From contig JAIXPZ010000025.1 of NCBI GenBank assembly GCA_027486005.1, positions 1 to 52,471 on the forward strand: a stretch of DNA of 52,471 nt, given 5' to 3'. The DNA comes from Legionellales bacterium. GTDB lineage: Bacteria; Pseudomonadota; Gammaproteobacteria; JAGOUN01. Shown here piece after piece: positions 1-52,471 of this stretch. The notes under the pieces were generated by a model that was not told the origin of the DNA, ran no database searches, and saw only the letters and a program-made list of their open reading frames with translations. A program made the position numbers and the translations under genes. Numbering within the stretch: the stretch's first letter is position 1; each line of letters begins with the position of its first letter.

Positions 1-239
1 CATCCGCCGAATCTACTTCCAGCGCCTACCTAACATGGCGACATTGGATAGAAAGCTATCAGATTTCAGGCGGGGTTAGAGCGGCAGGCGAATGGTCAAC
101 TGCGGTTTCTAGGATAATCATTGGTTGATTTTTTCTGATCTTACGGGATTTGAGTAGGTTTCTGAAGTTGTTTTTATGTTTCATTAAACCGTGGTAATAT
201 GACCGAATTTTTCCAGCCTCAGATTCAGGGAGATATCGC

Positions 240-1334
240 ATGCGTACAGCGCTCTATGATCATCATGTCGCTCTTGGCGGCAAAGTGGTCGATTTTCATG
301 GCTGGGATTTGCCATTAAATTATGGTTCACAAATTGACGAGCATCATGCGGTGCGTCAATCTGCAGGCATGTTTGATGTATCACATATGACGGTGGTGGA
401 TTGTCGCGGTTCAGAAGTGATTTCCTATTTAAGAAAAATATTGGCTAATGATGTCGCCAAATTATCGCCAGGCCAAGCAATGTACAGTTGTATGTTGAAT
501 GAGCAAGGTAATGTGGTTGATGACTTAATTGCTTATAAAATCGATGATCAGTATTTCCGATTAGTCGTTAACTCTGCTACTCACGATAAAGACATGGCAT
601 GGTTAATGCATTGGTCAAAAGAGTTTGATGTTGCTGTTGTGGAGATGGTTAAAAAATGTATTATTGCCATTCAGGGTCCGCAAGCGATTACTCAAGTGAC
701 ACGTTTGTTAGGCGGTGAATCTGCAGAAAAACTAATTGCCTTAAAACCATTTCGGTTTTTTTCTACTGAAGATTATTTTGTGGCTAGAACCGGTTATACT
801 GGTGAACAAGGCGTAGAAGTCATTGCTCCAGTTATGCAGGGTAAAGCATTTTGGGAAAAGTTGGTTGCTGCAGGAGTCCAGCCATGTGGTTTAGGTGCGC
901 GTGATACGTTACGTTTAGAGGCAGGTTTAAACCTTTATGGTAATGACATGGATGAGACGACATCACCTTTAACTTCTAATTTAGCATGGACAATTGTGTG
1001 GGATGATCAACGCGATTTTGTGGGCAAAGAAGCGTTAGAGCTAGAGCGAGCCCAAGGAGTGAATGCCGCTTTAGTGGGATTGATTTTGCAAGACAAAGGC
1101 GTATTGCGTACGGGCCAGCGAGTGGTGTTAAAAGATGGTCGAGAGGGTGTGATTACGAGTGGCGGTTTTTCGCCTACACTAGAAAAAGGCATTGCTTTGG
1201 CGCGGGTGTCTTTACCATTGATGTCAGCGAGTGTTGATATTCGTGGGGTGTTGAAACCAGTGTTGGTCGTCAAACCTAATTTTGTGCGTAATGGTAAAGC
1301 GGTTTATGAATTATTAGTAAAAGAAGAGGGCTAA
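240..1334 (+). CDS. gcvT: Glycine cleavage system T protein (aminomethyltransferase)
   Basis: GcvT transfers the methylene carbon of H-protein-bound aminomethyl lipoate to tetrahydrofolate, releasing ammonia, in cytoplasmic glycine breakdown. The 364-residue product has the family length. It carries the N-terminal FHGWDLPLNYG and FDVSHM segments (residues 19-50), the VVDDL folate-site segment (92-96), RTGYTGEQG (183-191) and the signature GLGARDTLRLEAG (217-229). The ATG at 240 is preceded by a good ribosome site (AGGGAG at about 226-231). It is the first gene of a gcvT-gcvH-gcvPA-gcvPB operon, with gcvH only 2 bases downstream. I looked for a glycine riboswitch in bases 60-239 and did not recognise its conserved core, so regulation is unknown. 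Identification is firm. Confidence 0.97.
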   Translation: MRTALYDHHVALGGKVVDFHGWDLPLNYGSQIDEHHAVRQSAGMFDVSHMTVVDCRGSEVISYLRKILANDVAKLSPGQAMYSCMLNEQGNVVDDLIAYKIDDQYFRLVVNSATHDKDMAWLMHWSKEFDVAVVEMVKKCIIAIQGPQAITQVTRLLGGESAEKLIALKPFRFFSTEDYFVARTGYTGEQGVEVIAPVMQGKAFWEKLVAAGVQPCGLGARDTLRLEAGLNLYGNDMDETTSPLTSNLAWTIVWDDQRDFVGKEALELERAQGVNAALVGLILQDKGVLRTGQRVVLKDGREGVITSGGFSPTLEKGIALARVSLPLMSASVDIRGVLKPVLVVKPNFVRNGKAVYELLVKEEG

Positions 1335-1336
1335 AA

Positions 1337-1729
1337 ATGAGTACAGTTCCTGATGAATTGAAATTTACACCGAGTCATGAGTGGGTGCGTATTGAAGATG
1401 ATTTTGCGATTGTCGGCATCACCGATTTTGCACAAACTTTGCTGGGTGAGTTGGTATACGTTGAGTTACCGGATGTCGGTGATGTTATTGCGCAAGGTGA
1501 AAGTTGTGCGGTGGTGGAATCGGTTAAAGCAGCATCGGATGTTTACTGCCCGTTGAATGGTCAAATTATTGAGGTTAACGAAGAACTTGCGGATCAACCT
1601 GAATTAGTCAACGATGATCCTTATAGTAATGGCTGGTTGTTCAAGATTCAAATGGATAACCCTGATCAAGTAGAAGAGTTGTTAACGCCAGAAGAATATC
1701 AAAAACAAGTTGCTGAAGAAGCGCATTAA
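1337..1729 (+). CDS. gcvH: Glycine cleavage system H protein (lipoyl carrier)
   Basis: GcvH is the small lipoylated shuttle that carries the aminomethyl group between P, T and L proteins. The 130-residue length is typical. The lipoylation site is Lys64 in ESVKAASD, within the hallmark GESCAVVESVKAASDVY stretch, and HEWVRIE (residues 14-20) opens the lipoyl fold. It starts 2 bases after the gcvT stop, so the two are probably translationally coupled, using the purine-rich GAAGAGG at the end of gcvT as ribosome site. A short hairpin repeat lies between it and gcvPA. Identification is firm. Confidence 0.97.
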   Translation: MSTVPDELKFTPSHEWVRIEDDFAIVGITDFAQTLLGELVYVELPDVGDVIAQGESCAVVESVKAASDVYCPLNGQIIEVNEELADQPELVNDDPYSNGWLFKIQMDNPDQVEELLTPEEYQKQVAEEAH

Positions 1730-1740
1730 AAACGAAAAAC

Positions 1741-1767
1741 GTAGGGGCAGCGCCTTGTGCCTGCCCT
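1741..1767. repeat. REP-like hairpin repeat between gcvH and gcvPA
   Basis: Within the 56-base gcvH-gcvPA gap the sequence GGGCAG (1744-1749) pairs with CTGCCC (1761-1766) around a GC-rich loop, preceded by GTAGG. The GTAGGGGC...GCCC pattern matches the hairpins at 22278-22300 and about 22549-22574 and loosely the one at 14286-14307, so it looks like one copy of a dispersed palindromic repeat. No T-run follows, so it is not a classical terminator. It could moderate transcription or mRNA stability within the operon, which is inference. Confidence 0.55.
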
Positions 1768-1785
1768 TGATGATATGAGGAAAAT

Positions 1786-3138
1786 ATGCCATTTATTCCC
1801 CACACGCATAAAGATGTTGAAAATATGTTTCTCGCAGTGCCTGGAACAAATTTTTCAGATTTATTTGACGAAATTCCCTCTAGCATTCCAAAAGCTAATT
1901 TAACTAATATCCCTGAAGGAATGAATGAATTAGCAACTGCGCAACACATGGAAGCAGTGGCGAATCTTCATCCCAAAATTAAAACTTATATTGGCGCAGG
2001 TGCGTATGAACATCACATTCCTGCTGCTGTTTGGGATTTAGTGGGTCGTGGTGAGTTTATGACGGCCTATACCCCGTATCAGGCAGAAGCGAGCCAAGGT
2101 AGTTTGCAGCTTATTTACGAGTTTCAATCCATGATGACGGCGCTAACAAAAATGGATGTTTCTAACGCATCACTTTATGATGGAGCAACGGCATTAGCTG
2201 AAGCGGTGTTAATGGCCATTCGTGCGCAAAAGAAATCGAACAATAAACGCATTTTGATGCCGCAAACGGTACATCCTCATTATCGTGAAGCAGTAAAAGC
2301 TATCGTGCATCAACAAGGTATTGAATTAGTCGAATGTCCTTTTGATTTGACGACCGGCCTGATTGATCACGCTGCATTAGAACAACTTGCGCAAGAATCT
2401 TTTTCTGCACTTGTTCTTCCTTTTCCTAATTTTTTTGGGAACTTAGAATCTGTTGATAAGTTAACCGATTGGGCGCATGCGCGTGAGATGTTAGTGATTG
2501 CAGTCGTGAATCCTATGGCATTAGGATTATTAAAAGCTCCGGGTGATTGGGGTATGAAAGGCGTTGATATTGTTTGTGGTGAATTGCAGCCTTTTGGAAT
2601 GCCATTGGCTTCTGGTGGACCGTATGCAGGATTTATGTGTTGTCGACAAGAGCTAGTGCGGCAAATGCCAGGAAGAATTGTCGGACAAACGGTTGATCAA
2701 GACAATAAACGTGGTTTTGTTTTAACCTTGCAAGCGCGTGAGCAACATATTCGACGTTCAAAAGCTACATCGAATATTTGCACCAATCAAGGATTGCTGG
2801 TGACAGCGGCAACTATTTACATGAGTTTGCTGGGACCGCAAGGTCTGCGAGCGACAGCGCTTAAAAGTCATCAAAATACACAGGCATTATTAGTTCTATT
2901 AAAAGAAATCAAGGTGATGCCTGCTTTTAATTCCTCGAATTTTCATGAATGTGTCATACGCATTCCTAATGCGATAGAAGTTGCAAAACAATGTGCTGAA
3001 AAAGGCGTATTAATTGGATTATGTTTGGAGCCTTATTATTCAGAATTGAAAGATTGTATTTTAGTGTGTGTGACTGAGACGAAAACCGATGATGATTTAC
3101 GCGCATATTGCGCGCAAGTAAAAGGGCAATTAGCATGA
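1786..3138 (+). CDS. gcvPA: Glycine dehydrogenase (decarboxylating) subunit 1
   Basis: This is the N-terminal half of the two-subunit P protein, which decarboxylates glycine with pyridoxal phosphate and passes the aminomethyl group to GcvH. The 450 residues match the family length. Recognisable segments are [12 protein letters not shown] at the N-terminus, [11 protein letters not shown] and [15 protein letters not shown] (residues about 72-105), [13 protein letters not shown], and [20 protein letters not shown]-like sequence near residue 310-330. This subunit lacks the PLP lysine, which lies in GcvPB. The start ATG follows ATGAGGAAAAT, a good ribosome site. Its stop overlaps the gcvPB start (ATGA). 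Split P protein is found in many bacteria, unlike the single GcvP of E. coli. Confidence 0.96.
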
Positions 3139-4601
3139 TGAAACCAGAACCCTTAGTCTATGAATATTCCGTTGCAGGCAGGAATGCGCACGCGCAATGT
3201 CCCGTTTTGCAAAATAATGTAACGCTAATTCCTTCTGAGTATTTGCGCACAGAAGCACCTGCGTTGCCTGAGTTATCAGAACTAGAAGTTGTCCGTCATT
3301 TTACTGGATTATCAAAACGTAATTTTTCTATTGATTCGCATTTTTATCCGCTAGGCTCGTGCACGATGAAATATAATCCGCGTGGCGTGCACAAATTAGC
3401 AATGCTGCCTGAATTTTTGCGTTCACACCCACTTGCACCTGAAACAACGACGCAAGGATTTTTGCAATGTATGTATGCATTACAAGATATGCTGGCAGAT
3501 ATTACCGGGATGACTGCAGTATCTTTATCGCCTATGGCCGGTGCGCAAGGTGAATTTGCAGGCGTCTCTATGATTGCTGCTTATCATCGTTCGCGCGGCG
3601 ATCATTTGCGTACTGAAATGCTGGTTCCAGATGCGGCGCATGGTACAAATCCGGCGACTGCTGCACAATGTGGTATGACAGTGAAAGAAATTCCTACTGA
3701 CAGCCAAGGTGATGTTGACTTAGTCGCATTAAAAGCAGCGATTGGCCCGCAAACTGCCGGTATTATGCTCACAAACCCATCGACATTAGGTGTGTTTGAG
3801 CGACAAATTCCAGAAATTGCAAAGATTGTTCATGCTGCAGGCGGCTTGTTGTATTACGACGGCGCAAATTTAAATGCGATTTTAGGCAAAGTACGTCCAG
3901 GTGATATGGGGTTTGATGTCATGCATATGAACTTACATAAAACATTTGCAACCCCTCATGGTGGTGGTGGACCAGGTGCTGGCCCTGTAGCATGCAATGA
4001 TCGCTTAAAACCATTTTTACCTATTCCTCGCGTGATGAAAAATGATAAATCTTATTGCTTAACAAGCCAAGCAGATGCGCCGCAGAGTATTGGTCGCCTA
4101 TCTACTTTTATGGGCAATGCGGGTATTTTATTACGTGCCTATATCTATATTCGGATGTTAGGAAAAAAAGGTTTAGTGCGCGTGGCCGATCATGCAACAT
4201 TAAATGCTAATTATTTAATGATGAAGTTACAAGCCGCAGGCTTTGAATTGGCATTTCCTAAGCGTCGTGCGACACATGAATTTATTATTACGCTAAAGTA
4301 TGAGCTAAAAACTTGGGGGGTGGGCGCGCTGGATTTTGCAAAACGTCTACTTGATTATGGTTTTCATGCGCCGACAATGTATTTCCCCTTGTTAGTGCCA
4401 GAATGTTTGTTGATTGAACCGACAGAAACCGAAAGCAAGCAAGTGCTCGACAAGTTTATCGAAGCGATGATTGCGATTCGGCGTGAGGCTGAAACTGATC
4501 CTAGTTTATTGAAAACTGCGCCACATACTTTGCCGGTGAAACGTTTAGACGATGTACGCGCAGCGAAAGAATTGAATTTGCGTTATCGTGGAAGTGATTA
4601 G
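3135..4601 (+). CDS. gcvPB: Glycine dehydrogenase (decarboxylating) subunit 2
   Basis: This is the catalytic half of the split P protein. The PLP-binding lysine is Lys269 in [18 protein letters not shown], and [16 protein letters not shown] and [12 protein letters not shown] are strongly conserved. The chosen start is the ATG at 3135, whose ATGA overlaps the gcvPA stop and implies translational coupling. An in-frame upstream TTG at 3108 would add residues unlike the family, so I reject it. The length (488 residues) is normal. It is the last gene of the operon. The L protein (lipoamide dehydrogenase) is not in this window. Confidence 0.96.
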
Positions 4602-4613
4602 CTATAGGAATAT

Positions 4614-5252
4614 TTAGCAAGGATTGTTCGTTGGTGTTTCTACGCGAAGTGTCAGTGTTGACGTTGCCTGATTATAAGTTGCAGTGGTCATTGACGTAGG
4701 AGGGTATGAATCTGCTGCTTTTAAATGGCTCATTAATTTATCTGCCATGGCTTGTCCCTGTATGAGATTCGTTTTGATGCCTTTCCAATCGAGTTGATAC
4801 GACGGACCTTTGTTAACAATGATAAAAGAGCTTGTCGCTGTATAAGATTTATAGCTAATATCCACGCCATCACAGACAGCTCGTCCTCCGCTCGTCTGAG
4901 TGCTTGTAGCATTACAAGTGAACGCGGTAGGATTTGTTGAGGCAAGTGGGGTAGTACTTACTTTCGTGCATGAATCAAAAGAGAGCTTTATTGTTCCTGA
5001 TTGCCCTGTTGTTTTGTCGGTGTAAGTGCAAGATGCGTCGCTTGCCGGGATTGTGCCGCATGGGTTACCTGATGATCCTGTGTAGGGAAAAGTTTCACCT
5101 GGTTGTAGCTCAGCGCTTGAGCAAGAAAGCGTCAGGACATCATGGTCGGTGCCATTTTTTATATTCATCGTCCAATTTACTGGCGAATAACAGCTCGCAA
5201 CAGCGATATGTTGACAAGCGAATAAACTGATTATTAGCAAGACTTTTTTCAT
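4614..5252 (-). CDS. Putative exported Cys-rich protein of unknown function
   Basis: I do not recognise this 212-residue protein. The N-terminus MKKVLLIISLFACQHIAVAS is a clear Sec signal peptide, with likely cleavage after AVA, or perhaps lipoprotein-like processing given the nearby Cys. The mature part has eight cysteines, is rich in Ser and Thr and has no membrane segment, suggesting a disulfide-bonded periplasmic or secreted protein. The final codon before the stop is also Cys. The gene converges on gcvPB with only 12 bases between the stops. Its start is preceded by a GAGAT-containing leader. Function is unknown. Confidence 0.7.
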   Translation of the reverse strand: MKKVLLIISLFACQHIAVASCYSPVNWTMNIKNGTDHDVLTLSCSSAELQPGETFPYTGSSGNPCGTIPASDASCTYTDKTTGQSGTIKLSFDSCTKVSTTPLASTNPTAFTCNATSTQTSGGRAVCDGVDISYKSYTATSSFIIVNKGPSYQLDWKGIKTNLIQGQAMADKLMSHLKAADSYPPTSMTTATYNQATSTLTLRVETPTNNPC

Positions 5253-5312
5253 AGACTATCTCCGACTTCTTGCCAATAAATTACAGTGTAGGATAAAAAA
5301 GGTAGCATTTCA

Positions 5313-5861
5313 TCACTCTATGCAGCACTTTTTATATTTTTTTCCACTACCACATGGGCATAGATCATTTCTGCCTATTTTATCATGGGCTTCATGAGGA
5401 GCTGGGCGGTGATGGCTATGATCATGGCCGTGGTCGTGCGAATGCGAGCTACATTGATGTTGATGACCTGCATAAAACCATTGCCCATTTTGTTTAATGA
5501 ATTTGCTATTTTCATGAATGCGTTGTTGTTCGCCGTCGTACATAAAGTACGCTGCAAATTCAACATTTCCATGAATGTCATCAGATGCAATAGAGGTAGC
5601 ATGAATAATTTCTAGTTTTATCCATGAACTCACTTCTTCAGCGAAATCTTGTAAATCTTTACGGTCAGTATGCTGTTGCAATTCTGGTGTCATGCTCGAA
5701 AAAAGATAATCAACATTGGATTGCGTAAAAGCCGTGTAGCGTGAACGCATTAAGGCCTCGGGTGATTCTGCCATCTTCGTGCCAGTAAGAAGGGATTCGC
5801 AGCATTCCGAATAATTTTTTTGACTGCCACAGGGGCAGCGTAATAAGGTTTTTGACATCAC
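5313..5861 (-). CDS. YchJ-family SEC-C motif protein with His-rich insert
   Basis: The 182-residue protein has a SEC-C-type metal-binding motif at each end: [13 protein letters not shown] (residues 9-21) and [13 protein letters not shown] (168-180). Between them lies the YchJ core with [13 protein letters not shown] (33-45) and a NTF2-like fold. SEC-C motifs bind zinc and occur in SecA and in YchJ/UPF0225 proteins, whose precise role is not established. Unusually, residues 133-151 form a His/Asp-rich run ([12 protein letters not shown]) between core and C-terminal motif, a possible second metal site. It lies 6 bases downstream of the 107-residue gene and may be co-transcribed with it. Confidence 0.85.
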
Positions 5862-5867
5862 GCTCTA

Positions 5868-6191
5868 CTATTTAAAAAAATGTTGAATAAGACCGCTGGC
5901 AACAAAAAATCCAGCTAACCAAATCACAAGCTCAAACTTAGATTGATGTATTTCGGTTCTTACTTGCTCAATTTTTAAATCAAGTTCTTTTATCTCTTTT
6001 TGAAGTAACTGCGTATCTTTTTTAGTAGCTAGCTCTTTATTTTCAAGATCCAACCGTGCGGTATTCACGGCGATATCAATCACTTGCTCCATTTGCCGCG
6101 CTTGGTACTTAGCGACACGTTCATCAACACCTAAAGCTCTCGCTTGGTCAACATAATCCAAGGCATCAAAATGTCTTGCTGCAGCTGTCAT
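5868..6191 (-). CDS. Small coiled-coil protein with C-terminal membrane anchor
   Basis: The 107-residue product has an N-terminal helical part containing DYVDQARALGVDE, then a charged coiled coil (residues about 45-85, rich in Glu, Lys, Gln and Leu). It ends in a hydrophobic helix, LVIWLAGFFVASGLIQHFF (about 88-106), that probably anchors it in the inner membrane. The layout resembles the bacterial DUF1640/CCDC90-like family, but that match is from memory of the pattern, not a search. It lies 29 bases after the E2 gene and 6 bases before the YchJ-like gene on the same strand. No function can be assigned. Confidence 0.7.
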   Translation of the reverse strand: MTAAARHFDALDYVDQARALGVDERVAKYQARQMEQVIDIAVNTARLDLENKELATKKDTQLLQKEIKELDLKIEQVRTEIHQSKFELVIWLAGFFVASGLIQHFFK

Positions 6192-6220
6192 TATCTTGCG
6201 CTCCCAATTGAATGGGTGGA

Positions 6221-7351
6221 TTATAGCATAGGCTTTGCTAATTCTTCCATAATGGCTTGTAATAACCTGACTGCCTCACCGCCAGTCACAAGTCGATGAT
6301 CCACGGTAATCGAAATAGGAAGAATTCGTCTTACTGCAGGTTCGCCATTATGTGCAACAACGGTATTGCGCGCGCTACCAATACCAACAATGGCTACCAT
6401 GGGTGGAATAATGATCGGGTTAGCATAACGACCAGCAATGGTACCAAAGTTAGAAAGAATAATCGTAGCATCTTTCAAATCTTGTGGTGATAATGATTTG
6501 TCACGCGCTTGTTGTTTAAAGCGATTAATCGATTCGCGTAACGCTTCATTCGATTGATGAGCAACATCTTTTAGAACAGGTACAAACAATCCGTGCGGTG
6601 TGTCGACAGCCATGCCGACGTTGATTTTTTTATGCAATTGGTAAACCATTTGCTGTCCATCGAAATAAGCATTGGCGATTGGCACAGTTTCACAGCCGGC
6701 TTGGATTGCGCGTAATAATCTTACGGTAGTATCTTGTTTTCCTATCCAGTCATGAATATCTGCATCGTCAGAAATAGAGACCGGGACGATGTGCTGATGC
6801 GATTGCGTCATGCTCATCACCATTGCGCGGCGGGTAGGAGTAAGAGACTCAACTGCGTCAGTAAATTGTACATTCAATGGTGGAATAGTATTTGATTGAA
6901 AAAGATTCGCGGCTTTCTTCACATCATCTGCCGTAATATTTTTTCCAGAATATTTTACTTCATCAAGATCAACGCCCAGTTGTTGCGCTAACATTCTAAC
7001 GGCGGGTGTGGCGCGATGGCTAGCTTGTTGTGCTGTTACGCTTACGCCTGTCGCACACTCTTCAAGTATGCGATCAGAGGCTTCAATATTGCCGACAACA
7101 GTTCCGGCGTCAGTTTCTTCCCCCTCAACACCAATGAGTGGGCTGCCAGTGATGACAGTGTCGCCAGTCTTTCCAAACAATTTTTCAACTTTCCCTGCGA
7201 AAGGCGAAGGTACATCAACCAATGCTTTTGCAGTTTCCATTGCCACAATGGTTTGATCGATTTGTACTTCATCGCCGGGTTGCACATACCATTCACGAAT
7301 AATCGCTTCGGGCAAACCTTCGCCAAGATCAGGTAAACAAAAAATTTTCAT
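6221..7351 (-). CDS. 2-oxoacid dehydrogenase E2 (dihydrolipoyl acyltransferase), probably branched-chain
   Basis: E2 transfers the acyl group from E1 to CoA within a 2-oxoacid dehydrogenase complex. Residues 1-75 are a single lipoyl domain with Lys42 in METAKALVDV. Residues about 113-147 are the peripheral subunit-binding domain (RATPAVRMLAQQLGVDLDEV). The C-terminal catalytic domain ends with DHRLVTGGEAV, the HxxxG active site. At 376 residues it is short, with one lipoyl domain and short linkers. Its ATG overlaps the E1-beta stop (ATGA). Together with heteromeric E1 and leucine dehydrogenase upstream, a branched-chain substrate is likely, but pyruvate cannot be excluded. No E3 gene is present here. 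Confidence 0.9.
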   Translation of the reverse strand: MKIFCLPDLGEGLPEAIIREWYVQPGDEVQIDQTIVAMETAKALVDVPSPFAGKVEKLFGKTGDTVITGSPLIGVEGEETDAGTVVGNIEASDRILEECATGVSVTAQQASHRATPAVRMLAQQLGVDLDEVKYSGKNITADDVKKAANLFQSNTIPPLNVQFTDAVESLTPTRRAMVMSMTQSHQHIVPVSISDDADIHDWIGKQDTTVRLLRAIQAGCETVPIANAYFDGQQMVYQLHKKINVGMAVDTPHGLFVPVLKDVAHQSNEALRESINRFKQQARDKSLSPQDLKDATIILSNFGTIAGRYANPIIIPPMVAIVGIGSARNTVVAHNGEPAVRRILPISITVDHRLVTGGEAVRLLQAIMEELAKPML

Positions 7352-8328
7352 GCGAACTCCATTAGTTGTTTTGCAGTGGCAATAATTTTCGCGCTGCTGG
7401 GTAAATAATATTTTTCCATTTTATAATATGGCATGATGGTGTCATATCCTGTGACGCGCTTGATGGGTGCGTGTAAAAACATTAGACCATGTTCTGCTAT
7501 AGTGGCAGCAATTTCTGCGCCCACGCCACAGTGTCGTGCAGCTTCATGGATAATCAAACATCGGCCAGTTTTTTCAACCGACTGTAAAATGGTGTCAAAA
7601 TCGATGGGCTTGATGGTTGCGACATCAATAATTTCCGCGCTAATGCCGTGTTGTTCTAATTGTTCTGCCGCTTCCAAAGTTTCTTTAATCATTGCGCCCC
7701 AAGTGATGAGGGTGATATCGCGTCCTTCGCGCAAAATAAAACACTTATCTAATGGTAATGCTCTACCATCATCTGGAACTTCTTGTTTGACCCAACGATA
7801 AATGCGTTTTGGTTCTAGAAAAAGAACAGGATCAGGGTTGCGGATTGCGGCAAGTAATAATCCATAGGCTCTTGCGGGCGATGAAGGAATCACAACACGT
7901 AAACCGGGAATATGCGCAAATAACGATTCGGTGCTTTCAGAATGATGTTCTGGCGCATGAATACCGCCGCCGTAAGGCGCACGAAAAACCGCGGGGCATG
8001 ATAACCGCCCACGAGTACGATTTCGTAAACGTGAAGCTTGATTTAAAATATGGTCTACTGCGGGATAAATGAATCCCATAAATTGGAATTCTGCTACTGG
8101 CTTTAATTTTTGCGCTGCCATCCCAATCGTTATTCCAGCAATCATGGATTCAGCGAGAGGTGTATCAAGTACACGCTTGGGGCCAAATTTTTCCAATAAG
8201 CCTACGGTGGTTCGAAATACTCCGCCATTTTTTGCAATGTCTTGGCCAAATACAATCACGTTTTCATCGTGGGCCATTTCATAGGCGAGAGCTTGGTTGA
8301 CTGCTTCTACTAAAGTGATATTAGCCAT
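7348..8328 (-). CDS. 2-oxoacid dehydrogenase E1 beta subunit, probably branched-chain
   Basis: This is the beta subunit of the thiamine-diphosphate E1 enzyme. The 326 residues match the family. Recognisable are FGQDIAKNGGVFRTTVGL, DTPLAESMIAGITIGMA, RAPYGGGIHAPEHHSES and a C-terminal transketolase domain (VEKTGRCLIIHEA). I chose the ATG at 8328 (MANITLVEAVNQAL) because GGAGG lies just upstream and homologues begin there. The reading frame continues to 8394, but the extra residues lie inside the E1-alpha gene and do not look like E1-beta. It overlaps the E1-alpha stop by 8 bases and the E2 start by 4, so the three subunits are tightly coupled. Confidence 0.92.
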   Translation of the reverse strand: MANITLVEAVNQALAYEMAHDENVIVFGQDIAKNGGVFRTTVGLLEKFGPKRVLDTPLAESMIAGITIGMAAQKLKPVAEFQFMGFIYPAVDHILNQASRLRNRTRGRLSCPAVFRAPYGGGIHAPEHHSESTESLFAHIPGLRVVIPSSPARAYGLLLAAIRNPDPVLFLEPKRIYRWVKQEVPDDGRALPLDKCFILREGRDITLITWGAMIKETLEAAEQLEQHGISAEIIDVATIKPIDFDTILQSVEKTGRCLIIHEAARHCGVGAEIAATIAEHGLMFLHAPIKRVTGYDTIMPYYKMEKYYLPSSAKIIATAKQLMEFA

Positions 8329-9406
8329 ATTCTGCCTCCAATTCTCTACGTTGGAAATGAAATTGCTTTGGCAGTTCGGCGTATAAGTAATCAAACATAT
8401 CAGTGATTTGTGCTTTGGGGCGTTCTAAGAATTTCGTTACAATTGTATCGAGTGTTGCAGCGTGTTGCGTTAACATATTTTTTTCTTTTTCTTCAGACCA
8501 TAAATTATTTTTTTCTAAATAGCGCCGCAATCTTTTTAAAGGCTCAAATTCAAAGGCGGCATGATATTCATCTTGTGGAATATAACGTCGAGCATCGTCT
8601 GCAGTGGTATGATCACAGATGCGATAAGTTAAGGCCTCAATCAGTGTTGGGCCTTTGCCACTTCGCGCTTTTTCTAATGCGTGTTGCATGACATGATGTA
8701 CCGCAATGACATCATTGCCGTCCACTTGCACGCCTTCAATTCCTGCAGCAATAGCTTTTTGAGCAATTGTTTTACAAGCAGTTTGTTCGCTGATGGGCGT
8801 AGAAATCGCCCACTGGTTATTATTGATCACCAATACCAGCGGTAATTTCCATGCGCCGGCGAGATTAATCGCTTCGTAAAAATCACCTTCAGAAGTGCCG
8901 CCTTCGCCAATGGTTACAACGGCTGCGCGAGCTTGATTGCGATATTGAAAAGCAAATGCGGCGCCGGCAGCGTGTAGACACTGGTCCGCAATAGGAACGC
9001 AAATCGGAAAATCTTCTGAGGCACGATTTTCCATATTTGCACTACCGCGTTCATCCCCGCCCCAGTAGCTTAAAATATCCGACATTGGCGTGCCGCGTAA
9101 CAAAAACGTCGCGTGATCACGGTAGTAAGGGAAAAACACGTCAGATGCCTGCATCGCATGTCCAACCGCTGCGCCAATAGCTTCTTGTCCATGACAAGAA
9201 GGGTAAGTCCCTAATTGGCCAGTACGCTGTAGATTAATCGCTTTTTTGTCAAATAAACGCGTTAAAGCCATGGCCTCGTACAATTTGATCAGTGTCTCAT
9301 GATTGATTGTTGACGGAAGTGCTTGGGTTAATTCACCGTGGTGATCCATGAATTGCAAGTGTTGGATCGAGAATCCAGCCGTTGTCGTTAAATGAGGTTT
9401 GCTCAT
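8321..9406 (-). CDS. 2-oxoacid dehydrogenase E1 alpha subunit, probably branched-chain
   Basis: E1-alpha binds thiamine diphosphate and, with E1-beta, decarboxylates the 2-oxoacid. The 361-residue protein shows YPSCHGQEAIGAAVG, FFPYYRDHATFLLRG and a ThDP motif GEGGTSEGDF...NNNQWAIS. The usual GDG of this motif is GEG here, a conservative change. YRICDHTTADDARRY near residue 265 is typical of branched-chain-type E1-alpha, supporting that substrate. It is the first gene of the E1a-E1b-E2 operon and has a candidate promoter 65-95 bases upstream. Products could feed branched-chain amino acid catabolism or make primers for branched-chain fatty acids. Confidence 0.92.
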   Translation of the reverse strand: MSKPHLTTTAGFSIQHLQFMDHHGELTQALPSTINHETLIKLYEAMALTRLFDKKAINLQRTGQLGTYPSCHGQEAIGAAVGHAMQASDVFFPYYRDHATFLLRGTPMSDILSYWGGDERGSANMENRASEDFPICVPIADQCLHAAGAAFAFQYRNQARAAVVTIGEGGTSEGDFYEAINLAGAWKLPLVLVINNNQWAISTPISEQTACKTIAQKAIAAGIEGVQVDGNDVIAVHHVMQHALEKARSGKGPTLIEALTYRICDHTTADDARRYIPQDEYHAAFEFEPLKRLRRYLEKNNLWSEEKEKNMLTQHAATLDTIVTKFLERPKAQITDMFDYLYAELPKQFHFQRRELEAEYG

Positions 9407-9470
9407 GACGGTTGTTGTTGCCCTGTGAGTCGTTTTTGATGGGCTAGTTTAGCGGAATGGACAGGGGTCC

Positions 9471-9500
9471 ACAATACGGTTTTTTGAAGTGCCTTGACAA
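9471..9500 (-). promoter_or_regulatory. Candidate sigma70 promoter for the E1-alpha/E1-beta/E2 operon
   Basis: On the minus strand TTGTCA (9500-9495) is followed after 18 bases by TATTGT (9476-9471), about 65 bases upstream of the E1-alpha start. The -35 matches five of six consensus bases and the -10 four of six. Confidence 0.4.
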
Positions 9501-9603
9501 AGTCTTTGCTGGGCGTAAATCAGTGCTGATTCTCATTGTTTGATTGTTATTAGTTTCGGCTGTAGGGTCTGTTGCGCTTTATGCGTTTTCAAGATTGCGT
9601 CAA

Positions 9604-10857
9604 TTAGATTAATGGCCGATGATAGCTTTCTTTGATGAAACGTAATGCAAACAATGCAATTAACGCGCAAACGATGATATAGCCTGCTGGCGCCAAATTG
9701 CCTATTTCTTGTCGCAATGTTAATGAAACTAAAGGCGCGGTGCCGCCAAATATAGCTAAACAAATATTGTAACTGATTGCAGATCCACTGTTTCGAATGT
9801 AAGTGGGAAATAATTCTGCGAGCATAGTCGGAATTAATGCTGCGATGGGTACTAATGCGACGCATAATAAAATCTCACCAGCGAGGGCATAGTAAAAATT
9901 AGATTGTGATAGCAGCCAAAAAATTGGAAATGCGCAAAAAACCATACTCAACAATCCACATTTAAATATCGGTTTTCGGCCGTATTTATCGGATAATAAG
10001 CCCATGACTGGAAATAATAAAACGATTACGACAAAACCGAGAAGATTAATAATATTCGCTTGCTCAGCAGTTAAATGCGTGAATTTCACTAAAAAAGTCA
10101 TGACATAAGCAAAAATGGTATGATTTCCTACGGCCATAATGCTGGTCAATGCAACAGCAATGCACATTTGTTTAGGATAATTTACAAAAACATAACTCAA
10201 GGGTAAGCGCTTGGCGGTTTCTTTCTGAGATGAAAAATGCGCTGATTCTTGCATACGTAAACGAACTATTAAGCCAATAACGCCAGCGAGTCCACCTAAA
10301 ACAAATAATAATCGCCATCCCCATGAGACGAGTGCCTCAGGAGTTAATATCGCCGTTGATAAAGTAGATAATGCTGCACCAATTAATGCGCCAACGAACA
10401 CTGTTCCCATGACTAACGACCCTGCTAAGCCACGGCGGTTTTCTTTTGCGTGCTCCACTAAAAAAGTTGCGGCGCTGTTGAGTTCGCCGCTAATCGCAAT
10501 ACCTTGTAATAAACGCAATATGAGTAAAAAAAATGGTGCAGCAATGCCGGCACTGGCATAGGTTGGTAAAAAGCCAATGAGTAATGTTGGGACGCTCATT
10601 AAGCTAATAGATGTAATTAATGCAATGCGTCGACCAAAGTGGTCGCCAACATAACCAAATAATACTGCGCCTAGTGGACGGACTAGAAAGCTGGAGGCGA
10701 AAATCCCAAAAGTAAGTAGTAAGGCAGCGGTGGGATTCTCATTGGGGAAAAACAGGCGCGCAATAATTGTTGCAAAATTGGCATATAGAATAAAATCATA
10801 CCACTCAAGAGCGTTACCTAATAAGCCTGCTAATAATGGTGTTTTTCTGGTGTTCAT
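9604..10857 (-). CDS. MFS transporter, metabolite:H+ symporter (ProP/KgtP-like) family
   Basis: The 417-residue inner-membrane protein has about 12 hydrophobic segments. The N-terminal GNALEWYDFILY is the hallmark of the MHS branch of the major facilitator superfamily (ProP, KgtP, ShiA). GYVGDHFGRRIAL is the conserved loop 2-3 motif, and LLSDKYGRKP repeats it in the second half. MHS members take up organic acids, betaines or amino acids with protons. Substrate cannot be read from sequence; position between the oxoacid dehydrogenase operon and leucine dehydrogenase hints at an amino acid or oxoacid. It lies 27 bases downstream of the AAA ATPase gene on the same strand. Confidence 0.85.
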   Translation of the reverse strand: MNTRKTPLLAGLLGNALEWYDFILYANFATIIARLFFPNENPTAALLLTFGIFASSFLVRPLGAVLFGYVGDHFGRRIALITSISLMSVPTLLIGFLPTYASAGIAAPFFLLILRLLQGIAISGELNSAATFLVEHAKENRRGLAGSLVMGTVFVGALIGAALSTLSTAILTPEALVSWGWRLLFVLGGLAGVIGLIVRLRMQESAHFSSQKETAKRLPLSYVFVNYPKQMCIAVALTSIMAVGNHTIFAYVMTFLVKFTHLTAEQANIINLLGFVVIVLLFPVMGLLSDKYGRKPIFKCGLLSMVFCAFPIFWLLSQSNFYYALAGEILLCVALVPIAALIPTMLAELFPTYIRNSGSAISYNICLAIFGGTAPLVSLTLRQEIGNLAPAGYIIVCALIALFALRFIKESYHRPLI

Positions 10858-10884
10858 GTTGATGTGGCTCTTTTTAATTTAAAT

Positions 10885-12036
10885 TTAATCGATTTTTGAG
10901 GGAATCAGTTGAATTTTTGTTAACCATGGAATCAATGAGCGTATTTCAAGACCGTTAGGGTAAGTTTTTTCACGCGTAAGTGTTTTCACTAGTTGTAGAT
11001 ATTGTGCTGATTCAAAATAGGGGGCGAAATGATTAAATCCTTTTGCAGGGGTGTCGTCAGAAGATTTCACTTCGATCAGATGAGTAATTTTATTATCAAT
11101 GTTGATTAAAAAATCTAATTCTTTACCATCTTTAGTGCGTAAAAAATTCAGCGAGGTTTCTACGCCTTGTGTATCTTCAAGATAATGTAATTCTTTTAAT
11201 ATAGCGCATGCGGTTATATTTTCTAAGCGTGCACCTAGGTCTTCTGCTTGTGTAAAATCATAAAAATAAAATTTAGGTTCTTTTAATAAGGAGCGTGCAA
11301 TTTTTTCTGAATAGGGTGTGACTCTAAAAATAATATATAGGTTCTCGAGCAATATTAGCCAGCGTTTTATAGTGTTAGGGTCACTTTCTAAGTCGCGTGC
11401 CAAACTGCTGTAGGAAACGGTACTACCAATTCTTTGTTTAAGTAAAAGTACGAGTGTTTCAATTGCTTTAATATCACGCACTGCATGTAAATCAATTAAA
11501 TCTTGTCGTAAAATAATATCAAGGTGGCTTTTTCTCCAACGACGATAAAAAATAGGATTGCCATTAAGAAAAGGCTCTGGAAAGCCGCTGCACTTCCATA
11601 AACGATCAAAAATCACTTCTGCAGTTTCATTTGGGAAGATAGATTGCGCAATGGCCTCTTTAAGGTCCAAAGGGTGCAAGCGATATTGAAAGTATCTGCC
11701 TGCCAAGGAATCACCTACTTTGCGATATGTGTCTAACTTGGCGCTTCCGGTGACTAATAAAGGGGGTGAAATTCCCTCGGTGTCATAAATACCCTTTAAC
11801 CAACGTTTCCATTGGTGCATTTTATGTAGCTCATCGAAAATAATGAGGTCTTTTTTTCTGTCCCAGCTTTTCTTGCGCAAGATAAGCCGATCTTCCGCCG
11901 AATCATAATTGAGATAGTCGGCGGTTGGGCGTAATTGCTTAGCGAGTGTTGTTTTTCCACACTGTCTTGGGCCCGTGAGCAAGACGATTTTGCTGGGAAA
12001 ATCGGCTAAAATATGTGTTTGTAGGTATCGTTTCAT
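10885..12036 (-). CDS. AAA ATPase with DUF4143 (archaeal-type ATPase/nuclease-like fold)
   Basis: The 383-residue protein has an N-terminal AAA domain with Walker A GPRQCGKTT (about 22-30), Walker B LIIFDELHKMH (about 64-74) and the sensor VTGSAKLDT. The middle contains a winged-helix-like segment. The C-terminal DUF4143 region holds DFLINIDNKITHLIEVKSSD, with the Asp and ExK pattern of a PD-(D/E)XK nuclease-like fold. This family is common and mobile in prokaryotes; its role is poorly known. A second member lies at 36334-37488 and a remnant of a third at 12292-12462. An unusual inverted repeat begins 3 bases upstream of its start codon. Confidence 0.85.
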   Translation of the reverse strand: MKRYLQTHILADFPSKIVLLTGPRQCGKTTLAKQLRPTADYLNYDSAEDRLILRKKSWDRKKDLIIFDELHKMHQWKRWLKGIYDTEGISPPLLVTGSAKLDTYRKVGDSLAGRYFQYRLHPLDLKEAIAQSIFPNETAEVIFDRLWKCSGFPEPFLNGNPIFYRRWRKSHLDIILRQDLIDLHAVRDIKAIETLVLLLKQRIGSTVSYSSLARDLESDPNTIKRWLILLENLYIIFRVTPYSEKIARSLLKEPKFYFYDFTQAEDLGARLENITACAILKELHYLEDTQGVETSLNFLRTKDGKELDFLINIDNKITHLIEVKSSDDTPAKGFNHFAPYFESAQYLQLVKTLTREKTYPNGLEIRSLIPWLTKIQLIPSKID

Positions 12037-12038
12037 TT

Positions 12039-12100
12039 GACTATTTTGACACCGATTCCGAAATAGTCAAGACCAAAACGGAATTAGTGTCAAAATAGAC
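12039..12100. repeat. Nested inverted repeat directly upstream of the AAA/DUF4143 gene
   Basis: A 22-base arm at 12039-12060 (beginning GACTATTTTGACACC) pairs with 12079-12100 with about 19 of 22 matches. Inside it GACTATTT (12039-12046) also pairs perfectly with AAATAGTC (12061-12068). The structure starts 3 bases from the ATPase start codon. It could be an operator for autoregulation, an alternative mRNA fold over the ribosome site, or the end of a mobile unit. A TTGACA sequence lies within the distal arm on the minus strand. Confidence 0.6.
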
Positions 12101-12118
12101 AGAATTTAATTCCTTATT

Positions 12119-12280
12119 AAGTTGTCTTTTCAAGGGTCGACATCCTTGAAAGTTGTCTTTTTAAGGAGTCAAGGTTGTGTTTGATCGGGTTTTAAGCATT
12201 TCTTTACCTTCCAGGCAGTCTGCCTTTTTGTGGGGGGCTAGACAATCTGGGAAGTCGACTTACTTAAAAAGACATTTTCC
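12119..12280. repeat. Cluster of short direct and inverted repeats
   Basis: AAGTTGTCTTTTNAAGGNGTC occurs at 12119-12138 and again at 12150-12170 as a direct repeat. A diverged inverted copy (around GACTTACTTAAAAAGAC) lies at about 12256-12273. A weak stem AGGCA/TGCCT followed by five T sits at 12213-12229. With the neighbouring inverted repeat and ATPase remnant this 250-base gap looks like the scar of rearrangement. I see no gene in it. Confidence 0.45.
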
Positions 12281-12291
12281 AAATTCAATAC

Positions 12292-12462
12292 TTTGATTTA
12301 TTGAAAGCACTAAATACGGGATTATTGCCGCCGCATTATTTGTCATCACAACCTAAAAAATCACTTCAAGCGTATATTGAGAATTATTTAACACAAGAAA
12401 TAAAAGAAGAAGGTTTGGTCAGAAGCTTGCCGAGTTTTTCTCGACAGGTTATGGTTGCATAA
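12292..12462 (+). pseudogene. Remnant of an AAA/DUF4143 ATPase gene
   Basis: In frame from about 12280 the plus strand reads a fragment containing FDLLKALNTGLLPPHYLS and then AYIENYLTQEIKEEGLVRSL, ending at a stop at 12460-12462. This aligns with the middle of the intact ATPase at 36334-37488 (QFGQLPA..., then YVTTYLREEVLQEGLTRNI). No AAA domain precedes it and no DUF4143 part follows, so it is an internal scrap about 55 residues long. It lies on the opposite strand to the intact ATPase next door and ends 1 base before the leucine dehydrogenase stop. Confidence 0.65.
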
Positions 12463-13539
12463 TTATTTCTGACGAGCCTGCTCTAAACGGCGCTTTGCAA
12501 TTTTAAAAGAAACTTCAGTAGTAGAAATACCCTCTGAGTGTGCTTCTTCAAAAATATTCAGCAATCGTTTATAGATCGCATTCACTTGCAATAAGATTGC
12601 ATCTTCAGATTTATTGCCATAAGCCAGCGCGGCATAAATCACACCGCCGGCATTAAGCACATAATCAGGTGCATATAAGATATTTTTTTGTTCTAACAAT
12701 TGAATAAATCGTACATGGGCTAATTGATTATTCGCAGCCCCGCCAACGATGGAAGTTTGTAAACGTTCGATAGTATGTTTATTAATCGTGCCGCCAATCG
12801 CTGATGGGGAAAAAATATCGCAAGGTACGTCGTAAATGGCTTCTGGCTCAACAATGGTCGCACCAAACTCTTCTTGATAGCGTGGCAATGACAACGGGTT
12901 GGTGTCACAGATCGTAATTTTTGCTTTAGCCGCATGCAGTAATTGGCAGAGCGCGTAAGAAACTTTTCCAGCGCCTTGCAAAACAACGTGGATATTTTCT
13001 AGTGAATCACGATGTAATTTAAATTTTACAGCTGCTTCTAGGCCGCGAAATATGCCTAATCCTGTGTATAATGATGGGTCGTTATGTAAGGTAGTGGTTG
13101 CGCCAATCACATACGAACTGCGTTCGTAGATCATATCCATATCTGCAGCTGTGGTGCCAACATCCATGGAGGTAATATATTTCCCCTGGAGTTGATTAAT
13201 AAAATCTCCAAATGCGTGCATCAACTTTTTTCTGTCAAACGCATGTTTCGGATATAGAATGACTCCTTTTGCACCGCCATGCGGCAATTCGCTGATGGCA
13301 GATTTAAGCGTCATCATGTACGCAAGGCGTAATACATCTTTGTAAGCATAACTAAATGAAGTATAGGGATAAAAACGACAGCCGCCGATTGCGGGACCTA
13401 GAGTCGTGTTGTGTACAGCAACAATTGAACGCAACTGGTTGGTATCGTCTATTTTGGTATGAATATCACCAAAACCCAGCATGTCGGCATAGCGCATTAA
13501 AGTGTCAATACGAGGGGGTTTACGAGTTAATCTAGGCAT
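12463..13539 (-). CDS. Leucine (branched-chain amino acid) dehydrogenase
   Basis: This Glu/Leu/Phe/Val dehydrogenase family enzyme reversibly deaminates branched-chain amino acids to 2-oxoacids with NAD. The 358-residue length suits leucine dehydrogenase. The glycine-rich substrate segment GPAIGGCRFYPY (48-59) and the catalytic lysines Lys79 (MMTLKSA) and Lys91 (PHGGAKGVI) are present. The Rossmann domain has VVLQGAGKVSYALC. Its product is the substrate of the nearby branched-chain E1/E2 complex. It starts 9 bases after the dapB stop, so the two form an operon. Confidence 0.9.
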   Translation of the reverse strand: MPRLTRKPPRIDTLMRYADMLGFGDIHTKIDDTNQLRSIVAVHNTTLGPAIGGCRFYPYTSFSYAYKDVLRLAYMMTLKSAISELPHGGAKGVILYPKHAFDRKKLMHAFGDFINQLQGKYITSMDVGTTAADMDMIYERSSYVIGATTTLHNDPSLYTGLGIFRGLEAAVKFKLHRDSLENIHVVLQGAGKVSYALCQLLHAAKAKITICDTNPLSLPRYQEEFGATIVEPEAIYDVPCDIFSPSAIGGTINKHTIERLQTSIVGGAANNQLAHVRFIQLLEQKNILYAPDYVLNAGGVIYAALAYGNKSEDAILLQVNAIYKRLLNIFEEAHSEGISTTEVSFKIAKRRLEQARQK

Positions 13540-13548
13540 GCTGTATTG

Positions 13549-14235
13549 TTATCCTTCTAAACAAATATCCAAACCGTAATACATACGATTGAACGATGTT
13601 ACTTTTTGGCAAGCAAGGATCAATCCAGGCATATACGCTTCACGATTCAGAACATTATGCACGATACTGAGCGTTTCAGCTTCTGCGCCAAATATAATTT
13701 CTTGTTGCGCCACTAGACCGGGAAGTCTAACCGAGTGGATGGGGGTCTTGCAAGCCGAGGTTGGGTGAGCCTTCTCTATACGTGCGGCGGTGGCAAGTGC
13801 TGTGCCCGAAGGTGCGTCCAGTTTTTTCTCATGGTGCGCTTCTATAATCTCTGCTTTGGCGAAGTAGCGAGCAACTTGCTCTGCACAACGCATTTGTAAG
13901 ACGGCGCCTAAAGAGAAATTCGGAACAATTAAGCCGCCTAGCTTCTTCTCTTGTGACTGCGACAAAATAAGATCAATATGTTCTTTTTTTAACCCTGAAG
14001 TGCCAATAACAGGAAAAGAGCGATGCTGTAGCATGATTTGAACATTTTCCCAAACACTGCTTGCGCTGGTGAGATCCAGCACAATATCAGGACAAAAAGT
14101 GGCTAACGCTAGATTGAGGTCATCACTTCGCCCTGTTTTGGCAACAAGAGTAAAGTCCGAATGTTTTTCAATTATGTCACAGGCTAATTGACCCATACGC
14201 CCGAATGCGCCGTTGATGAGGATTGTTTTTGGCAT
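13549..14235 (-). CDS. dapB: 4-hydroxy-tetrahydrodipicolinate reductase
   Basis: DapB reduces the dihydrodipicolinate intermediate in lysine and meso-diaminopimelate synthesis. The nucleotide motif is GAFGRMG (9-15). The substrate and catalytic region contains EAHHEKKLDAPSGTAL, close to the canonical EAHHxxKxDAPSGTA. I use the ATG at 14235 (MPKTILINGAFGRMG), preceded by AAGAAG. The frame runs on to 14391, but that part covers the divergent promoter region and is unlike DapB. At 228 residues it is shorter than E. coli DapB (273), with a compact C-terminal half. Confidence 0.93.
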   Translation of the reverse strand: MPKTILINGAFGRMGQLACDIIEKHSDFTLVAKTGRSDDLNLALATFCPDIVLDLTSASSVWENVQIMLQHRSFPVIGTSGLKKEHIDLILSQSQEKKLGGLIVPNFSLGAVLQMRCAEQVARYFAKAEIIEAHHEKKLDAPSGTALATAARIEKAHPTSACKTPIHSVRLPGLVAQQEIIFGAEAETLSIVHNVLNREAYMPGLILACQKVTSFNRMYYGLDICLEG

Positions 14236-14276
14236 GATGTAATCTTCTTTAAAGATACCATAATACCTAAAATATA

Positions 14277-14317
14277 TCGGCCAGTGTAGGGCTACCGGCG
14301 GTCGCCCTCTTGGCCGA
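14277..14317. repeat. Large hairpin in the dapB-glycosyltransferase divergent region
   Basis: TCGGCCA (14277-14283) pairs with TGGCCGA (14311-14317), and inside it AGGGC pairs with GCCCT around an ACCGGCGGT loop. It sits just upstream of the plus-strand -35 box. The inner part resembles the GTAGGG...TCGCCC repeat family seen at 1741 and 22278, so it may be a decayed copy. No T-run follows. Confidence 0.5.
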
Positions 14318-14320
14318 AGA

Positions 14321-14350
14321 TTGGCTAAAACGTACAGGTCTGTATATAAT
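14321..14350 (+). promoter_or_regulatory. Sigma70-like promoter of the polysaccharide locus
   Basis: TTGGCT (14321-14326) and a perfect TATAAT (14345-14350) are separated by 18 bases. The predicted start is about 14357, giving a short leader before the ATG at 14380. Confidence 0.6.
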
Positions 14351-14379
14351 CTCGCGCTCGTTCTTACCCGGTGAGTGCA

Positions 14380-15789
14380 ATGTTTCGACACGATCTAAAT
14401 AGAGATTACCAATCCCTTTTTCGTTTTTTTTTATTTTGCTTTGACATTGCTTTGGTGGTTTTCGGAGGGGTGTTAGCGCATTACGTCCGCTTCCAGCACG
14501 CAGCAATTGATTATCGTTATTGGCAGGTTTTGGGTTTGGCCTTAGTTGTATCTTTGGTGATTTTTCGTTGGTGTGGTTTATACAAACCATTAAGAGAAAA
14601 ACGTTTACTATCGTATTTATTGCAAGGCACCTTTGCGATTTTTTTAGTATTTAGTGTGCTTAGTGTATTTGGCGTGCTGAGCAAGAGTAGTGTGCACTAC
14701 TCACGTTTGTGGGTGGGATACTGGCTTTTTTTTCTTTGGGCGGGATTTGTTTGTTCACGCTTATTTGTTTATGCGCTATTATCTTACTTGCGTTATAAGG
14801 GAGTGAATGCAAAGCGCATTATTGTGATTGGCGTCAATGCGCGCGCGCAAGCCCTGGTGAAAACTTTATGCCATACGGCATGGTCGGGTGTTAAACCTGT
14901 ATTGTTTTTTGCAGAATCAGAAATTCATGAAAAATTTTTCTTGAATATTCCAGTTGAAACATTTGAATTATCACGCTTGCGTGAATTTGTGCATAGTCTT
15001 TTAGTTGACGAAGTATGGATTGTTTTGCCTTTGCGTGAAGAAATGCTTATTAAAAGCATTGCAGAAAATTTAATGCATGAAGTTGTTGCGGTGCGTTACG
15101 TCCCTGATTTTATGGGTTTATCTTTCCGGCGTCATACTATGACAGAGATTTCTGGTTATCCGCTTATTAATTTGTATGCAACACCTATGGAGGGTGGTAG
15201 GCGTTGGTTGAAAGCTATTGAGGATCGTAGTTTGGCGTTGTTATTTTTATTAATAGCATCACCATTAATATTATTCATTAGTTTGTTAATTAAGATCACT
15301 TCACCCGGCCCGGTTTTCTTTAAGCAACAACGTCATGGTTGGAATGGAAAAAAATTTATGGTTTATAAATTTAGATCCATGGTTGTGCATCAAGAGCAAG
15401 TTGGCGTAGTTTCTCAGGCAATCAAAAATGATAGTCGTATCACAAAAATTGGGCGCATTTTGCGCCGTACAAGTTTTGATGAATTACCGCAACTATTGAA
15501 TGTGTTGCAAGGCGATATGTCTATTGTTGGTCCAAGACCGCATGCTGTTGAGCATAATGAATATTACAAAGATTTAATAGAATCCTATATGCAACGTTTT
15601 AAAGTAAAGCCAGGCATTACAGGATGGGCGCAAGTTAATGGTTACCGCGGAGAAACTGATACTTTAGAGAAAATGCAACGTCGTGTGGAATATGATCTGT
15701 TTTATATCGAAAACTGGACGCTGTTATTTGACATTCGAATTGTATTTTTAACTTTGTGGCGCGGATTTTTTCATCGCAATGCGTATTGA
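14380..15789 (+). CDS. Polyprenyl-phosphate sugar-1-phosphate transferase (WcaJ/WbaP-type)
   Basis: This inner-membrane enzyme starts a glycan by moving a sugar-1-phosphate from UDP-sugar to undecaprenyl phosphate. The N-terminal third has about four hydrophobic segments, then a Rossmann-like CoA-binding-type region (RIIVIGVNARAQ), then another membrane helix (LALLFLLIASPLILFISLLI). The C-terminal sugar transferase domain carries the hallmarks FMVYKFRSM, TSFDELPQLLNVLQGDMS, IVGPRPHAVEHNEYY and KPGITGWAQVNGYRGET. I prefer the ATG at 14380, which has GGTGAG 6 bases upstream, over the GTG at 14371. It is followed at 19 bases by sat-cysC. Confidence 0.9.
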   Translation: MFRHDLNRDYQSLFRFFLFCFDIALVVFGGVLAHYVRFQHAAIDYRYWQVLGLALVVSLVIFRWCGLYKPLREKRLLSYLLQGTFAIFLVFSVLSVFGVLSKSSVHYSRLWVGYWLFFLWAGFVCSRLFVYALLSYLRYKGVNAKRIIVIGVNARAQALVKTLCHTAWSGVKPVLFFAESEIHEKFFLNIPVETFELSRLREFVHSLLVDEVWIVLPLREEMLIKSIAENLMHEVVAVRYVPDFMGLSFRRHTMTEISGYPLINLYATPMEGGRRWLKAIEDRSLALLFLLIASPLILFISLLIKITSPGPVFFKQQRHGWNGKKFMVYKFRSMVVHQEQVGVVSQAIKNDSRITKIGRILRRTSFDELPQLLNVLQGDMSIVGPRPHAVEHNEYYKDLIESYMQRFKVKPGITGWAQVNGYRGETDTLEKMQRRVEYDLFYIENWTLLFDIRIVFLTLWRGFFHRNAY

Positions 15790-15808
15790 TTTTTAAGAGG
15801 GAAAAGTT

Positions 15809-17443
15809 ATGCAAGATTTTTTTTTAACACCAAGGCAGCGTTGTGATATTGAATGTTTATTGAACGGAGCTTTTGCGCCTTTAAATAGTTTTTGTGATCA
15901 AAAAACTTATGAAAGCATTCTTGCGCATCGTCGTCTACCAAGCGGCGAAGTGTGGCCGATGCCAATTACCTTGGATGTTTCTCGAGCTCAGGCAGAGTCT
16001 ATTGCTCTTGGCGAAGTGATTGGTTTACACGATCACGAAGGAATGCATTTAGCGAATATGACAATCACTGATATTTGGGAGCCGAATAAAATAGCGGAAG
16101 CCAAAGCGGTTTTTGGCACAACTGATGAGACGCATCCTGGTGTTGATTATCTGATGAATACTGCAGGTGATATTTATTTGAGCGGTGATTTGGAGAAAGT
16201 AACCTCACCTGGTCATTATGATTTTACGCATTTGCGATTATCACCAGTGGAACTTAAGCAGCATTTCAAAGCAAATGGCTGGAAGAAAGTGGTTGCCTTT
16301 CAGACAAGAAACCCAATGCATCGCGCGCACCAAGAATTAACATTGCGCGCAGCCAAAGAACATGACGCGCATTTATTAATTCACCCCGTGGTTGGCATGA
16401 CTAAACCAGGAGATGTTGATCATTATACTCGCGTGCATTGTTATCAAAGTATTTTAAAGTCTTATCCTGAAAATACAGCAACATTGAGCTTGTTGCCTAT
16501 CGCCATGCGCATGGCGGGTCCGATAGAAGCATTGTGGCATGCGTTAATTCGTAAAAATTATGGTTGTACGCATTTTATTGTCGGGCGTGATCACGCTGGG
16601 CCAGGCAAAGATAAAAATGGCCAAGATTTTTATGGGTCTTATGATGCGCAAGAGATGGTTCGCCAATATCAAGATGAAATTGGCATTCAAATGGTGCCTT
16701 TCTATGAACTGGTTTATGTGCAAGAACGAGATGCTTATCTTCAGGAAGATGAAATTGAGCCAGGTGAAAATGTGTTAAAAATTTCCGGAACAGAATTTCG
16801 TCGCATGCTGAAAACAGGTGAAGAAGTTCCTGCATGGTTTTCTTACCCGGGAGTTATCCATGAGTTGCGAAAAACCTTTCCTGCAAAAGAAAAGCAAGGC
16901 TTGACTATATTTTTCACGGGTTTATCAGGCGCAGGTAAATCTACTATTGCAAATGCTTTGTTAATAAAACTGATGGAATTAACAGATCGTTCCGTTTCAT
17001 TATTAGATGGCGATTTAGTAAGAAAAAATTTATCTAGCGAATTAGGGTTCTCAAAAGAGCATAGGGATCTCAATATTCTGCGCATTGGCTATGTCGCAAG
17101 TGAAATCACTAAGCATGGAGGTATTGCCATTTGTGCGCCAATTGCGCCGTATCGTAATACACGACGCCAAGTGCGTGAGATGGTTTATGAGGCAGGCGCG
17201 TTTATTGAAGTCTATGTTTCTACATCGCTGGCAGTATGTGAAAGCCGCGATCGAAAAGGGCTTTATAAAAAAGCACGCCAAGGAATTATCAAAGAATTTA
17301 CTGGCATTAGTGATCCTTATGAGGTGCCAGAAAAAGCAGAAGTTGTGATAAATACATCAGAGCACTCGGTTGAACAAGAAGTAGCAATAATTGTGAATAA
17401 ATTAATAGAGCTTAGATATTTAACGGAAAGAGCCAGTCACTAA
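15809..17443 (+). CDS. Bifunctional ATP sulfurylase / APS kinase (PAPS synthase)
   Basis: The 544-residue fusion makes PAPS, the universal sulfate donor, in two steps. Residues 1 to about 360 are ATP sulfurylase, with QTRNPMHRAH (165-174) and GRDHAGPGKD (259-268) as the nucleotide-binding motifs. Residues about 364-544 are APS kinase, with P-loop GLSGAGKST (371-379), the LLDGDLVRKNL segment and a DPYEVPEKAE tail. The order Sat-CysC matches fungal and some bacterial PAPS synthases and differs from CysN-CysC. AGAGGG upstream is the ribosome site. It overlaps cysQ by one base (TAATG). No PAPS reductase genes are near, so the PAPS probably serves sulfation. Confidence 0.95.
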   Translation: MQDFFLTPRQRCDIECLLNGAFAPLNSFCDQKTYESILAHRRLPSGEVWPMPITLDVSRAQAESIALGEVIGLHDHEGMHLANMTITDIWEPNKIAEAKAVFGTTDETHPGVDYLMNTAGDIYLSGDLEKVTSPGHYDFTHLRLSPVELKQHFKANGWKKVVAFQTRNPMHRAHQELTLRAAKEHDAHLLIHPVVGMTKPGDVDHYTRVHCYQSILKSYPENTATLSLLPIAMRMAGPIEALWHALIRKNYGCTHFIVGRDHAGPGKDKNGQDFYGSYDAQEMVRQYQDEIGIQMVPFYELVYVQERDAYLQEDEIEPGENVLKISGTEFRRMLKTGEEVPAWFSYPGVIHELRKTFPAKEKQGLTIFFTGLSGAGKSTIANALLIKLMELTDRSVSLLDGDLVRKNLSSELGFSKEHRDLNILRIGYVASEITKHGGIAICAPIAPYRNTRRQVREMVYEAGAFIEVYVSTSLAVCESRDRKGLYKKARQGIIKEFTGISDPYEVPEKAEVVINTSEHSVEQEVAIIVNKLIELRYLTERASH

Positions 17444-18240
17444 TGTTGTTAACGACTACTTTTTTAAATGCTGTTATAGATATCGCGCATCAAGCCGGCG
17501 AAAAAATTATGTCTGTATATAGCCAGCAAGCTACTGACATTAATATCATGCAAAAAGAAGATGGATCGCCTTTAACTAAAGCTGATTTACTTGCCCATCA
17601 AACTATTATTGATGGATTAAAATTATTGACGCCTGATATTCCAGTATTATCAGAAGAATCTAGTGAAATAGAATACGCTCAACGACATCAGTGGCCGCAG
17701 CTTTGGATGGTGGATCCTTTGGATGGGACTAAAGAGTTTATTCACCGCACAGATGAATTTACAGTCAATATCGCCTTGATTATTAATTACCGCCCAATGT
17801 TGGGGGTTGTGTTTGCGCCTGCTTTGGGCGTGACTTATTTTGCGATGGATGGCCATGGCGCTTACAAAAAATTTGCAGATAAATCGCAACGTATTTCAGC
17901 GCGTTTTCCTATTACGCTGCCATATCAAGTGGTTGCAAGTCGTCGACATGGCGGCGAAGCTTTGGAAAAATTCTTGCAACAACTTCCTGATCATGTATTA
18001 GTGAATGCGGGCAGCGCGCTGAAAATCTGCTTGGTCGCCGAAGGCGTAGCTGATTTTTATCCACGACTTGGCCCTACGAGCGAGTGGGACACCGCTGCGG
18101 GTCATGCGATTATCAACAATGCAAATGGACTCATTTATGACTCACAAATGCACCCGCTTTGTTATAATGCGAGAAAAAGCTTATTGAATGGCTCATTCGT
18201 AGTCAGTCATAAAGACGCGCCGCAGTTTGTGCTTTTTTAA
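17443..18240 (+). CDS. cysQ: 3'(2'),5'-bisphosphate nucleotidase CysQ
   Basis: CysQ hydrolyses PAP, the by-product of sulfotransferase reactions, to AMP and phosphate and so keeps PAPS use flowing. The 265-residue protein has the inositol-phosphatase fold signatures EESSEIEY (metal ligand Glu), VDPLDGTKEFIHR and GPTSEWDTAAGHAI. Its start overlaps the sat-cysC stop, showing coupled synthesis of PAPS-making and PAP-removing enzymes. Its last four bases overlap the convergent toxin gene. Confidence 0.94.
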   Translation: MLLTTTFLNAVIDIAHQAGEKIMSVYSQQATDINIMQKEDGSPLTKADLLAHQTIIDGLKLLTPDIPVLSEESSEIEYAQRHQWPQLWMVDPLDGTKEFIHRTDEFTVNIALIINYRPMLGVVFAPALGVTYFAMDGHGAYKKFADKSQRISARFPITLPYQVVASRRHGGEALEKFLQQLPDHVLVNAGSALKICLVAEGVADFYPRLGPTSEWDTAAGHAIINNANGLIYDSQMHPLCYNARKSLLNGSFVVSHKDAPQFVLF

Positions 18241-18530
18241 CTTGTTTCTTTATGAGGTGGTGGCCATTGTCTTGCGGAATGTACTAAAGCAAGTATCCAT
18301 ACAGTTTGCTGGTTGATTTCATAAACCAAACGATAGTTCTCGTGTGGAATGAGTTCGCGAGTTCCAGAAATTTTCCCTGGCCGACCTATGTTAGGATGAT
18401 CGGTTAACTTGGCGACAGCATTGCTGAAAAGTTCGTCTATTTTAGCTGCAGCAAATGGATTATCAGAAGCAATGTTTTTCCAGATATCGAAACGATCTTG
18501 TTGTGCTTCTGGAGTCCAAATAATCTTCAT
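18237..18530 (-). CDS. ParE/RelE-superfamily toxin
   Basis: The 97-residue protein has the ParE-like pattern: WTPEAQQDRFDIWKNIA at the N-terminus, a central helix pair, the LTDHPNIGRPG turn, then the strand segments RELIPHENYRLVYEI and WILALVHSARQWP at the C-terminus. ParE toxins inhibit DNA gyrase; RelE relatives cut mRNA, and sequence alone does not decide between them. Its ATG overlaps the antitoxin stop by 4 bases. The 3' end overlaps cysQ by 4 bases, so the pair was inserted snugly inside the polysaccharide locus. Confidence 0.85.
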   Translation of the reverse strand: MKIIWTPEAQQDRFDIWKNIASDNPFAAAKIDELFSNAVAKLTDHPNIGRPGKISGTRELIPHENYRLVYEINQQTVWILALVHSARQWPPPHKETS

Positions 18531-18808
18531 ATTTGATCATTTGCCACGCTGTTGCGTCGTTTTTTAAACGCGGCTTCAATCTCCTCATTAGGGCAGCCCA
18601 GGTTGGCGTGCATTGAGGTTCGGCTAATTTCAACTTTATTACGTAGAAACTCATCGTATTGTCGCGTTTCTCGCTGACGTTGAATAAACTCACGCATTAG
18701 ATCACGTAATATTTGAGATGCAGGTCGGTGTGTAGCCTCTGCTGCTGCAAGAAAATCAGCTCGTAATGCTGATTCCAGTTTCATGGTAAAAACGGCTTCT
18801 TTCGACAT
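18527..18808 (-). CDS. Ribbon-helix-helix antitoxin partner of the ParE-like toxin
   Basis: The 93-residue protein begins with AVFTMKLESALRADFLAAAE, a short strand followed by a helix typical of ribbon-helix-helix DNA-binding antitoxins, followed by RPASQILRDLMREFIQRQRE. The charged C-terminal half would wrap the toxin. It precedes the toxin gene with a 4-base overlap, the classical antitoxin-first order. AAGGTGGGG upstream of the ATG is the ribosome site. The pair probably represses its own promoter. Confidence 0.8.
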   Translation of the reverse strand: MSKEAVFTMKLESALRADFLAAAEATHRPASQILRDLMREFIQRQRETRQYDEFLRNKVEISRTSMHANLGCPNEEIEAAFKKRRNSVANDQI

Positions 18809-18838
18809 CGCCCCACCTTCTTTTTAAAGTACTAACAT

Positions 18839-18867
18839 AGTATATACATTTTAATTACACAATACAA
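18839..18867 (-). promoter_or_regulatory. Promoter of the toxin-antitoxin pair with overlapping palindromic sequence
   Basis: On the minus strand TTGTAT (18867-18862) and TATACT (18844-18839) are 17 bases apart. The -10 box overlaps the palindromic GTATATAC and the AGTACTAACATAGTAT region (18829-18844), a plausible operator for antitoxin autoregulation. Confidence 0.5.
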
Positions 18868-18954
18868 TTCATAGAATGACAAAGTAAGGCTCGCCTTTTT
18901 AACTTTAATCAGTATAAAATCACGTCTCTTTAAAAAAATTTATCAAGGATGCGA

Positions 18955-20367
18955 GTGATTATTCCCGTTATATTGTCTGGTGGTTCTGGTACGCGCTTGT
19001 GGCCAAGTTCCCGTGCTTTGTATCCTAAGCAACTGTTAGCGCTGGCTTCAGAATACAGTATGTTGCAAGAAACAGTGCTTAGGTTGTCTGGTTTTGAAGG
19101 AGTTTCTGCTCCTATCGTTATTTGTAATCAAGAGCACCGTTTTATTATTGCGGAGCAACTGCAACAAATTGGCATTTCAAATGCCCGACTAATTTTAGAG
19201 CCAGAGCCAAAAAATACTGCACCCGCAGCGCTTATAGCCGCACTTTATGCGCAGCAGGAGTATGGCGAAGATGTTACATTGTTGGTGTTACCTGCGGACC
19301 ACTTGATTCGTGATGTTGCTAGTTTCCAACAAGCGGTTGATGTTGCGGTTGCAATTGCAAAGCAAGGATACTTGGTGACGTTTGGTGTAAAACCTCTACA
19401 TCCAGAGACCGGATACGGATATATCCGATATGGTGAGTCGCTAGCAAATCAGGTTTATTCTGTGGATAGCTTTGTTGAGAAGCCGAATGAAATAAAAGCA
19501 AAAGAATATCTTTTGGCAGGAAATTATTTATGGAATAGCGGTATGTTTGTATTTCTCGCAGCTGAATATCAAAGGGAAATGCAACAATACGCACCAGCAA
19601 TTACCTCTGCTTGTCAGTTAGCTTTGAGATCCGCTCGCAGCGATTTAGATTTTGTAAGATTAGATGGTGAAGCTTTTGCACTATGTCCTTCAGACTCTAT
19701 TGACTATGCTGTTATGGAAAAAACAAAAAAAGCTGCAGTTGTTTCGTTGAATGCGGAATGGAGCGATTTAGGTTCCTGGTCGTCTTTATGGGAGGTAATG
19801 CCAAAAGACAAAAATGACAATGTATTGGTGGGTGATGTGTTGACGCACAATGTGACAGATTGTTATATACGTGCGGAACATAAATTAGTTGCCGCTGTTG
19901 GAATAAAAAACCATGTCATTATTGAGACAGATGATGCCATTTTGGTCGTTGATAAAAATAACACACAAGATGTAAAAGAGATTGTAAAAAATTTACAACT
20001 GCAAAAACGCTTTGAACATCATGCGCATAGCATTGTTTATAGGCCTTGGGGAAGTTATCAATCTTTAGACATGGGAAAAAATTTTCAAGTGAAACGAATT
20101 TGCGTTAAGCCTGGCGCTAAACTTTCTTTACAAATGCACTATCATCGTGCAGAGCATTGGATTGTTGTTAAGGGGACTGCGAAAGTCGTGCGCGGCGAAG
20201 ACAGTTTTATTTTAACAGAAAATCAATCGACATACATTTCTATTGGCCAGAAACATCGGCTAGAAAATCCCACGTTACTGCCTTTAGAGATCATTGAAGT
20301 GCAGTCTGGTAATTACTTGGGTGAGGATGATATCGTGAGATTTGAAGATGATTATCAAAGAAAATAG
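18955..20367 (+). CDS. manC: Mannose-1-phosphate guanylyltransferase / mannose-6-phosphate isomerase
   Basis: ManC makes GDP-mannose for glycans; the C-terminal cupin domain isomerises fructose-6-phosphate to mannose-6-phosphate. The N-terminal nucleotidyltransferase motif is VILSGGSGTRLWPSSR followed by YPKQ, with FVEKPNE further on. The type II isomerase domain shows RPWGSYQSL and QMHYHRAEHWIVVKGTA. I prefer the GTG at 18955 (MIIPVILSGG, as in homologues), 5 bases after AAGGA, over the ATG at 18949, which overlaps that ribosome site. TATAAA at 18913-18918 may be a -10 box. The 3' end overlaps the ABC permease gene. Confidence 0.93.
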   Translation: MIIPVILSGGSGTRLWPSSRALYPKQLLALASEYSMLQETVLRLSGFEGVSAPIVICNQEHRFIIAEQLQQIGISNARLILEPEPKNTAPAALIAALYAQQEYGEDVTLLVLPADHLIRDVASFQQAVDVAVAIAKQGYLVTFGVKPLHPETGYGYIRYGESLANQVYSVDSFVEKPNEIKAKEYLLAGNYLWNSGMFVFLAAEYQREMQQYAPAITSACQLALRSARSDLDFVRLDGEAFALCPSDSIDYAVMEKTKKAAVVSLNAEWSDLGSWSSLWEVMPKDKNDNVLVGDVLTHNVTDCYIRAEHKLVAAVGIKNHVIIETDDAILVVDKNNTQDVKEIVKNLQLQKRFEHHAHSIVYRPWGSYQSLDMGKNFQVKRICVKPGAKLSLQMHYHRAEHWIVVKGTAKVVRGEDSFILTENQSTYISIGQKHRLENPTLLPLEIIEVQSGNYLGEDDIVRFEDDYQRK

Positions 20368-21175
20368 TGAATCTGAAGAGTCAGCAATTTCGGGGCATCA
20401 ACGTCATCGCGCAAAATGGCGTCACTACTGGGAGTTGCTGTGGTTTAAGACGTATATGGATTTAAAAATTGAAACCCAAATTACTTATTTGGGTTTCTTT
20501 TGGTGGTTTTTGGAGCCAGTTTTTTTTCTATTTATTTATTATTATATTTTTGCAATCATTTTAAAAACACGAACACCTTACTTTATCGAATTTCTATTTG
20601 TAGGGGTTGTTGCTTGGCGTTGGTTTGCGCCAGCAATGAGCCGTTCTTGCCGCTCTATCAAGTCACAGGCAAGATTAATGCGTGAAATTTACGTTTCTAA
20701 ATTGATATTTCCCGCTAGCGTGGTATTAAATGATGCATTTAAATTTGTAATTATTTTTTTTATATTGCTAACTTTTTTGGCGGTTTTTCATAATAAACCA
20801 AACTTATTGTGGCTTGCCGTTGTGCCTAACTTTATTTGCCAGCTGACTATTATTTTTGGTTATAGTTTTTGTTTCGCTGCAGTGACTCCGTTTATCCCTG
20901 ACTTTCCTCTTGTTATACAAACATTCACATTTGCTTTGATGATGGTTTCAGGTATTTTTTTTGATGTGTTAGCAGCTCCGCCACATTTGGCTTATATATT
21001 GCAACTTAATCCTATCGCCGATGTATTGATTAATTATCGCCTGCCTTTAATTAACCATCACTCTCCGCAGTGGGGGTATATGTTGTATACGTTTGTTTTT
21101 GGCTGCGTTCTGAATATTATTGGAATTTATTCCATCCGAAGAAATGAACGCATTTTTTCTAAGGTTTGCGCATAG
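20348..21175 (+). CDS. ABC-2 type polysaccharide export permease (Wzm/KpsM-like)
   Basis: The 275-residue inner-membrane protein has an amphipathic N-terminal segment (YWELLWFKTYMDLKIE) and about six hydrophobic segments typical of the ABC-2 polysaccharide exporter family. LGFFWWFLEPVFFLFIYYYI and the segment FDVLAAPPHLAYILQLNPIA are characteristic. It pairs with the downstream ATPase to export a lipid-linked glycan across the inner membrane. The ATG at 20348 lies inside the manC 3' end (20-base overlap). An in-frame TTG at 20342 is less likely. Its stop overlaps the ATPase GTG start. Confidence 0.9.
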   Translation: MIIKENSESEESAISGHQRHRAKWRHYWELLWFKTYMDLKIETQITYLGFFWWFLEPVFFLFIYYYIFAIILKTRTPYFIEFLFVGVVAWRWFAPAMSRSCRSIKSQARLMREIYVSKLIFPASVVLNDAFKFVIIFFILLTFLAVFHNKPNLLWLAVVPNFICQLTIIFGYSFCFAAVTPFIPDFPLVIQTFTFALMMVSGIFFDVLAAPPHLAYILQLNPIADVLINYRLPLINHHSPQWGYMLYTFVFGCVLNIIGIYSIRRNERIFSKVCA

Positions 21176-21828
21176 TGAGCGAAATCATTGTTTCTTTAAA
21201 AAATGTAGGCTTGTGTTATAAAAAGCGCTTTTCACTTAAAAAAAGAAAGTCTACTACTTATTGGGCGCTGCAAGATATCAATTTGGAAATTTTTCATGGC
21301 CAATCTATTGGTATTTGCGGGCGAAATGGCGCTGGTAAATCGACATTGCTTAGAGTATTAGCGGGCATAGTTTCCCCTAGCAGAGGGATGATTACTATTG
21401 CTGAAGGGGTTCGTTCAGGATTATTGACGTTGCAATCAGGATTCAATCCTTATTTGAATGGAGCGGATAACGCCATTTTAAAAGGCTTATATATGGGCAT
21501 GAAGAAAGAATATATTCAAAGTAAAATGAACGAAATTATAGAGCTTTCAGGTCTAGGCGTTGCTTTTTATAATTCTATAGAAACATATTCCTCCGGAATG
21601 GCGGCTCGTTTAGGTTTTGCGGTTAATTATTTTTGTATGCCGGATTTGTTGCTTATTGATGAAACGCTCAGTGTTGGTGACAAGCAGTTTAAACAAAAAT
21701 CAAAGTTGCTTATTCGGGAGCTTATTCAATCCAATAAAACTGTGGTCATTGTGAGTCATGATGAAGATGCTTTGGCTTCTTTGACAAGCAAGGTTTACAC
21801 TTTAGAAAATGGAATATTAACTTCTTAG
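21175..21828 (+). CDS. Polysaccharide export ABC ATPase (Wzt/KpsT-like, short form)
   Basis: The 217-residue ATPase has Walker A GRNGAGKST, the signature YSSGMAARL, Walker B LLLIDE and the switch His in VSHDEDAL, with the Y/WALQDINLEI start of the polysaccharide ABC family. The GTG at 21175 overlaps the permease stop by one base. It lacks the C-terminal carbohydrate-binding domain of O9-type Wzt, so it resembles KpsT or the short Wzt forms. Export would then not depend on recognising a terminal cap in this protein. Confidence 0.92.
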   Translation: MSEIIVSLKNVGLCYKKRFSLKKRKSTTYWALQDINLEIFHGQSIGICGRNGAGKSTLLRVLAGIVSPSRGMITIAEGVRSGLLTLQSGFNPYLNGADNAILKGLYMGMKKEYIQSKMNEIIELSGLGVAFYNSIETYSSGMAARLGFAVNYFCMPDLLLIDETLSVGDKQFKQKSKLLIRELIQSNKTVVIVSHDEDALASLTSKVYTLENGILTS

Positions 21829-21871
21829 GGCCCTTGCTCATTCATTAGATCTCTTTTCAAACCCTGGTTGT

Positions 21872-21963
21872 CGTCATGGCGAGTACTCGAAGCCATCCAT
21901 CTTTTTTTTAAAATTAAGATGGATTGCCACGCTATGCTCGCAATGACGTCCCTTACGGGACGT
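21872..21963. repeat. Dispersed-type inverted repeat (GTCATTGCGAGC family) plus second hairpin
   Basis: The arm 21872-21904 (CGTCATGGCGAGTACTCGAA...) pairs imperfectly with 21916-21948 (AAGATGGATTGCCACGC...CAATGACG), giving a long stem around an A/T-rich loop. A second perfect stem ACGTCCC/GGGACGT follows at 21946-21963. Sequences of the form CGTCATTGCGAGC...GGCAATCCATC recur as interspersed repeats in many bacterial genomes, which I recall but have not checked here. It could also act as a transcription barrier downstream of the exporter genes. Confidence 0.6.
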
Positions 21964-22050
21964 TTGGAAAGAGCTCTATTATTGTTTGCGTGGCTGAGTA
22001 AGCTAATTAAAAATGCAATTTGAGCATAAAACATCAGCTAGCGCCGTTTT

Positions 22051-22089
22051 TCCTTGAAAATTATAAATTCGCGTCATGATTTTCAAGGA
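22051..22089. repeat. Perfect 11-base inverted repeat covering a ribosome site
   Basis: TCCTTGAAAAT (22051-22061) pairs perfectly with ATTTTCAAGGA (22079-22089) around a 17-base loop. The right arm contains AAGGA of the AAGGAG ribosome site for the 30-codon reading frame starting at 22095. If transcribed, the hairpin would sequester that site. Confidence 0.55.
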
Positions 22090-22094
22090 GAAAA

Positions 22095-22187
22095 GTGAGC
22101 TTAGTGTTGTATGGATTAGTTTGGACTGTAGTATTGTTTATACATAGAATAATCGTATCTATTCAGCAAAATCGAAATACGCGCTAA
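22095..22187 (+). CDS. Possible small membrane peptide (30 residues)
   Basis: A GTG at 22095 follows AAGGAG by 4 bases and opens a 30-residue frame beginning MSLVLYGLVWTVVLFIH and ending in basic QQNRNTR. It predicts one transmembrane helix with a positively charged tail. The ribosome site lies in one arm of a perfect inverted repeat. Nothing similar is recognised. It may be a genuine small protein (type I toxin-like in layout), a leader peptide, or a chance frame in a repeat-rich gap. Confidence 0.3.
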   Translation: MSLVLYGLVWTVVLFIHRIIVSIQQNRNTR

Positions 22188-22229
22188 CAATAGCGGCTGA
22201 AGCCCTTCTCCCTCCGTGATACTCTGCAG

Positions 22230-22631
22230 ACACATATTTGCGTAGGATATGGTCAATTAGAATTGCATCGGCCTCTTGTAGGGGCGAGTGGCGCTCGCCC
22301 TGTCTAACCTCGCATTGTCTTTTCTATTAGAATAAAAACAACGAATCCTTTTTCCAAGTTTATGGATTATTGATCGTATAGGCACGTAATTTTTCTAATG
22401 CTTTAATGAATAATGAAACACTGAATCGTGAATCACGAAAATGCAAAATCGTAGGAAGGAAGGCTATCATTATAAGATAACGTTAATTTAACAACAGGAA
22501 GAAAGCGCCGTCATCTTAATATAAAGGTTAATGCAAGGCAAATTTAGATAGGGCGAGCGCCACTCGCCCCTACAAGAGGCCGATGCAATTTTCATTGAGC
22601 ATATCCTGCGCAAAGATGTGCCTGCAGAGTG
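22230..22631. mobile_element. MITE-like element with long inverted arms
   Basis: The segment 22230-22317 and the reverse complement of about 22530-22631 are nearly the same: both contain ACTCTGCAG, GGATATG, ATTGCATCGGCCTCTTGTAG and GGGGCGAGTGGCGCTCGCCC in the same order, with scattered differences. They flank about 210 bases in which I see no gene. Each arm also has its own internal hairpin (GGGCGAG/CTCGCCC). The roughly 400-base size, long arms and no coding sequence fit a miniature inverted-repeat element, or two inverted copies of one short repeat. Together with the sequences before it this accounts for the 0.9 kb gap 21829-22732. Confidence 0.6.
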
Positions 22632-22732
22632 GCTCAGGGGTAGGGGAGTAATGTCATTATAGATGCAAATAATCAATTGATATTATGTGCGTTTCTGCAA
22701 TAACCTGAGCTAGCTTTTGTTCAAAAACTTGT

Positions 22733-23785
22733 TTATGTTTTCCTATAAAAGCGAAACTTATAAAGTTTTCTCTTTAAGCTTGAATGTATTCTTTGTAAAA
22801 GCGGTGTTTCCCTTTCAATATCTAATTGGCCTTGTAAGCTTATTCGAATTTTTTCTAGTTGGTAATGGCTTGCTAATAATTCATTTGAAAATATTTTTCT
22901 TTTTTCAGGATAAAGTGTGGGGAATTTTGAATTTAATATCTGCTGTGGCGACATGTTATTGATACCCAAATGATCAAGTACACTGTCACACTCTTTTTCT
23001 ACGCTTTCTAGCCACTCAATTTCTTCAGTGCTATATTTTTTTAACTCAGGAGTAATTTTTATTTTTTGGTAATCTGATATTTCATTTTTATTTAAGCCAG
23101 TAGTTGACGCTATTTTTTCTATAAAATTATCAAAATTTTCTACTATATCTTTTTCAAATTCTATTACCGTATGAGCGTGATGACGTGCAAATTGCTCACT
23201 CAATTTTGAGATAAAATAATGTAGGTGATAAGAAGAAGTGCTGGTGTCAATAATAAAAGGGAAGAATTCGTCAAGAGAAATGGCTAGTTGCACAAGTCCA
23301 TAAGCATTAAATTGAAACATGTCTCTTTCATATTCCTTTGGAAGATGTGCTCGAGAGGATTTCCAAGAGTCACGAGTATTTCTTTTTATATTAATAATTT
23401 TTGCATCAGGAAAGTTTTTTGCTATCCATGGCAATCTAAAGTCAATTCTATTGAGCTTTATAGCAACCTGTCTGTCATCTTTTTTCTGAGTTAAATAATG
23501 AAGATAGTTTTTTAATGGCTCATGAGACTCGTTCTCTTGAAGAGCCAATCTTTCGAAAGCAAATGTTGAGGAATAAAAGCGATTCAAGTCAGTAAGCGAG
23601 TGATATTCTTCCCAATAATTACTAACGCCGTTATGTTGTTTTTTTGGAACAATGTATTGAATGCTCTCTAGTAATCCTTCGTGCAGAGCCTCATAGTATG
23701 CGCAATAATGCTTTGACCAATTAAAGAAATTCCACAAAAAAGTGGTTCCAGAGCAAAAGCGGCCGGTTATAAAGATAGGATTCAT
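22733..23785 (-). CDS. Sulfotransferase family protein
   Basis: Sulfotransferases move a sulfuryl group from PAPS to a hydroxyl. The N-terminal IFITGRFCSGTTFLWNFF (4-21) is the 5'-phosphosulfate loop, and IINIKRNTRDSWKSSRAHL (about residues 130-150) is the 3'-phosphate loop with the expected Arg and Ser. Most of the rest is not recognisable, and the C-terminal 70 residues are basic and helical. The 350-residue protein is AT-rich in codon use compared with flanking genes. Its ATG overlaps the stop of the upstream fusion gene (ATGA). The acceptor is unknown; a sugar of the locus glycan is the natural guess. Confidence 0.78.
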   Translation of the reverse strand: MNPIFITGRFCSGTTFLWNFFNWSKHYCAYYEALHEGLLESIQYIVPKKQHNGVSNYWEEYHSLTDLNRFYSSTFAFERLALQENESHEPLKNYLHYLTQKKDDRQVAIKLNRIDFRLPWIAKNFPDAKIINIKRNTRDSWKSSRAHLPKEYERDMFQFNAYGLVQLAISLDEFFPFIIDTSTSSYHLHYFISKLSEQFARHHAHTVIEFEKDIVENFDNFIEKIASTTGLNKNEISDYQKIKITPELKKYSTEEIEWLESVEKECDSVLDHLGINNMSPQQILNSKFPTLYPEKRKIFSNELLASHYQLEKIRISLQGQLDIERETPLLQRIHSSLKRKLYKFRFYRKT

Positions 23786-25293
23786 AATGTGTAGCCATAT
23801 TGTTGTAAAAAATTATGTAACTGACTTAAGATTTCTGGATGCAGTTTTTCTATAATTTCATTTTTGCTGATTTCAGGTTTTTCATATGTTACGCCAATGT
23901 ATTTTTTATTGGCGTTCATTATGGTATTGCATGATAAGTTAAAGTCATGTGGTATATTGTTGATTAAGTTTTTTTCTAATAGAAATTGAACGAGCTTTTC
24001 GTGGTCATGCTCTATTCTGAAGACAAGATCAGGTTTGCGATTACAGATTAGTTTATTCCAAGCAAGGTAGCTTAGTGCTGCTAAATTGATTTCATTGTCT
24101 TTTTTTGGTTTTTCTGGAAGATCTATGTTCAATAATTTTATCAAGTGCCTTCGCCTGAAAAAATAGGAGTCATTATTTCGAGAACATTGATTTTCAAGAA
24201 TGATAGAGGGTATTGCGGAAAATGGATCTCGTAAAACATGAATGATATTGGCAAAATAGTAGCGATTAATGCCGCCAGATTTTTTTTTATTCCCAATGTC
24301 ACCCCATGGGTAATCAGTGTCTTCAACAGCAAGCATCCAAGAGCTGACTCCATTGATACCTATTTTTTCATGCCCAACGTCCAAGCCAAGTTTCGTAAGT
24401 AAAAAACTGGCATAGCTTGAACCGCAGCGTGGATGAGATAAGCAGAGCACTTCTTTGTATTCTTTTTTCACAGCTACATTTTTTTGTCGCATTTTATCTT
24501 GGGCATCTATACCTTTTGGGCGAATTTCCGAGTAAAATTTTATCTTCCCTTGAGAAGAAGATAGTTCATAAACGGGAATAGGTTTAATGGTGAAATGTTG
24601 TATTTCTGAGTGTTGTTCTATGATTTGCTTATGAATATAAACATCTGAAGTGTGATTAATAACATGAATGTTTTTTAATAGTATTTCTGCCATAGCAGTA
24701 TTGATAGCGAAACATGGATTAGACATAGTTTTTTCTTGTGTAAAACGATGGCGTTGCCATATTTTTTTTGAGTGAGTTTTTTTCTCAAATGCTTTTGCTA
24801 ATCGAATAAGTAGCGGGCGTTTTTTGTCAATTCTATATTTTTTCAATGATTCTGGAGAAAATAAACTGGTTATGCTTTCGTTAAAATGATAAGTAAATTT
24901 TAGGTCATCTTCACAAATCAAACAGAAGGCATATTTGTTGTCTACCATATCCTTCCAAACTTTAATGAATGAACACCAATTGGCAATTTGCTGAGGGATA
25001 AGAAAGTTGTTGACGCAGTGACAGCGATTTTTTCCGCAACGAAAACAAGGAGGAAATTGTGCGATTTTTCCTGATTTTATCCATTGTAAAACTTGTGGGT
25101 CATCTTTATCGGCTGCTTCAATGAATTCGTAATGTTTAATGCCTACGCGTGCAAACTCTTTAATTGTATGAAGTCTTCTATCGGCGCATTTTTTTAAATT
25201 GACGACATAGACATGATTGAATATTTCACAGAAGTCGTTTTTTTTAGAGGGAAACAGAAAGCTAATGATTTTCAAGAGCATTTTATGGGGCAT
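23782..25293 (-). CDS. GT25 glycosyltransferase - sulfotransferase fusion
   Basis: This 503-residue protein appears to be two enzymes in one chain. Residues about 25-250 resemble glycosyltransferase family 25 (LPS galactosyltransferase type): VYVVNLKKCADRRLHTIKEF (28-47), the EFIEAADKDD segment and the acidic CLICEDDLKF (124-133) with the metal-binding EDD. A CxxCxxxxCxC cluster (Cys83, 86, 91, 93) interrupts it. Residues about 282-503 start with LCLSHPRCGSSYASFLL (284-300), a PAPS-type P-loop, and IIHVLRDPFSAIPSII (350-365) fits the 3'-phosphate motif. It might add a sugar and sulfate it. It lies 4 bases after the next sulfotransferase gene and overlaps the following one. Domain calls are by motif only. 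Confidence 0.7.
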   Translation of the reverse strand: MPHKMLLKIISFLFPSKKNDFCEIFNHVYVVNLKKCADRRLHTIKEFARVGIKHYEFIEAADKDDPQVLQWIKSGKIAQFPPCFRCGKNRCHCVNNFLIPQQIANWCSFIKVWKDMVDNKYAFCLICEDDLKFTYHFNESITSLFSPESLKKYRIDKKRPLLIRLAKAFEKKTHSKKIWQRHRFTQEKTMSNPCFAINTAMAEILLKNIHVINHTSDVYIHKQIIEQHSEIQHFTIKPIPVYELSSSQGKIKFYSEIRPKGIDAQDKMRQKNVAVKKEYKEVLCLSHPRCGSSYASFLLTKLGLDVGHEKIGINGVSSWMLAVEDTDYPWGDIGNKKKSGGINRYYFANIIHVLRDPFSAIPSIILENQCSRNNDSYFFRRRHLIKLLNIDLPEKPKKDNEINLAALSYLAWNKLICNRKPDLVFRIEHDHEKLVQFLLEKNLINNIPHDFNLSCNTIMNANKKYIGVTYEKPEISKNEIIEKLHPEILSQLHNFLQQYGYTL

Positions 25294-25297
25294 AAAA

Positions 25298-26212
25298 CTA
25301 TTTTCCGTGATCTTTGTAAATCAAATGACATAGTTGTTGTTTAGCTTTTATAAGCTTCGCTTGGTAGTTGTTTAAAATATAAGAATAAAGTTGAATATCA
25401 TCCTGGCAATTTTTTTCCAAAAACGCTAGCGTTGCTTTGCTAGGAGTGGCTTTTTCGTTTTCTGCGCTTGGATTCACAATGCGGTTTTCTACTCTGGGTC
25501 GCTGTAGTACATCGGCCAACATGTTGGCGAGTTCATGAGTTTTATTATAAGGGACGACAGCAAGATAACTATGATCAAAACTCTTTTTGGCTTTTTCAAG
25601 CAGATTGGGTGAGTCGTGGCAGCGTGTTAGCTGTGAACAGATACCATTTTTTATTTTAGGGCTATTTTTTGAAATTAATATATCAATAAACTGATCAAAA
25701 TTATTATTTTTAATGCCTTCATTATATGCATTATGGCCGGGTCTGGTTCTTAAATAGCGAAAAAAAGATTCCAGCCTATCGACAGGATGGCGCACGGAGG
25801 CGATATAAAGTGGTTTTTTGCGAAAATAGGGAAAAATTTCTAGGGGAATTATGCTATTTGACCATTTTGTTTTGGGAAAAACTTTTGCCAATGGAGTGCC
25901 ATACCAAAGATGTCCAGAAAGTAGTTTGGTATCAGATAAGTGTTTGCTAAGCTCTGGATAGCGAGTATTTTTTTTTGTTTTAACTGGTTTACAAGATCTC
26001 GCATCAAACACATGCTTATCACCTAACAGTGTGCGTAAGTGCCGCACTAATGTGCTTCCCCCACATTTTTCTACATGCGTATGTATAAAAACATGTCGAT
26101 TAAAAAATTTTTCCTGTGGTGAGGGCACGTGTAGTTTCCTGTTATCTATTGGTTTGGGTAAAATGCTTGCATACATTGTTAAACCGCGCATTCTACTTAA
26201 ATAAGTTCGCAT
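25298..26212 (-). CDS. Sulfotransferase (Sulfotransfer_2 / HS2ST-like)
   Basis: The 304-residue protein carries FIHTHVEKCGGSTLVRHL near residues 41-58, the form of the phosphosulfate loop (HxxKxGGSTL) found in carbohydrate sulfotransferases of the Sulfotransfer_2 family. The 3'-phosphate motif is IASVRHPVDRLESFFRYL. A SGHLWYG segment between them also fits the family. Members sulfate sugars, including heparan and chondroitin in animals. The start is uncertain: the ATG at 26212 has a weak ribosome site, and later in-frame ATGs exist before the P-loop. It is the first gene of the three-gene minus-strand sulfotransferase operon. Confidence 0.8.
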   Translation of the reverse strand: MRTYLSRMRGLTMYASILPKPIDNRKLHVPSPQEKFFNRHVFIHTHVEKCGGSTLVRHLRTLLGDKHVFDARSCKPVKTKKNTRYPELSKHLSDTKLLSGHLWYGTPLAKVFPKTKWSNSIIPLEIFPYFRKKPLYIASVRHPVDRLESFFRYLRTRPGHNAYNEGIKNNNFDQFIDILISKNSPKIKNGICSQLTRCHDSPNLLEKAKKSFDHSYLAVVPYNKTHELANMLADVLQRPRVENRIVNPSAENEKATPSKATLAFLEKNCQDDIQLYSYILNNYQAKLIKAKQQLCHLIYKDHGK

Positions 26213-26233
26213 TTTCTATTGTTTATGCGGCGG

Positions 26234-26263
26234 TCTGTTTTTTTCTTTGAATTCACCTATAAT
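26234..26263 (+). promoter_or_regulatory. Candidate promoter for the plus-strand GT4 gene
   Basis: A perfect TATAAT at 26258-26263 lies 28 bases before the GTG at 26291; the -35 region (TCTGTT, 26234-26239) is weak. It sits in the divergent gap with the sulfotransferase operon. Confidence 0.4.
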
Positions 26264-26290
26264 GGTTGCTCTTTGGCATAAGGAGTGGTT

Positions 26291-27595
26291 GTGAGTAAGA
26301 AATTACATATTTGCATTGATGGGTTAAATTTGTCCTTAATGAAGCCAACAGGCATTGCCACTTATGCTCGAAATCTTGGCGCTCGTCTACATGATATGGA
26401 TTTTAAAGTCAGTGTTTTATTTGATAAAAGACTGGATGAAAGGGCTCCTGAAATACTGTATGAGTCCACTTTCTACGAAGCAATTAACAAACATTCTGAG
26501 AAAGAGCGGAGACCGCGACAGAGTTTTACACATTACGCTTTGATTCCTTTTTATTTCTTAAAGAGCATTTCTTACTTCATTAGGTCTCCATTGGCCAAGG
26601 AACATACATTTTCTGGCGTTGTTGAGCAAGAAGGCATGAAAACCAGGCTCCCTGTTTTTGATACTATGTATAATAGTTGGGGCATATATCGATTAGCGCA
26701 GTGCTATTTTTTGATGTTTGGAAAATTATTACCGATACGATTGCATCCGACTCCTGATGTTATGCACTGGACCTGCCCAATTCCTGCGCGCGTTGTCGGC
26801 GCTAAAAATTATTACACGATACATGACATCATTCCGTTGCGGCTGCCATATGCGACTCAAGATAATAAAAAACTTTTTTATGATATGTTGTTGAAAATCG
26901 TAAAATCTTCTGACAAATTGGTCACTGTTTCTGAGTTTTCCAAAAAAGATATTGTCACTCATCTTAAGGTTGCTCAGGAGAAAGTGATTAATACTTATCA
27001 AGACGTGTGTTTGTCAGATGATTGGTCGTCAGATAAAATATCTTTTTCGATTAACCAACTGCAAGCACAATTTGGTGTGTCTTCTCAGGAATATTTTTTG
27101 TTTGTCGGAGCGATTGAGCCAAAGAAAAACGTGGTGCGTTTATTGGAAGCATTTTTAAGCGCTAATGTAGAGCAAAAGTTGATTGTTGTTGGACCATTGG
27201 CGTGGCTTTCTAGTAAAGAAAATGTATTGCTTCAGCAGTATCAAGAACGTGTCATTTATTTGAGTTACGTTTCAAGTGATACACTCAACGTTTTGTTGCG
27301 ACATGCGCGGGCATTAATTTTTCCTTCTCTTTTTGAGGGCTTTGGCTTGCCGGTAATGGAGGCGATGTCGGTGGGGCTGCCTGTGATTACTTCAACTATT
27401 AGTAGTCTTCCTGAAATTGCAGGGGGGGCAGCCTATTTAGTCAATCCTTATAAGGTTGATGAAATTGCAGCAGCTATTTATCTTTTGTCAAAGGATGATG
27501 GATTGTGTGCATCACTTTCCGCAAAAGGCAAAGAGCGTACAAAATTTTTTAGCAGCAAAGCCTATGTTGAGCGTCTCAGGTCGGTTTATAACTAA
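26291..27595 (+). CDS. GT4 family glycosyltransferase
   Basis: This 434-residue GT-B enzyme is likely a cytoplasmic retaining glycosyltransferase that adds one sugar to the lipid-linked glycan. The N-terminus has DGLNLSLMKPTGIATYARNL, the acceptor-side glycine turn. The C-terminal domain has FVGAIEPKKNVVRLLEAF and the nucleotide-sugar signature SLFEGFGLPVMEAMSVGLPV (about 346-365), then SSLPEIAGGAA. I choose the GTG at 26291, 5 bases after AAGGAG, rather than the GTG at 26285 that lies inside that ribosome site. It ends 20 bases inside the convergent GT4 gene. Confidence 0.88.
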   Translation: MSKKLHICIDGLNLSLMKPTGIATYARNLGARLHDMDFKVSVLFDKRLDERAPEILYESTFYEAINKHSEKERRPRQSFTHYALIPFYFLKSISYFIRSPLAKEHTFSGVVEQEGMKTRLPVFDTMYNSWGIYRLAQCYFLMFGKLLPIRLHPTPDVMHWTCPIPARVVGAKNYYTIHDIIPLRLPYATQDNKKLFYDMLLKIVKSSDKLVTVSEFSKKDIVTHLKVAQEKVINTYQDVCLSDDWSSDKISFSINQLQAQFGVSSQEYFLFVGAIEPKKNVVRLLEAFLSANVEQKLIVVGPLAWLSSKENVLLQQYQERVIYLSYVSSDTLNVLLRHARALIFPSLFEGFGLPVMEAMSVGLPVITSTISSLPEIAGGAAYLVNPYKVDEIAAAIYLLSKDDGLCASLSAKGKERTKFFSSKAYVERLRSVYN

Positions 27596-28757
27596 TTTGG
27601 TGATAAGCCTCATATAGTTTTTTCACAGAACTATCCCACGAGAATTTTTTTGCTTGTGCTAATGAACGTTGTACTTGGTCGGCGTATGCTGCATCGTCGG
27701 CGGTGAGAAATTTTTCCATCGCTATGGCGATAGCAGATTCGTTTAGCGGGTCTATTAATATACCGGCGTCCCCACATACTTCTGGAAGGCTGCTGACATT
27801 AGAGGTAATTACTGGGACGCCTGATTGCATTGCTTCTAACACAGGAAGTCCAAAACCTTCGTATAATGAAGGATAGATAAATGTTTTGGCGGCGGAGTAA
27901 AGATGAAAAAGTATTTTTTCATCTACGTAACGTAATAATAAAATAGTCGATGAGTGACTTTCATTGATTAGAGTTAACAGTTCTTCGTATAACCATCCTT
28001 TGTTGCCCACTAAAACCAATGGATATTCTTTTTGAAGATTGTCGGGAAGAGTTTGGTAAGCTTTAATCAATCGAATAAGATTTTTGCGTGGTTCAAGCGT
28101 AGCAACACAAAGCAAAAATTGCTTATAACCTAATGAAAATTTTTCTAGAGAAGCTTGTACTTCGCTTGCAGGTCTGGGCATAAAATCTTCTTTGACTCCC
28201 GGGGGAACAATATGTATTTTATTTTCAGGAATATTAAGTAATGCAACTATTTGATCTTTAATAAACTGGCACATAACAATTAATGCATCTGCTTCTTTTA
28301 TATCACGTCGCATTTGCTGCTGCAGAAATTTTGCACGACCTTTGGGAAGAAATTCTGGATAAATAAACATCGAAACATCGTATGTCGTTAAGACTTTAAG
28401 CCCATCATGCGGAAGAAATACAAAGTTAGGCTCGTGATAAATGTAGTCTTTGGTCAGCTTTCTGAGCTTAAAATAATGACGACAATTATATTGCCATTGG
28501 ATGATGGTGCGTGCAAAAGCAAACTGATTAATTATTTCAATGAGCGCCACTTTCCATACAGGAGCTTTTTTTGGCGCTTCAGTAAATTGAGAGCATACTT
28601 CAAGAATTTCTTGCTTAGACAGTAAGGTATTGTGACGGCAAGCAATAATTTCTACATCCGGATAGTAATGAATCATCGCCAAAACCATGTTTTGTGTGTA
28701 ATACCCTATACCTGTCATTGGCGCGCGAATACAGTCAAGATTATAGATAATTTTCAT
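27576..28757 (-). CDS. GT4 family glycosyltransferase
   Basis: The 393-residue enzyme is a relative of the neighbouring GT4 at 26291. It begins [20 protein letters not shown], with [19 protein letters not shown] and [20 protein letters not shown] plus [16 protein letters not shown] in the donor-binding domain. I start it at the ATG at 28757. The open frame continues to 28883, but those residues do not resemble the family. The GTxx-Glu signature EGFGLPVLE contains both catalytic-type glutamates. It converges on the other GT4 with a 20-base overlap of the 3' ends. Substrates are unknown. Confidence 0.88.
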
Positions 28758-28874
28758 GTGGCTGAGTTTGTATATTGAGATGACCCAGGATAAACACCTC
28801 GTGGAATATTGTCTAGTATGTGTCGCACAAAGTGAAGCTGAGCTTGTTTCGGCTGGCCTTGCGCCTAAAATCTC

Positions 28875-28903
28875 TTGTCGCAACTTCTTTGCTTAGGTAA
28901 GAT
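28875..28903 (+). promoter_or_regulatory. Candidate promoter for the WbaZ-like glycosyltransferase
   Basis: TTGTCG (28875-28880) and TAAGAT (28898-28903) are 17 bases apart, about 30 bases upstream of the ATG at 28934, which also has an AAAGGA ribosome site. Confidence 0.4.
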
Positions 28904-28933
28904 CGAGCCCTCTTTCTAAAAAGGATTCCCTAA

Positions 28934-30055
28934 ATGAAAACTGCCATCGTTGTCGATTGGCTGGTGGTTTACGCTGGTGCGGAGCGTGTCATTGAGCAAA
29001 TGATTGCGTGTTTCCCAGGCGCGGATGTATTTGCGGTGGTTGATTTTTTGCCAGAAGAACAACGGGCTTTTTTGCAAGGTAAAACAGTCATCACTACTAT
29101 GATACAGCGATTACCATTTGCTAAACGTTGGTATAGGCATTATCTGCCATTAATGCCCTTGGCAATTGAGCAACTGGATTTATCTGCATATGACCTGGTC
29201 TTATCCAGTTCACATGCGGTAGCGAAAGGCGTCATCACCGGCCCGGATCAACTACATATTAGTTATGTGCATTCGCCTATGCGTTATGCTTGGGATTTGC
29301 AGCACCAATATTTACAGGAATCCAATTTAGACCAGGGATTAAAGTCATGGATAACGCGTTACTTATTACATCGTTTGCGATTATGGGATTATGCTAGCGC
29401 AGCCAGAGTAGACGAATTTTTGTGTAACTCACATTATATTGCCCGGCGCATTGAGCGTGTGTATAGACGATCAGCCGCCGTTATTTATCCGCCAGTCAAT
29501 ATAGAAAACTGCATTTTTTCAGCACAAAAAGAAAATTTTTATGTGACAGCTTCACGTATGGTGCCTTATAAAAAGATGCCATTGATTGCTCAAGCGTTTA
29601 AAGCGATGCCAGAAAAACGTTTAGTGATGATTGGTGATGGCCCAGAGTTAGAGCGGGTGCAGGCAGTGGGGGCGGATAATGTCGAGATTCTAGGCTATCA
29701 GGAAACGTCGTCATTAATGAGTTATTTATCTAGGGCGCGAGCTTTTGTGTTTGCAGGAATGGAAGATTTTGGTATTACTTTGGTTGAAGCGCTAGCCTGT
29801 GGCACGCCAGTTATTGCGTTTGGCCAAGGAGGCGCTACAGAAATAGTACAGGATGGCAGTAAAGGATCTGCTGCAAACGGCGTGCTTTATTCGCAGCAAA
29901 CAGTTGCAGCAATTATTGATGCTGTGCAGCGTTTTGAGCAAACTTCTTTTTGTGCAGAAGCTTGTGCAGAAAGTGCGAAAAAATTTAGTGTTAATCAGTT
30001 CACAGAACAATTAAGAGATTTTGTCAGTCATGCAGTACAAAAAAAGCTCCATTAA
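28934..30055 (+). CDS. GT4 glycosyltransferase, WbaZ/mannosyltransferase-like
   Basis: The 373-residue GT-B enzyme begins TAIVVDWLVVYAGAERVIEQ, a pattern of O-antigen mannosyltransferases. YVHSPMRYAWDLQHQYL (about residues 111-127) is a further hallmark of this group, which uses GDP-mannose. The donor domain has YVTASRMVPYKKMPLIAQAF and the FGITLVEALACGTPVIAFG signature. ManC in the same locus could supply GDP-mannose, so mannose transfer is plausible but not proven. The 3' end overlaps the next gene by 26 bases. Confidence 0.85.
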   Translation: MKTAIVVDWLVVYAGAERVIEQMIACFPGADVFAVVDFLPEEQRAFLQGKTVITTMIQRLPFAKRWYRHYLPLMPLAIEQLDLSAYDLVLSSSHAVAKGVITGPDQLHISYVHSPMRYAWDLQHQYLQESNLDQGLKSWITRYLLHRLRLWDYASAARVDEFLCNSHYIARRIERVYRRSAAVIYPPVNIENCIFSAQKENFYVTASRMVPYKKMPLIAQAFKAMPEKRLVMIGDGPELERVQAVGADNVEILGYQETSSLMSYLSRARAFVFAGMEDFGITLVEALACGTPVIAFGQGGATEIVQDGSKGSAANGVLYSQQTVAAIIDAVQRFEQTSFCAEACAESAKKFSVNQFTEQLRDFVSHAVQKKLH

Positions 30056-31658
30056 ACCCTATTTTATAATGGTTCTTGCGACAATATTGCTTTATGTGTG
30101 GCAGTTACATTTATATCCAATGATTAACCCTGATGGCGTTATTTATATACAAGCTGCCGCTGCTTATTTAAAAGGCGGGATGCAGTCGGCGGTTGCCGTC
30201 AACGCTCAAGCGAAGTGGCCGTTTTATTCTATGCTTATTGCGGGCGTGTATTCCTTAACGGGCTTAACTATGTTTGCCGCAGAGCGAGTTTTGGATGTCA
30301 CTTTAATTTGCGTGAGCGCTGGATTTTTTCTTTTTTTTGTGAGCCTATTTTCTCGGCATAGACACGCTGCTTGGTGGGCAATTTTAATTTGGGTAACGTA
30401 TCATTCGTATATTAAATGGTGGCCAGTCGTTGTGCGCGACCATGGTTTTGTTACTTGTTTATTGATGTCATTTTTTTGTTATTACCGTTATACATTGACC
30501 TACCGCTTTTTCTGGGCGCTTGCGTGGACTGTTTCTATTATATTGGCCGAATTTTTTCGTATTGAAGCAATACTCTATTTGTTATTAATCCCTTTTTCTA
30601 TTTTTTTTGTAAAAAATATTACATTGAAGCAGAAAATAGTATATTGGTTGAAATTAAATGTCTTGACCTTGGTTGTCGGCATTTACATTGCTATGTTGTT
30701 TGCAAATAAAACGTTGACGTCGGATAGCTTGCGATTTGGCTACATGTGGCAAGAGTTTTCACTGTTTTTTTCTACAATGTCTAATGGATTTATACAGCGC
30801 TATCAAATTATTCGTCACAGTATTTTTTACCAAGAAAATGATTTTGCAGTCTATGTTTTGTTGTTTTCTTATATGCTTGTCTTTGTTTCATATGTTGTTT
30901 CTCAGGTGAGCTTAGCTGCAGTGTTTCCGCTGTTGTTTATTAAAGATGCTTGGCGAAAACTTGATAACAACATGTGGCGACAGTCATTTCCGATTTATCT
31001 TACTGTTACCTGTTGTATCCCATTGTTTTTCTTTGTAGAACACGTATTTCTTAATGGCCGCTATTTAGTGCCATTAGGGATATTTATTTTATTATTTATT
31101 GCAAGTGTTCTGCCGCATATAGTTGAGTCACTATGTGGCCGAAAAAAAATGCTCGTTGTAGGCTTGATGAGCATTTTATTTTCCGTTAATTTAATTGCCA
31201 GTTTATTCCATTTTGGTCATGCCAACCGAGATGAGTTCGTTATGGGTCAGTGGCTAAAAGAGCGTTATCCTAATAAAACGATTTTTACTAATAACAAGGG
31301 CATTCTTTTTCATGATAGTGCATCTCCGGATTATCAAAATGGTGCTGTGCGTGAAATATGGGTAAAAGGTAATGAGGATAGCAAGGCTCTCTGGTTTAGG
31401 AAAAATGATGTATGGTGCCAATATGATTTTCTAGTGTTGGTGGTTCCTGTAGAAAGAATGGAACAGCAAAGTAAGCTATTCATAGAGCTACAAAACCAAA
31501 ACGCGATCGGTTCGGTGATCAAGCGCTATAAGCGAAAATTTCATGGGGGATACATTGTGGTTGCACCTATCTTTTCTCAGGGATGCAGGGCCATGATTGA
31601 GGCGGAGCGCGATCGCGGCAGATTAATGTCAAAACGCAATATACTCGGAAATCGCTGA
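30030..31658 (+). CDS. Multi-spanning membrane glycosyltransferase (GT39/ArnT-like)
   Basis: The 542-residue protein has about ten transmembrane segments and ends in a soluble domain of about 120 residues. The first periplasmic loop carries NPDGVIYIQAAAAYLKGG, which places the Asp expected as catalytic base in polyprenyl-phosphate-sugar-using GT-C enzymes (ArnT, PMT and relatives). FPIYLTVTCCIPLFFFVEHV is one of the later helices. It would act on the periplasmic face, using a lipid-linked sugar to decorate the glycan or another acceptor. The ATG at 30030 lies inside the previous gene; an earlier TTG at 30021 is possible. It is the last gene of the polysaccharide region. Confidence 0.75.
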   Translation: MQYKKSSIKPYFIMVLATILLYVWQLHLYPMINPDGVIYIQAAAAYLKGGMQSAVAVNAQAKWPFYSMLIAGVYSLTGLTMFAAERVLDVTLICVSAGFFLFFVSLFSRHRHAAWWAILIWVTYHSYIKWWPVVVRDHGFVTCLLMSFFCYYRYTLTYRFFWALAWTVSIILAEFFRIEAILYLLLIPFSIFFVKNITLKQKIVYWLKLNVLTLVVGIYIAMLFANKTLTSDSLRFGYMWQEFSLFFSTMSNGFIQRYQIIRHSIFYQENDFAVYVLLFSYMLVFVSYVVSQVSLAAVFPLLFIKDAWRKLDNNMWRQSFPIYLTVTCCIPLFFFVEHVFLNGRYLVPLGIFILLFIASVLPHIVESLCGRKKMLVVGLMSILFSVNLIASLFHFGHANRDEFVMGQWLKERYPNKTIFTNNKGILFHDSASPDYQNGAVREIWVKGNEDSKALWFRKNDVWCQYDFLVLVVPVERMEQQSKLFIELQNQNAIGSVIKRYKRKFHGGYIVVAPIFSQGCRAMIEAERDRGRLMSKRNILGNR

Positions 31659-31692
31659 AGCTTGTAAAAAAATAGTTGATTGTCGTGGGCGC

Positions 31693-31720
31693 TTGTCGTA
31701 AGGTAATTGCCAATTATACT
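31693..31720 (+). promoter_or_regulatory. Promoter of rppH-ptsP
   Basis: TTGTCG (31693-31698) and TATACT (31715-31720) are 16 bases apart, ending 16 bases before the rppH GTG start. Confidence 0.45.
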
Positions 31721-31736
31721 TTATATCGGGGTCGTT

Positions 31737-32264
31737 GTGATTGATCCTGCAGGGTACCGCGCTGGCGTTGCCATCATTATTTTCAATCGGCAAAAAAAGC
31801 TTTTTTGGGCGAAAAGAGTACGTCAGAATGCCTGGCAATTTCCTCAAGGGGGGGTTAACGAAGGTGAAGCGCTTAAACAGACCATGTTTAGAGAGCTGAA
31901 GGAAGAGACGGGTCTTGACCCTGAAGATGTCAAAGTTGTGACCATCTCTAAGCAATGGTTGTATTATCGTCTTCCCAAACATTTGATTCGTCATCGCTCG
32001 GAGCCGTTGTGTATAGGGCAAAAACAAAAGTGGTTTTTGTTAAAATTTGTGGGTGATGAAGCCAAATTTAATTTTAATTTATCAGAGAAGCCTGAATTCG
32101 ATGATTGGCAGTGGGTGAGTTATTGGCAGCCTATGAAAGAAGTTATTTTGTTCAAAAAACAAGTTTATCATAAAGCATTGAAAGCTTTTGCGCCTTACGT
32201 ATTTCGTCACAAAACTGGGGCAATAGAGAAAAAACAAGAACCGCCGCCATCTTCAGGCGAGTAA
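31737..32264 (+). CDS. rppH: RNA pyrophosphohydrolase RppH
   Basis: RppH removes pyrophosphate from 5' ends of mRNA and so triggers RNase E decay. The 175-residue protein starts at GTG 31737 (MIDPAGYRAGVAIIIFNRQ), which matches the E. coli protein start; the frame extends upstream to a TTG at 31707 but that part is unlike the family. The Nudix box lies at residues 38-60 (GGVNEGEALKQTMFRELKEE then TGL), preceded by WQFPQGG. It is 13 bases upstream of ptsP, the same pairing as in many gammaproteobacteria. Confidence 0.95.
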   Translation: MIDPAGYRAGVAIIIFNRQKKLFWAKRVRQNAWQFPQGGVNEGEALKQTMFRELKEETGLDPEDVKVVTISKQWLYYRLPKHLIRHRSEPLCIGQKQKWFLLKFVGDEAKFNFNLSEKPEFDDWQWVSYWQPMKEVILFKKQVYHKALKAFAPYVFRHKTGAIEKKQEPPPSSGE

Positions 32265-32277
32265 TGGACTGAGAAAT

Positions 32278-34551
32278 ATGTTAGCTGTCTTAGATAAAAT
32301 CATGAAAGAAATTCGTAATGCTCATGATTTTGATGAGGCAGTACTTATTCTTGTGCAGCGTGTTCGTGAAAGCATTGAAGCTGATTCTTGCGCTATTTTT
32401 ATACACGATCACCATCTCTCTCAGCTGGTGATGTTGGCGACCAAGGGCTATAAAGTTAAATCTGTAGGTACTATTAGGCTAGATCTTAATCTTGGGCTTA
32501 TTGGTGCTATTGCGACACATAAAGAATTGCTTAATGTGGCTGATGCCCAACTCCATCCTGCCTTTTACTCTTTTCCTGAGTTAGGGGAAAATCAATATCA
32601 TGCCTTTATTGGGGTTCCCATTGTTTACCAAGGACGCTTGTTAGGCGTCATTGTTGCGCAAAGAGAGGTTGCTGAGTGTTTTTCAGATCGTGAGGAATCT
32701 TTTCTTGTTACGCTTGCCTTGCATTGCTCTCAAGAAATTGCGCGTGCAGAGATGCTTGGAGCTATTACGCAATTATCTCATGCAGCGATTCAACATAAGG
32801 AAGTACTGCTTAACGGCAGCCCAGGTTCCCCAGGTGTGGGGCTAGGGGTTGGTTTTGTTGTTTTTCCGAAAGCCGATTTGGATGTTGTGCCGGATAAGGT
32901 GATGCAAGACGTTGTTAGTGAAATAGAATTATTTCGTTTAGCCGTTGAGACTATTCGTGAAGAAATTACCGATTTGAGTGCGCGTTTAGAATCTAATTTA
33001 GCGCCTGAGGATAGGGCATTGTTCGATGCTTATTTGTTGATGTTAGACGAAAATAGCTTGGGCTTTGAGGTGGAGCAAGAAATTCGTCGTGGAAATTGGG
33101 CGCAGGGAGCGTTGCGAAAAGTGATTAAATTGCATATTCGACAGTTTGAAAGCATGGATGATCCCTATCTACGCGATAGAGCCGAGGATGTGCGAGATTT
33201 AGGTCAAAGAGTTTTAGCGGCATTACAAAAAAGAGAGAAGCAGGCACCCGTCGATTATCCTGAAAAATTAATTTTGGTTGGAGATGAGATTACCGCAGCA
33301 GATTTGGCAGAGGTTCCTATTGCAAATTTGAAAGGGATTGTGTCGCGGGCAGGCTCTAGTAATGCACATATTGCAATTTTAGCCCGCACATTGGGTGTGC
33401 CAGCTATTATGGGTGTTGAAGGGTTGATTCCTAGCCGATTCGAGAATAAAAATGTTGTGGTTGATGGTTATTACGGGCACGTTTATTTAGATCCTTCAGA
33501 TATTATTGTGCGAGAGTTTAATCGTCTGCTGCAAGAAGAGCATCAGCTCAATGAAGATTTAAAGGGATTGCGCAAGCTACCCGCAGAAACAACAGATGGT
33601 CATGTGGTGACGTTGTTAGTTAACACCGGTTTATCATCAGATTTAGGGTTGTCGTTAAGTGTTGGTGCTGATGGTGTGGGTTTGTACCGTACAGAAATTC
33701 CTTTTCTTGCTCGCGAATTGTTCCCCTCTTCAGAAGAGCAGAAAATTATTTATCGACAGTTGTTAAATGCATTTTTCCCAAGACCCGTCACAATGAGAAC
33801 CTTGGATGTTGGTGGCGATAAAACGCCTGATTATTTTCGTGTCAAAGAGGACAATCCTTTTCTTGGTTGGCGTGGCATTCGCATTTCATTAGATCATCCA
33901 GAGCTTTTTTTGATGCAAGTACGAGCGATGCTTAAGGCCAGTATTGGTTATGATAATTTAAAAATCATGTTACCCATGATTAGTGATGTAGCTGAAGTTG
34001 ATGATGCGATGCAGTTAATTAAATTGGCTTATGCAGGTTTACTATCCGAAGGGCTGCAGGTAAAAATGCCGCAAGTTGGCGTGATGATTGAAGTGCCTTC
34101 TGCAGTTTATCAAACTTATGCGATTGCTAAAAAAGTGAATTTTATTTCCGTGGGAAGCAATGACTTGACGCAATACTTATTGGCTGTAGATAGAAATAAT
34201 GCCAAAGTTGCAAATTTATATAATAGCTTTCACCCTGCAGTACTGATGGCGTTAACGCATATTGTTCATGAAGCTCATCGAGCAGGTATTCCGGTTTCGA
34301 TTTGTGGTGAAATGGCTGGAGACCCTCTCGCGGTATTATTGTTGCTGGGCATCGGTTTTGATGCATTGAGTATGAGTGCTTCAAGATTACTAAGAATCAA
34401 ATGGGTGATTCGACAATTTTCTTTTGAAAAAGCTAAGGCATTAGTGGCAGAAGTTTCGGATATGGAAGACGCCGCCGCAATCCGAACGCGATTAGAATTC
34501 GAACTCGAGTCGGTGGGATTGGGGAGCTTGATTCATGCAGGTAGAAATTAA
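32278..34551 (+). CDS. ptsP: Phosphoenolpyruvate-protein phosphotransferase PtsP (EI-Ntr)
   Basis: PtsP takes phosphate from phosphoenolpyruvate to start the nitrogen-related PTS relay (to NPr and EIIA-Ntr), a regulatory rather than sugar-uptake pathway. The 757-residue protein has an N-terminal GAF domain (about 17-160), then the enzyme I body with the phosphorylated His364 in GSSNAHIAILAR, VGLYRTEIPFL, and the PEP-binding TIM barrel with VGVMIEVPSAV, SVGSNDLTQYLLAVDRNN and the active Cys in SICGEMAGDP. It is co-transcribed with rppH. NPr and EIIA-Ntr genes are not in the window. Confidence 0.95.
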   Translation: MLAVLDKIMKEIRNAHDFDEAVLILVQRVRESIEADSCAIFIHDHHLSQLVMLATKGYKVKSVGTIRLDLNLGLIGAIATHKELLNVADAQLHPAFYSFPELGENQYHAFIGVPIVYQGRLLGVIVAQREVAECFSDREESFLVTLALHCSQEIARAEMLGAITQLSHAAIQHKEVLLNGSPGSPGVGLGVGFVVFPKADLDVVPDKVMQDVVSEIELFRLAVETIREEITDLSARLESNLAPEDRALFDAYLLMLDENSLGFEVEQEIRRGNWAQGALRKVIKLHIRQFESMDDPYLRDRAEDVRDLGQRVLAALQKREKQAPVDYPEKLILVGDEITAADLAEVPIANLKGIVSRAGSSNAHIAILARTLGVPAIMGVEGLIPSRFENKNVVVDGYYGHVYLDPSDIIVREFNRLLQEEHQLNEDLKGLRKLPAETTDGHVVTLLVNTGLSSDLGLSLSVGADGVGLYRTEIPFLARELFPSSEEQKIIYRQLLNAFFPRPVTMRTLDVGGDKTPDYFRVKEDNPFLGWRGIRISLDHPELFLMQVRAMLKASIGYDNLKIMLPMISDVAEVDDAMQLIKLAYAGLLSEGLQVKMPQVGVMIEVPSAVYQTYAIAKKVNFISVGSNDLTQYLLAVDRNNAKVANLYNSFHPAVLMALTHIVHEAHRAGIPVSICGEMAGDPLAVLLLLGIGFDALSMSASRLLRIKWVIRQFSFEKAKALVAEVSDMEDAAAIRTRLEFELESVGLGSLIHAGRN

Positions 34552-35063
34552 ATAACTATTTTCATTAGGGCGTGTTGTGAGTTTATTAATGCTAAGCAGT
34601 CTTCTGTGTTGAAAAGTTCAAGCTAATCCTTTTTTAAGCATTGCTAGAGAGCTTCTCACTCCGATTTCAAATTTAATCTATTTGCTTTTGGTTTAGAGGG
34701 GCTTTTCTAGCTATGCCAAATCTCAGTACTCATGTCACTTAAGACTCTAGTAAAAGGTAGCATAGGCGGAGGGAATAAAAACCAGGTTGCGCCGAATATC
34801 TTATTATTATACTTATTCTTCTTTTTCTTCGTCTCGTTGCAACCCAGGGCTACAATGCACTTATTGTTATTAGTATTATAGTGTTCATAACACTTGGTCT
34901 TTAAGCTTCCTGCGGTTGACCGAATCCTTGTTGAGATGCGATGAATTCGTGCCAAGTGAGTATAGTACAGCATGGTGATTTTGCAGGTTTATTTTCATTA
35001 AAAAAATAAAAGCAAAGCTCCAGAAATGCCTTAAGTTTTCTTTAATAAAACTTTAATTTTTCT
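34552..35063. other. Intergenic region, 512 bases, no gene recognised
   Basis: The gap between the convergent ptsP and plsC genes holds no convincing gene. A frame of 88 codons on the minus strand (34973-34707) is low-complexity, rich in Lys, Asn and Tyr, and has no family resemblance. A small palindrome AGTGTT/AACACT lies at about 34881-34895. No tRNA fold or clear terminator is seen. Confidence 0.5.
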
Positions 35064-35804
35064 TTAAGTTTTCTGCTGAAAATTTGCCGTAAAATTAATT
35101 TTTGTCATCTCGCCCTCTATCCAATCCTGGGTTTCTTGGAGAATAGCATTCGTTTTTTTATCTTTAGTTTCAATGCAAGGACCAATAATGACAGAAATAA
35201 TGCCTGGTTTTTTTAAAAACCCTTTTCTTGGCCAGCATTCTCCTGAGTTCAGCGCTATGGGAAGAATAGGCGCCTCTGTTTTACTTGCGAGCATTGCGCC
35301 GCCTACTTTATAGTCCGGGACATCGCCGGGGGATTTTCGAGTGCCCTCAGGGAAACATAAAATAGACAATCCTTGTTGTAAGCGTATTTCTCCTTGACGA
35401 TTAAGTTCAGTGATTGCCGCGCGTCCGGCGTTTCTATCGATAGCAATTGGTCTTAACGCTCTTAAACCCCAGCCAAAAAAAGGAATACTTAATAATTCTT
35501 TTTTTAAAATGATCGACATTTTTGGGAAGTAAGATAATAAAAACAGGGTTTCCCAAGTAGATTGGTGTTTGCTAAAAATAATAAAGCGATGATTTTTAGG
35601 AATGTTTTCTATACCGTAAATTTGATACCGAATGCCACATAAGTAACGCGCCGTCTGTATGACAAGATAGCCATATTGTTGTGCCAGATAACATGCGAGA
35701 TTAGGGAAATAGGGCAGTAATGAGCAAACAAAGCCAAAAAACATCGTGAGTATAATCATGATGATTGAAAATAGAGATGACGTCAGATAGCGAATAATAA
35801 TCAT
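35064..35804 (-). CDS. plsC: 1-acyl-sn-glycerol-3-phosphate acyltransferase
   Basis: PlsC acylates lysophosphatidic acid to phosphatidic acid at the inner membrane. The 246-residue protein has a hydrophobic N-terminus, the acceptor motif SKHQSTWETLF (a HxxxxE form, found in a subgroup of proteobacterial AGPATs in place of HxxxxD), and FPEGTRKSPGD for phosphate binding. ALNSGECWPR and a C-terminal VIIGPCI strand also fit. It is the last gene of the glyQ-glyS-gmhB-plsC neighbourhood and overlaps gmhB by 4 bases. Confidence 0.93.
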   Translation of the reverse strand: MIIIRYLTSSLFSIIMIILTMFFGFVCSLLPYFPNLACYLAQQYGYLVIQTARYLCGIRYQIYGIENIPKNHRFIIFSKHQSTWETLFLLSYFPKMSIILKKELLSIPFFGWGLRALRPIAIDRNAGRAAITELNRQGEIRLQQGLSILCFPEGTRKSPGDVPDYKVGGAMLASKTEAPILPIALNSGECWPRKGFLKKPGIISVIIGPCIETKDKKTNAILQETQDWIEGEMTKINFTANFQQKT

Positions 35805-36337
35805 GAGATTTTTCCTGTAAGCGTTTGAACGAATGCCAATAAATCATTATAAACTGGCAGGGTTGATGCGTCAGTTATCCTGGTGTTGCTGCCATTTCCT
35901 GAGCGTACTAAAACAGGCTGACAATGTGCGGCAATTGCCGCATCAATATCACGCTGCGAGTCACCCACAAAATACGTGTCTTCTGGTGCGATATTGAAAT
36001 ACTGCATAGCTTGAAGTAGTAATCCGGGCTTAGGCTTTCTGCACTCACAGTGATCATTGGGCCCGTGGGGGCAATAGAAAATTCTATCAATATATCCTTG
36101 ATGTGCCATTAGTTCATGTGCCATTTTTTGATGAATAGCATCAAGCGTAATTTCTGAAAATAAACCACGGGCAATACCAGATTGATTGCTGGCGATCGCG
36201 ACTGAAATATTAGCGTGATTCATTAATGCAATGGCTTCTAGGCTTCCCGGGATAGCGTGCCATTCTTCTGGAGATTTAACGAAATCAGGGGAGTCTTCAT
36301 TGATGACGCCGTCGCGATCGAGGATGATGAGTTTCAT
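35801..36337 (-). CDS. gmhB: D-glycero-beta-D-manno-heptose-1,7-bisphosphate 7-phosphatase
   Basis: GmhB is a HAD phosphatase in ADP-heptose synthesis for the LPS inner core. The 178-residue protein has the catalytic Asp pair in LDRDGVINED (Asp7 and Asp9), VAIASNQSGIARG, the zinc loop CPHGPNDHCECRKPKPG and FVGDSQRDIDAA. It overlaps plsC by 4 bases and the AAA ATPase gene upstream by 4 bases. It implies a heptose-containing LPS core. Confidence 0.93.
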   Translation of the reverse strand: MKLIILDRDGVINEDSPDFVKSPEEWHAIPGSLEAIALMNHANISVAIASNQSGIARGLFSEITLDAIHQKMAHELMAHQGYIDRIFYCPHGPNDHCECRKPKPGLLLQAMQYFNIAPEDTYFVGDSQRDIDAAIAAHCQPVLVRSGNGSNTRITDASTLPVYNDLLAFVQTLTGKIS

Positions 36338-37488
36338 ATTTCTTTTACAGTTAATAGTTTATCGAGTTGTTTTATTGTTTTTGTAAAAGGTAGAATTTGA
36401 ATATCGTCAACCATTCTTTCTTGTTCTCCTAAATATAACAAATAACAATTTGCTTGTGGATAATCTTCTTTGAATACTTTTAACCCTTTTAAGTCTGATG
36501 AGTCGTATCGATCACGACTTTTTACTTCAATAGCATATAATCCATGCGGCCCATAAGCAATAAAATCGACTTCATATTGACTGCTTGTTCTCCAGAAGAA
36601 AAATACATATTCTAAATTAAAATAGTCGTTAATCGCACGCATTTCTTGCAACAAGAAACTCTCTAGTGCGTGACCATTAATTTCCTGATTGCTGTCTAGT
36701 GGACCGCGTGGACGTATTGTTTGATAAATGCCAACATCAAAAAAATAAAATTTTGGCGCATGACTCAATCGTCTTTTGGCGCGTTTATTAAATACGGGTA
36801 AGCGGTGGCCAATCAGAAGATCTTCCAAAATGTCATAGTACGCACTCACCGTTTTATTATCTATGCCTAATTCTCTTGCAATAGATGCATATTCAATTTG
36901 CGTGCCATGTGAAAAGCTTGCTGCCTCAAGAAAACGATGAAATGTTTGTATATTGCGTGTTAAACCTTCTTGTAAAACTTCTTCACGAAGATACGTTGTT
37001 ACATAGCTGGAGAGGTATGCTTTAGGCATTTCGTGACTTTTAGCGGCAGGAAGTTGCCCGAATTGCAAGCTCATTTTTAAATTAAAATGCTCGCCTTCTT
37101 CTTTCGCTGTCAAAGGATGAATCATAGTTTGTAATGCTCTACCTGCAAGTAAATTGACTCCCTTTTTACGCAAGGCACGCGCACTGGAACCAGTAAGAAT
37201 AAAGCGTCTACGTTCCGACTCAATAGCACGATGGACTTCATTTAGTAACATGGGGATTTTTTGAATTTCATCAATAATAATCCACTGCTGGGCATCTCTA
37301 GGATAGAATTCCTTTAGTTTTCCTGGGGCAGCCGCTAATTCTAAATAAATAGTTTGGTCAAGTAGGTCTATGTAATGCGCCGTAGGGAATGCTTGCTTGA
37401 CCCAGGTTGTTTTTCCGGTTCCGCGCGCACCTAGGATTAGGTAGCTATGTTGGCTATTTATATCTATATGCAGCAATCTTTTGTACAT
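36334..37488 (-). CDS. AAA ATPase with DUF4143
   Basis: The 384-residue protein has Walker A GARGTGKTT (about 20-28), Walker B WIIIDEIQKIP, a TGSSARAL sensor, the middle region YLREEVLQEGLTRNIQTFHR, and a C-terminal DUF4143 part with VDFIAYGPHGLYAIEVKSRD. The D...ExK pattern is nuclease-like. It sits between glyS and gmhB, two genes that normally adjoin in proteobacteria. The stop overlaps gmhB by 4 bases, so it now contributes to translation of gmhB. Role unknown; it is a diverged paralogue of the ATPase at 10885-12036. Confidence 0.88.
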   Translation of the reverse strand: MYKRLLHIDINSQHSYLILGARGTGKTTWVKQAFPTAHYIDLLDQTIYLELAAAPGKLKEFYPRDAQQWIIIDEIQKIPMLLNEVHRAIESERRRFILTGSSARALRKKGVNLLAGRALQTMIHPLTAKEEGEHFNLKMSLQFGQLPAAKSHEMPKAYLSSYVTTYLREEVLQEGLTRNIQTFHRFLEAASFSHGTQIEYASIARELGIDNKTVSAYYDILEDLLIGHRLPVFNKRAKRRLSHAPKFYFFDVGIYQTIRPRGPLDSNQEINGHALESFLLQEMRAINDYFNLEYVFFFWRTSSQYEVDFIAYGPHGLYAIEVKSRDRYDSSDLKGLKVFKEDYPQANCYLLYLGEQERMVDDIQILPFTKTIKQLDKLLTVKEI

Positions 37489-37537
37489 TTATAGATCAAA
37501 TAAGTTTATCGTAGAGAAATGATAGGCTATTATTTGT

Positions 37538-37587
37538 AAAAATGGAATAGAAATCCATTTTTACGTGTAATATTGGATTTCTATTCC
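37538..37587 (-). terminator. Probable glyS terminator (bidirectional hairpin)
   Basis: GGAATAGAAATCCA (37544-37557) is perfectly complementary to TGGATTTCTATTCC (37574-37587). On the minus strand, reading from glyS, the second arm is followed by ATTTTTAC. An alternative small hairpin AAAAATGGA/TCCATTTTT (37538-37562) overlaps it. The ATPase gene starts 50 bases further on. Confidence 0.55.
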
Positions 37588-37599
37588 CTTTTTGCTTAA

Positions 37600-39654
37600 T
37601 TAAGCAGCATTAGCTAACTGTAACTCTGCAAGATCTGCGACTCTTAAAAAAAGCGCACGTAATTTTTTTAATAAAGCCAAGCGATTGTTTCGTTTGTCCA
37701 GATCGTCAGTCATGATCATTACCTCTTCAAAAAATTGATCAATCGTGGGTTTAAGTTCAGCAAGTAATAATAACCCTTGCGAATAGCTTGAGTTTTTAAC
37801 TAATGGCGAAAGATTATTCTCTGTGTTGGTAATTTGCTGACTCAATAGTTTCTCGATTTCAGTGTCGCATAAATTAAGACTGAAATGAACATTTTGATTG
37901 TCCACGTTGTTTTTGATTAATAAATTGCTGACGCGCTTATTAGCTTGTGTTAATGCTGGTGCAGAAGGGTGGGTTTTAAATTTTTGTACCGCTTGCATCC
38001 GTGCCAATGCATCGCAGAGTATCGGTGGTGATATGGCGGTAACGGCGTTAAATACATCAATATCATTGCCTTTTTCTAAAGCGATAGTTTTAAAGCGCTC
38101 TTTAAAGAAAGCTAATATAGCTTCATTTAAATTAAGCTCTTGAAGATTAATGGTTAATTGGTTTTCAATGATAATTTTCAACAAGCCTAATGCAGCGCGT
38201 CGTAACGCGAATGGATCTTTATCGCCAGTTGGAATAAGTCCAATGCTAAAAAAGCCGACAATCGTATCTAAGCGATCGGCCAAAGCGAGTGCAATACTCA
38301 CAGGTGCCGTTGGGATTTTATCCTCGGCAAAACGCGGCCAATAGTGTTCTTCAATTGCCGTAGCAACTTCAGGATTTTCTCCAGCGTGCAGTGCATAATA
38401 TTTTCCCATAACACCTTGGAGCTCTGGAAACTCGCCCACCATGTGGCTTAATAAATCAAGCTTGCATAACTTCGCGGCGCGTTTGACTAATTCAGCATCT
38501 ATTTTCAAAAGATCAGCAAAAGAAATAGCGAGTTTTGTAACGCGATCGACTTTATCAGCGAGTGAGCCTAATTTTTCTTGATAAATAATAGCACCCAATT
38601 TGGGCAAATAAGATTCTAGTGATATTTTTAAATCCGTTTCATAGAAGAATTTTGCATCTGACAAGCGTGCACGCATCACTCGCTCATTGCCGCGTATAAC
38701 TTCTGATTCGTCTCTGCTGTCAAGATTGCTGACAGTCAGAAAGTACGGTAACAACTGATTGTGTTGATCAGTCATCGGAAAACATTTTTGATGGCCTTGC
38801 ATGCTTGCAATTAACGCCTCTTGTGGAACCGTCAGAAATTTTTCATCAAATTGGCATAATAATGTTTTTGGCCATTCAACTAAGGCGGAGACTTCTTCTA
38901 GTAAATCTGCATCAAGTTTTGCAAGTGTTTTTTCTGACAATTTATTTTCAAGTATACTACTGATTTGATTAACAATAATGTATTGACGTTTCTTCGCACT
39001 GGCAACGACAAAACCTTTTTGTTCAAGCTCGGTTTCGTATTGTTCAGGAAAGCCGATCACAATTTTTTCGTGACACATTTGTCGATGACCCGAAGAAATT
39101 CTATTGCTTTTTAGGCCGAACAGTTTGATCGGGATAACATGTTGACCATACAGTACGATAATAGAATGTACCGGCCGGATAAACTGAAAATCATTGTTGC
39201 CCCAACGCATAGGTTTTGGGATGGGCAATCCTTTTAATGCAGTATTAATAATTTCCGGAATAAGTGAGGTCACATCTAAGCCAGGTTTTTCGCCGATAAA
39301 ATGTAAGCATTCGCCTTTGTCAGTTTTTATCGTGCTAAGTTGGTCTTGAGTAATGCCACAAGAGTGTAAGAAGCCTTTTCCTGCGGGAGTCAATTGGCCT
39401 TGCGCATCATAGGCTTGGGTTACATTGGGTCCTTTGCGTTCAATGGTTTGTGTCGGTTGTTGTTCTGCAAGTTGATAAACTAATACGGCTAATCGACGCG
39501 GAGTAGAAAAGGATTTTATGTCTGAAAAATCGAGTTGAGCTTCCTGCAGTTGTTTTTTAATGCTAGAAAAAAATGCTTGCTCTAACATGCTTAAGCGTTT
39601 TGGCGGCAATTCTTCTGTGCAAATTTCAATAAGTAAGTCGTGATAATCAGTCAT
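37600..39654 (-). CDS. glyS: Glycyl-tRNA synthetase beta subunit
   Basis: GlyS is the tRNA-binding beta subunit of the tetrameric bacterial glycyl-tRNA synthetase. The product of 684 residues starts at ATG 39654 ([20 protein letters not shown]) with AAGGAG 6-7 bases upstream; the frame extends to 39705 but the earlier part lies in glyQ. Conserved stretches are [39 protein letters not shown], and the HD-like [20 protein letters not shown] with [12 protein letters not shown]. Its start overlaps the glyQ stop by 8 bases. Confidence 0.95.
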
Positions 39655-40552
39655 GTTTCTGCTCCTTGTTGAGCAATGGAAAGCCAAGGGATTCTCGAGT
39701 TGCAAAATAAGCTTCCGCGATTTTTTTAGTCAGCGTACGCATGCGTAAAATATAACGTTGTCGCTCTGTCACGGATATTGCTTGGCGCGCATCCAATAAA
39801 TTAAATGTATGTGAAGCCTTTAATGCCATTTCATAAGCAGGTAAGGGCAAGTTTTTTTCTAATAAGTTTTGGCAATCGATTTCGTATTCAGCAAAACGTT
39901 TCAATAGCACCTCGACATTAGCGAGTTCAAAATTATACGTCGATTGTTCGATTTCATTTTGTTTAAACACATCGCCGTAAGTGACAATGCCCTCAGGCGT
40001 ATGCGCCCAAACGATGTCAAAGATACTATCCACGCCTTGAACTGCCATCGCAATGCGCTCCAAGCCATACGTAATTTCGCCCATCACGGGCTTGCACTCT
40101 AGCCCGCCGATTTGTTGAAAATAAGTGAATTGCGTGACTTCCATGCCATTGTACCAAACTTCCCAGCCAAGACCCCAGGCGCCCAAAGTCGGCGATTCCC
40201 AATTATCTTCCACAAATCGAATATCGTGAGTATCAGCATCAATCCCAATTTCAGCCAGAGAAGCCAAGTAAAGTGCTTGAATATTTTTCGGCGAAGGCTT
40301 AAGCGCTACCTGAAATTGATAATAGTGCTGCACCCGATTAGGGTTCTCGCCGTAACGACCGTCGGTTGGGCGACGCGAAGGCTGCACATAAGCCGCATGC
40401 CAAGGTTCAGGTCCAATCGCCCGTAAGAAAGTCGTGGGATGAAATGTCCCCGCGCCGACCTCAAGATCTAAGGGTTGCATAATCACGCAACCTTGCGCTG
40501 ACCAATAAGATTGCAACCGCGCAATCATGTCTTGAAAAGTGAGAACAGCCAT
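39647..40552 (-). CDS. glyQ: Glycyl-tRNA synthetase alpha subunit
   Basis: GlyQ activates glycine and, with GlyS, charges tRNA-Gly. The 301-residue protein is close to the E. coli sequence throughout, with [40 protein letters not shown] and [21 protein letters not shown] choose the ATG at 40552 ([17 protein letters not shown]), which has AAGGA 6 bases upstream. An ATG at 40585 would add 11 residues without family support. Confidence 0.95.
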
Positions 40553-40610
40553 GGGTTCCTTAAACATCAATATTTTATGTGACATATTCTAACGGATTGG
40601 ATGGCTTATG

Positions 40611-40637
40611 CCACTAGCTTTCAGTGGTGTTTTTTTA
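40611..40637 (+). terminator. Terminator-like hairpin oriented against priA/glyQ
   Basis: CCACT (40611-40615) pairs with AGTGG (40623-40627), followed by TG and then seven T on the plus strand. Both flanking genes run on the minus strand, so it would stop antisense transcription. The stem is only five to six pairs. Confidence 0.3.
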
Positions 40638-40650
40638 GATTGAAAAAAGC

Positions 40651-42642
40651 TCAAAACAAATCAATAGGATCAACATCTACTGTCCAACGAGCACCTTGTA
40701 GCGTTTTATTGCCCGCCAAACTGGGTAACGTTTTGCTGAGAAGCTTTTGTAATTGTTGGCGGTTTGATGCTTGAATTAAGAGCTGCATATGATAAAAACC
40801 GGCTTTGCGTTGCATCGGTGCAGGGATGGGGTCGTAGGTGGTGACTTTTTTCTCGCTGTCGCTTTTTTTTAAGAGTGCTTGAATCATACATAGCGCCTCT
40901 GAAGCTTTTTCCATTTGCTTGGCTTCTGCTCGAAACAGTGCCATGAAAGCGAAGGGGGGTAGATGAAACTGTTGTCTTTCTTTTAAGAGATTCTGCAAGA
41001 AAATGCCATACGGCTGTTGCGTGAGAGTTTGTAATTGGGGGTGTTCCGGTTGCAAAGTTTGCAACAATACTTTGCCTGCTTTATCGGCACGGCCGGCGCG
41101 TCCTGCGACTTGTAAGATCAGTTGCGCGGTTCGCTCTAACGCGTTGAAATCATTGCTCATTAAGCCGTTATCGATACCTAGAATTACTACTAAAGTGACA
41201 TTCGGAAAATGATGGCCTTTTGCCAGCATTTGCGTACCGACTAAAATTGCGGAGGTATGTAAATGAATATTGTCTAGTTGTTCTTCAAGCTGGCCTTTGT
41301 TTTTAACATTGTCACGATCAATTCGAAAAATGGGCGTCTCTGGAAAAAGCACGGTTAAAGTTTCTGCAATACGTTGAGTGCCTTCCCCCAAAGCTAATAA
41401 CGAAGAACTTTGGCATTTGGGGCAAGTCGTTGGCATGGGTGTTTGGTGACCGCAATGATGGCACATTAATCGACGTAATGTTTTATGCAATACCATGTGG
41501 CTATCGCAACGCGTACAATCCGCTTGCCATTGACAGCTTTGACAAAACCATGCGGGCGCATAACCGCGACGATTAATAAAAATCAGCACTTGCTCTTGTT
41601 TAGACAAATGTTGTCGAATGGTGTGAACGGTTTCTGGTACAAAGCCATTTTCAAGCGTTTTAAGTGGCATAGCAATTAATTTAAAATCAGGAATAATGGC
41701 ATTACCCGCGCGTTGTGTGAGTTCTAATAAATAATATTTTTTAGCAAGAGCATTTTTATAGCTTTCTATCGATGGAGTGGCGGAGCCCAAAATAATGGGA
41801 ATATTGAGTGCGTGCGCGCGTTTGATCGCGAGATTGCGCGCAGAATACCGAAAGCCTTCATGTTGTTTAAAAGAAGGATCGTGTTCTTCATCGATAACAA
41901 TTAAGCCTAAATTTTTAAATGGCGTAAAAATTGAAGATCGCGTGCCGATAATGATGGCTGCTTCTCCCGTTTGCGCATACGCCCAAGCTGTTAATCGCTC
42001 TTTATCGGTTAATCCTGAATGCATTGCATAAATGGGCAGAGAAAAACGTTTATGAAAACGTTGTATAGTCTGTGGTGAAAGTGAAATTTCAGGAATTAAA
42101 AACAGCACTTGTTTTTGTTTTAGAATCACTTGATCAATTACTTGAAAATACACTTCGGTTTTTCCGCTTCCAGTAACGCCGTGTAATAAAAATGGTGTGA
42201 AAGCATCTAAGTGTTGGACAATTGTATCGAGCGCGATTTGTTGTTCTTGATGTAAATGTAATTGCTGTACGGGGGGGGCGATATTCGTTATGCTTTGTTT
42301 AGATGTAGAGATGTTGAGTGTTTTTCCTTGACGTAACCGAGCAGGCAGAGTCCCTAATAAAACATCACCTATGGGGTGTTGGTAATATTGGCTTGCCCAG
42401 ATACAGAGTTGCATTAAATCAGGCGAGAGCAGCGGCGAGTTATCCAAGCGTTCTAAAATAGATTTTATATCGCAAGTAAGTAATGTGTCGGTTTTTGTAG
42501 ATATAACCATTCCTGTCACCGTGCGCCGTCCAAAAGACACTTTCACGCGCATGCCGGGTTGTAAGGTCATGTTTTCAGGAATCGTATAATCAAACGTATT
42601 TCGTAGTGGGCAGGGAATGGCTATTTCGGCGTAATTTTTCAT
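40651..42642 (-). CDS. priA: Primosomal protein N' (replication restart helicase)
   Basis: PriA restarts stalled replication forks by loading the primosome and has 3'-5' helicase activity. The 663-residue protein is somewhat shorter than E. coli PriA (732). It has the N-terminal 3'-binding domain (PCPLRNTFDYTIPENM), Walker A GVTGSGKTEVY, DEEH in IVIDEEHDPSFKQHEG, ILGSATPSIES, the zinc-binding cysteines in CQSCQWQADCTRC and CHHCGHQTPMPTTCPKC, and the helicase C-terminal QVAGRAGRA motif. Identification is firm. Confidence 0.95.
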   Translation of the reverse strand: MKNYAEIAIPCPLRNTFDYTIPENMTLQPGMRVKVSFGRRTVTGMVISTKTDTLLTCDIKSILERLDNSPLLSPDLMQLCIWASQYYQHPIGDVLLGTLPARLRQGKTLNISTSKQSITNIAPPVQQLHLHQEQQIALDTIVQHLDAFTPFLLHGVTGSGKTEVYFQVIDQVILKQKQVLFLIPEISLSPQTIQRFHKRFSLPIYAMHSGLTDKERLTAWAYAQTGEAAIIIGTRSSIFTPFKNLGLIVIDEEHDPSFKQHEGFRYSARNLAIKRAHALNIPIILGSATPSIESYKNALAKKYYLLELTQRAGNAIIPDFKLIAMPLKTLENGFVPETVHTIRQHLSKQEQVLIFINRRGYAPAWFCQSCQWQADCTRCDSHMVLHKTLRRLMCHHCGHQTPMPTTCPKCQSSSLLALGEGTQRIAETLTVLFPETPIFRIDRDNVKNKGQLEEQLDNIHLHTSAILVGTQMLAKGHHFPNVTLVVILGIDNGLMSNDFNALERTAQLILQVAGRAGRADKAGKVLLQTLQPEHPQLQTLTQQPYGIFLQNLLKERQQFHLPPFAFMALFRAEAKQMEKASEALCMIQALLKKSDSEKKVTTYDPIPAPMQRKAGFYHMQLLIQASNRQQLQKLLSKTLPSLAGNKTLQGARWTVDVDPIDLF

Positions 42643-42718
42643 AGTATCATTAAGAATATACGATATTGACAGTTGTCACTATTTTGCCACAGTTTGGTGG
42701 TTGGAAGGAAAGAGTATT

Positions 42719-43138
42719 GTGATTATTTGGCTAAGTCTACTTGGGATATGTTTCTTGATAGAATTGCTTTGGAGGAGGGGTTATGCGTTATGGCTGGCAA
42801 TGATTGCTGGATTTAACGCTTTGGTCCTGACTGGCGTCACTTGGAAAATCACATTACCGTTGTTTGTTATGTTAAGCAGTGTGGCGCTTATTTTGTGGCA
42901 TTATTATTATCGTCGCCCGCTGCAATATTTTGAAAAACATCTTGAAGAGCGAAAGGCGCGAAATTATTTGCACACAACTTTTCGTCTCTTACATAATATT
43001 AAAAATGGTCATGGGCAGCAATTAATTGATGATTCTTTATGGCATTTAAAAAGCGATCAAGAACTTTCTGCGGGCACTTTAGTGAGAGTAAAAACAGTAA
43101 AAGGCATTTTTTTACATGTGACGCAGTTACAAACTTAA
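42719..43138 (+). CDS. NfeD-like membrane protein
   Basis: The 139-residue protein has three or four hydrophobic segments (MIIWLSLLGICFLIELLWRR, YALWLAMIAGFNALVL, LPLFVMLSSVALILW) and then a C-terminal small beta domain with GQQLIDDSLWHLKSDQELSA, followed by GTLVRVKTVKGIFL. This is the NfeD/YbbK layout, where the OB-fold tail binds stomatin-like partners. The stomatin partner gene is not adjacent. The GTG at 42719 follows AAGGAAAGAG; an earlier in-frame TTG at 42701 overlaps that region. Confidence 0.65.
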   Translation: MIIWLSLLGICFLIELLWRRGYALWLAMIAGFNALVLTGVTWKITLPLFVMLSSVALILWHYYYRRPLQYFEKHLEERKARNYLHTTFRLLHNIKNGHGQQLIDDSLWHLKSDQELSAGTLVRVKTVKGIFLHVTQLQT

Positions 43139-43180
43139 GGCGCTGAATCTAGGTAATTGATTATCCCGCCAGAAAAGATT

Positions 43181-43210
43181 TTGGTTATATGCTCACTTGT
43201 GTATTATACT
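43181..43210 (+). promoter_or_regulatory. Candidate promoter for yqhA-like gene
   Basis: TTGGTT (43181-43186) and TATACT (43205-43210) are 18 bases apart, 31 bases upstream of the chosen start. Confidence 0.45.
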
Positions 43211-43241
43211 TGGTGAGCACTATAAAGATGGAATGAGCTTC

Positions 43242-43790
43242 ATGAATAAATTCAAACGCTCCTTGGCGAGTATTATTTTTGCCAGTCGATGGCTACAAGC
43301 ACCGCTGTATCTTGGTCTGATGCTGGCATTGGGCATTTATGTCTATGATTTTATGCTGCATTTAGTGGGGCTTATTCGCGACCTTCATTCGCTGGATGAA
43401 ACCCAAATTATGATGCGAGTGTTGGATTTAATCGATGTGGTCATGATCGCAAATTTATTGATTATGGTCATTGTTGGAGGGTTTGAAATTTTTGTTTCTA
43501 GACTTAATATTCATAATCATCCTGATAGCCCAGAGTGGTTGGGCGCGGTCAATGCAGGCACAATGAAGGTCAAGCTAGCGACTGCATTAATCAGTATTTC
43601 TTCGATTCATCTGCTAAAGATATTTTTTGATGTCGGTAAGATGAGCAGTACAGCCATTATGTGGCAGGTTTTAATCCATCTGACCCTGCTCATATCGGCT
43701 GTAGCAATTGCCATAGTCAATAAGTGCTCAGCAGGTGACTACGCTTCTCGAAAGTCCAGTAACAAGAGCCAACAACACCTTAGTGAATGA
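43242..43790 (+). CDS. UPF0114 family membrane protein (YqhA-like)
   Basis: The 182-residue inner-membrane protein aligns by eye with E. coli YqhA: FASRWLQAPLYLGLMLALGI at the N-terminus, LDLIDVVMIANLLIMVIVGG and GFEIFVSRL in the middle, and ISISSIHLLKIFFDV with WQVLIHLTLLISAVAIAI near the end. It has about four transmembrane helices. Its function is unknown in any organism that I can cite. I choose the ATG at 43242 with GGAATGAG upstream; an ATG at 43233 is possible. Confidence 0.85.
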   Translation: MNKFKRSLASIIFASRWLQAPLYLGLMLALGIYVYDFMLHLVGLIRDLHSLDETQIMMRVLDLIDVVMIANLLIMVIVGGFEIFVSRLNIHNHPDSPEWLGAVNAGTMKVKLATALISISSIHLLKIFFDVGKMSSTAIMWQVLIHLTLLISAVAIAIVNKCSAGDYASRKSSNKSQQHLSE

Positions 43791-43887
43791 GCTTCATAAC
43801 TATGAGCAAAATTTTTGTAGCAAGCGGAGCCTGTTTATCTGAAAAAAAGCTGGAGTAATGATCTTAATAATAGCCTAGCATTAACTG

Positions 43888-43896
43888 TGTTATAAT
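43888..43896 (+). promoter_or_regulatory. Extended -10 promoter upstream of the MFS gene
   Basis: TGTTATAAT (43888-43896) is a perfect extended -10. Transcription would begin near 43903, giving an 80-base leader before the MFS start. No good -35 is seen. Confidence 0.45.
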
Positions 43897-43982
43897 AACG
43901 ATGCTGCGGTGGGTGCCTAATTTGGGAAAAACGAATACAATGCTGCACATGATACCCTCAATTATAGAAGTGAAAAAGCAGT

Positions 43983-45161
43983 GTGAGTACAATAGCTAAC
44001 TTTCGTCAAAATCACCTGATTGGACTGTATTTTTTTATTGTCTCATTGGATTCCATCAGTTTTTCCTTTTTGGGGCCGGTACTCGCGCCATTGCTTGCAC
44101 ATCACAGTAGTTTTTTTAGCAAAATGCCTTCCCCTTTTTTAGCCTATGTTATGTATGGGTTGGTCATTGCGCTGCTTCCACTAGTATATTCATTGAGCTC
44201 GCCGCTTTTAGGGTCATTGTCAGATCATTGGGGGCGAAAGCCTGTTATTTTGTGTTGTTTGGTGATGATTCTTCTGAGTTTTCTGAGTTATGGTTTTGCT
44301 TTTTATTTTAGTAATTTATTATTGCTCGTGGTCGCCAGAATTTTTGCCGGCATAGGTTGTGCAAGTGAATGCATTGCACAAGCAGCGGTGATGGATATTG
44401 TTGAGCCAAAGATGAAACCACAGGCGGTTAGTTTGATTGCCATGGCTATGACCATGGGGTTATTGCTTGGGCCATTGATTGCGAGTATTTGGACGGATCA
44501 ATCAAGCATATATATTTTTGGTTGTATTGTGGCGAGTGTTTTGTTGGCCATAGTGTTGCTTTGTAAAGTGTCAGTACATTCCACTATTGCTCAGCCGAGC
44601 CAGGCGCCTGCCTGGAGTTTTTTGTGGAATCATATGGCAATTAAACGCTGGCTATTGGTTTTTTTATTGTTTGAAATGGGGTGGAGTCTTTATTTTCAAA
44701 CGATCCCTCTGACGTTGAGTATTCATTGGCAGCAAGGGCATGCTTCGGTTGGCTTGATTGGATCATGTATTGGTGGAATGCTGATCTTATTTCTGTTTAC
44801 AGCAACACGCGTGGGGTTGCGAGTTACGTCTTCTCAACAACTCATTCGCTTGGGTTTGTTGTTAGGAATAGCTTCTTTTTTAGCAAATATTTTAACGCCA
44901 AATCTATTGTTGTTTGCTTTATATGCTGTGCCGACGGTGTTATCAGTCGCGTTAATTTACCCTTGTATTATTGCCATGCTATCGAATTTGTCAGAGCGAC
45001 ATCATGGTTTCATTATGGGTGTGGCGGGCACGCTGTTATCATTTTCATTTGCGCTGAGTGGATTATTATCCAGCTTAATGACGTATTTTTATCACGGTTT
45101 GCCGTTTATTGTGGCAGGTTTATGCTGGGTAGGCGCTTTGTTGATGATGAGGAAATGCTGA
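43983..45161 (+). CDS. MFS transporter (drug/metabolite efflux type)
   Basis: The 392-residue protein has about 12 hydrophobic segments. The loop 2-3 motif is GSLSDHWGRKPVIL and motif C-like RIFAGIGCASECIAQAAVMD follows in helix 5, as in the DHA1/TetA-like efflux families. The second half contains FLLFEMGWSLYFQTIPLTLS. Substrate is unknown. The GTG at 43983 has only a weak ribosome site (GAAAAAG), and a second GTG at 43981 is out of frame. It is followed by a convergent Cys-rich gene whose terminator begins 11 bases after the stop. Confidence 0.8.
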   Translation: MSTIANFRQNHLIGLYFFIVSLDSISFSFLGPVLAPLLAHHSSFFSKMPSPFLAYVMYGLVIALLPLVYSLSSPLLGSLSDHWGRKPVILCCLVMILLSFLSYGFAFYFSNLLLLVVARIFAGIGCASECIAQAAVMDIVEPKMKPQAVSLIAMAMTMGLLLGPLIASIWTDQSSIYIFGCIVASVLLAIVLLCKVSVHSTIAQPSQAPAWSFLWNHMAIKRWLLVFLLFEMGWSLYFQTIPLTLSIHWQQGHASVGLIGSCIGGMLILFLFTATRVGLRVTSSQQLIRLGLLLGIASFLANILTPNLLLFALYAVPTVLSVALIYPCIIAMLSNLSERHHGFIMGVAGTLLSFSFALSGLLSSLMTYFYHGLPFIVAGLCWVGALLMMRKC

Positions 45162-45172
45162 CTTTCTTACTG

Positions 45173-45197
45173 AAAAAATCCCTGCAGACGCAGGGAT
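45173..45197 (-). terminator. Intrinsic terminator of the Cys-rich exported protein gene
   Basis: On the minus strand ATCCCTGC (45197-45190) pairs perfectly with GCAGGGAT (45185-45178) around a 4-base loop and is followed by six T in all. It lies 20 bases downstream of the stop codon. Confidence 0.8.
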
Positions 45198-45216
45198 GCG
45201 CGAAGATTGTTGTTTG

Positions 45217-45531
45217 CTATGGTTGAGTGCTCGCTTTGCACACTGCTTGTTGTTTTTCGCTGCAAGTCATTGTTGAACGGTTATCATTTCTGCAAGCATT
45301 TAGGGTTTTTACCCACTGACACCTGTTAATTTTTTTATCACTCGTTTTGTTTTGTGTGCTGACATACGACCAGGAATTGTTGCAATCGCCGCTATTCGTG
45401 ATTGAAGTGCAGGCATCATATGTAAAGTCGCAGCAAGGTCTTGATTCCGCTTGTGCAGAAGAGCCGATTACGAATAACAATGTGGACACTATGCATGCAT
45501 TTTGTAGACGGGTTGTCAGTTTTTTCATCAT
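45217..45531 (-). CDS. Small exported Cys-rich protein
   Basis: This 104-residue protein has a good Sec signal peptide ending SSAQA|ES near residue 28. The mature part of about 76 residues has eight cysteines (CC, then singles spaced through the sequence), suggesting four disulfides, and is otherwise polar. AAGGAGAACC precedes the ATG, an excellent ribosome site, and a strong terminator follows, so it is a compact single-gene unit. I do not recognise a family. A secreted or periplasmic role, perhaps toward a host, is only a guess. Confidence 0.75.
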   Translation of the reverse strand: MMKKLTTRLQNACIVSTLLFVIGSSAQAESRPCCDFTYDACTSITNSGDCNNSWSYVSTQNKTSDKKINRCQWVKTLNACRNDNRSTMTCSEKQQAVCKASTQP

Positions 45532-45634
45532 GGTTCTCCTTGTATGATGTTGTTGAGTTAATGTATAACCCAGCTAATACTATAGGCACAAAATTTTGCA
45601 TTTTCCAGTATGTTATGGCACTCCAGAATATGCT

Positions 45635-46219
45635 TTACCCGTGAATATACAGCGACACTCCATTCAACAGCATTTGTACAGCAAGTGTTGTTAGCAACAT
45701 ACCCATTAAACGTTCTATCGCAATAAGGCCGCGTGTCCCAAGAATTCTACTTAATGATTCGCCAAAATAGAGGAATAACGCAGTAAAAAACCAAGCAATT
45801 AATATGACAGCGCAGCTTGCCCATATCTGATTAGGATATTGTGTATGCAGTAACATCACCATGGTCATACTCGCTGGTCCAGCAGTTAAGGGGATGGCCA
45901 GAGGGACGATAAAAGGATCAGCAAGAAATGACTGCTCTTTGCTTGCTGGGCTAGGAAAAATCATTTTAATAGCGATTAAAAATAAAATAATCGCACCAGA
46001 AATGCTGAGGGCCGCATGAGAAAGTTGCATGCTGTTAAGGATACGGCTTCCAAAAAAAAGAAAAATGAAAAGCACGAGTAGCGCAATGAGTAGTTCGCGC
46101 AAAATAATTCTTTTGCGTTTTTCAGCAGGAATATGATTAAGAATGGCTGCAAAAACCGGGATATTACCCACCGAATCCATAATTAACCATAGCATCAATG
46201 CTTCTGCGTAAATATTCAT
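45635..46219 (-). CDS. MarC family integral membrane protein
   Basis: The 194-residue protein has about six transmembrane helices. LWLIMDSVGNIPVFAAIL at the N-terminus, FLIAIKMIFP, and DPFIVPLAIPLTAGPASMTM are the hallmarks of the MarC/YhgN family. Despite the name, MarC proteins are not established antibiotic resistance factors and their function is unknown. It lies 24 bases downstream of the flavoprotein gene on the same strand, so they are likely co-transcribed. Confidence 0.9.
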   Translation of the reverse strand: MNIYAEALMLWLIMDSVGNIPVFAAILNHIPAEKRKRIILRELLIALLVLFIFLFFGSRILNSMQLSHAALSISGAIILFLIAIKMIFPSPASKEQSFLADPFIVPLAIPLTAGPASMTMVMLLHTQYPNQIWASCAVILIAWFFTALFLYFGESLSRILGTRGLIAIERLMGMLLTTLAVQMLLNGVSLYIHG

Positions 46220-46243
46220 CTCTTTATTCTCCTGGTCTCTTAA

Positions 46244-47404
46244 CTATAGCCATTTTTCGACAGAGCTTGCGAGTAGCATGCGCTCTTTTATTAAATCTTT
46301 ATTTAAAATAAAGCCATGTAATTTATTTTGTGCATCTCTTAAGTGGCCTCGCAGTGCGCCATTTTTTTCTTCAAATTGCCAGGTGGCATCAATCGGATAA
46401 GGGGGGCGGCAAACTACGAGGGGATAACAACTGGTTTTAATCACCACGGCCATAGCCGGTAAAGAGAGGGCGGTTGCATCGCCAGTGAGGGTTTTAGCGA
46501 GTGTTTTAGCCGCTTGCATGATAGGAGCGATATAGGGCAAGATCCATTGATTGATTTCCGCACAATCGCCCATTGCATAAATATTAGAAATATTAGTTCT
46601 CAAGTATTGATCGACAACGACACCGCGGTGCGTATGAATATGAGCTTGCTTGGCAAGATCGATTCGTGGTTTTAAACCTATTGCAGAGAAAACCACATCG
46701 GTAGTAAAAGTAGTGTTATCTTCTAGAGTTATTTGATATTGATCATCATGGTGATAAATGGATTTTGCAATATGGCCGAGATGCCAGTGAGCGCCTTGCT
46801 GAGTAAGCGCTTGCATTAATTCTTTGCCAATCCGTTCCGGCAACAGCGATGCGATTGGGGAGAGGGCCGGGTCAACAATATGAACTTCATAGCCTGCATG
46901 CGTAAGATCATTGGCAAATTCACATCCCACAAGGCCGGCGCCTAATAGCGTGATATTTTTTTTGCCTGAGATTTTTTCACGAAATGCTTGATATTGGTAA
47001 ACATCATTGACTTGTAGAATCTCTGCCGAAGCATCGCCATCCATCGTAGGAAGATGTGTATCAGCGCCGGTGCACAAGACTAATGCAGTATATTCGATCG
47101 GGAAGGGTTGGCTACTTTTTTCTGAGGCAATAACCATGTTATCCCCGGGGATAATTTTTTCTATACAAGTGTGGGTTAAAATTTGCATGTTATATTGTGC
47201 CGCCATTTTCTCGGCATTCATGCTCATCAGCATTTCAGGCGTTTTTGCCATGGATAAGGAGGTTGATAACATCGGTTTTGAATAAAATGCCCCCGCGTCT
47301 TTAGTGATCATGATGATAGAGATATTCGCATCGTGTTGTCGAATCTCGCGCGCAAGATTGTAGCCTGCAAGGCCACTGCCGATGATGATGATGGGTTTTA
47401 ACAT
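46244..47404 (-). CDS. NAD-dependent FAD oxidoreductase, rubredoxin reductase-like
   Basis: The 386-residue flavoprotein has the FAD dinucleotide motif IIIIGSGLAGYNLAREI, the NAD motif ITLLGAGLVGCEFANDL (about 149-165) and the second FAD signature NIYAMGDCAEI. AFYSKPMLSTSLS near residue 40 fits rubredoxin/ferredoxin reductases of the AlkT type, which pass electrons from NADH to rubredoxin. No rubredoxin gene is seen here. In pseudomonads rubredoxin and its reductase lie near ubiCA, as this gene does, supporting the assignment. It is divergent from ubiC. Confidence 0.8.
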   Translation of the reverse strand: MLKPIIIIGSGLAGYNLAREIRQHDANISIIMITKDAGAFYSKPMLSTSLSMAKTPEMLMSMNAEKMAAQYNMQILTHTCIEKIIPGDNMVIASEKSSQPFPIEYTALVLCTGADTHLPTMDGDASAEILQVNDVYQYQAFREKISGKKNITLLGAGLVGCEFANDLTHAGYEVHIVDPALSPIASLLPERIGKELMQALTQQGAHWHLGHIAKSIYHHDDQYQITLEDNTTFTTDVVFSAIGLKPRIDLAKQAHIHTHRGVVVDQYLRTNISNIYAMGDCAEINQWILPYIAPIMQAAKTLAKTLTGDATALSLPAMAVVIKTSCYPLVVCRPPYPIDATWQFEEKNGALRGHLRDAQNKLHGFILNKDLIKERMLLASSVEKWL

Positions 47405-47461
47405 AGATTTGCTTTTAAAATGCGATTGGTGTGAGTATATTGCACTTTATGTATTTCATCT

Positions 47462-48016
47462 ATGCTTGTTTTTTTTATGGTTACTCACTGGAAAAAACTT
47501 TTTCAAGATGCTGATATCCCGGCTGTTTGGCGGCCATGGTTAGCCAATGCGGATTCAATGACGCGAGCGCTAGAAGAAGCGTCTGGAGTTCAGTGTCAAA
47601 TAGTTGTGCAAAAAGAAGGCTGGCAGTTGCCGTGGCCGGATGAAGTTGAGTTATTGTTATCAACGGTAGGGGCGAGTGGCGGTTCACCCTGCTGGATTCG
47701 AGAAGTTGTTATAATCACTCGTCAGCCCGTAATGTTTGCCCGGGCAGTTTTTCCACAGAAATTAGTGGAGCATTTTCCAAAATTAATGACCTTGGGCACG
47801 CAGCCTTTAGGAAAGGTAATTTTTTCTGACTCTAGTGATACGTTCAAGCGTGGCGCGATTGAAGTCGCTGAAATTTCGACTGGACAGACTTTGTGGGAGC
47901 AGGTGCCATTATCTCTGCGACCAGAGAAATGTTGGGCACGGCGCTCATTATTTCATTCTTCTGTTTCGCCTTTTCTTTTGAGTGAGGTTTTTTTTCCGTA
48001 TGTTGCAACGTTATAA
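47462..48016 (+). CDS. ubiC: Chorismate pyruvate-lyase
   Basis: UbiC converts chorismate to 4-hydroxybenzoate, the first step of ubiquinone synthesis. The 184-residue protein has WRPWLANADSMTRALEE (the W-L-x-S/D-x-T pattern), IREVVIITRQPVMFARAVFP and LGTQPLGKVIF, all typical of the family. The start may be the ATG at 47462 or the in-frame one at 47477. Its 3' end overlaps ubiA. The match is weaker than for other genes, as is usual for UbiC. Confidence 0.85.
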   Translation: MLVFFMVTHWKKLFQDADIPAVWRPWLANADSMTRALEEASGVQCQIVVQKEGWQLPWPDEVELLLSTVGASGGSPCWIREVVIITRQPVMFARAVFPQKLVEHFPKLMTLGTQPLGKVIFSDSSDTFKRGAIEVAEISTGQTLWEQVPLSLRPEKCWARRSLFHSSVSPFLLSEVFFPYVATL

Positions 48017-48845
48017 ATATTATTTTGAACTCATGCGCTTTCATAAACCGATTGGCACTTATCTATTGCTTTGGCCAACGCTTTGGGGGGTTTGGGCGGC
48101 GGCTGATGGCTGGCCAGCTACAAAAATTCTGATCATATTTATTTTAGGATCAATTTTGATGCGTGCTGGAGGTTGTGTCATTAATGATATTGCTGATATA
48201 AAAATTGATGGTTATGTAAAACGTACCGCTCAGCGTCCGTTGGTGAGTGGCAAAGTCACCCTTCGTGAAGCGTGGATGCTGTTTGCTGCATGTAGTTTTT
48301 TTTCTTTTTCTCTCGTGCTCTTACTTAATAAGATGACAATATTATTGTCTTTCATTGGGCTAGCATTAACTATGGTTTATCCTTTCACTAAGCGATGGAT
48401 TGATGCGCCGCAGTTAATTTTAGGAGCAGCCTTTGCCTGGGCAATTCCTATGGCTTATGCAGCAACACAACAAAGCCTGCCTTGGTCTTGTTGGTATCTC
48501 TACGGATTGGTGGTGATTTTGGCGGTAGCTTATGACACGCTCTATGGAATGGTTGATAAAGAAGATGATTTAAAAATTGGGGTCAAATCGAGCGCAATTT
48601 TATTCGGTCGTTGGGACAAAATGATCGTGTTAGCTCTTCAATTACTCGTGTGGATTGGTTTACTTGTTTTTGGGCTGTGGCAGCATTATTCCAATTATTA
48701 TGAAGCATGGGTATTGATTGCAGTAGGGTTTTTCATTTATCAGCAGATTTTGATTGCCGATCGTATTCCTGAAAAATGTTTTAAAGCATTTTTAAATCAT
48801 CACTGGTTTGTGATGTGGGTGTGGATTGGATTTGTTGTTGCATAG
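48000..48845 (+). CDS. ubiA: 4-hydroxybenzoate octaprenyltransferase
   Basis: UbiA prenylates 4-hydroxybenzoate in the inner membrane. The 281-residue protein has LMRFHKPIGTYLLLWPTLWG, the first Asp-rich motif NDIADIKIDG and the second DTLYGMVDKEDDLKIG, plus about eight membrane helices. I use the ATG at 48000; a GTG at 47982 is in frame and possible, with the ribosome site unclear for either. It overlaps the ubiC stop and ends 4 bases before the convergent mrcA stop. Confidence 0.94.
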   Translation: MLQRYKYYFELMRFHKPIGTYLLLWPTLWGVWAAADGWPATKILIIFILGSILMRAGGCVINDIADIKIDGYVKRTAQRPLVSGKVTLREAWMLFAACSFFSFSLVLLLNKMTILLSFIGLALTMVYPFTKRWIDAPQLILGAAFAWAIPMAYAATQQSLPWSCWYLYGLVVILAVAYDTLYGMVDKEDDLKIGVKSSAILFGRWDKMIVLALQLLVWIGLLVFGLWQHYSNYYEAWVLIAVGFFIYQQILIADRIPEKCFKAFLNHHWFVMWVWIGFVVA

Positions 48846-48849
48846 TATA

Positions 48850-51246
48850 TTAATACAAATCACTCAAGCTTGGATTTTTATTTTGTTGAGAATCATTTTG
48901 ATTGCTCATGGAGGTTTCTGTATTTTCAGCATCGCCTTCCATCGGCGGTTCAGTTCCTGCTTTGAATATTTCAAAAATGGATGGAGTGTGACTGGCAGGT
49001 ACGCGCAATCCATTTTGTGGGTCAATGCGTACTGAAATAATTCCTTCAGGGCGTTGCAGTGAAGTTTCTGGCATGCCTTTTAAAGCCGCGCGCATAAAAT
49101 CAATCCAAATAGGAAGAGCAGCTTGTCCTCCATACTCACCCAGTGATTTTGGTGTATCATAGCCAACCCAAACAACTGTAACGATGTTTTGATTGAAACC
49201 CGAAAACCAAGCGTCACGTTGATCGTTACTGGTGCCTGTTTTGCCGGCAAGATCTTGTCGATTTAAAATACGTGCTTGTTTCCCTGTGCCTCGTCCAATC
49301 ACATCTTGCATTGCAGAGTCGAGTAAGTAAATAATTTGAGAGTCAACCGTTTGGGTTGCGCATTGGTATTGTTCTATCGTTTGATCTAAAACATCTTCAT
49401 TGTTTTGGCAAAGTTTAATTTTTTTTGCTTTATAAAGCATTTCTTGATGGTCGTCGGTAATGGAATGAATTAAGTATGCATTGAGTTGATAACCTCCATT
49501 AGCGAAACGCGCAAAACTATTCGCTAATTGCAGCGGCGTGAGGTCAGGTGTTCCAAGCGCCAGAGATAAACCTTCAGGCATTTGTTTGGGATCAAAGCCA
49601 AATTTTTCTAGAAATTGAATCGTATATGGGATGCCGGTTTGTTGCAAGATGCGGATAGACGCAAGATTGAGTGAATCCACCAAGCTTTCTCGCATACGCA
49701 CTGATCCATGAAATTGGTGGTCGTCATTTTCTGGACGCCATGTTTGGTCGCTGCCATCTTCAATCACAATAGGGGAATCATTTTCAATCGTGGCTAATGT
49801 CATACCTTTAGAAATTGCAGCAGCATAAATGAAGGGTTTGATGCTAGAGCCTACCTGGCGATGCGCTTGTATTACGCGATTGAAGTGGCTCTTGCTGAAA
49901 TCAATACCACCCGCCATTGCTAAAATGGCGCCAGACTTAGGATCCATTGCAACCAATGCACCTTCAACTATAGGGCTTTGGCTTAACATCCAGGATTTGT
50001 TAGGAAGTTGGTAAATACGAATAATGTCGCCAACATGAAGAACTTCATCGGCTGTTTCAGGAATCTTGCCAAGTTGATGATTCTTCATGACGGGTTGTGC
50101 CCAGGAAATGCTTTGCCATGGAAGTGTTATGACTTCTCCATCAGCCAGTAACGCTTGAGCATTTTTTCCATCAACTTGTATCACTGCCGCGGGAAGCAGG
50201 TCATATTGATTGGGTAACTTAGCGAGAATTTTTTCCCAGGCGCTTTGCTGCTTTGGGCTATAAGTTCCTATATTTTTCTCAGGGCCTCGATAACCATGTC
50301 GCCGATCATAGGCTAAAATACCCTCTCTTAGGGCGCTATTAGCTTCGCGTTGTAAGCGGCCATTAATCGTGGTGTGAACATTAAGGCCTTGGCTGTAAAT
50401 AACGTCGCCGTATTTATCATAGAGTTGGCTGCGAATCATTTCTGCCACGTAGGGGGCTGTCAAGGACACGCTGAGGCCGTGATATTTTTCCACCAGCGGA
50501 GCTTCATTAGCTTCCTCGAATTCCTCAGAAGTAATAAACCCGCCTTCTAACATCCGCGACAGAACGTGATGGCGCCGTTCACGTGCTTTTTTGGGGTTGA
50601 CAATAGGGTTGGCGGTTGAAGGCGCTTTCGGGAGGCCGGCCAGCATAGCGTATTCTGCTAACGTTAGTTCATTCAATGGCTTACCGTAGTAAACTTGCGC
50701 TGCTGCGCCAAAACCATAAGCGTGCTCCCCCAGAAATACTTTGTTAAAGTACAGTTCTAAAATAGCTTGCTTCCCAAGTTCGTGGTCAATTTTAATGGCC
50801 AGTAAAATTTCGTTAAACTTTCTTGCAAACGTTTTTTTGTTAGAGAGGAAAAAATTGCGCGCTACTTGCATTGTGATTGTGCTGCCACCTTGAGTTTTAT
50901 GCCCAGTAGAAACGAGTACAACAGCGGCGCGTGCTAGCCCGAGAAAATCAACACCAGGATGTTCGTAAAAGTGTTGATCTTCTGTGGCTAAAACCGCATT
51001 AATCAGCGGTTGTGGAATGTCTTTATAAAGAACCGGGGTGCGACGAATATCACCAAATTCTGCGATCAATTCGCCATCGTTGGAGAAAATGCTCAGTGGT
51101 GATTGAAGATGAATTGTTTTAAGCGATTCAACAGAAGGAAGGCAAATAGAAACATAGGCAAAAAGCAGCGCAAGCAGTAATAGAGCCGCGAGCAAGGCCC
51201 CGACAATCGACTTTCCAATAAAAATAAGAATACGCATTAAACTCAT
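48850..51246 (-). CDS. mrcA: Penicillin-binding protein 1A (bifunctional peptidoglycan synthase)
   Basis: PBP1A polymerises and cross-links peptidoglycan. The 798-residue protein has an N-terminal membrane anchor (about 7-32), a GT51 domain with catalytic Glu89 in ATEDQHFYEHPG and GGSTITMQVARN (120-131), and a transpeptidase domain with S467SIK, SLN (525-527) and KTG (669-671, KTGTS). An OB-like insert lies between (about 340-420). It is divergent from the pilus gene, as mrcA/ponA is from pilM in many gammaproteobacteria. An alternative ATG lies 3 codons later. Confidence 0.96.
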   Translation of the reverse strand: MSLMRILIFIGKSIVGALLAALLLLALLFAYVSICLPSVESLKTIHLQSPLSIFSNDGELIAEFGDIRRTPVLYKDIPQPLINAVLATEDQHFYEHPGVDFLGLARAAVVLVSTGHKTQGGSTITMQVARNFFLSNKKTFARKFNEILLAIKIDHELGKQAILELYFNKVFLGEHAYGFGAAAQVYYGKPLNELTLAEYAMLAGLPKAPSTANPIVNPKKARERRHHVLSRMLEGGFITSEEFEEANEAPLVEKYHGLSVSLTAPYVAEMIRSQLYDKYGDVIYSQGLNVHTTINGRLQREANSALREGILAYDRRHGYRGPEKNIGTYSPKQQSAWEKILAKLPNQYDLLPAAVIQVDGKNAQALLADGEVITLPWQSISWAQPVMKNHQLGKIPETADEVLHVGDIIRIYQLPNKSWMLSQSPIVEGALVAMDPKSGAILAMAGGIDFSKSHFNRVIQAHRQVGSSIKPFIYAAAISKGMTLATIENDSPIVIEDGSDQTWRPENDDHQFHGSVRMRESLVDSLNLASIRILQQTGIPYTIQFLEKFGFDPKQMPEGLSLALGTPDLTPLQLANSFARFANGGYQLNAYLIHSITDDHQEMLYKAKKIKLCQNNEDVLDQTIEQYQCATQTVDSQIIYLLDSAMQDVIGRGTGKQARILNRQDLAGKTGTSNDQRDAWFSGFNQNIVTVVWVGYDTPKSLGEYGGQAALPIWIDFMRAALKGMPETSLQRPEGIISVRIDPQNGLRVPASHTPSIFEIFKAGTEPPMEGDAENTETSMSNQNDSQQNKNPSLSDLY

Positions 51247-51431
51247 AATGAAGAAGTAGGGCTATTTTTGGTTTTTCTCTGGACAGGATTCTACCATTAG
51301 TTTTTGTTGTACAGTACCTTATTTTTGTACTTTCATAAAATCATCAGAATACAGTTGATTTTGGTGGAAAATAATGCACAATTATCTCCCTCCAGTCCTG
51401 CGCAGCTGCTTTCAGCTAACTCACCTGTAAA

Positions 51432-51440
51432 TGCTATAGT
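51432..51440 (+). promoter_or_regulatory. Candidate extended -10 promoter for the pilus gene
   Basis: TGCTATAGT (51432-51440) is an extended -10 with TATAGT; TTCAGC about 18 bases upstream is a weak -35. It lies 18 bases before the ATG at 51459. Confidence 0.35.
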
Positions 51441-51458
51441 TTTGCTAGAGACTGCTGT

Positions 51459-52370
51459 ATGTCCAATATAGACACTATTCATATTTATTATCATCACGAT
51501 CAACGCCTAGTGGCGAGTTTTCTTCGGCAAGGAATAGTTGTAGAAGAGCTTTCAACGATGTTGGATAAAAGTGATGGTCTTCTAGAGAATTTTTTGCGCC
51601 GCAACGCTAAAGAAATCGCACATCTTTTTGTTTTTCTTCATTCTACGCATGTGGCATTGGTGGAGGCCAGCATCCCTGTAGTGTTCAACGATGATGACAT
51701 CTTACAGTATATCCACATTGAACAAGCAAAACTTTTTCCCATGCTTGAAGAAGAAATCTATTTTGATTTTTTTGCGCCAAATATAGATGAAGAAAATAAG
51801 AAGCTACTAGTGGCCGCGTGTAATGTTAAGAAATTTTCAAGACTAGAGTTAGTGTTGAAAGCATTGAAAATCAATTGGGTGAAATTAGGAGTTTTTCAAG
51901 ATGATTTGAAAAATCATGAGGGTAGAAATTTAAATAATTTTAATTTACTTCCCTGGAGACAATTCGAGAGAAAGCGCGCAACAAAAGTACAGCTGAAAAT
52001 TTTTGGGAGTGTTGCGTTAATGACAGGTGTTATTATGCTGATTGCTAGTATTTTTTTTATCAAAATAGATAGGCATGATAAAGAAAAAGAAATCCTTTTT
52101 TTCACTCAAGAAAAAGAAAATTTATCAAAGTTTGCGGCGCTTAAGAGTGTTAATAAAAACCTTTCTACTCTAGCTGAACGATGGAAAAATCAAGTGGAAA
52201 TTGCACATAGCCAAGCTCATTTGGTTAATTTGTTGATGATGGTTGAATCTCAAAGACCAGACAATCTCGTTCTCGACACGATCACATGGAGTAACAATGG
52301 ATTACTTTTGAAGGGGCGAGTAAAGAAGACGATGATGATTAAAGTCTATCTGGCAATGGCACTAACCTAA
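51459..52370 (+). CDS. PilM/PilN-like type IV pilus assembly protein, truncated by IS
   Basis: The 303-residue product looks like a short PilM-like part fused to PilN. Residues 1-150 include YIHIEQAKLFPMLEEEIYFD (84-103), like the actin-fold segment of PilM, but the rest of PilM is missing. NLLPWR (162-167) is the PilN hallmark, followed by one membrane helix (181-202) and a coiled coil (205-245), as in PilN. The divergent position to mrcA matches the pilMNOPQ cluster. The C-terminus runs into IS-type sequence, so the last part of PilN is probably lost. Whether any pilus is made is doubtful. Confidence 0.7.
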   Translation: MSNIDTIHIYYHHDQRLVASFLRQGIVVEELSTMLDKSDGLLENFLRRNAKEIAHLFVFLHSTHVALVEASIPVVFNDDDILQYIHIEQAKLFPMLEEEIYFDFFAPNIDEENKKLLVAACNVKKFSRLELVLKALKINWVKLGVFQDDLKNHEGRNLNNFNLLPWRQFERKRATKVQLKIFGSVALMTGVIMLIASIFFIKIDRHDKEKEILFFTQEKENLSKFAALKSVNKNLSTLAERWKNQVEIAHSQAHLVNLLMMVESQRPDNLVLDTITWSNNGLLLKGRVKKTMMIKVYLAMALT

Positions 52371-52380
52371 CCGATAACAC

Positions 52381-52471
52381 TTACGCAGCCTGCTGATAAT
52401 ATTGCCGCGCTTTTGGTAATCGCGGAAAAGATTTTGGCCTGCGTTTCACCATTCTAGGCTCAGAGCGACCC
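52381..52471 (-). mobile_element. IS4-type transposase, C-terminal end (partial)
   Basis: On the minus strand the frame ending at the TAA at 52383-52381 reads SEPRMVKRRPKSFPRL and then PKARQYYQQAA. The EPRxxKRRPKxFPxL motif is the characteristic C-terminus of IS4-family transposases. The gene runs off the window end. The element edge lies about 10-20 bases beyond the transposase stop, which places its junction within the 3' end of the PilM/PilN-like gene. Confidence 0.75.

Follow-up and report, generated by a model that had tools for sequence, protein, structure and literature searches.

Can a single bacterial gene provide both the transfer of a sugar and its sulfation? The question is raised by an open reading frame within the window (the whole stretch of 52,471 nucleotides analysed here), for which the original prediction proposed an unusual protein with a family 25 glycosyltransferase (GT25) in the first half and a PAPS-type sulfotransferase in the second half of one 503-residue chain.

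Organization of the fusion gene

The chain and all the motifs quoted for it were found in one uninterrupted frame of 503 codons, running from an ATG at 25293 to 23782 on the minus strand, which the original prediction left unstated. These motifs are VVNLKKCADRR, EDD at residues 128-130, HPRCGSS at residues 287-293, RDP from residue 355, and the cysteines C83, C86, C91 and C93. Codon-position composition is alike in the two halves of the frame. The gene is the middle one of a three-gene sulfotransferase operon, in which the upstream gene stops 4 bases before the ATG of the fusion gene, whose stop in turn shares bases with the start codon of the gene that follows (ATGA). The features of the operon are as follows:

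25298..26212, minus strand: upstream gene, Sulfotransfer_2 family, 304 aa (PF03567, 33.2 bits, cut-off 22)
23782..25293, minus strand: GT25-sulfotransferase fusion gene, 503 aa
24637..25218, minus strand: GT25 domain, GT-A type glycosyltransferase, residues 26-219 (Pfam PF01755, Foldseek, COLGALT1 profile match)
25015..25047, minus strand: C83-x2-C86-x4-C91-x-C93 cluster, candidate metal site (from sequence)
24904..24912, minus strand: EDD, conserved acidic motif of GT25, residues 128-130 (invariant in two GT25 alignments, A2 and A9)
24466..24510, minus strand: interdomain linker, roughly residues 262-276; contains an A7 run at codon 270 and, in frame, an ATG (M268)
23785..24468, minus strand: sulfotransferase-fold domain (C-domain), phage-type clade, residues ~276-503 (AlphaFold model, Foldseek, relatives)
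24415..24435, minus strand: 5'-phosphosulfate-binding (5'-PSB) loop HPRCGSS, residues 287-293 (R289 and G291 invariant in alignment A4)
24205..24231, minus strand: 3'-phosphate-binding motif (3'-PSB) RDPFSAIPS, R355-x7-S363 (R and S invariant in alignment A4)
22733..23785, minus strand: downstream gene, Sulfotransfer_3 family, 350 aa (PF13469, 40.1 bits, cut-off 27)

The two domains were modelled separately, which is also the check suggested with the original prediction, because a joint full-length alignment had mis-aligned the halves.

The GT25 half

Only the N-terminal half of the fusion protein is recognised by Pfam, with Glyco_transf_25 (PF01755) at residues 26-219 (E 3.2e-14, 53.7 bits, cut-off 24). 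The AlphaFold model of this domain, built with 16 sequences, reached pLDDT 70.6 and pTM 0.70, and all 18 of its Foldseek matches at E<=1e-3 were GT25 enzymes, including a bacterial beta-1,4-galactosyltransferase, human COLGALT1 and Mimivirus R655; the match to the COLGALT1 profile had an E-value of 7e-29. The assignment of the first half to GT25 was thus supported both by Pfam and by the structural model. With these members of CAZy GT25/Pfam Glyco_transf_25 the domain shares the fold, the NL...RR motif, EDD and D217, but the fusion protein departs from a typical GT25 protein in having no GCxxSH, in an extra C-x2-C-x4-C-x-C cluster and in the attached sulfotransferase domain.

Such departures could mean that the GT25 domain has lost its glycosyltransferase function and serves the sulfotransferase in glycan binding or positioning, with the Cys cluster as a stabilising element. 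This would be in agreement with the alignment, where ANWCSF replaces GCxxSH and the Cys-rich insertion sits just ahead of it, as well as with the identity of only 17-24% to other GT25 domains. However, the domain retains E128, D129, D130 and D217 as well as NL...RR at its N-terminal end, the Pfam score is far over the cut-off, and the strict GCxxSH, kept by 97 of the 116 other GT25 ORFs, is also missing from about 16% of them, so we consider loss of the transferase function unlikely. Since GCxxSH is not universal in GT25, its absence bears on activity and not on family membership.

The Cys cluster, whose sequence makes it a possible metal site, was absent from all 116 other GT25 ORFs fetched, and DNA patterns for the cluster and for the QxANWxSF motif revealed no GT25 relative in IMG/VR. 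The region around it was modelled at low confidence (pLDDT about 56-66).

The sulfotransferase half

The C-domain gave no Pfam or NCBIfam match, staying below every Sulfotransfer_1/2/3/4 cut-off, and its profile reached sulfotransferases among PDB sequences only at a non-significant E of about 1. Its AlphaFold model reached pLDDT 84.2 and pTM 0.83, and the best 21 PDB matches in Foldseek were all sulfotransferases, with low TM-scores of 0.28-0.46, headed by SULT7A1 with PAP (E 6e-4, probability 1.00) and followed by Teg12, NDST and TPST. The proposed PAPS-type sulfotransferase in the second half was therefore supported when this half was modelled on its own. A reading of the domain as a P-loop kinase was also considered and dropped, as kinases and GTPases were present only among lower-ranked matches.

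Six residues, R289, G291, H308, E309 (GHE), R355 and S363, are invariant across 24 sequences of the C-domain clade (alignment A4), and they agree with a 5'-PSB loop and a 3'-PSB, with a catalytic base possibly among them. The R-x7-S spacing is the same as in SULT enzymes. The fold, the 5'-PSB loop and R-x7-S are held in common with PAPS-dependent sulfotransferases (SULT7A1, Teg12, NDST, TPST; Pfam Sulfotransfer_1/3/4), and PAPS is supplied by the locus of the fusion. On the other hand, the C-domain differs from the known enzymes in being compact (about 230 aa) and in belonging to a divergent clade, below Pfam cut-offs and found mostly in phages. In hhalign, its profile matched neither of the two neighbouring sulfotransferases, nor the sulfotransferase of another GT25 fusion, found in genome G213 and described below.

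The clade is small and consists mostly of phage proteins, with 38 loci in IMG/VR and a relative in a Kyanoviridae phage (C48C1; 35%, E 4e-16). As the P-loop and R-x7-S are common to the IMG/VR and Kyanoviridae relatives, the motifs of the C-domain are not a matter of chance. A standalone bacterial relative of 213 aa (L002, genome G122) is above the Pfam Sulfotransfer_4 cut-off, matches the C-domain profile with 99.3% probability and adjoins ORFs that by eye are heptosyltransferase- and Kdo-transferase-like; another relative is a 214-aa protein in G438. The C-domain alignment had a sole match among the genome contigs, L066, an apparent fragment of phage DNA that was binned with a Bifidobacterium MAG. 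Phages carry the clade both as a standalone protein and in chains with unrelated domains. Phage proteins of ~400 aa (L005, L006, L007, L009, L013, L016, L066) combine an N-terminal part with a sulfotransferase of this clade; the N-terminal part weakly resembles a J-domain (LFRKxVxKCHPDK-type motif; two of the proteins match DnaJ at E 0.002-0.004).

A true fusion or a merged frame

Such a chain could also be a sequencing artefact: a single surplus base in the A7 run of codon 270 would be enough to make neighbouring GT25 and sulfotransferase genes read as one. Removal of one A would bring the GT25 frame to a TAG stop (codon 273, frame +1) and leave a GTG a few bases further on as a possible start for the second gene. 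However, a clear Shine-Dalgarno sequence is present neither at this GTG nor at M268, the 19 runs of at least 6 identical bases in the fusion gene all lie in one frame, and a comparable GT25-sulfotransferase fusion exists in G213. Since no clear ribosome-binding site is seen at either internal start, we regard a frame-merging error as very improbable and a true fusion as by far the likelier case. RNA folding of 81 nt of the linker showed nothing above shuffled sequences (z 0.02).

Distribution of the architecture

The architecture is as unusual as originally proposed. None of the 116 GT25 ORFs fetched carries the C-domain of the fusion, and only one of them was found to carry a different sulfotransferase domain, with a P-loop and R-x7-S (G213, L177:2410-4125, 572 aa). 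Single-protein scans of genome contigs and viral contigs with the full 503-aa chain detected no relative, the searches as a whole giving no full-length one, and among the papers covered none contained both 'sulfotransferase' and 'glycosyltransferase family 25'. The G213 protein likewise has GT25 followed by a sulfotransferase-family domain within one chain; it differs in its canonical GCxxSH GT25, in a different, Sulfotransfer_1-like clade, in a long spacer, and in an APS kinase placed on another contig. Taken by itself, its second domain scores weakly in Pfam (E 0.034), but L188, a relative with 34% identity, is above the Sulfotransfer_1 cut-off. Standalone relatives of this clade are present on IMG/VR contigs L186-L189. 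The G213 genome is unrelated to the host studied here and its fusion is independent. In addition, an 892-aa ORF (L040:2627-5302) joins a methyltransferase, a GT2 and a sulfotransferase-like domain of the same clade as our C-domain. From the G213 and L040 fusions it follows that glycosyltransferase-sulfotransferase joining happened more than once. The join described here looks real and rare, built from known families. GT25 domains on IMG/VR contigs were often found fused, for example with GT4 and GT9 (L108) or with a domain resembling 2-oxoglutarate/Fe(II) oxygenases (L145).

These data bear on whether the two activities would belong together. Both domains could be active on different acceptors or steps, with the fusion fixing only their stoichiometry or location and with the sulfated sugar not being the one added by GT25. 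The two separate sulfotransferases flanking the fusion gene, together with the occurrence of the C-domain clade alone or beside unrelated domains in phages, would fit such a division of work; yet the recurrence of glycosyltransferase-sulfotransferase joins, in three different combinations, favours linked steps, and we find separate acceptors or steps quite unlikely.

The polysaccharide locus and the PAPS supply

The following genes were found around the operon in the window:

14371..15789, plus strand: undecaprenyl-phosphate glucose phosphotransferase (WcaJ type), initiating transferase (TIGR03023, 515 bits, cut-off 411)
15809..17443, plus strand: bifunctional ATP sulfurylase/APS kinase (PAPS synthase); no other APS kinase of the genome exceeds the cut-off
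17443..18240, plus strand: inositol-monophosphatase family protein, probably CysQ (PAP phosphatase) (PF00459, E 1.2e-48)
18949..20367, plus strand: ManC-type mannose-1-phosphate guanylyltransferase/mannose-6-phosphate isomerase
20342..21828, plus strand: probable ABC-2 polysaccharide exporter (permease 20342-21175, weakly KpsM/Wzm-like; ATPase 21166-21828, PF00005, E 6.2e-19)
26285..30055: three GT4-type glycosyltransferase genes (26285-27595, plus strand; 27576-28883, minus strand; 28934-30055, plus strand)

The CysQ role is proposed because the gene adjoins the PAPS synthase. PAPS reductase (PF01507) was not found in the host genome, which is 99.74% complete, while the family is present in all 14 control genomes. 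PAPS is thus left without an assimilatory outlet and most likely serves sulfation, and the locus appears to build a sulfated surface polysaccharide. A similar layout is known from the sulfated capsule locus of Cobetia marina KMM 1449, where ABC export, GDP-mannose genes, PAPS synthesis with cysQ, and sulfotransferases form one cluster (PMC11766843). There, PAPS synthesis proceeds via cysD and a fused cysN/cysC, in contrast to the ATP sulfurylase/APS kinase of our locus, and neither 'GT25' nor 'family 25' occurs in the text of that paper (PMC11766843).

Other elements were also observed in the window. A palindromic element with 128-nt inverted arms at 22200-22650 is a REP- or MITE-like dispersed repeat with 58 blastn matches in the genome, including long copies on contig C8 and many copies of a ~25-nt core. 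Two AAA_14/DUF4143 ATPase genes are located at 10885-12036 and 36334-37488.

Comparison with a congener

In the congener G002 the locus is colinear in this region, with 89-96% DNA identity in aligned blocks and with both flanking sulfotransferases present. Positions 23785-25310 of the window correspond to 16 bases in G002, so that exactly the fusion gene is missing. It is an accessory, lineage-variable member of the operon. The low G+C content of the operon (0.33-0.37, compared to 0.41 for the window), taken with the phage relatives of the C-domain, weakly favours a gain in the host lineage over a loss in G002. Elsewhere in the locus, G002 (L197:6200-11200, against 17382-17472 of the window) holds ~5 kb of extra genes between the PAPS synthase and the CysQ-like gene, among them ORFs that resemble glycosyltransferases and one whose P-loop reads GKGGSGKS; an ORF that looks similar to the AAA_14/DUF4143 genes lies between its exporter ATPase and the sulfotransferases.

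Proposed function and implications

With a probability of roughly two in three, we propose that the fusion protein belongs to a sulfated surface-polysaccharide pathway as an enzyme of two domains: GT25 transfers a hexose and the C-domain sulfates that sugar or its neighbour, as an accessory decoration. The N-terminal domain would transfer the hexose, probably from a UDP-sugar, onto the growing glycan, and the C-terminal domain would then move sulfate to the added sugar or an adjacent one from PAPS, which the ATP sulfurylase-APS kinase of the locus would make. The leftover PAP would presumably be cleared by the CysQ-like phosphatase, and the polysaccharide would presumably exit via the ABC-2 exporter. 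As the gene is accessory and lineage-variable, the enzyme probably adds an extra sulfated decoration. The frame with its two domains, the two folds, the gene content of the locus, the lack of PAPS reductase and the one-gene difference from G002 come directly from the computations, whereas catalysis by each domain, the donor sugar, the acceptor and the coupling of the steps are inferred. A more far-reaching version, in which a single chain adds and sulfates a sugar in two coupled reactions by means of a phage-derived sulfotransferase domain and a new metal site in the Cys cluster, and in which the gain of one gene changes the surface polysaccharide between close relatives, is in our opinion doubtful.

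Sulfated polysaccharides of bacteria attract interest both as products and in the study of the cell surface, yet the sugar on which a given sulfotransferase acts is rarely known. A fused enzyme would couple the sulfation step with a defined sugar-transfer step, which would make the product predictable and testable, and G002, lacking only the fusion gene at this place, represents a ready natural control. Finally, the C-domain clade, mostly phage-borne and not recognised by Pfam, points to a reservoir of sulfotransferases that lack annotation.
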